A DNA stretch of 35,830 nt, from assembly GCF_000337135.1 (NCBI RefSeq), contig NZ_AOIN01000024.1:1-35830 (forward strand), in the 5' to 3' direction. A model generated the notes under the pieces. It saw only the letters and a list, made by a program, of their open reading frames with translations. It searched no databases and was not told the origin of the DNA. Positions 1 to 35,830 of this stretch are shown piece after piece (positions within the stretch are counted from its first letter, which is position 1; each line of letters starts with the position of its first letter). The position numbers and the translations under genes are program-made. This DNA is from Natrialba chahannaoensis JCM 10990 (lineage in GTDB: Archaea; Halobacteriota; Halobacteria; Halobacteriales; Natrialbaceae).

Positions 1-597
1 ATCAAGGACAGCGACCTTCACGTCCTCACCCTGGGTGTCGAAGTCTGCCCAGGTCTCGGAGGCGTTGACCTGATCGAGACCGTACGTGTACTCATCATCG
101 TCAGATTCGAGGGCAGGCTCGACGGATGGCTCCGGTTCTGGGACTTCGTATTCCGGACGGAGCTGAATCGTCTCTGCACCGTCGATGGTCGCGAGTTCAG
201 CCGTGTCGACTGCATTGGTGTCAACCTCGGCGCGAATCGCGTTCGTGATCCAGTAGGTGTTGATCACGTCGACACCAGCGAAGGCGTCGATGTCCTCCGC
301 CGCAGCCGTCTGCGACAGCTCAGCATGCTCCTGCAACTGTGCGATCGCACGATCACGATCGTCACTCAGTTGCCCATCGTACTGATCAAGGACGATATAC
401 ACCTGTTCTGTCCCACTCGCTTCTTCGAGTTCGGTGTCGATCGACGCTGGTTCGTCGGCATCGACAGCTGATTGGGCGTCACTGTGCTCCGTTGCCGCTA
501 CACTTCCTGCCAGCCCGGTGCCAGCGATCGCGACGAGCGAAAGCACCATGAGGGCAGTGAGCAGGACGACAGTCAGTTGTTCTCGTGTATCTGTCAT
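1..597 (-). CDS. Secreted subtilisin-like serine protease (halolysin type), N-terminal part
   Basis: Reading the minus strand from the ATG at 597 gives an uninterrupted 199-codon frame that leaves the window at position 1, so the gene is partial at its 3' end. Residues about 8-35 form a signal peptide: a hydrophobic stretch (LTVVLLTALMVLSLVAIAG) followed by an A-rich cleavage region. Then comes an acidic propeptide resembling the I9 inhibitor fold (EQVYIVLDQYDGQ near residue 65). The final visible residues, DVKVAVLD, match the start of the S8 catalytic domain, where the last Asp is the catalytic aspartate. By family knowledge the mature enzyme is an extracellular salt-dependent peptidase. The His and Ser of the triad lie outside the window, so activity cannot be judged. 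Its upstream spacer is AT-rich. Confidence 0.85.
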   Translation of the reverse strand, partial: MTDTREQLTVVLLTALMVLSLVAIAGTGLAGSVAATEHSDAQSAVDADEPASIDTELEEASGTEQVYIVLDQYDGQLSDDRDRAIAQLQEHAELSQTAAAEDIDAFAGVDVINTYWITNAIRAEVDTNAVDTAELATIDGAETIQLRPEYEVPEPEPSVEPALESDDDEYTYGLDQVNASETWADFDTQGEDVKVAVLD

Positions 598-1089
598 TGT
601 ATAGTGTTGTCTAAGCGGTTGTTGTGACTACGCAGACCGCGCGTACCGTTTCGACAGTGTAGTAATCAAATAGTGTTGTTATTTCACGTCATTTGATTAC
701 ATAACTAACCAAGAACGAACGGGGCTATATAATTAACGGTGATTGTTAGTAGCAACCAATACTGGGAGTTCGTACACATAGCTGTCGGAGTGGAGAGTAA
801 GTCAAAAGCTAGTAATGGATATATCAGAGTAAGATAGAAGAATAACGATTGTGGAACGACGAACACCACAGAGTAAACAATGGAGTAGTCGACACAGATA
901 GCCCAAAAGGTCCACTTACAAGATCAGAGCTATAGTCACCATACTGAACACCTTCTAGAATAACATAATGGTAGTGTCACAGGGTTTTTATTTCCTCGAA
1001 TAGTTGAGTATATGGTATATAATAATGATTGCATCGAAGTACTCGAGTACGGAGACGCGCAAAAACTGCAACTCGTGATCAGCCTTCGT
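598..1089. other. AT-rich intergenic region upstream of the protease
   Basis: About 490 bases without a convincing gene. It is clearly AT-richer than its surroundings and contains TATA-like tracts such as CTATATAATTAA near 724-735. It probably holds the promoter of the leftward protease gene. No tRNA, repeat array or conserved small ORF could be recognised. Confidence 0.5.
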
Positions 1090-1623
1090 CTAGCGTGTCG
1101 GCTCGACTTCGTCGAGCCATGCGAGGAACGCGTCGGTAATCCGAACACGGAGATCGGTGAGATTACGCCGGTATCCGACCGACTCACGATTTTCGACGGC
1201 AGTTTCGTGTGTCTCGTCGATATCGAGCAGGGTCTCACGGGCGGTGTGCAGTTGATCCTTGATCTGGTTGAGTTCATCGCGCTGGCGTTCAGTTGGAAGA
1301 TGATGTAAAAAGCCGAGTTTGAGCATGAGATGCGGGCGGAAAGACGGATGCGAAACGTCTTCAACTGGCCCAGTGAGGAGGGATTGCAGTCGATCCTGGC
1401 CCGAATCGGTCAGTTTGTACGTCGCGACTGGCGTGCTAGCCGTCAGTTCGACGTGGCCTTGCTCCTCGAGGTGATCGATCGTGGGGACGAGAATCCCAGT
1501 ACTCGCACCCCAGTACCGACCGAAGGTATGCTGCAGTCGCTCGTGAACCGTCTCGACTGATGCTCGGTCTTCTTCGGCGAGGATTCCAAGCACGCCGATA
1601 CTCGCAAGTTCCCGTTGTTCCAT
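1090..1623 (-). CDS. PadR-family transcriptional regulator
   Basis: A 177-residue protein beginning MEQRELASIGVLGILAEEDR, which is the PadR winged-helix pattern. The N-terminal DNA-binding domain (about residues 1-85) has the typical wing sequence ending in YKLTDSGQDRL. The second half is a helical, charged region expected to mediate dimerisation (LNQIKDQLHTARETLLDIDE). I chose the ATG at 1623 over the in-frame GTG at 1629, because a TATA-like element (TTTTAAGA on the minus strand, about 1646-1655) lies roughly 27 nt upstream, as in leaderless haloarchaeal genes. PadR proteins usually respond to small molecules. No target is evident, although the divergent/adjacent protease and amine oxidase are candidates. 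Confidence 0.85.
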   Translation of the reverse strand: MEQRELASIGVLGILAEEDRASVETVHERLQHTFGRYWGASTGILVPTIDHLEEQGHVELTASTPVATYKLTDSGQDRLQSLLTGPVEDVSHPSFRPHLMLKLGFLHHLPTERQRDELNQIKDQLHTARETLLDIDETHETAVENRESVGYRRNLTDLRVRITDAFLAWLDEVEPTR

Positions 1624-1848
1624 ACCCACTCTAGCGGGCCGGGTGTCTTAAAACTGGAGTGCAACGAGAGTTCAGCGTTCGTTCCGAGCGCCACGAATAG
1701 TTAGTCGTCCACGGCGGCAACGCCCGAATTGAACTCGCCGTCTTCCCCGCAGCGGGTGCTGTCCTCGCGATTGCGCTCTCACGAACTGGCGATAGACGGA
1801 ACTGGAGACGAAACCAGCGTCGAAGGCTCTTTCTACATATTCGAGGCC
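1624..1848. other. Spacer between PadR gene and FAD oxidoreductase gene
   Basis: About 225 bases. It contains the TATA-like element of the PadR gene (about 1646-1655) at its left end and the downstream flank of the oxidoreductase gene. Nothing else was recognised. Confidence 0.4.
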
Positions 1849-3009
1849 CTAGACGTCCGAGGTCGAGACGTACTCGAACGACTCGGGAACGTCCTCGAAG
1901 CGGTCCGCTGCGAACAGGTCAGTCGAGAACGACGGTGAGTCGCCCGTCAGCCGCTCACGAACCGTCGGACCGACGACTGGAGAGGTCATAATACCGAGTC
2001 CATTGAATCCGGTTGCGACGAGCAGGCCGTCGGGTGCATCCCGCGGCGCGTCGATAATCGGGCGCGTATCCGGCGACGCGGTATCGATTCCCGCCCAGCC
2101 ATTGACGAAGCCAGCTTTCTCGAACCCGTCGACAAACTCGGGGATGAAATCTGCAATGTCGAGTCGGAACGACTCGTCGACGTCCGTCGTGTACGACGCC
2201 GGGTCATCGATTGGATAGTGACCGCCGCCGATCAGCAGGTCACCATTGTGCTCCGGGCGGAAGTAGACGTGTTCGGTCCCAACTCGTCCAAGCGGGAACT
2301 CCGTCGAAAGCGGCTCCCCGGGTTCGAGCACGACGACCTGCGTCCGATATGGGCGGATCTGGACCTCGACGCCATCGGGCAACAGCCGACTCGTTCGCCA
2401 GCCGGCCGCAACCACAACCGCGTCCGCGTCGATGGTTTCGGACTCCGTTTCGACACCAGACACATCGCCATCGTCAACCACCAGATCAGTTACTTCTACA
2501 TCCAGATTAAACGTCGCACCCCGCTCACGAGCCGCACTCTGGAGTGCCGTCGTGTACGTATACGGATCAACCCAGCCAGTATCCTCGTACACCACTGCGC
2601 CCGCAAACTCCTCGAGATTGAACTGTTGGTAGCGCTCCGTGATCGCACTCGAGTCCCGGTACGCCACTGGGAACCCTTCCTCCGATAGTCGGGTGGCGAG
2701 ATCCTGCGCTTCCGCCGCCTCAGATTCAGTCATCACGTCGATCCGATCCCGTTTCGTGAACGAGAAGCCGTGGGAGCCGTCGAACTCGCGGAAGAAACCG
2801 TTCGCGTACCGAGCGACAGCAGGCGCGTCACTGTAGAAGAGCGTCGGGGCGACGATTCCCGCAGAGAGCCCCGTCGCTTCGGCCGCGATACCGCTTCGGT
2901 CCAGTACCGTGACCTCGTGGTCGACAGCGAGGTTCCTAGCGGCGTGACAGCCGGCGACGCCGGCACCGACGATCACGACGTGATCACGTTCCTTGGTGGA
3001 TGCGCACAT
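1849..3009 (-). CDS. FAD-dependent amine oxidase of the DAO family (glycine/sarcosine oxidase or D-amino-acid dehydrogenase type)
   Basis: A 386-residue flavoprotein. Residues about 10-35 contain the FAD-binding Rossmann motif VVIVGAGVAGCHAARNL, ending in an acidic strand (VTVLDR). The C-terminal part has the second FAD contact typical of the DAO fold (GLLVATGFNGLGIMTSPVVG). The central region carries a substrate-domain pattern (RPYRTQVVVLEPGEPL, and a beta-strand pair around YFRPEHNGDLLIGGG). Length and domain order agree with the DAO family, whose members oxidise primary or secondary amines or D-amino acids. The exact substrate cannot be deduced. It is monocistronic, followed downstream by the PadR gene on the same strand. 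Confidence 0.85.
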   Translation of the reverse strand: MCASTKERDHVVIVGAGVAGCHAARNLAVDHEVTVLDRSGIAAEATGLSAGIVAPTLFYSDAPAVARYANGFFREFDGSHGFSFTKRDRIDVMTESEAAEAQDLATRLSEEGFPVAYRDSSAITERYQQFNLEEFAGAVVYEDTGWVDPYTYTTALQSAARERGATFNLDVEVTDLVVDDGDVSGVETESETIDADAVVVAAGWRTSRLLPDGVEVQIRPYRTQVVVLEPGEPLSTEFPLGRVGTEHVYFRPEHNGDLLIGGGHYPIDDPASYTTDVDESFRLDIADFIPEFVDGFEKAGFVNGWAGIDTASPDTRPIIDAPRDAPDGLLVATGFNGLGIMTSPVVGPTVRERLTGDSPSFSTDLFAADRFEDVPESFEYVSTSDV

Positions 3010-3230
3010 AGAACACTATCATTCGAACACCGACATACCATTTTCGTTCGGCGTATGAAAGACGCCGGCACCTGTTCAACGTCGTCTCAGAATCCCCCAC
3101 ATTCTTAGTATCGGCGAATGAGTATCACGAAGAGCGAGTCGACTCGCGTACACCCGCCACTCGAACTGTATTGGGTCGAGATGCAGTGGGTTGCGAGCGG
3201 GTGACTGTCGAGTTAACCGGTCGGTGTTCG

Positions 3231-3449
3231 ATGATGCGCTGGCGATATCGAGAAACGGTGCTTGCCCCATGTACGCTCGCGTTTTTCGTGACGATGTACG
3301 GCCGGATCGCAACCAGCCCGGTCGTGCCGTCGATCACGACCTTGTTCAGTTCCGTCATTGTCAGTCTCGCCGCCGACTTCTTCGGCTAGGGAATCACATT
3401 TGCGTTCCTCGTCGGTCTGTTGCTCCTCGCGGTCATCGTATTCCCCTGA
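3231..3449 (+). pseudogene. MFS transporter remnant with internal deletion and nonsense codon
   Basis: From the ATG at 3231/3234 the frame reads MRWRYRETVLAPCTLAFF, which is a typical N-terminus and first membrane helix of haloarchaeal MFS transporters. After about 40 residues the sequence jumps to what looks like the last transmembrane segment (SVIVSLAADFFG, stop, GITFAFLVGLLLLAVIVFP). A TAG at 3387-3389 stands where a Trp is common, and the frame then closes at 3447-3449. About 300-350 residues of a normal 400-residue transporter are missing. The remnant is therefore an internally deleted, nonsense-mutated gene. It belongs to a run of broken genes up to about 8.7 kb. Confidence 0.65.
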
Positions 3450-3596
3450 ACTGACTGTTCTCGTTGGAGTTGGTGGCTGGCACGTACCCTCCCCACCCAT
3501 ACCTGCCATCCCAGCCACAGCCACAGCCACACCTAGGCGTATGGTACTGCACTCGTAACAGACAGCCAGCGTCTGGGACGTTCGCGCACAGCACAG

Positions 3597-3985
3597 GTGA
3601 CCGGTATCGGACGACTTCCAAACGGGACGCACTCGAGTCCCGAACAAGAACTCGCACTGACTGACGTTCGTGATGCGCTAGCAGACGCGGGACTGTCGCC
3701 CGCAGCGATAGACGAGCTCTACATGCCCGCGCCGCGACCGTGGGCGGAACAGAAGTTCGTCTCAACAACGCTCGTCCACAGACTCGGCATCGAACCCGAC
3801 CGAACCCTCGAGGTATCAACCGGTGGCTCGAGTAGCGCGAACGCGTTCCAGACCGCCGTCCACGACTTCGACACGGCGTCGTCGATACAGCGGTCGTCCT
3901 CGCCGCTGAGCGAAGTTCGATCGCCGAGACGACCAGTCCCTACTTCGAGCACATCCTCAGCACGTTCGACGAAGCGCACGAAATT
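3597..3985 (+). pseudogene. Thiolase (acetyl-CoA acyltransferase-like) N-terminal fragment
   Basis: The frame from the GTG at 3597 reads VTGIGRLPNGTHSS, then DVRDALADAGLSPAAIDELYM and LEVSTGGSSSANAFQTAVHD. This is the pattern of the thiolase N-terminal domain, with the region expected to hold the active-site nucleophile around STGGSSSANA, where no Cys is visible. After AVHDF the homology continues in another frame (VDTAVVLAAERSSI, then TSPYFEHILSTFDEAHE), so there is a frameshift near 3875-3885. The match stops near 3985. A full thiolase has about 390 residues, and only the first third survives. The original frame runs on into the Lrp gene, creating a misleading 307-residue fusion ORF. Confidence 0.6.
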
Positions 3986-4013
3986 TTTAGCCATCGTTCG
4001 TCGAACAGACGAG

Positions 4014-4520
4014 ATGGCAGCCGATCTCGACGAAACCGACGTCGAAGTCCTCGCACGAGTAGAGCAATCGAGCGAAACGAACCTCAAGGAACTTGCGGCG
4101 GAACTCAAGCTTTCGAAGTCGACCATCCACTACCGGCTGACGAAGCTGAAAGACAGCGGCGTGATCACCGCGACTGCAGCAACGGTCAATCCGCACGCGC
4201 TGGAACTCGACATGCTCGTGTTCACGGACGTCACGGCCTCCCATGAGAGCAGCTACGCCGAGGCAATCGGCGAAGCACTCTCCAAAATCGACGGCATCTC
4301 ACAGGTCTACTACGTGATGGGAGACATCGACTTCATCGTCATCTCACGGGTCCAAACCCACGATCAGCTCCACACGCTTATCGACGACATCGTCGAGATT
4401 GACGGCGTCAACGAGACATCCTCGCAGTTCGTGATTCAAGAGGTAAAAGCGGACCGCCGAGTAATCGCGAATATGTCCGACGAGATGATCGCGCAGATAC
4501 TCGAAACCGATCGAGCGTGA
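4014..4520 (+). CDS. Lrp/AsnC-family transcriptional regulator
   Basis: A 168-residue protein with an N-terminal winged helix (MAADLDETDVEVLARVEQ, then LKELAAELKLSKSTIHYRL as the recognition region) and a C-terminal RAM/ligand-binding domain (ISQVYYVMGDIDFIVISR). The frame is open further upstream, but the upstream 139 codons encode a thiolase fragment. The internal ATG at 4014 is the correct start: it begins the family-typical N-terminus, and a TATA-like tract (AAATTTTTAG, about 3981-3990) lies 25-30 nt before it. Lrp/AsnC proteins sense amino acids or related metabolites. Its targets may include the decayed transporter and CoA genes around it, but this is inference. Confidence 0.9.
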   Translation: MAADLDETDVEVLARVEQSSETNLKELAAELKLSKSTIHYRLTKLKDSGVITATAATVNPHALELDMLVFTDVTASHESSYAEAIGEALSKIDGISQVYYVMGDIDFIVISRVQTHDQLHTLIDDIVEIDGVNETSSQFVIQEVKADRRVIANMSDEMIAQILETDRA

Positions 4521-4584
4521 CGCCGATTAAATGTGACGACGATTGAGCGCGACGGTAGTTCAGCCGGGACAGCCAGCCCGAGCG

Positions 4585-4842
4585 CTATGCCTCCGAAAAG
4601 ACCACCTCTTGCTCGTGCAGCCGGTCAATATCGGCCGCTGAATACGAAAGTGCCTCCAGAATATCGGCCGTCTGCTCACCCTTGGCCGGCGGTCGCGAGG
4701 AGAAGCCGCCGTCGTGAATACCCGCACTAAAGCGGAACGGGAGCGCAGGCGCGACAACCGGGTCGCCGGTCTCCGGATTGTACGAATCGACAAGCATCTC
4801 GCGATCCTCGACGTGTGGATCGCGGTCGGGTAGATGACGGCT
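4585..4842 (-). pseudogene. C-terminal remnant of a family III (CaiB/BaiF) CoA-transferase
   Basis: In one minus frame the sequence reads DPHVEDREMLVD, followed by a proline/Phe-rich stretch (PALPFRFS) and GEQTADILEALSYSAADIDRL. These are the hallmarks of the last 80-90 residues of CaiB/BaiF CoA-transferases. A complete member has about 400 residues, so roughly three quarters are missing. The upstream break is near 4842-4845, where a different gene remnant (MFS N-terminus) begins on the same strand but in another frame. This suggests one deletion that joined two neighbouring genes. Confidence 0.7.
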
Positions 4843-4844
4843 CG

Positions 4845-5138
4845 CTGCCCGATCGCGTATGCGAGAAAGAGAACAGTCAGCAGCAGGCCCGAGGTCGTCA
4901 GATCAAGCCCGTAGGCGTCCCGAAGGTGGGGCAACAGTACCGGATAGATCATTCGGACGCCCATCGAGAGGATCCAGCCACCCGCGAGCGTGAGCAGGAT
5001 CGACCCGCGGCCGTCTTTGCGGAGTGCAACGACTGTCTCGAGAATGCTGTCAAAGAGCGCGACGGATCGGGCACCACGTGGCCCTACGATAGCAGTACGA
5101 CCAATTAAAGATTGGTATACCCCCGAAAATGACTTCAT
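4845..5138 (-). pseudogene. MFS transporter N-terminal remnant
   Basis: Starting from ATG at 5138, residues about 45-98 read GRGSILLTLAGGWILSMG and then IYPVLLPHLRDAYGLDL and TSGLLLTVLFLAYAIGQ. These are helix 1, the first loop and helix 2 of an MFS carrier. The transporter similarity ends abruptly at about 4845, and the frame continues into meaningless sequence antiparallel in frame to the CoA-transferase tail. The start is uncertain: the first 25 residues do not look like a transporter N-terminus and the true start may be internal. Two palindromes lie just upstream (5123-5182). Confidence 0.65.
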
Positions 5139-5182
5139 TTCCGGCCAAGTTCAGCGACGCAATTATTTCGGCAAGGCCGAAA
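5123..5182. promoter_or_regulatory. Pair of palindromes, possible operator
   Basis: Two inverted repeats sit close together. The first is CCGAAAATGA, CT, TCATTTCCGG at 5123-5144, with one mismatch. The second is TTTCGGC, AAG, GCCGAAA at 5166-5182, which is perfect. Both are built from related half-sites (CCGAAA / TTTCGG). They overlap the start of the decayed MFS gene and lie about 400 bases before the IclR gene. This could be an operator for a local regulator. Alternatively the second could be an RNA hairpin. Confidence 0.4.
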
Positions 5183-5588
5183 CATGTCAATACCCATCGG
5201 CTGGCATCCTCGGTCGGGCGAACGCGACGGAAAGTAACTGAAACGGAACGAGAGAAAGTAATTTCTGGACGTAAGTATGGAATTTGTGCGGCTTCAGTGC
5301 GTATCAACGCACTGTATGACCATACAAACGTACCAACAGTCAGTATTACGAATGTACGTCTGTAATGTGGCCGAGTACCCGGAAGTTCAGGCCAACGAAT
5401 TCGCCACGCAACGTGATAGTATAGCGTCATATCTAGAGAGTTTCGACATCGTCGAAATAGAGGAAGGGATTGTGAAATGACATGGGTGGAATCGGAAGCA
5501 GAGATTCGAGTACACGCCCAACGTGTTGTACAGACACTACTGACGACACCGGCAGAATTATGGTCATATTACCACATGATCCAAGAGA
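5183..5588. other. Spacer upstream of the IclR gene
   Basis: About 400 AT-richer bases without a supported gene. The octamer GAAAGTAA occurs twice (about 5230-5262). A TATA-like stretch (ATTATGGTCATATTACC, about 5556-5572) lies 20-30 nt before the IclR start and probably drives it. Small open frames here have no recognisable protein character. Confidence 0.4.
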
Positions 5589-6359
5589 ATGACACACAAT
5601 ACCGAGGGCAGAGGGGGAATCCAGGCGACTGAGACCACATTCGCTCTCATCGAAACGCTCGCTGCACGTGACCACGCACGGCTGACAGAGCTCGCAGCAG
5701 CGGTCGGTATTGCGAACAGCACCGCCTCCGAACACCTCGCGACACTCAAAGCGAACGGCTACATCGTCAAAGACGACGAAGGCTACCGACTCGGACTCAA
5801 GTTCATGGACATCGGCATTCGAGCCAAGCGCCACTACGACGGGCTACTCGAGTGCGCCGAGCCGGTGCTCGAACAGTTGGTCGATGAAACGGGCGAGACA
5901 ATCGGGCTGCTCGCTCAGGAAAACAACCAGACGGTGTACGTCGATCGGCGGGTCGGCGAGCAGGGGGTGCCAACGAACGCCTGGGTTGGAAAGCGAAAGC
6001 CGCTGCACACGATGGCTGCGGGCAAGGTGATTCTCGCGCACCTCCCGTCGGATCGACGGGACGAAATTATCGACGACCGTGGCTTGATGGCGGTCACTGA
6101 GCAAACGATCACGACACGCGACGAACTCGAGGCGGACCTCGAGACGGTTCGCGAGCGTGGCGTGGCGTTCAACGATTGTGAGTCACACGAGCGAGTTCGT
6201 GGCGTGGCTGCACCGATCGTTCTGGGTGACGACATTTACGGAGCAATCGCTGTGGCGGGGCCGGCCAGGCGGCTGACGGAGACGTACTTCCGCGAGGAGT
6301 TGCCGAACCTGTTGCTGGGTGCGGCGAACGAGATTGAGCTCAAGTTGACGTATTACTGA
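5589..6359 (+). CDS. IclR-family transcriptional regulator
   Basis: A 256-residue protein with the IclR layout. A winged helix (IQATETTFALIETLAARD, then LTELAAAVGIANSTASEHLA) covers about residues 10-75. An effector domain follows, with typical patterns such as TMAAGKVILAHLP and GVAFNDCESHERVRGVAAPI, which carries the ligand-pocket Cys/Glu region. The ATG at 5589 lies about 25 nt after a TATA-like element, consistent with a leaderless mRNA. IclR proteins normally control nearby carboxylate, aromatic or sugar catabolic genes. The neighbouring MFS, CoA-transferase, thiolase and TRAP genes that would be natural targets are all broken, so this may be an orphaned regulator. Confidence 0.9.
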   Translation: MTHNTEGRGGIQATETTFALIETLAARDHARLTELAAAVGIANSTASEHLATLKANGYIVKDDEGYRLGLKFMDIGIRAKRHYDGLLECAEPVLEQLVDETGETIGLLAQENNQTVYVDRRVGEQGVPTNAWVGKRKPLHTMAAGKVILAHLPSDRRDEIIDDRGLMAVTEQTITTRDELEADLETVRERGVAFNDCESHERVRGVAAPIVLGDDIYGAIAVAGPARRLTETYFREELPNLLLGAANEIELKLTYY

Positions 6360-6455
6360 GTTGACTGTATCATTTTGGTCGGGGTGGGCAGGCCGTTCCC
6401 AGCGTTGGTCGCCTGCTGGCGAGGGCAGTTACGTGGAGAGAACCATCGGACGAAC

Positions 6456-6862
6456 CTACAGCCAATCGACTATGGCGGCCCACAAAACGACGGCGTTGAG
6501 AGCGATCGGTAGGAGCTTCGTGGCACCGAAGAACCCCGCCATCAGGACCAGCGAAAGGATGGCCCCGCTTCCAGCCAGTATCCGCCACCAGCTAAACGAC
6601 ACCCAGAAGTCGATGACTGCCAGCGCAGCACAAAAAGAAAGGGTGCTGCGGTCAGCGCGAGGAACAACCCGACAAGCGGTAAGTCGGCGGACACCGCAAG
6701 CTGGCCAAGCAATCCACTGTCACCATCACTCCACGGCCAGACCCACCGCAAGAGGCCACCAAACTCTTGCTGCACCTCCCTGTCTAGCGGCACGAGATAC
6801 GACGCCGCAAAGTGGGCCTGGAGTAGCAACAGTGCTGAAAGCAGCCATTTTGCTGTCGTCAT
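6456..6862 (-). pseudogene. Small four-helix membrane protein gene with a frameshift
   Basis: From ATG at 6862 the frame encodes a membrane protein: helix 1 (WLLSALLLLQAHFAASYLVP) and a second helix (LVGLFLALTAAPFLFVL). Near 6632-6640 (plus-strand CAAAAAGAAA) the hydrophobic reading continues in a different frame: AVIDFWVSFSWWRILAGSG, LSLVLMAGFFGATKLL, ALNAVVLWAAIVDWL, stop at 6456-6458. Joined, the two parts give a coherent protein of about 135 residues with four transmembrane segments. The shift lies in an A/T homopolymer tract, so it may be a real mutation or a sequencing error. The protein family is not recognised. Confidence 0.55.
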
Positions 6863-7086
6863 ATCGTCTGTAAGCCGTGCTACACTAAAATCCTATCTGG
6901 GTACGACAATCGACCATGGGCGAGGTGACGGAGACAGTCCCTGGGTAACCCGATCGCTGTGTCGCGATGATACGAACTGACACAACACAACTCGTTCGAT
7001 AGCACCAAAGCGTTGGAAACGGAGCAACGCGAGCCGTTGTCGCCGCATCACGCGCCTTTTTCTATACAGAATAAGAAACTCTGTGT
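6863..7086. promoter_or_regulatory. Divergent spacer with TATA element of the OCD-family gene
   Basis: Non-coding spacer between two divergent genes. The element TTTTTCTATACAGAATAA at about 7057-7074 is centred about 25 nt before the ATG at 7087, which fits a leaderless archaeal promoter. Nothing else was recognised. Confidence 0.5.
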
Positions 7087-8103
7087 ATGACAGACAACGA
7101 ATCAGAAACCCTGTTCCTCACCAGCGAACAGATCAACGGACTTGCATCACCAGCAGACTACGTCGCCGCAGTTCGCGACGGCTACCGGCAGATCGGCGAG
7201 GGTGCACCGGCTTCCCCCCGTCAGAAGTTCAACCGAACCGATCCAGACGGCATGTTCACGAGCTACGCCGCCCTACTCCCCGACACCGGCGCGATGGGTG
7301 GCTACATGTACAGCTCCGGTTTCGGAGCCGGCAACGCCTGGTTCATGACGCCCCTGTTCGACGCCGAGAGCGGCGAACCGCTGGCCGTCCTCGACGGCGC
7401 GAGCATGAACCCGTTCAAAACCGGCGCTGCGGGTGCCGTCGCCGTCGACGAACTCGCCCGCGACGACGCTACAACGCTCGCCGTCATCGGCAGCGGCTCG
7501 CAGGCACGCGGCCAGCTCCACACCACTGCAACCGTCCGTGACCTCGACGACATTCGCATCTTCTCGTCCACACGAGCGAACCGAGAGGCGTTCGCTGACG
7601 AGTTTGATGACCAACTCTCGGCCGACGTCCACGCGGTGGACTCGAGTACCGCCGCGCTCGATGGAGCAGAGATCGTCATCACGGCGACGAGAGCGAGCGA
7701 ACCGGTCTTCGATGGCGACGACCTTGAGCCGGGCACTCACGTGACGGCAATGGGGCAGTACGAGGAAGGAAATCGCGAACTCGACACGGAAACGATTGAA
7801 CGAGCGACCTACGTGCCCGACCTGCGCGAGCGGGCCACCTACGACGCCGGCGCATTTCTCGCCGCACTCGAGGAAGGTGCGATCACGGAAGGTCACGTCC
7901 ACGCCGACCTCGGTGAGGTTGTTGCTGGCGAAGCGTCGGGGAGGACGAGTGACGACGAGATTACGGTGTTCGATAGCGGCGGGACGGGGATCGAGACCGT
8001 TGCCGCAGCACACATGCTGTACGAACGGGCACTCGAGGAGGAGATTGGCTCGACGATTTCGTTCGCGCCGGCGAGTGAGGCGCTGACTGGACGATTGCCG
8101 TAG
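7087..8103 (+). CDS. Ornithine cyclodeaminase / mu-crystallin family oxidoreductase
   Basis: A 338-residue protein of normal family length. The N-terminal half contains the substrate region (SPRQKFNRTDPDGMF, and NPFKTGAAGAVAVDEL with the conserved Lys). The central Rossmann fold carries the NAD-binding motif AVIGSGSQARGQLH, and the C-terminus returns to the first domain (VFDSGGTGIETVAAAHML). Members include ornithine cyclodeaminase, archaeal alanine dehydrogenase and ketimine reductases, so it probably acts on an amino acid or imine with NAD(P)H. The substrate is not decidable from sequence alone. It is monocistronic and intact, in contrast to the broken genes on both sides. Confidence 0.88.
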   Translation: MTDNESETLFLTSEQINGLASPADYVAAVRDGYRQIGEGAPASPRQKFNRTDPDGMFTSYAALLPDTGAMGGYMYSSGFGAGNAWFMTPLFDAESGEPLAVLDGASMNPFKTGAAGAVAVDELARDDATTLAVIGSGSQARGQLHTTATVRDLDDIRIFSSTRANREAFADEFDDQLSADVHAVDSSTAALDGAEIVITATRASEPVFDGDDLEPGTHVTAMGQYEEGNRELDTETIERATYVPDLRERATYDAGAFLAALEEGAITEGHVHADLGEVVAGEASGRTSDDEITVFDSGGTGIETVAAAHMLYERALEEEIGSTISFAPASEALTGRLP

Positions 8104-8279
8104 CATCGAGGAGCGGCGGTTCAGCTGCAACGCGAACTACTTTTTGGAGTGGGAAAGGGCGTGGGTAGGCAGCTCGTCGGTCAACTCGGGTCGTGCAGTC
8201 GAGGGACCCAATATGCGTCGTGTCTCGTGGCAGCTGAGAACAAAACGGACAGCGTGAGAGACGCCAGAAAGGAGTGAGG

Positions 8280-8674
8280 AGCTCGTCTTTCGTCCCGGAG
8301 ACGGGCTCGGACTCAGCGGTCGAGCCGCTACCGAACCGGGCGAGCAGCGGCTCACGGAGCTGGCCGATGACGAGCACGAGGATGAGCGCGACGATCATCA
8401 CACCGCCTGAGAGGTCGAGCAGGGCAAGCAAGAGCACGCCCGGAACGCCCGATGCCTCAAGGATGTTGACGACGCCGTTGATCGAGGCGATGATGACCGC
8501 GATCGGTGCGAGAATAATCGCACCCTCACGGAAGCCGAAGGCGGCTTTTCCGAGGTGTTCAGAGAACTCCGCTTTGACATCGTCGCCGTTGGAAATCGTC
8601 GCGACGAGCGGGAAGCCAAAGCCGGTGAGCAACATTGCGACGACGGTGTAGAGCGCGAACGTCAGCACCGCCCA
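8280..8674 (-). pseudogene. TRAP transporter large/fused permease remnant
   Basis: The minus frame after a TAG at 8675-8677 reads WAVLTFALYTVVAMLLTGFG, then KAAFGFREGAIILAPIAVI and GVPGVLLLALLDLSGG. The FREGA motif and helix spacing are typical of the DctM-like part of TRAP (TAXI-type fused) permeases. Directly after a helix (VALILVLVI), where the family continues with an LGMG(L)PT motif and several more helices, the sequence jumps to a charged tail (GQLREPLLARFGSG). It is therefore truncated at the N-terminus and internally deleted. No periplasmic-binding or small-subunit gene is next to it. Confidence 0.65.
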
Positions 8675-8770
8675 CTATGTAACAAAAGAGAGTAGATGGC
8701 TGATTGGTGAGTTCTCAGACATTATTAAGTAGAGACTCGGTCCCGCTGCGAAGCGAGCCAGAAACCGAAC

Positions 8771-9994
8771 CTACTGCGACAGCCGACGCGTCGTCTCCGC
8801 AAACGTATTCGCTCCCGCGACCACATCCTCCCACTCCGTGAACTCGTCCTCGTTGTGAGTCCGGCCGTCGACGCTCGGAACGAAGAGCATCCCCGCATCC
8901 GTCACCTCGGTCAGATAGTTCGCATCGTGGCCGGCACCACCGACCATAGACCGGTACGAAACACCCGACTCCTCGGCTGCCTCGCAGGCGGCAGTCCGGA
9001 CGGACTTGGCGAACTCCGTGTGCTCAATTCGCCAGAGTTCCTCGAGTTCGTATTCGGTTCCCTCGCGTGCACAGGCCGCCTCAAGTTCGGACTCGACACG
9101 CTCGGCGAGTTCAGCAACGATAGCGTCGTCGTAGCTGCGAACATCTGCGGTGAACGTCACTTCTGATGGAATCACATTGATCGAACCGGGCTCGACCGTC
9201 AGTTCACCAACCGTCGTCACAACGTCGTCGTAGCGATTCGAAAGTCGACGGATTCCCTGTACAACGTCGGTTGCCGCAACCAATGCATCGCGTCTCGAGT
9301 GCATCGGCGACGGACCGGCGTGATCGGACGTCCCCTCAATGGTTGCCTCGAGCCAGGACATGCCATAAATTCCATCGACGACCGCAACGGACTGACCGTG
9401 CTCCTCGAGTATCGGTCCCTGCTCGACGTGGAGTTCGAGGTAGCTGTGAATGGGTTCGCGCGGACCGCACTCGGCGTCGCCGCGATAGCCAGCCGACTCG
9501 AGTGCTTCCTTGACAGTCGTCCCGTCGGCGTCGGTGCGAGCGAGCGTCTCCTCAACGCTGAACTCGCCGACGAACGTCCCGCTGCCCATTAGCGCCGGCT
9601 TGAATCGCGATCCTTCCTCGTTGGTCCAGTTGACGAGTTCGATGGGGCGGCGGTGCTCGACATCGTGCTCGTCGAACGCGCGGAGCGTCTCGAGGGCGCA
9701 CAGAACGCCGAGTTGCCCGTCGAACCGGCCGCCGTAGGGCTGGGAGTCGAGGTGAGAACCGATCAGTACCGGCGCAGCGTCGGGGTCAGTTCCCTCCCGC
9801 CGACCGAATATATTCCCAATCTCGTCGATTCGAACGTCGACCCCAACCGATTCGAGGTCGCCGACGAGTTGCTCACGAACACGGATGTCGGCCTCTGAAA
9901 GCGTGAGTCTGTGGAGTCCGTCGTTATCGGTGCGGCCGATGTCGGAGTACGTTTCGAACGTGTCTCGAAATCGATCTGGGTCGATGCCTGTCAT
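8771..9994 (-). CDS. M20-family amidase: N-carbamoyl-L-amino-acid hydrolase / allantoate amidohydrolase type
   Basis: A 407-residue Zn-dependent hydrolase with all visible metal-site motifs: GSHLDSQPYGGRFDG (His and bridging Asp), WTNEEGSRF (Glu pair), HVEQGPILE, and the C-terminal GRTHNEDEF (His). The dimerisation/lid domain lies around residues 210-330 (GTSDHAGPSPMHSRRDAL). Length and motif order match the AmaB/HyuC/AllC subfamily, which releases amino acids or ureidoglycine derivatives by cleaving carbamoyl or amide groups. A HyuA-HyuB pair 23 kb away would fit a hydantoin-type pathway, but they are not an operon. The start ATG at 9994 has no convincing SD, as is common in this group. Confidence 0.88.
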   Translation of the reverse strand: MTGIDPDRFRDTFETYSDIGRTDNDGLHRLTLSEADIRVREQLVGDLESVGVDVRIDEIGNIFGRREGTDPDAAPVLIGSHLDSQPYGGRFDGQLGVLCALETLRAFDEHDVEHRRPIELVNWTNEEGSRFKPALMGSGTFVGEFSVEETLARTDADGTTVKEALESAGYRGDAECGPREPIHSYLELHVEQGPILEEHGQSVAVVDGIYGMSWLEATIEGTSDHAGPSPMHSRRDALVAATDVVQGIRRLSNRYDDVVTTVGELTVEPGSINVIPSEVTFTADVRSYDDAIVAELAERVESELEAACAREGTEYELEELWRIEHTEFAKSVRTAACEAAEESGVSYRSMVGGAGHDANYLTEVTDAGMLFVPSVDGRTHNEDEFTEWEDVVAGANTFAETTRRLSQ

Positions 9995-10264
9995 TGTTCG
10001 TCGTGGGATTGTCGTTCCGAAGTCGAATAGCTGTGGGTTGTGCTAGCCTTTGGCCGACATAGAGAAGTAGTGTTGACGTTTGTACAGTTCTGTACTCGGT
10101 ACCCTCGCGAGAGTGAGACGGTTTGTGAGTGGAGGCCCGTCGTTCTGCCCCTTTGACTGTCCATGTGAACGACTGTTCTTGAGTAGAGTGATGAATATGT
10201 TTAAGCTCGTAACTGTATGGTAGTCAGGTACTTTTGATCACAAACGGGACGCCTCGGTCTTGGA
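9995..10264. other. Spacer between amidase and peptidase genes
   Basis: About 270 bases with no recognisable gene. It contains the presumed promoter of the leftward amidase gene at its left side. AT-rich patches occur near 10190-10240 (TTTTGATCACAA), possibly linked to transcription termination of the peptidase gene. Confidence 0.35.
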
Positions 10265-11371
10265 TCAGACGTGTTCGTCGAGGAACGCACCGATTCGCTC
10301 GAACTGCTCGATACGGCTCTCGAGTTTGGTCGTGTGATGGCCCTCGTCCCCGAAGATGCAGATTTCGACAGAGACACCCTGTTCTTCGACGGCGTCAGCG
10401 ATCTGTCGGGCCTCATCAACCGGGACCCGCCGGTCGTTCGCGCCGTGTTGGATGAACAGCGGGCACGCAATTTGATCGACCTTGTGAATTGGGCTGATCG
10501 ACTCGAGAAACCCACGATCGGACTCGAGTGAGCCATACTCTGCCTCGCGATGGGGCCGGCGGTAGTCGCCAGTGTTTTCGAGGAACGTCACCCAGTTCGA
10601 GATGCCGACGAAGTCGACGGCAGCCGCCCAGATATCGGGGTACTCAGTGATACACGCAAGCACCATGAAGCCGCCGTAGGAACGGCCGTAGCAGACGATC
10701 GGGTTGGCGTCGACCTCCGGGTGGTCGCGGAGCCACTCGACTCCGTGTGCAATATCCCGGACAGAATCCATTCGTTTCTCGACGTCGTCGAGTGCGGCGT
10801 ACTCGCTCCCGTAGCCCGAGGAACCGCGAACGTTCGGCTCGAAAATGGCGTATCCCGCGTCGAGGAAGTACTGGCGGATGGGCCGGTTTTGCCACGACGG
10901 GCGTCGCTGGGAGTGTGGGCCGCCGTGGATGTCGACGATTACTGGTGTCGTTTCCGTTCCCGTTTCTTCTCGTTCTTCCGTTTCCTTATCCTCTCCTTCC
11001 CCCGCTCCCGCTTCGGAGTCGTCAGGAAGGGTGACAAACGCTGGAATCTCCCTGCCGTCGAACGTTTCGTATCGAATCAGTTCGGGCTCGTGGTACTGCT
11101 CGAGCGGGACGCCGCCGGAGGAGGGAACCGTCCAGCGCTCCACCGCTGGTGTCTCGCCGTCAGCAACCGTCTCCAACTCGACGGCATAGATCGAGTCGTT
11201 CAGGTTGGTCGACGAAACCGTCATCGCCGCTTGGGTTCCTGCAGGGTCGATCGTTAGCCCAGAAACGACGCCGTCTGGCAACTCAACTGGGGCGGTGTCC
11301 GCCTGGGTTGGTGTTTGAAGCTCGCCAACGAATAGCTCCGAGTAGCCGTCTGACAAAAGCGCAAATCCGAA
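10265..11371 (-). CDS. S9 (prolyl oligopeptidase/acylaminoacyl peptidase) family peptidase, N-terminally truncated
   Basis: The catalytic alpha/beta-hydrolase half is complete: VIVDIHGGPHSQ (oxyanion region), GRSYGGFM with the nucleophile Ser, HGANDRRVP with the Asp, and GDEGHHTTK with the His. Only the last blades of the beta-propeller precede it. Similarity is recognisable from about 11371 (FALLSDGYSELFVGEL) and no ATG is present there; a TTG at 11356 is the first possible start. A full S9 enzyme has about 600-650 residues, so roughly 250 N-terminal residues are missing. The gene begins about 30 bases after the aminotransferase stop codon and in the same frame. It is probably a truncated gene. 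A shortened expressed protein cannot be excluded. Confidence 0.7.
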   Translation of the reverse strand, partial: FGFALLSDGYSELFVGELQTPTQADTAPVELPDGVVSGLTIDPAGTQAAMTVSSTNLNDSIYAVELETVADGETPAVERWTVPSSGGVPLEQYHEPELIRYETFDGREIPAFVTLPDDSEAGAGEGEDKETEEREETGTETTPVIVDIHGGPHSQRRPSWQNRPIRQYFLDAGYAIFEPNVRGSSGYGSEYAALDDVEKRMDSVRDIAHGVEWLRDHPEVDANPIVCYGRSYGGFMVLACITEYPDIWAAAVDFVGISNWVTFLENTGDYRRPHREAEYGSLESDRGFLESISPIHKVDQIACPLFIQHGANDRRVPVDEARQIADAVEEQGVSVEICIFGDEGHHTTKLESRIEQFERIGAFLDEHV

Positions 11372-11398
11372 GTTGCGAACGTGAACCCGAAGCCGAGA

Positions 11399-12763
11399 TC
11401 AGTTCGAATCGGTACTCGAGTCGATCGCCGCGCAGATAATGTCGGTACCGACCTCCGCCTGTTGCTCGGTGAGGACGAGCGGCGGGATGAGTCGGAGCAC
11501 GTTGCCGTAGCGACCGGCGCTCCAGACGAGGACACCATTCTCGTAACAGCGCGTTTGGATCTCTTCGACGAGGTCGTCCGCCGGCGTGCCGTCCTCGTCG
11601 ACGAACTCGACGCCGACGAACAGTCCCTTCCCACGGACATCCGCGATTTCCGGCGTCGTTTCCGCGACTTCGGCGAAGCGACCACGGATGTACTCGCCGA
11701 GCTCGGTCGCGTGGGAAAGCAGGTCGTGCGACTCGATGTAGTCGATCGCACGGATGCCACCGACCATTGCGGGTGCGTTGCCGCGGAAGGTCCCGACGTG
11801 GCCGCCGGGGCCCCAGGTGTCGAACTTCTCGTGGTAGAGCATCCCGCCGATTGGGAGGCCGGAACCGCCGAGTGCCTTCGCCATCGTGACCGCGTCCGGG
11901 GTCACGTCGTAGTGATCCGAGGCAAACCACTCACCGGTACGGCCGAAGCCGGTCTGAATCTCGTCGACGACGAGCAGCGCATCATTGTCGTCGGCGATGT
12001 CACGCAGCCCCTGCAGGAATCCCTGTGGCGGGACGTTGATGCCGCCCTCGCCCTGAATCGGCTCGACCCAGATTCCCGCCGGCGACTCGTGACCGCCATA
12101 GGGGTCCTCAAACTTCCGCTGGACGGCATCGAGCGCGCGATCGACAGAAACTCCGTCCTCAGTGCCCTCCGGGTCCGGATACGGGACGTGAACGGCATCC
12201 GCGAGTAGCGGGCTGTAGTTCTTCTTGTACTTCTTGCCGGAGGTGAGGCTGAGCGCGCCGGCCGTCGTGCCGTGATACGCGCCCTCGAACGCCAGCACAC
12301 CGTGGCGGCCAGTGTTGTGCTTTGCGAGCTTGATCGAACCCTCAATCGCGTCGCTCCCGCTCGGGCCGCCGAAGACGACGTTACTCGAGCCCTGGAGCCC
12401 ACCAGGTGCGATCTCACGGAGCTTGTCGATCAGGTCGATTCGCGCCTCTGTCGGGAAATCGATCGTATGTGCGACATCGTCTAACTGCGACTTGACGGCA
12501 TCGAGCACGTACGGGTTCGAATGGCCGACGTTCAGCACACCAATTCCTGCGAAAAAGTCGAGAAACGTGTTGCCATCGACGTCTCGAATCGTCGCACCTC
12601 GTGCTTCATCGAGTGCAATTGGAACGCGACGGGGATACGCGACGGCGTTGCTGTCGACATTTCGCTGCCGGTCGCGGAGTTCGTTCGATTTCGGTCCCGG
12701 TACCTCGTCGACGTCAGGTTCCTGGCTGAAGTGAAGATCGTCAATCGCTGGTCCTACGGTCAT
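11399..12763 (-). CDS. PLP-dependent class III aminotransferase (4-aminobutyrate / diaminobutyrate type)
   Basis: Class III aminotransferase of about 454 residues. Visible motifs are: the cofactor phosphate loop region (GGPSGSDAIEGSIKLA), the aromatic stacking stretch (FEGAYHGTTAGALSLT), VVDEIQTGFGRTG with the PLP-binding Asp, and MAKALGGSGLPIGGML with the Schiff-base Lys. I chose the ATG at 12763 rather than 12787, because a TATA-like element (AATTATATG on the minus strand, about 12786-12795) lies about 27 nt upstream, implying a leaderless mRNA beginning at MTVGPAIDDLHF. The best guess is an omega-aminotransferase such as GabT; acetylornithine or diaminobutyrate activity is possible. The truncated peptidase gene follows directly. 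Confidence 0.88.
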   Translation of the reverse strand: MTVGPAIDDLHFSQEPDVDEVPGPKSNELRDRQRNVDSNAVAYPRRVPIALDEARGATIRDVDGNTFLDFFAGIGVLNVGHSNPYVLDAVKSQLDDVAHTIDFPTEARIDLIDKLREIAPGGLQGSSNVVFGGPSGSDAIEGSIKLAKHNTGRHGVLAFEGAYHGTTAGALSLTSGKKYKKNYSPLLADAVHVPYPDPEGTEDGVSVDRALDAVQRKFEDPYGGHESPAGIWVEPIQGEGGINVPPQGFLQGLRDIADDNDALLVVDEIQTGFGRTGEWFASDHYDVTPDAVTMAKALGGSGLPIGGMLYHEKFDTWGPGGHVGTFRGNAPAMVGGIRAIDYIESHDLLSHATELGEYIRGRFAEVAETTPEIADVRGKGLFVGVEFVDEDGTPADDLVEEIQTRCYENGVLVWSAGRYGNVLRLIPPLVLTEQQAEVGTDIICAAIDSSTDSN

Positions 12764-12892
12764 ACCAGAGTATTCACACCGCCCCACATATAATTGATTC
12801 TCATCTCCCTCACTGACCCGTAGTGGTCTTTTGGCTAGAATATCGATAAAATGCTGAACAATATTTACTCATTCACCTCCCCCGCGAGCACG

Positions 12893-13387
12893 CTATAGCG
12901 ACTTCTCCATCGAACACATATCGTATGGCCGATCCGCAATCTCTTGAGTGTTCGTCTGCTCGTAGCCCCGCTCGCGGTACCACTCGAGTAGGAACGGATG
13001 GCCGGTATAGGTCGAGAGTTGGAGGCGGTCGTAGCCCTTCTCGCTGGCGATGGACTCGAGTTGGTCCATCAGGTGGCTGCCGACGCCCTGGCCCTGCCAG
13101 TCGGGATGGACTGCGAGGCGTTCGGCGTAGGGAACGTCACGTTCTTCGAGCAGGCGGACGGTGCCGGTCGGCTCGCCGTCCGCGGTTTCGGCGATGATGG
13201 TCGTCGCGTCACGCTCGAGCCACGAAGAGACAGTTTCGGCTTCGATATCGACCATACTCGACGGAAAGCCATCGTCGGCAGCGGTCTGGTACGCACGACG
13301 GTAGAGGGCAGTAAGCGCCGGCGCATCGGACTGGTCGACGCGGCGGATCGTAAGCGAGGCGCGTGGGGGTGTATCGGTCATATCCAT
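12893..13387 (-). CDS. GNAT-family N-acetyltransferase
   Basis: A 164-residue single-domain acetyltransferase. The acetyl-CoA pyrophosphate-binding motif is clear (LAVHPDWQGQGVGSHLM, with the Q-x-x-G-x-G pattern), preceded by the beta-4 strand (GEPTGTVRLLEER) and followed by the beta-5/helix-4 region (LQLSTYTGHPFLLEWYRERG). The latter resembles members that acetylate small molecules or protein N-termini. The start may be the ATG at 13387 or the in-frame ATG at 13381; a TATA-like tract near 13405-13412 does not separate these. Substrate unknown. Confidence 0.85.
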   Translation of the reverse strand: MDMTDTPPRASLTIRRVDQSDAPALTALYRRAYQTAADDGFPSSMVDIEAETVSSWLERDATTIIAETADGEPTGTVRLLEERDVPYAERLAVHPDWQGQGVGSHLMDQLESIASEKGYDRLQLSTYTGHPFLLEWYRERGYEQTNTQEIADRPYDMCSMEKSL

Positions 13388-13707
13388 TCGTCATCGCAGG
13401 CTGGCAAAAGTGTCGTGACTTGCCGACACGAGTAGCGAAGCGGTGCGGAGCTACGGGGTGTTCGAATTGGTGCGTGTACCCGCGATATTGTAGGCAGCGG
13501 TGCTGTGAGTGAGCAGGCGGGGTGCTGTGATGGGCGGGCAGAGGTACTGTATGTAATGTGCGGGCAGGTGTACTCGAGTAGGGCCGTTTGTGGCGGGCGG
13601 AGCGAGGCGGTCGGTGTTGCGTGGTGAGTTGGCGGGAGGTGGGTAGTGAGCGCTGCGGTGGGACACGGAGAGGAGAGGAGAGGAGAGGAGAGGAGAGGAC
13701 GGTAAAC
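13388..13707. other. G-rich non-coding spacer
   Basis: About 320 bases with a strong strand bias: the plus strand is G-rich with many short GGG and GGTG words, and no protein-like frame. It lies between the GNAT gene start and the end of the NikR-like gene and contains the pentanucleotide repeat listed separately. Nothing else was recognised. Confidence 0.45.
13667..13699. repeat. GGAGA pentanucleotide tandem repeat
   Basis: Six perfect tandem copies of GGAGA plus a partial seventh (GGA), directly after the 3' end of the NikR-like gene. On the transcript of that gene it is a TCTCC polypyrimidine tract. Perfect short tandem repeats of this length are prone to slippage, so copy number may differ between strains. 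Confidence 0.9.
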
Positions 13708-14094
13708 CTAGGACCGCAACAACAACACCTTCACTCGACCAACAGCGTCGAAATCCCGTAGTTCGTAAACCAAGTCTCGCACGCGTGCTGCATCGCCGCG
13801 ACAAAAAACCGTCTCGAGACACCAGCCGTCTTCGTGTATGTGGCTCGTCGTGACGATCACATCCTGAAAGTCGTGCTGAATGTCATGGAGATCACCGATA
13901 ACATGCTCGTGCTGGTAGTCGAACGCCAGGGTCGCGCTGACATCGCCAGAGACGGATTCGAAGGTGGTGTGTGCCGCAATGTACTCCTGCATCGCCTCGC
14001 GGACCGCACGCGAGCGCGAGTCGAGCCCTTCCGCTTGCCAGGTCTCGTCGAACTCTTCGAGGAGGTCGTCCGGGATATTGAAACTCGTTCGCAT
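13708..14094 (-). CDS. nikR: NikR-like ribbon-helix-helix metal regulator
   Basis: A 128-residue protein with an N-terminal ribbon-helix-helix (MRTSFNIPDDLLEEFDETW, residues 1-45) and a C-terminal ACT-like metal-sensing domain. The segment DLHDIQHDFQDV, then SHIHEDGWCLETVF, carries the His, His-x-His and Cys pattern that forms the square-planar nickel site of NikR. This supports nickel or cobalt sensing. It is divergent from a His-rich metal permease gene, with about 95 bases between the starts, which is the expected arrangement for a regulator and its target. NikR normally represses nickel uptake. In this context cobalt is also possible, because a cobalamin operon follows 1.5 kb away. Confidence 0.85.
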   Translation of the reverse strand: MRTSFNIPDDLLEEFDETWQAEGLDSRSRAVREAMQEYIAAHTTFESVSGDVSATLAFDYQHEHVIGDLHDIQHDFQDVIVTTSHIHEDGWCLETVFCRGDAARVRDLVYELRDFDAVGRVKVLLLRS

Positions 14095-14188
14095 TGTACC
14101 AGGAGTTTGTTCTCAGTACCAAGCAGTATTACGATTCCCCTGGTAGGGTGATAACAGTCCTTTTGTGGACTATCGGACGCTATACGGT
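14095..14188. promoter_or_regulatory. Divergent promoter region of NikR-like and permease genes with a direct repeat
   Basis: The 94-base spacer holds two copies of GTACCA (14096-14101 and 14116-14121), exactly 20 bases apart, i.e. about two helical turns on the same DNA face. GTAC is itself a palindromic core. The first copy touches the start codon of the regulator gene. Position and spacing suggest an operator for the NikR-like protein, although it does not match the bacterial GTATGA-N16-TCATAC site. Confidence 0.45.
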
Positions 14189-15064
14189 ATGGATCTCGAT
14201 CTCGTTCTGGGGGTGATCGTGATCGGGTTCGTCCACGGTGTGCTGCCCGACCACGGCTGGCCGATTGCGGCGACCTACGGGCTCAACCACTCTCAGAAGT
14301 GGTTCTACGGCGCACTCGGCGGACTGATACTCGGTATTGGACACCTCTTCAGTAGCGTCGTGCTGGTGCTCGCGTACACCTGGTTCAGCCAGTTTGCGAG
14401 CTTCGCCGAGGGACCGTGGCTCCGGTACGTTGCGGGGGCGATGCTCATTCTGCTTGGCATTCACGAGTATCGTCACGGTGGACATGGGCACAGCCACGAT
14501 CATGACCATGATCCTGACCACGGACACGAGCACGGGCACGGGCACGGGCGCGAGTACGAGTACGATCACGATCACGATCATCCCGACAGCACTGATGACC
14601 ACGGAGAACACCATCACCTCGATCACGGCCACAGCCACAACCACGACCACGATCACGACCACGACACCGACGAAATCAACGAAGACGAAGCCAGCGGTAG
14701 CGGTCTACTGAGTCGACTCCGAACCAAACTGTTCGGCGGCGATGGCGACGGCCACCGCCACCTCGACGAGTCAGATGCTGACCGCGGCCTCTTCGCACTC
14801 GGAACGACTGCTCTGCTGCTCGGCTTCGCACACGAGGAACCGATCCAGATTCTGGCAATCTGCGTCGGAACGGCATACTGCCTGGAACTCATGCTGCTCT
14901 ACTCGCTGGCGGTGATCATCGCTATCCTCGTTCCAACGCTACTGTTGATCGCAGGCTACGAACGCCACCGAGAGACCGTCGAACGCTACACACCGTATCT
15001 CCCGCTCGTGACCGCAGTCGTCCTCGTCGGCATGGGGCTGGCGTTCATCAGTGGCATCTTCTGA
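14189..15064 (+). CDS. Nickel/cobalt permease with a long histidine-rich loop
   Basis: About 291 residues and six predicted membrane helices. The N-terminal motif GFVHGVLPDHGWPIA (His-x4-Asp-His in helix 1) resembles the metal-binding motifs of the NicO/RcnA-like superfamily. Between helices 3 and 4 (about residues 95-165) is a loop almost made of His and Asp/Glu (HGHSHDHDHD-type runs, more than 30 His), suited to binding Ni2+ or Co2+. The last three helices follow (TTALLLGFAHEEPIQILA onward). I prefer the ATG at 14189 to the GTG at 14165, because it directly starts the first helix. Direction of transport is not certain. Divergence from the NikR-like gene argues for nickel/cobalt specificity. 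Confidence 0.75.
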   Translation: MDLDLVLGVIVIGFVHGVLPDHGWPIAATYGLNHSQKWFYGALGGLILGIGHLFSSVVLVLAYTWFSQFASFAEGPWLRYVAGAMLILLGIHEYRHGGHGHSHDHDHDPDHGHEHGHGHGREYEYDHDHDHPDSTDDHGEHHHLDHGHSHNHDHDHDHDTDEINEDEASGSGLLSRLRTKLFGGDGDGHRHLDESDADRGLFALGTTALLLGFAHEEPIQILAICVGTAYCLELMLLYSLAVIIAILVPTLLLIAGYERHRETVERYTPYLPLVTAVVLVGMGLAFISGIF

Positions 15065-15195
15065 CTGGTTCTGACCGCAACTACCTGTTTCCAGCAGCCT
15101 CTCACGCTCCAGTCACAACTAGACGGGCAGAGCAGTACAAACCGCGTCCGAATCACCACCGGGCGCTCGCATCGATCGCAGAGGGAGAGAAACCG

Positions 15196-16557
15196 CTACT
15201 CGAGTACCCAGGTCCGAAGCGCGTACTCGCCGTAGCTGTGATCGCCGTCGTGGTACTCGACTGGTTCTTCGACGGCACCGATCGTGTTCACATCCGATTC
15301 CGCAGTCGAGGTCGAGGGCGAGGGCGACTCAAGTGCCACTGCGGTCGCGATACCCTCGGTTTCCAGAACGGTTCCAGCACCCGTTTCGAGGTCGAAATGG
15401 CGGACGCCGTGGGTCATCGGATCGCGAACGCGGAAGTTCTGTGCACACGGGATGACAACTGACGCCGCCGTGGTAGCGATCTCGTGCGCGTAGCCACGGA
15501 TTTCGGCGGTCCAGCGGGCTGTGCCGTCCGTGTCGAACACGGCGATCTGGTGCTCGTTTGGATGGCGAGAGGCAGTTTCACGGCTCTCGACGGCGTAGGT
15601 GTTGCCGGTGACAAACGCGACGTGGTCGTCGCCGATGGCGACGTGGTTCGGATACGCGTACAGCGTCTCGCCCTCAATATCTGTTTCGGTGGCGAGGGGG
15701 ACCCGCCAGCGTTCCTCGCCGCCGGGACCGAGCAGGTAGCCACACTTGTCGCCGTGGCTCGCGACCGCAACGTGGTCGCCGTGGACGGCAACGTCGCCGA
15801 CGCGTCGGTCGCCGTCGGTGCCGGGGTCCCAGTTCCAGTTCACTGCACCGGAGTCGGCGTCGAGGACGACGAGTCCGACATCGTGGTCACCAAGACAGCG
15901 GTTGTAGCCGACAGCGAGGGGGGTATTCGGTTTGGCATCACCGTCCCCGTCCCCGTCCCCGTCTTCGTCACTCCCAGCACCCGCAGTGCGGTCGCCAAGC
16001 GAGAGCGCGATCGGCGACGCATCTGTCTCGTACCGCCAGTCGACGGTCCCGTCCGCATCGAACGCGAGCACCACGCTTTGCCAACGTCGGTGCTCCCCAT
16101 CGCGTTCGTACCGCTGGGCGACCGCGTACACCCGGCCGTGGTCATGAGTGAGACTGGCCGCTGGCTCGGACTCGAGTGCAACCACGTACGGGAGCGCGAA
16201 GATGCCGTCCTTGGTGGCCGTCCCGACGTCAGTCGCGGCCTCGTACTGCCAGCACTGTGTGCCAGTGTCGAGGTCGTACGCCGCAATCGTTCCGCGGTCG
16301 CCGCGGCTTCCGACAACGATTCGATCCGAGAGTGGTGCCATCGTGACTGCACGTCCGTGGTGGTCGACCGTCCAGCGTGGGTCGAGCGAGTCGCGGTCGA
16401 ACGCGGTCACGCGGCCGTCCCAGCGGCCGACGACGAGGAGATCAGCGACCGCCTGGACACACGAGCGTGACCACAGCTGTCGGCTCCGAGCGTGTTCGAT
16501 CTCGCCGAGCCACACGCAGCGGCCGCGGCGGGTATCGTGGGCTGGTGGGGCGTTCAT
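15196..16557 (-). CDS. PQQ-type beta-propeller protein at the end of the cobalamin operon
   Basis: A 453-residue protein made of repeated WD/PQQ-like blades. The recurring pattern is a hydrophobic strand, a G-D turn, then VVLDADSGAVNWNWD, VLAFDADGTVDWRYE, or IAVFDTDGTARWTAE, i.e. the A-x-D-x-x-G-x-x-x-W motif seen in PQQ-like repeats. No signal peptide is visible, so it is probably cytoplasmic. A DG-repeat linker (GDGDGDGD) interrupts the middle. The start ATG at 16557 is preferred over a TTG at 16563 and has a GGAGG Shine-Dalgarno within the end of the preceding DUF3209 gene. Its position as last gene suggests a role in corrin synthesis or metal handling, but the function is unknown. Confidence 0.75.
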   Translation of the reverse strand: MNAPPAHDTRRGRCVWLGEIEHARSRQLWSRSCVQAVADLLVVGRWDGRVTAFDRDSLDPRWTVDHHGRAVTMAPLSDRIVVGSRGDRGTIAAYDLDTGTQCWQYEAATDVGTATKDGIFALPYVVALESEPAASLTHDHGRVYAVAQRYERDGEHRRWQSVVLAFDADGTVDWRYETDASPIALSLGDRTAGAGSDEDGDGDGDGDAKPNTPLAVGYNRCLGDHDVGLVVLDADSGAVNWNWDPGTDGDRRVGDVAVHGDHVAVASHGDKCGYLLGPGGEERWRVPLATETDIEGETLYAYPNHVAIGDDHVAFVTGNTYAVESRETASRHPNEHQIAVFDTDGTARWTAEIRGYAHEIATTAASVVIPCAQNFRVRDPMTHGVRHFDLETGAGTVLETEGIATAVALESPSPSTSTAESDVNTIGAVEEPVEYHDGDHSYGEYALRTWVLE

Positions 16558-16563
16558 TTGCAA

Positions 16564-16932
16564 TCACTCCTCCGGGAAAGTCTCGTGAAGCAGGTCGTGG
16601 GCGTCGCCCAGCCCATCGAGGATGCTCTCTCCTTGCGCGGAGAGCCGGTGGACCGCCCGCTCTGCGTCGCGGACCGCGAGGAGGCGGCCGCGGGTGTAAT
16701 CGTATTCGGGGTTGTCAGTGTCCATCGTGGCAATCTCCTCCTCGAGATCAACCAGTGCGGCGTCGAGATGCCGTTCGATGTCGGCGAGGGTCTGGGCCTC
16801 AGCGAGGGCACCGATTGGCCCTTCAAGGTGGCCCTCCAGGTCTTTCTCCGCGTGCTCGCGGGCGTGTGGGTCCTCAGTACCGAGGACGTTCATCAGTCCG
16901 AGTTTCAGCGCTTCGATTTCGTAGCAGCTCAT
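16564..16932 (-). CDS. DUF3209-like protein of the cobalamin operon
   Basis: A 122-residue, all-helical acidic protein starting MSCYEIEALKLGLMNVLG, the N-terminus I associate with DUF3209 proteins of haloarchaeal cobalamin clusters. It has one Cys at position 3 and several His residues (HAREHAEKDLEGHLEG, HDLLHE), so metal binding is conceivable. A GAGG Shine-Dalgarno lies about 8 nt before the ATG. It is separated by 100 bases from the CbiX gene upstream and by 6 bases from the propeller gene downstream. No enzymatic activity can be assigned from the sequence. Confidence 0.7.
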   Translation of the reverse strand: MSCYEIEALKLGLMNVLGTEDPHAREHAEKDLEGHLEGPIGALAEAQTLADIERHLDAALVDLEEEIATMDTDNPEYDYTRGRLLAVRDAERAVHRLSAQGESILDGLGDAHDLLHETFPEE

Positions 16933-16935
16933 GGT

Positions 16936-17003
16936 GTTTTCCTCGTGTTATTTCCGTCGTGTGTCGTGTTCGCGTCTGTGTCTGTCGTGTCTGCGTCTGA
17001 CTA
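16936..17003 (-). repeat. Imperfect short repeats in the leader of the DUF3209 gene
   Basis: On the plus strand the segment is a run of GTGTC, GTCTG and CGTGT words (for example TCGTGTGTCGTGTTCGCGTC, then CTGTGTCTGTCGTGTCTGCG). On the transcript it reads as CAGACA/CACGA repeats. It fills most of the only long gap within the cobalamin operon, and is unlikely to form strong structure because it is C/A-rich on the RNA. Confidence 0.6.
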
Positions 17004-17032
17004 GCGTCGGTTGGGTATCAGTGCAATCGGGC

Positions 17033-18271
17033 TCAGAGCGTCTGATCGACGATGTCGCTCACGATACGGCCCCGTTCGAGATGGGACGAAACGATTCGGT
17101 CCGCGTCCGTCGCGTCTACGTCACCGTACCAGATGCCGTCGGGGTAGACGGCGACCATCGGCCCATCGCCACAGCGACCCAGACAGGACGAGCGGGTGAT
17201 CCGCGCGTCGCAGTGCTCTGAGTCGCGAGCCGCCTGGCGGAGCCGCTCGAGAACGGCAGATGACCCGGCGTCGGTACAGCTTCGGTTCGTGCAGACGGCA
17301 ACATGCTTTGCCGGCGCGTCGTGGGCGTGGGGCTCGTCGTCGACCGAGTCGCGGTCTGCGTGGGCTGCCTGATGGGACAGCGCCCGCAGGAGCGCCCGCG
17401 CACCGCCGACGTCCTCCTCGTAACCCGAGAGGTCAACTTTGTACTTGCAGGTGTCACAGGACATCTTGACGCTGCCTGTACGCGCTTCTTGCCAGCGGTC
17501 GGCGAAGACATCGAGCAATCGCGAGTCGGTGCCAAGCGGATCGCCCGCCAGCGCGTCGACGTAGGGGTACTCGGCGTCGAACTCGGCCGTCCACTCGCGA
17601 ACGCGTCCGGTGAGGACGCCGTCACCGAGCATATACGGCAGGACGACCACTGCGTCGGGCCGGTGCTTCGAGAGCCCGTGAAGGGTCTCCTCGAGTTGCG
17701 GGTCGGTGACGCCGACGAAGGTCGCCTCGACGCGATCGAACTCGCGGCCCTCGTAGAGCAGCCGAGCGAGTTTGTGCACGTCACCGTTCGAGTCAGGGTC
17801 GCTGGAGCCGCGGGCACAGAGCACGACGGCGACATCGTCCGTTGCCCGCTCGACGCCGAGGTCGGATTCGACCGCCGCCGCACGGTCGTCCAGCAGGTCC
17901 AGAATCGCCGGGTGGATCCCCAGATGTGCGCCAACGTCGATCTCGAGTTCCTGGCCGTGCTCGGCGCGAACGTGCTCGACCGCGAGCGGAACGTCGTTCT
18001 TGACGTGACTCGCCGCAAACAGCGAGCAGTGGACGACCGTCACCCGCGACGTGACCGCGGCGAGTTCGGCGAGCGCCTCGTCGATCGCCGGCTCCGCGAG
18101 TTCGAGAAACGCGGCGTCGACCGGAATCTCGAGTCGCGACTCGAGTCCGGCGGCCAGTTCGCGAACCTGCTCGTTCGACTTCTCGCGCCGGGAACCGTGG
18201 CCGACCAGCAGGACGGCCTCGTCGTCGAACGCGGCGTCGGGCGGCGCAGTCGGGGAGTCGGGTGTGCTCAT
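17033..18271 (-). CDS. cbiX: Sirohydrochlorin cobaltochelatase CbiX fused to a C-terminal [2Fe-2S] ferredoxin domain
   Basis: A 412-residue protein with two tandem CbiX-like domains (about 18-130 and 140-265). Domain 1 has the metal-binding His residues in VLLVGHGSRREKS (His25) and LFAASHVKND (His89); domain 2 begins VVLCARGSSDPDSN, where the equivalent His is replaced. A CDTCKYKVDLSGYE segment (near residue 280) follows, as in other long CbiX proteins. The end is a thioredoxin-like [2Fe-2S] domain with Cys pairs in VAVCTNRSCTDAG and SSCLGRCGDGP. CbiX inserts Co2+ into sirohydrochlorin to give Co-factor II, the entry step of the anaerobic B12 pathway. The Fe-S domain may be structural, redox-linked or sensory; similar fusions are known in the family. 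Confidence 0.92.
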   Translation of the reverse strand: MSTPDSPTAPPDAAFDDEAVLLVGHGSRREKSNEQVRELAAGLESRLEIPVDAAFLELAEPAIDEALAELAAVTSRVTVVHCSLFAASHVKNDVPLAVEHVRAEHGQELEIDVGAHLGIHPAILDLLDDRAAAVESDLGVERATDDVAVVLCARGSSDPDSNGDVHKLARLLYEGREFDRVEATFVGVTDPQLEETLHGLSKHRPDAVVVLPYMLGDGVLTGRVREWTAEFDAEYPYVDALAGDPLGTDSRLLDVFADRWQEARTGSVKMSCDTCKYKVDLSGYEEDVGGARALLRALSHQAAHADRDSVDDEPHAHDAPAKHVAVCTNRSCTDAGSSAVLERLRQAARDSEHCDARITRSSCLGRCGDGPMVAVYPDGIWYGDVDATDADRIVSSHLERGRIVSDIVDQTL

Positions 18272-18275
18272 TGTA

Positions 18276-18340
18276 TCAGGGGGTCAGGGATTCGTGGGTT
18301 CGTTGGCTCGTTGGTTCGTCTCGTGATCTGCGTGATACCG
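18276..18340. repeat. TTCGTTGG/CTCGTTGG short direct repeats between two cobalamin genes
   Basis: The spacer contains GGGTTCGTTGGCTCGTTGGT followed by TCGTCTCGTG, i.e. three near-copies of GTTCGTTG in a row (about 18297-18322). On the mRNA it reads ACGAACCAACGAGCCAACGA. No Shine-Dalgarno is visible for cbiX behind it. Function unknown. Confidence 0.55.
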
Positions 18341-18344
18341 CGTG

Positions 18345-19100
18345 CTATTCCTCGTCAGCGTCCTTGGTCTCGGTCCCGTCCTCATCCCCGCCCTCGGCCT
18401 GCGCGAGACTCAGCTCGAGTTTCCGCCGCCGGCTCGGCGCGAAGCACCCAGTCTCCTCGCAGCCCTCATAGAGCCAGGTGCCGAACGCGGACGCGGCACT
18501 GTCGTCGATTCCGAACCAGTACCCCCCGGAAGACGTCGCCGAGAGGTTGCCGAACGGAGCGTCAACGGGTGCCTCCGCGATCAGTTCCTGGGTCAACTCG
18601 AGTAGCCGCCGATCCTCGTGGACGAACGAGATACCGACGGTGCCACTGGAGGACTTGAAGCAGATGGTGCCACAGCCCTCGAGCAGCCCGCGGAGGAGTG
18701 CTCGCTCGTACCCGGAGAACGCGCCGAAGCGGTAGTTTCCGCGGCCGTCGACGGGGAGGCCGAGGGTGGTGGTGCGACCGAGTAACTCGTTGGTTTCGTC
18801 GGTCTCGATCGCGAGCGCGTACTCGTCTTCCGTTCGCGTGATCGATGCGTCGTGGGCGTACTCGCGGCTGATCGTGTCGTGCTCGATGTCACCGCCCGCA
18901 ACCGTGGCGAGCACCTGCGCGGACGCTTCGTCATTTGTGACGACCTCGAGCCGGTCGCTGGAAACGTCGCCGCTTCCGGCGACGTGCCCCCAGAAGTACG
19001 CCGACGCGGGGTGGCCCGCGAGTGGGTCTGCGGGCACTTCTATCTCGGTCGGTGCGTCGCCAACGTCGGCCACCTCAGTGGCAGCGTCAGCGTCGGTCAT
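18345..19100 (-). CDS. LAGLIDADG-like protein within the cobalamin operon (haloarchaeal cobalamin biosynthesis-associated protein)
   Basis: A 251-residue protein. The core reads RALLRGLLEGCGTICFKSSS, followed by VGISFVHEDRRLLELTQELI. This has the shape of a LAGLIDADG helix (L-x-G-L-x-E-x-x-G) plus the following strands and helix of homing-endonuclease folds. A first, weaker copy of the same arrangement occurs earlier (HPASAYFWGHVAGSGDVSSD, then LEVVTNDEASAQVLATVAGG). The acidic metal-ligand position is changed (ECG instead of ADG), so nuclease activity is doubtful. The ATG overlaps the ferredoxin stop as ATGA, and the C-terminal 20 residues are a low-complexity acidic tail. The function is unknown; its position argues for a domesticated role linked to corrin synthesis, perhaps regulatory or nucleic-acid binding. 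Confidence 0.65.
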   Translation of the reverse strand: MTDADAATEVADVGDAPTEIEVPADPLAGHPASAYFWGHVAGSGDVSSDRLEVVTNDEASAQVLATVAGGDIEHDTISREYAHDASITRTEDEYALAIETDETNELLGRTTTLGLPVDGRGNYRFGAFSGYERALLRGLLEGCGTICFKSSSGTVGISFVHEDRRLLELTQELIAEAPVDAPFGNLSATSSGGYWFGIDDSAASAFGTWLYEGCEETGCFAPSRRRKLELSLAQAEGGDEDGTETKDADEE

Positions 19101-19363
19101 TCGCCCACCTCCTCGACGATAATGGCGTCCGTCGGACAGGCCGCGGCAGCCTGTTTGGCCTCGTCGATGCGATCGTCGTCGAACGTCGCGACGACGCGTT
19201 CGGCGGTGTCCGTCACGTCGCCCTCGCAGTCGTAGACCGGATCCGCGTCGGGATCGACCGTCGCGAGGCCGTCCGCAGCCTCGACGAACCGCGGATCGCG
19301 AGTCAGACAGGCGAAGATGCCGTCGCAGGCGTCTTTCTCGATGGTGATTTCGTAGGCCGGCAT
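19097..19363 (-). CDS. Small ferredoxin, predicted [3Fe-4S] type
   Basis: An 88-residue protein starting MPAYEITIEKDACDGIFACL. Cluster-type cysteines are C13 and C19 (C-x5-C) and C78 followed by Pro (AAACPTDAI). In [4Fe-4S] ferredoxins the position between the first two is occupied by Cys or Asp; here it is Ile16, so a [3Fe-4S] cluster is the more likely form. The C-terminal helix and the strand IIVEEVGE match the family. The start at 19363 leaves 2 bases after the stop of the methyltransferase gene, and the stop overlaps the next start as ATGA, so it is tightly coupled. It may deliver electrons for ring contraction or cobalt reduction. Confidence 0.85.
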   Translation of the reverse strand: MPAYEITIEKDACDGIFACLTRDPRFVEAADGLATVDPDADPVYDCEGDVTDTAERVVATFDDDRIDEAKQAAAACPTDAIIVEEVGE

Positions 19364-19365
19364 GC

Positions 19366-20448
19366 TCAGTAGTCGTACTTCGTCTCGTAGCCCCGCGGGG
19401 TCACCATCCGGTCGTCCCAGACGTAGGTGTCCTCGGTGCCGACGACGATCGTCGTCGTCATGTCGATGATTTCGCTCTCGCCAAGTTCCTCGAGTTCCTC
19501 GAGTTCGGTGATCATCACCTGCTCGTCCTCGCGGCCCGCGCCGTGGACGATACCGACCGGCGTGTCGGGCTCGCGGTGTGTGAGGAGAATTTCGCAGCAC
19601 TTCTCGAAATTATCGCGGCGCTTGCGGCTCCAGGGGTTGTAGATCGTGATCGTGAAGTTCTCGCTGGCAACCGAGTGCAACCGCGACTCGATCTCGGGCA
19701 TTGGCACGAGGTGGTCCGACAGCGAGACCGAGACGGTGTCGTTCACCAGCGGCGCGCCGAGACGCGCCCCGCAGGACTGGGCCGCGGGAACACCTGGAAC
19801 CACTTCGAAGTCGACCATCGACGCTGTCGCGCCCTTGGACTCGAGTATCTCCAATGCGAGCCCGGCGAGCGCGTAGACGTTCGGGTCGCCGCTGCCGACG
19901 ATGGCGACATCGTTGCCCGCGAGCGTGCGATCGATCGACTCCTCCGTTCGGGAGACTTCGCCGCACATCGGCGTGTCGTAGATGTCGTCGGCCTGCTCAG
20001 TGATCTCGTCAGGGATGAGTTCGATGTAGGTCGTGTAGCCGACGATGTGGTCGGCCTCAAGTAACGCGTCTTTCGCGCGCTGGGTCATCCCCTCCGGATG
20101 GCCGGGACCGAGGCCGACGGCGATCAGCTGGCCAGGATCGGCATCGAAGTCCTCGATCGTCGCGCCGACCTCCTGCTCGTTGCTCGCGTCGTCGTCCGAA
20201 CTCGAGTTCGAAGCACCGCATTTCGAGGAACTTGAAGATGAGGAGTCGGATGAACTCGAATTCGAGGCCCCACATTTGGAACTGGTACTCGAGTCGTCGG
20301 CGTCGCTCGTGTCGCTCGTGTCGCTCGCAGATGCGCCACACGTCGAGCTCGCGGACTCAGTTCCGGATGCACTAGTCGATGCACCACATTTCGAAGTCGA
20401 TTCGTCGTCAGTGTCAGTGTCAGCGTCGGCATTGGTGTCCGTACTCAT
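19366..20448 (-). CDS. cbiH: Precorrin-3B/cobalt-precorrin-3 C17-methyltransferase with a Ser-rich, Cys-repeat N-terminal extension
   Basis: From the ATG at 20448 the protein has 360 residues. Residues about 100-355 are a SAM-dependent tetrapyrrole methylase: IAVGLGPGHPEGMTQRA (first SAM loop), VAIVGSGDPNVYALAGL, EVVPGVPAAQSCGARLGAPL and TITIYNPWSRKRRDN, all typical of CobJ/CbiH. The first 95 residues are low-complexity Ser/Asp/Thr with four CGAS motifs (Cys21, 37, 59, 77). CbiH methylates C17 and contracts the ring. An ATG at 20484 is also possible and would overlap the upstream gene by 17 bases. It lies 19 bases after the paralogous methyltransferase gene, and the ferredoxin gene starts 2 bases after its stop. 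Confidence 0.88.
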   Translation of the reverse strand: MSTDTNADADTDTDDESTSKCGASTSASGTESASSTCGASASDTSDTSDADDSSTSSKCGASNSSSSDSSSSSSSKCGASNSSSDDDASNEQEVGATIEDFDADPGQLIAVGLGPGHPEGMTQRAKDALLEADHIVGYTTYIELIPDEITEQADDIYDTPMCGEVSRTEESIDRTLAGNDVAIVGSGDPNVYALAGLALEILESKGATASMVDFEVVPGVPAAQSCGARLGAPLVNDTVSVSLSDHLVPMPEIESRLHSVASENFTITIYNPWSRKRRDNFEKCCEILLTHREPDTPVGIVHGAGREDEQVMITELEELEELGESEIIDMTTTIVVGTEDTYVWDDRMVTPRGYETKYDY

Positions 20449-20467
20449 GGTTGTCTCGTTGGTATCG

Positions 20468-21349
20468 TTAGAAGTCGTCGACATCACGCCCGCCGCGGGG
20501 GGTGAGGAGGTACGTTCGGTCGTCGTTGCACCAGGTCTCGGTTTCGTGGGTGCCGATGAGCAGCGAGGTGCCCATCCCCGATACCTTGTCGTCGTGGTCG
20601 GCGGCCTCGCCGAGCGTCGTAATGTGCTGGCTCTCGCCATTGCGGCCGGCGTCGGCGCGGCCGGCGTCGTTGACGATTGCCACGAGAGCGTCGTCGGTCC
20701 GTTCCTCACGGACGATCTCGACGGCCTTCTCGTAGTTGCGCCAGCAGTTGTAGAGGACGATCACGAAGTCCGAGATGGCAGCGGCTCGCAGTTTTTCCTC
20801 AATCTCGTCCCAGCCGCGCCACTTGTCCGACAGCGAGACGGTACAGAAGTCGTTGCACAAGGGCGCGCCAACGTTTGCCGCACCACCCAGCGCCGCCGTG
20901 AGACCGGGGACGATCTCGATTGGCACGTCCGTCGCGTCCTCCTCTTTGGCCATCTTGAAGATGAGGTCGGACTTACCGTAGACGGAGGGATCGCCGCCAG
21001 AGACGTGGGCCACGTCCTTCCCCTCGCGGACGTAGTCGAACGCCGCGCGGGCGAGTTCGATCTGGCGGCCCATCGTCGAGCGGACGATTTCCTGTTCGAA
21101 GCCGTCCTCGCGGGTTGCGACGCCGTCGTCGTCGACGGCGTCTTCCGGCGGGAGTGTGCCGTCGGCTCGGAGGAACTCTTGGTAGAGGCTCGAGGCGATG
21201 ACGACATCGGCGGATTCGATGACTCGTTTCGCCTTGGCGGTCATGTGCGCCGGAAGGCCAGGGCCGATTCCAACCACGAAGAGGGTGCCGTGGTCGTCGG
21301 GCGTCCCTCCATCGTCGGCTGCATTACCGGACGTGGCATCGGAACTCAT
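20468..21349 (-). CDS. cbiH: Second CbiH/CobJ-type precorrin methyltransferase
   Basis: A 293-residue SAM-dependent tetrapyrrole methylase paralogous to the downstream gene. Motifs: LFVVGIGPGLPAHMTAKA, VAHVSGGDPSVYGKSDL, EIVPGLTAALGGAANVGAPL and FVIVLYNCWRNYEKA. Its ATG overlaps the cbiG stop codon (ATGA), so translation is coupled. Haloarchaeal cobalamin clusters usually contain two cbiH-type genes in this order. One probably performs C17 methylation with ring contraction, and the other's step is not settled. Lacks the CGAS extension of its neighbour; instead has a short acidic leader of about 20 residues. Confidence 0.88.
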   Translation of the reverse strand: MSSDATSGNAADDGGTPDDHGTLFVVGIGPGLPAHMTAKAKRVIESADVVIASSLYQEFLRADGTLPPEDAVDDDGVATREDGFEQEIVRSTMGRQIELARAAFDYVREGKDVAHVSGGDPSVYGKSDLIFKMAKEEDATDVPIEIVPGLTAALGGAANVGAPLCNDFCTVSLSDKWRGWDEIEEKLRAAAISDFVIVLYNCWRNYEKAVEIVREERTDDALVAIVNDAGRADAGRNGESQHITTLGEAADHDDKVSGMGTSLLIGTHETETWCNDDRTYLLTPRGGRDVDDF

Positions 21350-22419
21350 CGACCAATCGCCACCGTAACCTCGTTCTCGTAGCTCACCTTCTCGAGTACC
21401 AGTTCCTGCTCAGCACCCCCTGCAATCGCACTCGCCTCGGAGACGCCGGGCCAGCCAATCAGCTCCTTCGACTTCGAGGGAGTCGGCCCCTCGTGTGCCA
21501 GGAGCGTCTCCTTGTCGAAGACGACGATACCGAGGTCCAACTCTCGAGCCGCTGCGAGCAGTCCCTCTTCGTCTTCCTTCCGCGTGGCAGTCCCAACGAA
21601 CTCGACATCGTCGAAACCGTACGCTGTCTGGTCGAGAGCGTCCTCCCAGGCAGCGAGGAAGGCCTCCTTGCTCGCGCCGGAGACGCTGCCGGTGCCGAGA
21701 ACGATGCCGTCCTCCTCGTTACGCTTGAGAACGGTCACGTCGTCGCCGACCAGTACCGCACGGGGGCCGTCGAGTCGCGCCACGGGACCGAGATCGTCGT
21801 CGAGCACGGCGAGGTTCGTCTTCACGGTCGAATCGCCGTTGACGACGTGGGTGTCCATCGCCTTGGCACGGGACTCGACACCCTGCTTTCCTGCCGCCTC
21901 GGAGGCCGTCGTCATCGCCGGCACGGCACCCATCGTCGCCAGATCCTGTGCGACCTGATTCGCGCCGTGGTGGCCGCCCGTGATCGGGATTGCCCACGTC
22001 AACTCCTCGTCGACAACGCAGATCGCGGGATCGTCCCACTTGTCGTCGAGCAGGTGCGCCGTCTTTCGCATCGCGATTCCCGAGGCCATGAGGCCGATAA
22101 AGCAGTCGTACTCGCCCCAGTGCTCCTCGAAGACATCGCCATGGTACTCGAGTAACGCAATGGACTCGTAGCGGTCGGCGAGTTCGGATTGAATTTTCTC
22201 GGCGGTGGGCAGTTTGCGCTCGAAGGTGACGATGGCGATTTCCTCGGCGACTTCGCCGTCGCTGTCAGGGGTGGCACAGTGGGACGATGAGTCTGCGTTC
22301 GTGGTCGTGCCATCGGCGTCAGTTTCGGCTGACTCCTTCGCTGCTTCTTCACCCTCTACCGTCGTCTCTGGCGCTGTCTCTCCCTCTCCCTCTAACTCCG
22401 ATTCTGATCCGGAACTCAT
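21346..22419 (-). CDS. cbiG: Cobalt-precorrin-5A hydrolase CbiG
   Basis: A 357-residue protein. After an acidic low-complexity leader of about 50 residues comes the CbiG N-terminal domain (EIAIVTFERKLPTAEKI, then GEYDCFIGLMASGIAMRKTA), the central domain (PAICVVDEELTWAIPITGGHHGAN, the conserved GGH pocket) and the C-terminal domain (IVLGTGSVSGASKEAFLAAW, then FVGTATRKEDEEGLLAAA). CbiG opens the lactone ring, releasing acetaldehyde. I chose the ATG at 22419 because a GGAGG Shine-Dalgarno lies 7 nt upstream; the frame is open back to 22506 but that part looks like leader. This is the first gene of the operon in the window. Confidence 0.9.
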   Translation of the reverse strand: MSSGSESELEGEGETAPETTVEGEEAAKESAETDADGTTTNADSSSHCATPDSDGEVAEEIAIVTFERKLPTAEKIQSELADRYESIALLEYHGDVFEEHWGEYDCFIGLMASGIAMRKTAHLLDDKWDDPAICVVDEELTWAIPITGGHHGANQVAQDLATMGAVPAMTTASEAAGKQGVESRAKAMDTHVVNGDSTVKTNLAVLDDDLGPVARLDGPRAVLVGDDVTVLKRNEEDGIVLGTGSVSGASKEAFLAAWEDALDQTAYGFDDVEFVGTATRKEDEEGLLAAARELDLGIVVFDKETLLAHEGPTPSKSKELIGWPGVSEASAIAGGAEQELVLEKVSYENEVTVAIGR

Positions 22420-22512
22420 CGAATCCCTCCACGGAGGAGGCGTCTCGATCGAGCAGTCACGAGCGGTCCGTTCATCACTAATACAATCCATCTTTCTCAT
22501 GTGCAATATAGG
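22417..22512 (-). promoter_or_regulatory. Promoter and leader of the cobalamin operon with a hairpin covering the Shine-Dalgarno
   Basis: On the minus strand a TATA-like element (CTATATTG, about 22504-22512) is followed by a leader of roughly 60 nt. The Shine-Dalgarno GGAGG (22426-22430 on the plus strand as CCTCC) is 7 nt before the cbiG ATG. An upstream CCTCC (22436-22440) can pair with it perfectly over 5 bp with a 5-nt loop, which would hide the ribosome site. A self-complementary CTCGATCGAG occurs just upstream (about 22444-22453). This suggests translational control of the operon. Confidence 0.5.
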
Positions 22513-22614
22513 TTTAGTTTCCAGAGTGGCGACTGGCGACCGAGTCGTCGGAAACGAGACGTGGTCGCAGCGGGACCCAAACGATCAGCACGGCCGCAAG
22601 AATGAGTAATGACA

Positions 22615-22705
22615 TGGGAGGAGTGTGGAATTCTGGGGAGCGCAGGAGAGTATAGGGGAGTGTCGGGGGAGTGCAGGGAGGCACAGGAGAGCACAGGACA
22701 GTGAA
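22615..22705 (+). repeat. Purine-rich, G-run-rich tract upstream of cbiG
   Basis: The plus strand consists of repeated GGAG, GGGGAG and CAGG words with G-runs of 2-5 (GGGGAGCGCAGGAGAGTATA, GGGGAGTGTCGGGGGAGTGC). It lies in the 337-base gap between the cbiG start and the end of the next minus-strand gene. Four or more GGG-type runs could form a G-quadruplex on the plus strand. No gene is visible in the gap. Confidence 0.6.
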
Positions 22706-22756
22706 CTTACGACGATGAATCGGAACGGACGGGCCGGCGGAAACAGAGAAGAATAA

Positions 22757-23794
22757 TCAGAGCGCAGGCAGCGGTGGGAATCGCGTCCAGTCAATGATCG
22801 CGTCCGGATCGTGATAGCACTGATAGAACTCGCCCTGCTCATACGTAGTTGTGAACGAGTCGATACCCGGGCCGCGAACCTGGACATCACGAGGCGGTGC
22901 AATCCCCATGCCGAGATAGCAATCGCGGAGTTGGCATCGAAGATGGTCGACAACTGTGCGCTGAAATGCGGCGACAGACGTGATCGGCGAGTCGGTCACC
23001 GGCAACTGCAGTCGAACCGTGCCCTCGTCGCCGCCGGCGGCCGACTCGTCCGAGTCCTCGTACTCGACACGAGTGACCCCATCGACCTCCCACTCGACGC
23101 GGATGGGGCGACAGGGCGAGACAAAGTCCGTGCCATCGATATCGCCACTCGTGTCCCCTATCGAAATGGATTCCGAATCGGTCACAGCAGCCTGCGAGAG
23201 CGCGTCCTTGAGTCGGACGAATTGGCCATCACTCCGCCGGTCGGGCTGAGCGTCCATCGACTGGCGAAGCGCGCCGAGTCCCTCGAGTTCGACGAGCACA
23301 TCGAGAAGCGGTCGAAGTGCCGGCTCATCGATCCCAATAGCGAATTCCTGTTCGATCAGGCGACACGTCGCCGACGAGGTACCGGTCGGCGGGTCAACGG
23401 GGAGTGCGTCGGCCCCATCCTGACTGTCGACAGCAGCCCGCTGCCGATACGCGGTCTCCAGCGTCGATTCGACCGTCTCCGGCGTCATCGCACCGAGAAC
23501 GAGTGCCGCAGCAGCCACGTGCTCCGGATAGGTGATTCGATCCGTCGCACTGTAGGGGTCGAGCGCATCGAATCCGCACGCGCGAAAGGCGGCATACTTG
23601 GCGAACCGAGCAAGCTGTGCGTGCCGTTCGTGTTCAGCCAGGTCCTGCTCGTCACCGGTCAGTGACGATTCGTGAGGGCGGTGGTACTCGAGTTCCCCCT
23701 CATGCGTGACGGTGAGAGAATGCTCAGTGCCGTCGTTGTCGGCGACGGTGAGGTCGACGGTTCGGTCAGTTCGGGACTGGATAGTGGCCTGCAT
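22757..23794 (-). CDS. Uncharacterised protein divergent from the contractile-injection genes
   Basis: A 345-residue acidic protein with clear haloarchaeal codon use, so the frame is real, but I do not recognise the family. The N-terminus is beta-rich (TIQSRTDRTVDLTVADND, then LTVTHEGELEYH). Residues about 60-110 are Ala-rich and helical (RFAKYAAFRACGFDALDP). The last part has HLRCQLRDCYLGMG and EQGEFYQCYHDPDAI with several Cys. No membrane helix, signal or nucleotide-binding motif is visible. It lies head-to-head with the first contractile gene across 258 bases and could be a companion, but it could also belong to nothing on this side. Confidence 0.7.
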   Translation of the reverse strand: MQATIQSRTDRTVDLTVADNDGTEHSLTVTHEGELEYHRPHESSLTGDEQDLAEHERHAQLARFAKYAAFRACGFDALDPYSATDRITYPEHVAAAALVLGAMTPETVESTLETAYRQRAAVDSQDGADALPVDPPTGTSSATCRLIEQEFAIGIDEPALRPLLDVLVELEGLGALRQSMDAQPDRRSDGQFVRLKDALSQAAVTDSESISIGDTSGDIDGTDFVSPCRPIRVEWEVDGVTRVEYEDSDESAAGGDEGTVRLQLPVTDSPITSVAAFQRTVVDHLRCQLRDCYLGMGIAPPRDVQVRGPGIDSFTTTYEQGEFYQCYHDPDAIIDWTRFPPLPAL

Positions 23795-24052
23795 TCGAGT
23801 GGACGGGTGGGGACGAGAACGCGGTGGATACGTGTTTCAACTTCGGTACAGTCAGCTAGTGGCTGCAATTCTAACATCTGCCGTATAAAATATGGGGTTT
23901 CGAGACTAATTACCCCGGTCCAATTGTACACTTTTGTTCAGTGCCTTTTTGAGAGTCACTACTGTTTACTATTCACATAGTTCGTTCAATACTGGACCAA
24001 TCGATCATTTTATGTAAGTGTGACTGCGAACGGTACGTGTGCTCGCTTTGCC
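23795..24052. promoter_or_regulatory. AT-rich divergent promoter region before the contractile-injection genes
   Basis: 258 bases, much AT-richer than the surroundings. TATA-like elements occur for both directions: CGTATAAAATATGG (about 23882-23895) and TTTTATGTA (24008-24016). The latter would place transcription start near 24037, after the alternative GTG start at 24020, so the ATG at 24053 is favoured for the plus-strand gene. Confidence 0.55.
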
Positions 24053-25306
24053 ATGACTCGGGATGGGGACTACACGACAAACGAGACGGGAGGGCTCTCT
24101 CAGTTCAAGAAGAATCGGTTCTTCAAGGGGAAACTAATGACCCCCCGTGATATGGAAGCAGAGCAAGAGTACCACGCCGAACGACTGGAGACGATAACCC
24201 GTTTCCTCGACGGGTCAGGGATCGTCCACGGACTTGAGGTCCAGTCCGTCTCCGAAACGGAAACCGGCCTCGACGTCACGCTCGACGCCGGATTTGCACT
24301 CGATGGGCGCGGACGGCCGATCGTTGTCGAACAGGTGACGACGAAGTCGCTTCCCGAACCGACTGCCGACGAGGTACATCTGTTCATTCAGTACAGCGAA
24401 GTCGCTGTCGAAACCGTTCCCGTTCCGGACACGGACGGCGCGATCGACGACGAAGCGGTGCCGAACCGCGATGTGGAAGTGTTCGAACTGACACACCGCG
24501 AGGAGCCCCCGGAGACCCCCACAGAGCCGCCAACGCTCGACCTCAGCGAGTTCGATCCGGAAACGGCCGACGCACAGGCGGTTACCAGAGCACTGACAGC
24601 GCAGTATCACGCCGAACATCGAACCGGGACACCGGATACGGACGATCCGGCCGTCTATCTCGGCGGATTCGAACGCCAGCCAGACGGGCGATGGGACCCC
24701 ATAGCAACCGCGGCAACCGAGATCGGCAAACAGTACGCAGCCGATCATGATCTGCTGTTTGCAGCCCTTGCAGCACATCTCGCCGACACGGACAACCCAC
24801 ACCAGACACCGGTATCTGACCAGACCGAGGAACGACCTGACGACCTGACCGGGATCGTCAAGCGACTCAGGGCGATGGAAGAGACGGTGGGCGAACTCGA
24901 AGCGGAGCGAGACACGATGCAGACGTACCTGCTCCGGAAGACCGTCAAAGATCGCGTCCGGTTCTTCGAAACGCTAAGCGACCGACTCGAACCACACACG
25001 GGCGAAGGCGCACGAATTACCCGTGAAATCGCAGAGCTCTCGCGCGACAATCACGCCGCGACCACGCGCGAAGACGTGTACCGCGCACAGCTCTCCGCGC
25101 TGCTGGACTATCTGGTTCGACTCGGTGAGCCCCTCGAATCGGTCGTCACCGAAGAGAGTCTCGAGCGGTACCTGAAAGCCGTCTCTCGACTCCAGTCACA
25201 GATCGATGAAAACGGACCGCTACTCGAATTGATCGACGCACACGATCAGGTGTGTGAAGCGGCTGAGTCGCTCGAAATTCTCGTTGGTGTCGTTCCTGAA
25301 GCGTAG
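24053..25306 (+). CDS. Contractile-injection-system accessory/baseplate-associated protein
   Basis: A 417-residue protein. Residues about 15-100 read FKKNRFFKGKLMTPRDMEAE, then LDGSGIVHGLEV and VTLDAGFALDGRGRPIVV. This matches a domain often found in extracellular contractile-injection (eCIS) clusters (pattern K-L-(L/M)-T-x-R-D, x-G-x-V-x-G-L-x-V, G-x-A-x-D-x-x-G-R). The middle is acidic and variable, and residues about 270-330 are a probable coiled coil (RLRAMEETVGELEAERDTMQ). The role may be in the baseplate or fibre region, or as an assembly factor; it is not resolved. It precedes the sheath gene by 107 bases and has its own promoter. Confidence 0.6.
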   Translation: MTRDGDYTTNETGGLSQFKKNRFFKGKLMTPRDMEAEQEYHAERLETITRFLDGSGIVHGLEVQSVSETETGLDVTLDAGFALDGRGRPIVVEQVTTKSLPEPTADEVHLFIQYSEVAVETVPVPDTDGAIDDEAVPNRDVEVFELTHREEPPETPTEPPTLDLSEFDPETADAQAVTRALTAQYHAEHRTGTPDTDDPAVYLGGFERQPDGRWDPIATAATEIGKQYAADHDLLFAALAAHLADTDNPHQTPVSDQTEERPDDLTGIVKRLRAMEETVGELEAERDTMQTYLLRKTVKDRVRFFETLSDRLEPHTGEGARITREIAELSRDNHAATTREDVYRAQLSALLDYLVRLGEPLESVVTEESLERYLKAVSRLQSQIDENGPLLELIDAHDQVCEAAESLEILVGVVPEA

Positions 25307-25352
25307 AACCGCCGAAATCGGTGGTCATTGGAACGTGTAGGTTAAGCAAAAG

Positions 25353-25405
25353 TATTATATTATACCAATTTCAAAAGTCCATAACGTAGTTGAAGCTTAC
25401 GAGGT
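25353..25405 (+). promoter_or_regulatory. Strong TATA box and Shine-Dalgarno of the sheath gene
   Basis: A textbook archaeal TATA element (TATTATATTATA, 25353-25364) preceded by an A-rich BRE-like AAGCAAAAG. Predicted transcription start is about 25384. A GAGGT Shine-Dalgarno at 25401-25405 lies 8 nt before the sheath ATG. Separate transcription of the sheath gene would fit the large number of sheath copies needed. Confidence 0.65.
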
Positions 25406-25413
25406 AATTAAGA

Positions 25414-27138
25414 ATGCCAGAGTATCAGGCCCCAGGTGTCTACGTTGAGGAAGTTAGTAGTGGAAGCAAATCGGTCGAAGGAGTTAGCACGAGTACGGCT
25501 GGCTTCCTCGGTCAAACGCGCCGTGGTCCGGTGGAGCCACGGCTGGTAACGAACTATGCCGAGTTCGAACGTGTGTACGGTTCGAGCCCGAAGAACTCTC
25601 ACCTCGACGTTGCTGTCGACGGATTCTTCAAGAACGGTGGTAGCCGCTGTTACATCGGTCGTGTGACCGCCGTGGATCCAAACGATGTTGCAACGACGAC
25701 GCTGATCGACGAAACCGGCAAGGAAACTGTCGAAATCGAAGCGAACGGACCAGGCGAGTGGGGAACATCCGTCGGAGTCATCGTACGCGACGGCCAGCGC
25801 CCAGGCCAATTCGACATGATCGTCCGTTACTGGTCGTGTGATCTCGAAGAGGTCAGCCAACCGGAATCCAACCGTCCGGAACCTGCACCCGATGTTGAGG
25901 AAGTTTTCGACGGCCTCTCGAGTGACCCACAGTCGAGCCAGTTCTACGAAAAGCAAGTGACTAGCTCCGTTCTCATCGATGTCGAGTATCTCGAGGACGG
26001 CCGTCCCGTCGAGGGGCTCACGTGGCTGAACCGCGACATGCCAACGGCATGTTCCGACGGTGGCCTCGTCGAGACCGACGGTGAGGAAACCGTCGTCTAC
26101 ATCCCAGAGGAACTCGAGGACCTGGGCTACAACGATCTTCGAGGTGTCGCAAAGCCGTTCGAAATCGCAGGAAATGCCTCGAAGGACGACCTCATCGAAG
26201 AGCTCGAAGAGATTCGCTCCGGTGAGCGAGAGGTTGAGGTCGAAGTCGTCACCGAAGAACCCGAGAAACCCGATGCAGAGGGAGAGGTTACCCTGAGCCA
26301 TTACGAAGGGATCGACAAGCCCGGTCTCCGAACTGGACTTGCCGGCTTCAAGGCGCTTGACGACATCTCCATCGTCTGTGTTCCTGACGAGAACGATGTC
26401 ACCGGATTGACCGACGCTCTCGTGGCTCACTGTGAGAACATGGGCGAGCGATTCGCAATCCTGCAGGCACCACAGAATCCGGGTCCTGTCTCGGAAATGG
26501 AGACGCCAGTTGACTCCACGTACGCGGCGTACTACTATCCGTGGCTCACCGTTCTCGATCCAGTGACGAACCGCGAGAAACTCGCCCCACCAGGCGGTCA
26601 CATCGCCGGTATCTACGCCCGAAGCGACGCACAGCACGGCGTGCACAAGGCCCCTGCAAACGAAGTCGTTCGCGGTATCGTTGGTTTGCAACACGAGATC
26701 ACGAAGGGTGAACAGGACGTGCTCAACCCGAAGGGGATCAACTGTATCCGCAGCTTCCAGGGCCGCGGCATTCGCGTCTGGGGTGCACGAACCACCTCGA
26801 GCGATCCCGAGTGGAAGTACCTCAACGTCCGACGCCTGTTCCTGTTCATTGAGCAGTCGATCGACGAAGGCACCCAGTGGTCGGTGTTCGAGCCGAACGA
26901 CAAGGATCTCTGGGCACGTATCCGCCAATCCGCCGAAAACTTCCTGACAACCGTCTGGCGCGAGGGCGGCCTACAGGGATCGACCGCTGACGAGGCGTTC
27001 TACGTCCGCTGTGGCGAGGAAACGATGACGCAGGACGACATCGATAACGGTCGTCTCATCGTCGAAATCGGCGTTGCACCGGTCAAGCCGGCTGAGTTCG
27101 TCATCTTCCGCATCAGTCAGGACACCGGCGACGCCTAA
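25414..27138 (+). CDS. Contractile tail sheath protein (T4 gp18 / Afp2-4 type)
   Basis: A 574-residue sheath protein. The N-terminus YQAPGVYVEEVSSGSKSVEG and FLGQTRRGPVEPRLVTNY is the characteristic sheath opening. The C-terminal domain is highly conserved: VWGARTTSSDPEWKYLNVRR, SVFEPNDKDLWARIR, FLTTVWREGGLQGSTADEAF and IVEIGVAPVKPAEFVIFRI, which provide the strands that interlink subunits. A central, less conserved domain includes a Glu-rich insertion near residues 265-290. Sheath subunits form the contracting outer cylinder around the tube. The similarity to eCIS/PVC-type sheaths rather than to a specific virus is my reading of these motifs. Not tested by search. Confidence 0.92.
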   Translation: MPEYQAPGVYVEEVSSGSKSVEGVSTSTAGFLGQTRRGPVEPRLVTNYAEFERVYGSSPKNSHLDVAVDGFFKNGGSRCYIGRVTAVDPNDVATTTLIDETGKETVEIEANGPGEWGTSVGVIVRDGQRPGQFDMIVRYWSCDLEEVSQPESNRPEPAPDVEEVFDGLSSDPQSSQFYEKQVTSSVLIDVEYLEDGRPVEGLTWLNRDMPTACSDGGLVETDGEETVVYIPEELEDLGYNDLRGVAKPFEIAGNASKDDLIEELEEIRSGEREVEVEVVTEEPEKPDAEGEVTLSHYEGIDKPGLRTGLAGFKALDDISIVCVPDENDVTGLTDALVAHCENMGERFAILQAPQNPGPVSEMETPVDSTYAAYYYPWLTVLDPVTNREKLAPPGGHIAGIYARSDAQHGVHKAPANEVVRGIVGLQHEITKGEQDVLNPKGINCIRSFQGRGIRVWGARTTSSDPEWKYLNVRRLFLFIEQSIDEGTQWSVFEPNDKDLWARIRQSAENFLTTVWREGGLQGSTADEAFYVRCGEETMTQDDIDNGRLIVEIGVAPVKPAEFVIFRISQDTGDA

Positions 27139-27160
27139 CGCCACCAACGCTGTTTCCGGA

Positions 27161-27180
27161 CCGCGAGTGTAGACACGCGG
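27161..27180 (+). terminator. Hairpin after the sheath gene
   Basis: CCGCG and CGCGG frame a short loop (27161-27180), 22 bases after the sheath stop; a second stem CGCTGC/GCAGCG lies at about 27229-27246. Either could attenuate read-through or stabilise the sheath mRNA. There is no long T-run, so termination is uncertain. Confidence 0.35.
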
Positions 27181-27286
27181 GACAATCTGCGGATACGAGA
27201 CGTAACGTATAACCGAACCAAGACGGGCGCTGCGACCGAAGCAGCGTCTCAGACGACATCAACTCACAACAAACACCATAACACAC

Positions 27287-27736
27287 ATGCCAGAACACGG
27301 ACCACTTCCAAGCACGGAGTTCGCCGTCGAACTCGACGGCGTTGACATTCCCGGATTCCTCGAGGTCAAGCTGCCGACCCAGGAAACGGACGAACAGGAC
27401 TACCGCGAAGGAGACGACCCAAAGCACTCGAAGAAGCTCTTCGGTGACGTCCACTACACGCCACTCGTACTGGCCCGCGGTGCCGAAGAAGACAACGAAC
27501 GACTCGACGACTGGCGAAAAGCCGTCGCAAACGGTGACGCAGAGGAGGCACGAAAGAATATCGCCGTCGTGATCAAGGACAAAGCAGGCGACTCTGCCCT
27601 GCGATTCGAATTCACTAACGCCTGGATTCGCAAGTACGAACCCCCAGCACTCAACGCACAGGCGGGCGGCACGGAAGCAATCGCCGTCGAAACCTACACC
27701 GTTGAATTCGAGGAGATGGAACGGAAGAACGTATGA
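27287..27736 (+). CDS. Contractile tail tube protein (T4 gp19 / Afp1-5 type), first copy
   Basis: A 149-residue protein of the tube family. It begins with FAVELDGVDIPGFLEVKLP, the first strand pair of the tube beta-barrel. The middle has LVLARGAEEDNERLDDWRKA (the conserved R-G then helix), and the end is AIAVETYTVEFEEME, the last strand that completes the hexameric ring. Tube rings stack to form the inner tube. A possible TATA-like element (ACGTATAACC, about 27206-27215) could give it its own transcript. Its stop overlaps the next start (ATGA at 27733-27736). Confidence 0.88.
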   Translation: MPEHGPLPSTEFAVELDGVDIPGFLEVKLPTQETDEQDYREGDDPKHSKKLFGDVHYTPLVLARGAEEDNERLDDWRKAVANGDAEEARKNIAVVIKDKAGDSALRFEFTNAWIRKYEPPALNAQAGGTEAIAVETYTVEFEEMERKNV

Positions 27737-27936
27737 CCAACTCGGAGGGGGAAAACAGGACAGCAGTGTCGACAGCCCGCACGTACACGGTCGGCCGTAA
27801 CCAGTACCGTGATACCTGGACTGTCGACGAAAACGGCTGTCTGCACACGGGAACGGCGACAGCCACGCCGTTCGTCGAACGCACAACGACGAGTACGCAG
27901 CCGGCAGTCACGGGCCGAGGTGTCCGCAAGCCATGA
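27733..27936 (+). CDS. Small protein of the contractile-injection operon
   Basis: A 67-residue protein starting MTNSEGENRTAVSTARTYTV. Its ATG overlaps the tube stop (ATGA), and its stop overlaps the next ATG by the same pattern (27933-27936), so it is translationally coupled on both sides. This coupling is the main evidence that it is real. It is Thr-rich and hydrophilic with one Cys (NGCLHTG) and no membrane segment. The family is not recognised; it could be a small assembly chaperone or cargo-related protein. Confidence 0.7.
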   Translation: MTNSEGENRTAVSTARTYTVGRNQYRDTWTVDENGCLHTGTATATPFVERTTTSTQPAVTGRGVRKP

Positions 27937-28499
27937 CAGACCAACCACTACAGACCGAGTTCGAGTTCACGCTTCCCCGGGGATACGTCGACGACGACGG
28001 CACACTCCACACGGAGGGCCGAATGCGCCTCGCAACCGCCGCCGACGAAATCCAGCCGTTGCAGAACCCGCGTGTGCAATCGAACTCGTCGTATCTGACC
28101 ATCGTCCTGCTCTCGCGTGTCGTCACTGAGCTCGGGACACTCGAGACGATCGACGAAGACGTTATTCAGAACCTCTTCGTCACGGACCTCGAGTACCTCC
28201 AGGCGATGTACGAACGAGTCAACAATCGTGGACGGAACGCCACCGAAACGGCGTGTCCGGACTGCGGATCGGTGTTCGACGTGGACGTCGAAACCGGTGC
28301 TCACCTCGCGCCGCCAGCCGATGCAGATGTCGAGCCCCCGGGTGTGAACACCGGCGCAGACGATATCGAAGAAGCGCACGGAACGGATGAGTCGTTCGAC
28401 GCGATTGGGACGGCTGTAACCGATGGTGTGGACGACGGGAACGACACCGGAAACGAACACGAACAGACGGAGGTCGAAGCGGGAAACCCGAGCGAGTGA
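27933..28499 (+). CDS. eCIS-associated tail assembly-like protein with a CxxC pair
   Basis: A 188-residue protein. The conserved part (about 5-115) contains FEFTLPRGYVDDDGTLHTEG, MRLATAADEIQPL, SSYLTIVLLSRVVTELGTL and FVTDLEYLQAMYERVN, then a CxxC knuckle (TACPDCGSVFDV). I know this arrangement from eCIS clusters, where it lies between tube genes and is called a tail assembly protein. With only one CxxC pair a zinc site would need a partner molecule or other ligands. The last 70 residues are a low-complexity acidic tail. Translationally coupled to both neighbours. Assembly rather than structural function is an inference from context. Confidence 0.65.
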   Translation: MTDQPLQTEFEFTLPRGYVDDDGTLHTEGRMRLATAADEIQPLQNPRVQSNSSYLTIVLLSRVVTELGTLETIDEDVIQNLFVTDLEYLQAMYERVNNRGRNATETACPDCGSVFDVDVETGAHLAPPADADVEPPGVNTGADDIEEAHGTDESFDAIGTAVTDGVDDGNDTGNEHEQTEVEAGNPSE

Positions 28500-28792
28500 T
28501 GCGGCTGTACGATTCCGACACCCTCTTCGAGGAGGTCGCGTTCATCGCCTATCACTTCGGCTGGACCCACGACGAGATCCTCACACTGCCACACTGGGAA
28601 CGACGGCGGTGGTGTGCCGCAATCAGCGATATCAACGACCGGATCAACGAGACGGGGACGCCGGAACACGAGCAGGGCCACAGCGCGACCGGGAGCCCTA
28701 GCGGAATCAGCCAGCAGACTGGGGGAGCCAACAGCTTCCTCGATGACGACGGTGATGGAATCGTGCTACAGAACTCACTGGACGAGCGCTAA
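28499..28792 (+). CDS. Small DUF6760-like protein of the contractile-injection operon
   Basis: A 97-residue protein with start ATG at 28499 sharing one base with the preceding TGA. Its first 50 residues, LFEEVAFIAYHFGWTHDEIL, then LPHWERRRWCAAISDINDRI, match the short conserved domain (EEVAFIAY-x2-x-W-x5-x-L-x2-x-ERRRW) found beside tube genes in eCIS clusters (DUF6760). The tail is Gly/Ser-rich and disordered. It may act with the preceding tail-assembly protein. The intergenic region after it contains a terminator-like hairpin. Confidence 0.7.
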   Translation: MRLYDSDTLFEEVAFIAYHFGWTHDEILTLPHWERRRWCAAISDINDRINETGTPEHEQGHSATGSPSGISQQTGGANSFLDDDGDGIVLQNSLDER

Positions 28793-28820
28793 CGGGCACT
28801 GACAGCAACTCCGAACGATT

Positions 28821-28839
28821 ACGGGTCACTCCCGTTTTT
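28821..28839 (+). terminator. Hairpin plus T-run between small genes and second tube gene
   Basis: ACGGG-TCACT-CCCGT forms a perfect 5-bp stem with a 5-nt loop and is followed directly by a T-run (CCCGTTTTTAG). Archaeal termination needs mainly the T-run; the hairpin makes this a plausible terminator or attenuator. A TATA-like GGTATACG follows (about 28847), so the second tube gene may have its own promoter. Confidence 0.55.
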
Positions 28840-28871
28840 AGAACCGGTATACGACAGACAGAACAATACCA

Positions 28872-29339
28872 ATGACCGGCGACGAAACACCATACACGGG
28901 CGGAGATGGGCCATACGCACAGTACAACTTCGAGGTCGAAATCGACGGCGAAACAGTCGCAGGCTTCGCCGAGGTCTCGGGAATTACGATGCAACTCGAG
29001 ACGATCGACTATCGCGAAGGAGGGGTGAACGATCACGTGCACACGCTCCCAGGGACGTTCGCACACGCGAATCTCGTGTTGCAACGCGGGATGACCAAGG
29101 ATGCCTCGTTCTGGGAGTGGATTCAGGACGTGATGAGCGGCAACATCACTCGGAAGAACGTGGTCGTCAAGATGCGAGAGGGGTTCAACGGAGAGAACGG
29201 CTGGGGGTGGGAGTTCAAACGCGCGTATCCGACGATGTGGCGCGGCCCAGATCTCGTGAGCACGAATCAGGGGATGGCAATCGAGTCGATCGAACTGTCA
29301 TACGAACAGTTCACGAAGATGTCGGGGTTGCCGGAGTAA
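28872..29339 (+). CDS. Contractile tail tube protein, second copy
   Basis: A 155-residue gp19/Afp-type tube protein. Conserved strands are YNFEVEIDGETVAGFAEVSG, HTLPGTFAHANLVLQRGMTK (with the R-G and following helix), FWEWIQDVM and IESIELSYEQFTKMSG. It differs strongly from the first tube protein: it matches the type that forms the initiator or lower tube ring in eCIS, whereas the other matches the bulk tube type. The assignment of roles is inference. It is the last contractile-type gene in the window; its stop codon sits in a hairpin. Confidence 0.88.
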   Translation: MTGDETPYTGGDGPYAQYNFEVEIDGETVAGFAEVSGITMQLETIDYREGGVNDHVHTLPGTFAHANLVLQRGMTKDASFWEWIQDVMSGNITRKNVVVKMREGFNGENGWGWEFKRAYPTMWRGPDLVSTNQGMAIESIELSYEQFTKMSGLPE

Positions 29340-29353
29340 CGGGGACACTCCGG
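29331..29353 (+). terminator. Hairpin overlapping the stop codon of the second tube gene
   Basis: CCGGAGT (29331-29337) and ACTCCGG (29347-29353) form a perfect 7-bp stem with a 9-nt loop that includes the TAA stop. It is a likely 3'-end/terminator structure, and marks the end of the contractile gene set. No T-run follows directly. Confidence 0.5.
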
Positions 29354-30007
29354 GCTTAACGGTAGGATCGGGTCGAAAGAGGCGGACACGCGCCACGATT
29401 CTCGCGGTTACTTCGATACTCTAGAAGACACTAAATAGTGGTACTAACCGCAATTCGGGGTACGACTGACGTACTGGTGAGACTGCGCCGACTGCGTCGA
29501 CACCGTTCAAAGGTGTCAGCGATCGAACGTGGTGGGCGTAGTGACCATACTAATGAGGGCACTGAGAACAGCGAGAGCGACGAGAACAGCGAAACTAAAA
29601 GTAGCGAACCTAACCAGACAGCGTAACAGTAGGACGCGAATTCGATGAGACTCGAGTAACCGGCATCGATGGTGCTTCCGTAGGAAGACGTTCGGAGTGT
29701 GAGGGGAAAATCTGTGCGTGGCGGACGAGCGGACTATGCGTGAGTGGTTGCAGTTGCAGGGTGCGATCCTGAATCGAGCAGTACTGTTGTGGAGTGTGAA
29801 CCGCAAGCTGGCTGGAGTGAAACGAACACGACCGGGAAGGGAGTTCGGAGATGAGGCCAACCGGTTAGCCTAACCAGGAAGGCTAACCAAATACCGGTCA
29901 AAAGACCACGCAGAGGAGTCATATCACAGTGGACTGTAACGACAGCGGAACAAGCGGGTTGACAACCCAAACAATCAGCACGGTGACCCGCTAACAGCAA
30001 CGCACGC
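29354..30007. other. Long spacer after the contractile-injection genes
   Basis: About 650 bases with no supported gene. It has a duplicated GAGAACAGCGA (about 29564-29592) and the GGTTAGCC/GGCTAACC inverted repeat listed separately. A 62-codon plus frame at 29438 and a hydrophobic minus stretch (about 29516-29640) are open but unconvincing. In complete eCIS loci the LysM, spike and baseplate genes would be here. Confidence 0.5.
29863..29888. repeat. GGTTAGCC / GGCTAACC inverted repeat
   Basis: Perfect 8-bp arms (29863-29870 and 29881-29888) with a 10-nt spacer, about 120 bases before the M24 gene. The motif CTAACC occurs a third time in the loop. Could be an operator or transcript hairpin. 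Confidence 0.6.
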
Positions 30008-31144
30008 ATGGCAGACAGTACATCCCCAGACATCGAGGGTAACTCGAGTACACTCATCCACGAACGACTGGATTGCGCACGGGAGGCACTCGAACAGGAG
30101 GATGCAGACGCCCTGATTCTGTTTCCGAGTTCAAATATGGGGTATCTTAGCGGCTTTCAAGAGGAGCCGATGGAGCGCCACCTGTTCCTGTTCGTGACCC
30201 GCGAGGAAACACTGTTTCTCGCACCCGAGATGTACAACGAACAGCTCGCGTCCGAGTCGGTCGTCTCGACGGTTCGAACCTGGAGCGACGGCGATGATCC
30301 GACCGTCCTCCTCGCAAAGATTGGTGACGAACTCGAGATTACGACCGGGCGGCTCCTCGTCGACGACACGATGTGGGCGCTGTTCACACAGGATTTGCGC
30401 GAGACGTTCCCCGACGCAACGTTCGGGCTCGCGAGCGAAGTCGTCGACGAACTCCGACTGCGAAAGGACGAAGTCGAACTCGAGAATCTCCGAGAGGCTG
30501 CAGCGATTTCGGACCGCGTCAGCGAGGCGATTCGCAACCTCGGCGAGGATGCGATCGGAATGACCGAAGCGGAACTCGCCGAAGAGATCGAACAGCAGTT
30601 GACAGCAGCCGGTGGCGAGGGTGTCTCGTTCGAAACCGTCGTCGGGTCGGGTCCGAACGGCGCGCGACCGCACCACCGTCACACCGACCGGCAGATCGAA
30701 CGTGGTGACCCCGTGGTGCTCGACTTCGGAACGAGCGTCGAGGGGTATCCCGGCGACCAAACCCGAACCGTAGTGTTCGACGGCGAACCACCTGCCGGCT
30801 TCGAAGATGTCCACGATGCGGTACTCGCTGCCCAGCAGGCTGCACTCGATGCAGTCGAACCCGGTGTCGAAGCACAGGCGATCGACCGCGCGGCACGGAC
30901 GGTACTCGAGGAACGGGGCTACGGCGAGCAATTCGTCCATCGAACGGGCCACGGTGTCGGCCGCGACGTTCACGAACCGCCGTACATCACCGAGGGGAAC
31001 GAGCGAGTGCTCGAGTCGGGGATGGTGTTCAGTATCGAACCCGGAGTATACCTCGAGGGCAAATTTGGTGTGCGGATCGAGGATCTGGTTGTTGTCACCG
31101 ACGACGGCTGTGAGCGGTTAAATCGATCGTCACGAGGGTGGTGA
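30008..31144 (+). CDS. M24-family metallopeptidase (Xaa-Pro aminopeptidase/dipeptidase type)
   Basis: A 378-residue protein with a creatinase-like N-terminal domain (about 10-150: DALILFPSSNMGYLSGFQ) and a pita-bread catalytic domain. All five metal ligands are visible: VVLDFGTSVEGYPGDQTRT (two Asp), HRTGHGVGRDVHEPPYI (His), FSIEPGVYL (Glu) and VRIEDLVVV (Glu). The substrate-side His motif HHRHTD is present. It removes residues before Pro or cleaves X-Pro dipeptides; creatinase-like activity is possible. It is convergent with the hyuB gene, with 15 bases between the stops. Intact and of normal length. Confidence 0.9.
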   Translation: MADSTSPDIEGNSSTLIHERLDCAREALEQEDADALILFPSSNMGYLSGFQEEPMERHLFLFVTREETLFLAPEMYNEQLASESVVSTVRTWSDGDDPTVLLAKIGDELEITTGRLLVDDTMWALFTQDLRETFPDATFGLASEVVDELRLRKDEVELENLREAAAISDRVSEAIRNLGEDAIGMTEAELAEEIEQQLTAAGGEGVSFETVVGSGPNGARPHHRHTDRQIERGDPVVLDFGTSVEGYPGDQTRTVVFDGEPPAGFEDVHDAVLAAQQAALDAVEPGVEAQAIDRAARTVLEERGYGEQFVHRTGHGVGRDVHEPPYITEGNERVLESGMVFSIEPGVYLEGKFGVRIEDLVVVTDDGCERLNRSSRGW

Positions 31145-31159
31145 TTGCAACTCGCCCGT

Positions 31160-33160
31160 CTACGACCACTCGCTCACCGCTCGTTCCCGCAGCAACTCAC
31201 GGAACTGCGCCGTCGTCTGCTCGAGTAACTCGCCGGAGGACCACTCGAGTATCACGCCATAGCGACGGATGAGATCCAGCGTGTCAAGCTCGCCGTCGCG
31301 GTACCGTCGGGCGACCGCTTCGGGATCTTCCTCAAGCCACTCCGTCCGGTGTTCCCGGATGTGCGCGCGCTGGTCTGCCGTCGCCTCGTGATCGATTTCG
31401 TACGCACAGACCTCCGGATCGATTTCATCGATGATGACACCGTAGTCTCGTTTGGCGCGCTCGACGGAGACATAGTCGTCCTTGACGTCTTCGAGAACAG
31501 CCACAGGGTCGCGCTCGAGTGGATCACCGAACCCGCCACCGCCCGACGATGGTCGGACGAACTCGTCTCCTTCGTCGATCGGGACGTTCGAGAACACCGT
31601 TCCCATCTGGCGCTCCTCGCCGTCCTGGGTGAGTGTGACACCATGAGGAATGCCGGGAAGACCGCCGTTAATGCCCCAGGTGATCGAACGGGCGCGGTCC
31701 GAACAGTACGACATGACGCTATTCTCGCAGGCGAGCATCCGGCCACCCTTGCGGACACCGCAGCCGCCGCGATACTCGCCTGGCCCCGCAGAGTCAGCGA
31801 CGATCGAGTGCTGGCTGGTCAAGAGTGGCGTGTCTCGCTCCTGGCCCTCAAGTGACTGGACAGCAAGTCCGGCACCAAACACCGGTGCGGTCGCGTTGGA
31901 GCCATCCTTGCCATCACGACCGCCCCAGCCGCCGGCCATCCAATCGTACCAGGCGAACTCCTGTCCTTCGTAGCCTGGACGCTGGTCTTGGCCGCCAGCG
32001 AGTAGGTACTCGAGGTTGAACGCTGCAGCCATCGCGCGCTCGGGGAGCACCTCCGACCAGAGCTCAAAGATTGCGTTCATCACCTTCTCGTAGGCACCAG
32101 CAACCGAGCCAGTGACGGGCACCGGTTCGGGTGCGTCGACGACAGTTCCTTCGGGGAGGTCAGCGCTGACGACGCGGTAGAGCCCCGAGTTAAGCGGCAC
32201 GTCCGGGAAGAACATCTTCGTCCCGGAAACGACCGCCGAGAAGGAGGTCCCAAACGTCGAGTTCAGGAAATTGCCGACGTACTCATCAGAGCCCGAAAGA
32301 TCGTAGTGGACCTCGTCACCGTCGATCGTCATCTCCACGTCGATCGTGACGAACCCTTCCTCCTTGTTCGGGTCCGCATCGATGTAATCTTGCGTGTGCC
32401 AGGTGCCGTCCGGCAACTCACGGATCTGCTCGCGCATGATCCGTTCGACATACGATTTCGACTCGTCGAACGCCGTCATGACCGTGTCGATGCCGTACTT
32501 GTCGACGAGTTCGAGTAGCCGTTCCTCGGCGATACGCGTTGCTTCCGTCTGCGCTCGAAGGTCACCCATACGATCCTCCGAGAGGCGCATATTTGTCGTC
32601 AGAAGGTTGGCGACATCCTCACGGAACTCGCCAGCATCCCAGATTTTGAGCGGCGGAATGCGCAACCCCTCCGCGTAGTGGTCGTTCGCCTCAATGTTGA
32701 ACGATCCCGGTGCCGGACCGCCGACATCCGCCCAGTGACCATTGGACTGCGTGACGGCGATCAATTCATCATCGTAGAAGACCGGCCGCATAATCCGAAC
32801 GTCGTTGATGTGCGTGCCGCCGAGGTACGGATCGTTGACGATGTAGACATCACCCGGATTGATGTCGCCCTCGAAGTACTCCAGGGTCTCCTTGCAGGTG
32901 TAGTGGAGCGTGCCGACGTGGACAGCGATGTCTTTCGAGCCCTGCATCACCGTGTTCCCCTCGGCGTCGTTCAGACAGTTGCTAAAGTCGCGGTTGTAGA
33001 TCACGAACGAGTAGCACGTCCGCCGGATCTGCTGTGCCATCCGATCGACAAGGTTCGTAAATGAACTGCGAAGTACTTCGAACGTGACCGGATCGAGGTC
33101 GATGTTGGCTTGTGGTTGTACGTCTGCGTGTGTGTCTGAATCTGAGCCTGAGTCTGTCAT
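31160..33160 (-). CDS. hyuB: Hydantoinase B / oxoprolinase family subunit (HyuB)
   Basis: A 666-residue protein of the HyuB/acetone-carboxylase-alpha family. N-terminal hallmarks are DPVTFEVLRSSFTNLVDRMA, then DPYLGGTHINDVRIMRPVF and QSNGHWADVGGPAPGSF. The central part has FGTSFSAVVSGTKMFFPDVP, and the GGGGFGDPLERDP motif is near the C-terminus. Length is somewhat above the bacterial form because of an added C-terminal domain of about 100 residues. Together with HyuA it should carry out ATP-dependent ring opening of hydantoins or 5-oxoproline, or a related carboxylation. The exact substrate cannot be told. It follows hyuA by 5 bases, so they form one operon. Confidence 0.88.
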   Translation of the reverse strand: MTDSGSDSDTHADVQPQANIDLDPVTFEVLRSSFTNLVDRMAQQIRRTCYSFVIYNRDFSNCLNDAEGNTVMQGSKDIAVHVGTLHYTCKETLEYFEGDINPGDVYIVNDPYLGGTHINDVRIMRPVFYDDELIAVTQSNGHWADVGGPAPGSFNIEANDHYAEGLRIPPLKIWDAGEFREDVANLLTTNMRLSEDRMGDLRAQTEATRIAEERLLELVDKYGIDTVMTAFDESKSYVERIMREQIRELPDGTWHTQDYIDADPNKEEGFVTIDVEMTIDGDEVHYDLSGSDEYVGNFLNSTFGTSFSAVVSGTKMFFPDVPLNSGLYRVVSADLPEGTVVDAPEPVPVTGSVAGAYEKVMNAIFELWSEVLPERAMAAAFNLEYLLAGGQDQRPGYEGQEFAWYDWMAGGWGGRDGKDGSNATAPVFGAGLAVQSLEGQERDTPLLTSQHSIVADSAGPGEYRGGCGVRKGGRMLACENSVMSYCSDRARSITWGINGGLPGIPHGVTLTQDGEERQMGTVFSNVPIDEGDEFVRPSSGGGGFGDPLERDPVAVLEDVKDDYVSVERAKRDYGVIIDEIDPEVCAYEIDHEATADQRAHIREHRTEWLEEDPEAVARRYRDGELDTLDLIRRYGVILEWSSGELLEQTTAQFRELLRERAVSEWS

Positions 33161-33165
33161 AGCAG

Positions 33166-35190
33166 TTACACCCTGAGGATGATGTTTCCCGTTTGCTCGA
33201 CCTCGGCCGTCGCGTTTGGCGGGACAACCACGGTCGAGTCCATCTGTTCGATAATTGCCGGTCCCTCAAACGACGCACCGGCTCCGAGTTCGCCACGGTC
33301 GTAGACGGCCGTCTCGACGAACTCGCCTTCCGAATCGAAGTACGCCTCGCGTGTCGTCCGCTGCGCTCCATCGGCACTCCCGTCTCCAATTTCAGGAAAC
33401 GCGGGTTTTTCGACGACACCGCGGCCAGTTACGTGAAGACCGTAGATTTCGACCGACTGTTCCGTATCGGAGTAAGCGTAGGTCTGTTCGTGCTGGCTGT
33501 GGAACTGGGATCTGATCGCCGCCATACTCTCGATCGGACGCGAGCAACTGACCTCGAGTGAGCGCCACTGCCCAGTGTAGCGCATCTTGATCTCGTGTTC
33601 AAGTTGAATGTCACTCTCGTCGACACCCTCCTCGTCCAGTCGTTCGTGGATTTCGTCTTCCATCTCCTCGAACGCCGACTCGATGTCGGCGACGACATCG
33701 TCCGAGGCGTCAGCGATGAACGTCTGGGAGAGATCGTGTTCGACGTCGACTAGCAGACAACCGAGTGCAGAGTTGATTCCCGGATACGGCGGGATAATCA
33801 CATTAGGAATATTCATTTCGCGCGCAACGTGAGCCGCGTGCAGCGGTCCCGCACCGCCGAAGGCAACGAGTGCAAAGTCGCGAGGGTCGTATCCCTTGCT
33901 CGTCGAAACGAGGCGGACAGCGTTGCACATATTGGCGACAGTGATCTGCTCTATCGCCGATGCGGCCTCCGTGAGTTCGAGGCCCAGTGGCTCGGCGATA
34001 TCGCGCCGGATGACGTCGCGGGCAGGTTCGGCGGTCGCATCCATGTCACCACCGAGGAACTGATCCGGGTCGACCCAACCGAGCACGACGTTTGCGTCCG
34101 TCGTCGTCGGTTTGTCGCCGCCGCGGAGGTAGCAGGCCGGTCCCGGGTCTGCTCCCTGGCTCCGCGGACCGACACGGAGTGAGCCGCCGTCGTCGATCCA
34201 AGCGATGGAGCCGCCACCGGCACCGATCGTCTCGATATCCGTCGAGGGGAACATGATCGGATAGCCGTACTCGACGGCCCACTCGTCGGTCATCTCAATC
34301 TCACCTTCGTGTGTGAGCGAGACGTCCGCACTCGTTCCACCCATATCGAATCCGATCGCGTTCTCAAAGCCACACTGCTGAGCGATGTATCGACCAGCAA
34401 TCGCGCCTGCCGTCGGCCCCGAATTTGCGATACGGGCCGCGTAGTAGGCGATCGCCTCGGTCGTCATCACCCCACCGCCGGAGTGCATCGCGAGTACATC
34501 GCCGTCGTAGCCCCGGTCGGCAAGTTGGTCCGCGAGGTCGGTCAGATAGTCGCGAACGACCGGTACCAGCGCCGCGTTGATGACCGTCGTACTCGTTCGT
34601 TCGTGTTCGAACATCTCCGGCAAGATCTCGTGGGAGCTACAGACGAACGCCTCGGGGTACTCCTCCGCGACGATTTCCTCAACGCGCTGCTCGTGTTCGC
34701 CGTTGACGTACGCATTGATCAACGAAATCGCGATCGTGTCAATCCCGCGCTTTTCGAAGATTCGCACGACATCGCGGACAGCATCCTCGTCAAGCGGTTC
34801 GACGACGGTTCCTGCATAGTCGATTCGCTCGGGGACCTCGAGTCGATCTCGCCGCTTGACGTACGGATCGGCGACATCCTGGTACGCATCCCAGAGATCC
34901 TCCTTTGTTGCATCACGTATTTCGTGAACGTCTCGAAATCCTTCGGTCGTAATCAACCCGATTCGTGGCAACTCGCGCTCGATCAACGCGTTCGTCCCAA
35001 CCGTCGATCCGTGCGAGAAAAATTCGAGTTCATCGATCCCGGTATCCGCCTTGGTCAACCCGTTGATTACACCTTCAGCCGGATTCGCCGGTGTCGACGG
35101 TGTTTTCTCGATTTCGATCTCTCCGGTTTCCTCGTCAAAGACGATTACGTCCGTAAACGTTCCGCCAATGTCTACACCAGCACGTCTCAT
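33166..35190 (-). CDS. hyuA: Hydantoinase A / oxoprolinase family subunit (HyuA)
   Basis: A 674-residue protein starting MRRAGVDIGGTFTDVIVFDE, the ATP-binding fold of the ASKHA-like N-terminal domain. Further motifs are FFSHGSTVGTNALIERE, the central AMHSGGGVMTTEAIAYYAA, the phosphate-loop like NAIGFDMGGTSADVSLTHEG and VAFGGAGPLHAAHVARE. The C-terminus has the family beta-domain (EGPAIIEQMDSTVVVPP). I chose the ATG at 35190 rather than the GTG at 35205, because it starts the conserved glycine-rich strand directly. It is the first gene of the hyuA-hyuB operon, starting about 375 bases from the 5S rRNA end. Confidence 0.9.
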   Translation of the reverse strand: MRRAGVDIGGTFTDVIVFDEETGEIEIEKTPSTPANPAEGVINGLTKADTGIDELEFFSHGSTVGTNALIERELPRIGLITTEGFRDVHEIRDATKEDLWDAYQDVADPYVKRRDRLEVPERIDYAGTVVEPLDEDAVRDVVRIFEKRGIDTIAISLINAYVNGEHEQRVEEIVAEEYPEAFVCSSHEILPEMFEHERTSTTVINAALVPVVRDYLTDLADQLADRGYDGDVLAMHSGGGVMTTEAIAYYAARIANSGPTAGAIAGRYIAQQCGFENAIGFDMGGTSADVSLTHEGEIEMTDEWAVEYGYPIMFPSTDIETIGAGGGSIAWIDDGGSLRVGPRSQGADPGPACYLRGGDKPTTTDANVVLGWVDPDQFLGGDMDATAEPARDVIRRDIAEPLGLELTEAASAIEQITVANMCNAVRLVSTSKGYDPRDFALVAFGGAGPLHAAHVAREMNIPNVIIPPYPGINSALGCLLVDVEHDLSQTFIADASDDVVADIESAFEEMEDEIHERLDEEGVDESDIQLEHEIKMRYTGQWRSLEVSCSRPIESMAAIRSQFHSQHEQTYAYSDTEQSVEIYGLHVTGRGVVEKPAFPEIGDGSADGAQRTTREAYFDSEGEFVETAVYDRGELGAGASFEGPAIIEQMDSTVVVPPNATAEVEQTGNIILRV

Positions 35191-35205
35191 GCTCTCATAC
35201 CACAC

Positions 35206-35565
35206 AGTAAATCACGGTAGTGGTACATAACAGTTCCCCCGAAATCGGACCGAATTTAACAACTCAACAGCCGATGGGTGTCTGTCCCGAAATTCAGGTA
35301 CTGTTGTACAAAAGACGAGATTTCGGAGGTGATAGGGACCTCGAAAGCTACCACGCGGCCAGTGCACGACATCATAACTCCAGCCGAGTATCAACGAGAA
35401 GGTTCTGACGCTCGTCAATGTGAATACACAACCGACGTAGAACACTGGTGCCATACTCAGTCAAAATGTGTTTCGAATCGAAAGTCACTCAGAAGTATCT
35501 GTGAGAATCTGTTGTCAGAGTCGGTTGCAAAAGCAGTTGCTCCCGAATGTGAAATGCAGTATGAA
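35206..35565. other. Spacer between hyuA and the 5S rRNA
   Basis: About 360 bases without a supported gene. No tRNA-Cys, which often follows 5S in haloarchaea, could be found. It must contain the hyuA promoter on the minus strand (TATA-like TTATGTACC near 35224-35232) and the rRNA transcript end (T-tracts CTTTTG near 35528 and CATTTTGA near 35462 on the minus strand). Confidence 0.45.
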
Positions 35566-35687
35566 TGGAGCGGCGAATCGGGTCTCCCAGAGGATCTCTC
35601 ACTCCAGTACTCGCCGATACGCAGGTGGGCTTATCTTCCGTGTTCGGAATGGGTACGGGAGGAACCCCACCGCTTTGGCCGCTTCAA
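35566..35687 (-). rRNA. rrf: 5S ribosomal RNA
   Basis: The minus strand from about 35687 reads AAGCGGCCAAAGCGGTGGGG, then TCCCGTACCCATTCCGAACA, GGAAGATAAGCCCACC, GAGTACTGGAGTG, CTCTGGGAGACCCG, ending GATTCGCCGCTCCA. This is the conserved order of haloarchaeal 5S rRNA, about 122 nt. Helix I pairs GCGGC with GCCGC. The exact ends are estimated from the helix and from the adjacent tRNA-like element. It is transcribed leftwards as the last gene of an rRNA operon whose 16S/23S genes lie beyond the right edge. Confidence 0.93.
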
Positions 35688-35689
35688 AC

Positions 35690-35732
35690 CCGAGTAGTGG
35701 AATCGAACCACCGTGAACGACCACGTGCTCGG
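35690..35732 (-). promoter_or_regulatory. tRNA-like processing element before 5S rRNA
   Basis: On the minus strand CCGAG pairs with CTCGG and encloses two small hairpins: CGTGGTCGTTCACG and GTGGTTCGATTCCAC, the latter a perfect T-arm. This mini-tRNA ends 2-3 nt before the 5S 5' end. In Haloferax such an element is cut by tRNase Z to make the 5S 5' end, which I recall from published work on that genus. It supports that the downstream 5S is functional. Confidence 0.75.
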
Positions 35733-35759
35733 AAGTTATGTATGAGATGAAGTATGAGT

Positions 35760-35830
35760 AGGGGCGGCGAATCGGCTCTCCCAGAGGGTCTCCCACTCCA
35801 GTACTCACCAATACGCAGGCAGGCTTATCT
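35760..35830 (-). rRNA. rrf: Second 5S rRNA copy, partial at the window edge
   Basis: The minus strand reads AGATAAGCCTGCCTGCGTAT, GAGTACTGGAGTGGG, CCTCTGGGAGAGCCG, ATTCGCCGCCCC, i.e. the 3' 60% of another 5S rRNA, 194 bases from the first. It differs from the complete copy at 7 of about 66 positions. At least some changes keep base pairing (for example a G-U instead of a G-C in the helix next to the GAGUA loop). The 5' part is beyond the window. Confidence 0.85.

What the first reader, a model, noticed from the sequence alone, without database searches (positions are those of the whole stretch)
24053..29339. Contractile-injection gene set in an archaeon without baseplate, spike or ATPase genes next to it
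Seen: a sheath, two different tube proteins and four eCIS-type accessory genes in one direction, ending at a hairpin and a 650-base empty spacer. Known: eCIS/PVC loci continue with LysM, VgrG-like spike, gp25, PAAR, baseplate J-like, tape measure, cap and AAA ATPase genes, and none is in the window. Inference: the locus is either split across the genome, degenerate, or a minimal contractile structure. The genes look intact with coupled starts and strong promoters, which argues against simple decay. This is the best candidate for an undescribed system here.
Basis: partly seen in the sequence, partly recalled or inferred. Interest (0 to 1): 0.78.

Follow-up and report, generated by a model that had tools for sequence, protein, structure and literature searches.

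The report
Scattered archaeal contractile injection weapon
These genes are the sheath-and-tube part of a known haloarchaeal spear-like killing machine (an archaeal type six secretion system), and the "missing" baseplate, cap, motor and toxin genes are in the same genome but at other places, an arrangement that is old, shared with sister species and under selection.

Summary
Window 24053-29339 encodes Cis13, sheath (Cis2), tube (Cis1), two small proteins, DUF6760 and tube adaptor (Cis5) of the haloarchaeal CIS/T6SS described by Zachs 2024. The rest is in the same genome: contig C21 carries a 6-TM putative anchor, a giant disordered protein, Cis7, hub, spike, PAAR, gp25, two baseplate-J proteins and a Tail_P2_I protein. 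C37 carries an AAA ATPase, cap (Cis16) and three eCIS_core toxin genes. The "650-base empty spacer" contains the scar of a deleted cap gene that is intact at that spot in two sister species. Those sisters (Natrialba hulunbeirensis, Natrialba sp. SSL1) share the sheath/baseplate split at the same two chromosomal positions, with dN/dS 0.01-0.2 for sheath, tube and baseplate genes. Two complete genomes of another genus have the modules 0.64 and 0.89 Mb apart; other relatives have one contiguous cluster. The genome carries about 30 eCIS_core matches and four AAA ATPases in toxin islands; CIS-less congeners have no eCIS_core match. Verdict: a functional-looking, genome-dispersed variant of a known system.

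The parts
22757..23794 (-). partnerW: 345-aa protein, divergent from cis13; paralogue of the partner genes that follow eCIS_core toxin genes, but with no toxin gene next to it
   Evidence: tblastn and HMM similarity to C37 partners; kept at the same place beside cis13 in Natrialba, Halopiger, Halovivax and Haloferax loci; AlphaFold2 model pLDDT 88, pTM 0.90, no solved or viral fold with E<=0.001
24053..25306 (+). cis13 (a GTG start at 24020 is also possible)
   Evidence: NCBIfam NF053767 CIS13, 576.9 bits, cut-off 370
25414..27138 (+). cis2, contractile sheath, 574 aa
   Evidence: Pfam PF04984, PF17482; PDB 9ezm 1025 bits over 573 of 574 residues; only one copy in the genome
27287..27736 (+). 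cis1, inner tube
   Evidence: NCBIfam NF053769 CIS1, 287 bits, cut-off 220
27733..27936 (+). 67-aa ORF of unknown role, translationally coupled
   Evidence: kept in G003 and G005 (76-78%) and in G018, G096, G067 (54-57%); weak constraint, dN/dS 0.35-0.53
27933..28499 (+). 188-aa CIS-associated protein with a CxxC pair
   Evidence: 87-89% in sister species, 64-73% in other genera; dN/dS about 0.12
28496..28792 (+). DUF6760 protein
   Evidence: Pfam PF20546 9e-37
28872..29339 (+). cis5, inner tube adaptor (second tube protein)
   Evidence: NCBIfam NF053770 CIS5, 290 bits, cut-off 260
29438..29626 (+). 62-codon remnant of cis16 (cap): first about 60 and last about 110-160 bp kept, roughly 460 bp between them deleted
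   Evidence: blastn to the intact gene in G005 and G003: 29426-29493 E 3e-11 and 29496-29592 E 2e-6; alignment and sequence

Best explanation
The window holds the sheath/tube module (Cis13, Cis2, Cis1, Cis5 plus small proteins) of a haloarchaeal CIS that most likely works as a membrane-anchored, contact-dependent T6SS-like weapon. The machine is built in trans from at least three chromosomal loci: this module; a baseplate/spike/anchor operon (contig C21); and an AAA ATPase plus cap plus toxin island (contig C37), with three further ATPase/toxin islands. Inferred working: the 6-TM anchor and the baseplate dock on the cytoplasmic membrane, Cis5 starts the tube on the hub/Cis7, Cis1 and Cis2 polymerise, and a cap encoded on C37 closes the end. 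ATPase and eCIS_core effectors are supplied from the islands, and contraction drives the spike into a neighbouring cell. SHOWN here: gene identities, dispersal, conservation of the sheath/baseplate split, purifying selection, loss of the local cap, co-occurrence with eCIS_core genes. INFERRED: assembly, membrane anchoring, killing, ATPase as effector loader.
For: Equivalog-level matches for Cis13, Cis1, Cis5; sheath to PDB 9ezm at 1025 bits. Own-genome baseplate genes on C21: LysM/CIS_tube, GPD hub, OB spike, gp25, two Baseplate_J, Tail_P2_I, PAAR read from sequence. Cap and eCIS_core toxins on C37; AAA domain 1.8e-27. Only one sheath, two tube proteins and one gp25 in the genome. Sister species G003 and G005 have the same sheath/baseplate split at the same neighbourhoods. 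dN/dS 0.01-0.2 for Cis and anchor genes in both modules. Complete single-contig genomes G036 and G039 have the modules 892 kb and 639 kb apart. Contiguous clusters with the same gene set in G004, G018, G096 and on the Haloferax larsenii plasmid. Anchor: 6 TM + about 160 aa, 42% identical over 94% to the H. larsenii gene beside its CIS, matching the description of Hbor_38620 in PMC11566945. eCIS_core matches: 30 here, 0 in the three CIS-less congeners.
Against: No expression, particle or killing data for this organism. The native cap gene is deleted here; the C37 cap is a distant homologue (48% to the sister-species cap), so its fit is unproven. The C37 ATPase reads open only across single-N assembly gaps with duplicated edges. 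Physical distance between contigs of this genome is only bounded: at least about 42 kb for sheath to baseplate, but C37 could lie only about 10 kb plus a gap from the window's right end. An eCIS (released) mode cannot be excluded by sequence.
Confidence: 0.87

Rival explanations
1. Decaying remnant: the cluster was broken up and is being lost.
For: The local cap gene is reduced to a 62-codon remnant; the 67-aa ORF is weakly constrained (dN/dS 0.35-0.53).
Against: Sheath, tube, Cis13 and all baseplate genes tested are intact with dN/dS 0.01-0.2 since a split shared by three species; the genome has about 30 eCIS_core matches, more than its contiguous congener G004 (6); a second cap gene is present.
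Confidence: 0.07
2. Minimal contractile structure made from this module alone (sheath and tube without baseplate).
For: The window module has no hub, spike or ATPase.
Against: Complete baseplate, spike, cap and ATPase sets exist in the same genome and co-occur with the sheath in 30 of 32 family members for gp25 and 21 of 21 tested for the cap.
Confidence: 0.02
3. Released eCIS particle rather than membrane-anchored T6SS-like machine.
For: Cap, ATPase and eCIS_core effectors are shared with eCIS.
Against: A conserved 6-TM protein matching the described putative anchor of the T6SS-mode clade heads the baseplate operon (PMC11566945).
Confidence: 0.15
4. Tail of a myovirus or provirus.
For: Sheath and tube folds are shared with myovirus tails.
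Against: Best phage sheaths are below 40% over partial length, against 98% and 88-89% in syntenic chromosomal CIS loci; equivalog matches are to CIS families. Head genes were not searched systematically.
Confidence: 0.01

Closest known systems
Haloarchaeal CIS / archaeal T6SS of Halogeometricum borinquense and Haloferax elongans (Zachs et al. 2024, PMC11566945; PDB 9ezm sheath)
   Same: Same sheath family, Cis1, Cis5, Cis13, Cis7, hub, spike, PAAR, gp25, two Cis11-like baseplate proteins, cap, AAA ATPase, 6-TM putative anchor, eCIS_core (DUF4157) toxin plus partner genes.
   Different: There the structural genes form one cluster with an 8.7-kb interspacing region; here sheath/tube, baseplate/anchor and ATPase/cap/toxins are three separate loci, and the original cap gene is deleted.
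Haloferax larsenii plasmid pHl5678-1 CIS (NZ_CP078064)
   Same: Same gene set and order inside each module; partnerW homologue beside cis13; anchor homologue upstream of Cis7.
   Different: One contiguous locus on a plasmid.
Halopiger djelfimassiliensis CIS (G018)
   Same: Sheath 89%; same modules; inserted between cbiF and cbiG of the cobalamin cluster, the same genes that abut the two halves here.
   Different: Contiguous; opposite orientation relative to the cobalamin genes.
Afp/PVC-type eCIS
   Same: Overall part list, cap, AAA ATPase, eCIS_core-type cargo.
   Different: Released particles, contiguous operons; no 6-TM anchor (from general knowledge of these systems).
Orphan hcp/vgrG/PAAR islands of bacterial T6SS (e.g. 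PMC13098142)
   Same: Effector-related genes scattered away from the structural cluster.
   Different: Here the structural cluster itself is split, and the islands carry AAA ATPases and eCIS_core toxins.

Membership tests
Haloarchaeal CIS / T6SS (Zachs 2024) | Cis2-type sheath | tested here: met
   PDB 9ezm 1025 bits over full length
Haloarchaeal CIS / T6SS (Zachs 2024) | Cis1 tube, Cis5 adaptor, Cis13 | tested here: met
   NCBIfam equivalogs above curated cut-offs
Haloarchaeal CIS / T6SS (Zachs 2024) | Baseplate/spike set (Cis7, hub, spike, gp25, PAAR, Cis11a, Cis11b, Tail_P2_I) in the genome | tested here: met
   all on contig C21
Haloarchaeal CIS / T6SS (Zachs 2024) | Cap (Cis16) and AAA ATPase | tested here: met
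   C37 Pvc16_N 106 bits and AAA 96.8 bits; local cap copy is a remnant; the C37 ATPase frame crosses assembly gaps
Haloarchaeal CIS / T6SS (Zachs 2024) | Six-TM putative membrane anchor (T6SS-mode clade) | tested here: met
   416 aa, six hydrophobic segments, about 160-aa C-terminal part; 42% to the H. larsenii gene beside its CIS; Hbor_38620 itself was not compared
Haloarchaeal CIS / T6SS (Zachs 2024) | eCIS_core toxin genes with partner genes | tested here: met
   PF13699 1e-29 to 1e-31 on C37, 30 matches in the genome
Haloarchaeal CIS / T6SS (Zachs 2024) | Structural genes in one cluster (usual, not defining) | tested here: not met
   three contigs; sheath/baseplate split shared by sister species
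Haloarchaeal CIS / T6SS (Zachs 2024) | Membrane-docked sheath and contact-dependent killing | not testable with these tools
   needs cryo-tomography and co-culture
eCIS (released particle) | Free extracellular particles | not testable with these tools
   needs particle preparation from supernatant
Myovirus/provirus | Head, portal and terminase genes with the tail genes | not tested
   not searched by family; none noticed among the ORFs beside the modules

The most novel reading that the evidence does not exclude
Some haloarchaea run a contractile weapon as a stable, genome-dispersed kit: sheath module, baseplate module, and many interchangeable toxin islands that each bring their own AAA ATPase and sometimes the cap, so that the ATPase (and perhaps the cap) travels with the cargo and selects or loads it, and armament can be swapped by recombination between islands without touching the structural genes.
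Probability: 0.35. Interest if true: 0.68.

Novelty: new variant of a known kind. Interest (0 to 1): 0.5.

Why it matters
Published surveys look for CIS genes in close proximity (stated for eCIStem in PMC8213781; PMC11566945 counted clusters), so dispersed systems like this can be overlooked or misread as degenerate. In this family the separated sets are maintained by selection and arose at least twice, so co-localisation is not needed for the machine to persist. The linkage of AAA ATPases to toxin islands, away from structural genes, gives a natural test of the ATPase as effector loader, which is shown for Pvc15 in bacteria (PMC11495950); I know of no such test in archaea.

Tried and rejected
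(1) Second complete CIS in the genome: rejected, single sheath, two tubes, one gp25, one cap. (2) Assembly artefact as the only cause of the split: rejected, because sister species share it and complete genomes G036 and G039 show it. (3) Provirus: best phage sheaths are partial and below 40%. (4) Hairpin/terminator at 29339: not above shuffles. (5) PartnerW as a known fold: no PDB or BFVD match with E<=0.001. (6) First partner alignment held one sequence outside the rule of the structure tool and was returned uncounted; that row was left out and the rest run. (7) IQ-TREE did not produce a tree; only the FastTree topology is used. (9) tRNA target site in the window: none.
Full report
1. WHAT IS IN THE WINDOW. 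The seven co-directional genes are real and intact. Curated NCBIfam equivalog models name three of them above their cut-offs: 24053-25306 is CIS13, 27287-27736 CIS1 (inner tube), 28872-29339 CIS5 (tube adaptor). 25414-27138 is the sheath; its best solved relative, PDB 9ezm, matches over 573 of 574 residues at 1025 bits. I take 9ezm to be the H. borinquense Cis2 of Zachs et al. 2024 (PMC11566945) from its length and score; the tool output does not name the organism. DUF6760, a 188-aa and a 67-aa protein complete the module.

2. THE REST OF THE MACHINE IS IN THE SAME GENOME. The window is most of contig C24 (36181 bp) of a 106-contig genome. On contig C21 (100101 bp; loci L002 and L003) lies an operon: 416-aa membrane protein (34504-35754), 1512-aa disordered protein (35893-40431), Cis7 (CIS_tube+LysM), hub (Phage_GPD), spike (Phage_base_V), PAAR, gp25, two Baseplate_J proteins (1187 and 732 aa) and a Tail_P2_I protein. 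On contig C37 (25648 bp; L007) lie an AAA ATPase, a cap gene (Pvc16_N) and three eCIS_core (DUF4157) toxin genes with partner genes. No second sheath, tube or gp25 exists in the genome. The membrane protein has six hydrophobic segments and about 160 further residues, fitting the description of the putative anchor Hbor_38620 in PMC11566945, and is 42% identical over 94% to the gene beside the Haloferax larsenii plasmid CIS.

3. THE SPLIT IS REAL, OLD AND RECURRENT. Four of seven genomes of the genus have the sheath. The sheath module sits between the same genes (pqq-like and pepQ-hyuB-hyuA) in all three, and the baseplate module shares its upstream neighbourhood in all three, so that split predates these species. 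G004 has one contiguous cluster, 752-778 kb. In the family, 32 of 125 genomes have the sheath and 30 of these have gp25. Of 23 genomes with both on one contig, 18 have them within 30 kb, three at 56-66 kb and two beyond 600 kb. The two are complete single-contig genomes G036 (892 kb) and G039 (639 kb around the circle, taking the single contig as a closed circle). The cap is also more than 100 kb from the sheath in five genomes. A FastTree of four concatenated module proteins places the Natrialba and Halovivax split groups apart, with contiguous systems between, so at least two separations are most likely (unrooted, one method, and the genus name Halovivax rests on G035 matching H. asiaticus).

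4. ORIGIN OF THE BREAK. In G018 (Halopiger djelfimassiliensis) the whole CIS lies between cbiF and cbiG of the cobalamin cluster. In the window genome the cobalamin cluster is likewise broken between cbiF and cbiG: cobN-cbiF abut the anchor on C21, and cbiG-cbiX abut partnerW in the window. The simplest reading (inference) is an ancestral insertion there, followed by rearrangement; the sisters G003 and G005 lack cobalamin genes at both places, so the exact order of events is open. In contiguous relatives the toxin/ATPase stretch lies between baseplate and sheath operons (G018, G096). Since toxin islands are multi-copy, recombination between them is a plausible cause of the separation, but this was not tested.

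5. THE "EMPTY" SPACER. In G003 and G005 an intact cap gene follows cis5. In the window, 29426-29493 matches its start (78%, E 3e-11) and 29496-29592 its end (69%, E 2e-6); what is left is an in-frame 62-codon ORF. The only full cap gene of this genome is on C37 and is 48% identical to the sister-species gene and 61% to the cap beside an ATPase island in G039. The cap was therefore probably replaced by an island-borne homologue.

6. SELECTION. Pairwise dN/dS (Nei-Gojobori, against G003 and G005) is 0.03 for sheath, 0.03-0.05 tube, 0.02-0.03 Cis5, 0.05-0.06 Cis13, 0.014 Cis7, 0.04-0.05 hub, spike and gp25, 0.16-0.17 Cis11a and Cis11b, 0.13-0.14 Tail_P2_I, 0.20 anchor. As that split is older than the three species, this is constraint acting on separated modules. 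The ATPase and cap were not included in this measure.

7. TOXIN ISLANDS. eCIS_core has 30 matches in this genome (several are fragments), 19 in G003, 18 in G036, 14 in G039, 6 in G004, 5 in G005 and none in the three congeners without a sheath. Four related AAA ATPases (87-100% over the AAA region) lie on C37, C61, C36 and C46 of this genome, each beside eCIS_core and partner genes. Partner identity tracks the toxin's variable C-terminal part (Spearman 0.29) and not the core (-0.03) over 43 non-redundant pairs, in line with the immunity role reported for partners in PMC11566945. The p-value printed there treats pairs as independent and should not be used.

8. MECHANISM. Best reading: a membrane-anchored, T6SS-like CIS assembled in trans. 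Identity of parts and selection are shown; docking, firing and killing are inferred from the homologous systems in PMC11566945. Effector loading by the ATPase is inferred from Pvc15 (PMC11495950), strengthened by the ATPase/toxin linkage.

9. NOVELTY AND LIMITS. The system is known; the dispersed layout is a variant for which I found no description in six text searches of the held papers. Figures and supplements of PMC11566945 were not readable here, so some of these genomes may be drawn there. Contig separation gives only lower bounds in this genome: sheath to baseplate at least about 42 kb; sheath to C37 not bounded usefully. In G005 the ATPase lies 178 kb inside a 491-kb contig without the sheath module.

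Noticed in passing
L002:9894-14432 (G000:C21:35893-40431): A 1512-aa Ser/Thr/Arg-rich, probably disordered protein directly upstream of cis7. Equivalents of 1340-1615 aa sit there in eight other genomes, with a conserved C-terminus (about FDADVDRIVERLYRKLERKQRIERERRGL). Haloferax larsenii has a 2319-aa open frame, annotated only as 178 aa. Candidate for the tape measure that PMC11566945 reported missing.
   Followed up: partly
window 22757-23794: PartnerW, a confident model (pTM 0.90) without a matching solved or viral fold; an orphan paralogue of toxin partners kept beside cis13 in several genera.
   Followed up: partly
G000:C61:19469-29949, C36:19462-27699, C46:196337-205709, C37:845-11473: Four AAA-ATPase/eCIS_core toxin islands in one genome, some with fragmentary toxin cores and partial ATPase copies.
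   Followed up: partly
window 17033-22506 and L002:117-8268: Cobalamin gene cluster broken between cbiF and cbiG; in Halopiger djelfimassiliensis the complete CIS sits exactly in that gap.
   Followed up: partly
L007 6840, 8606, 9716, 9959, 10427, 10643: Single N positions with repeated coding sequence on both sides in several cases; look like unmerged contig overlaps in the assembly, so the C37 ATPase frame is unreliable in detail.
   Followed up: no
L003:3415-3622: Annotation of the Tail_P2_I start is ambiguous: the longest frame overlaps the second baseplate J gene by about 200 bases; relatives start later.
   Followed up: no
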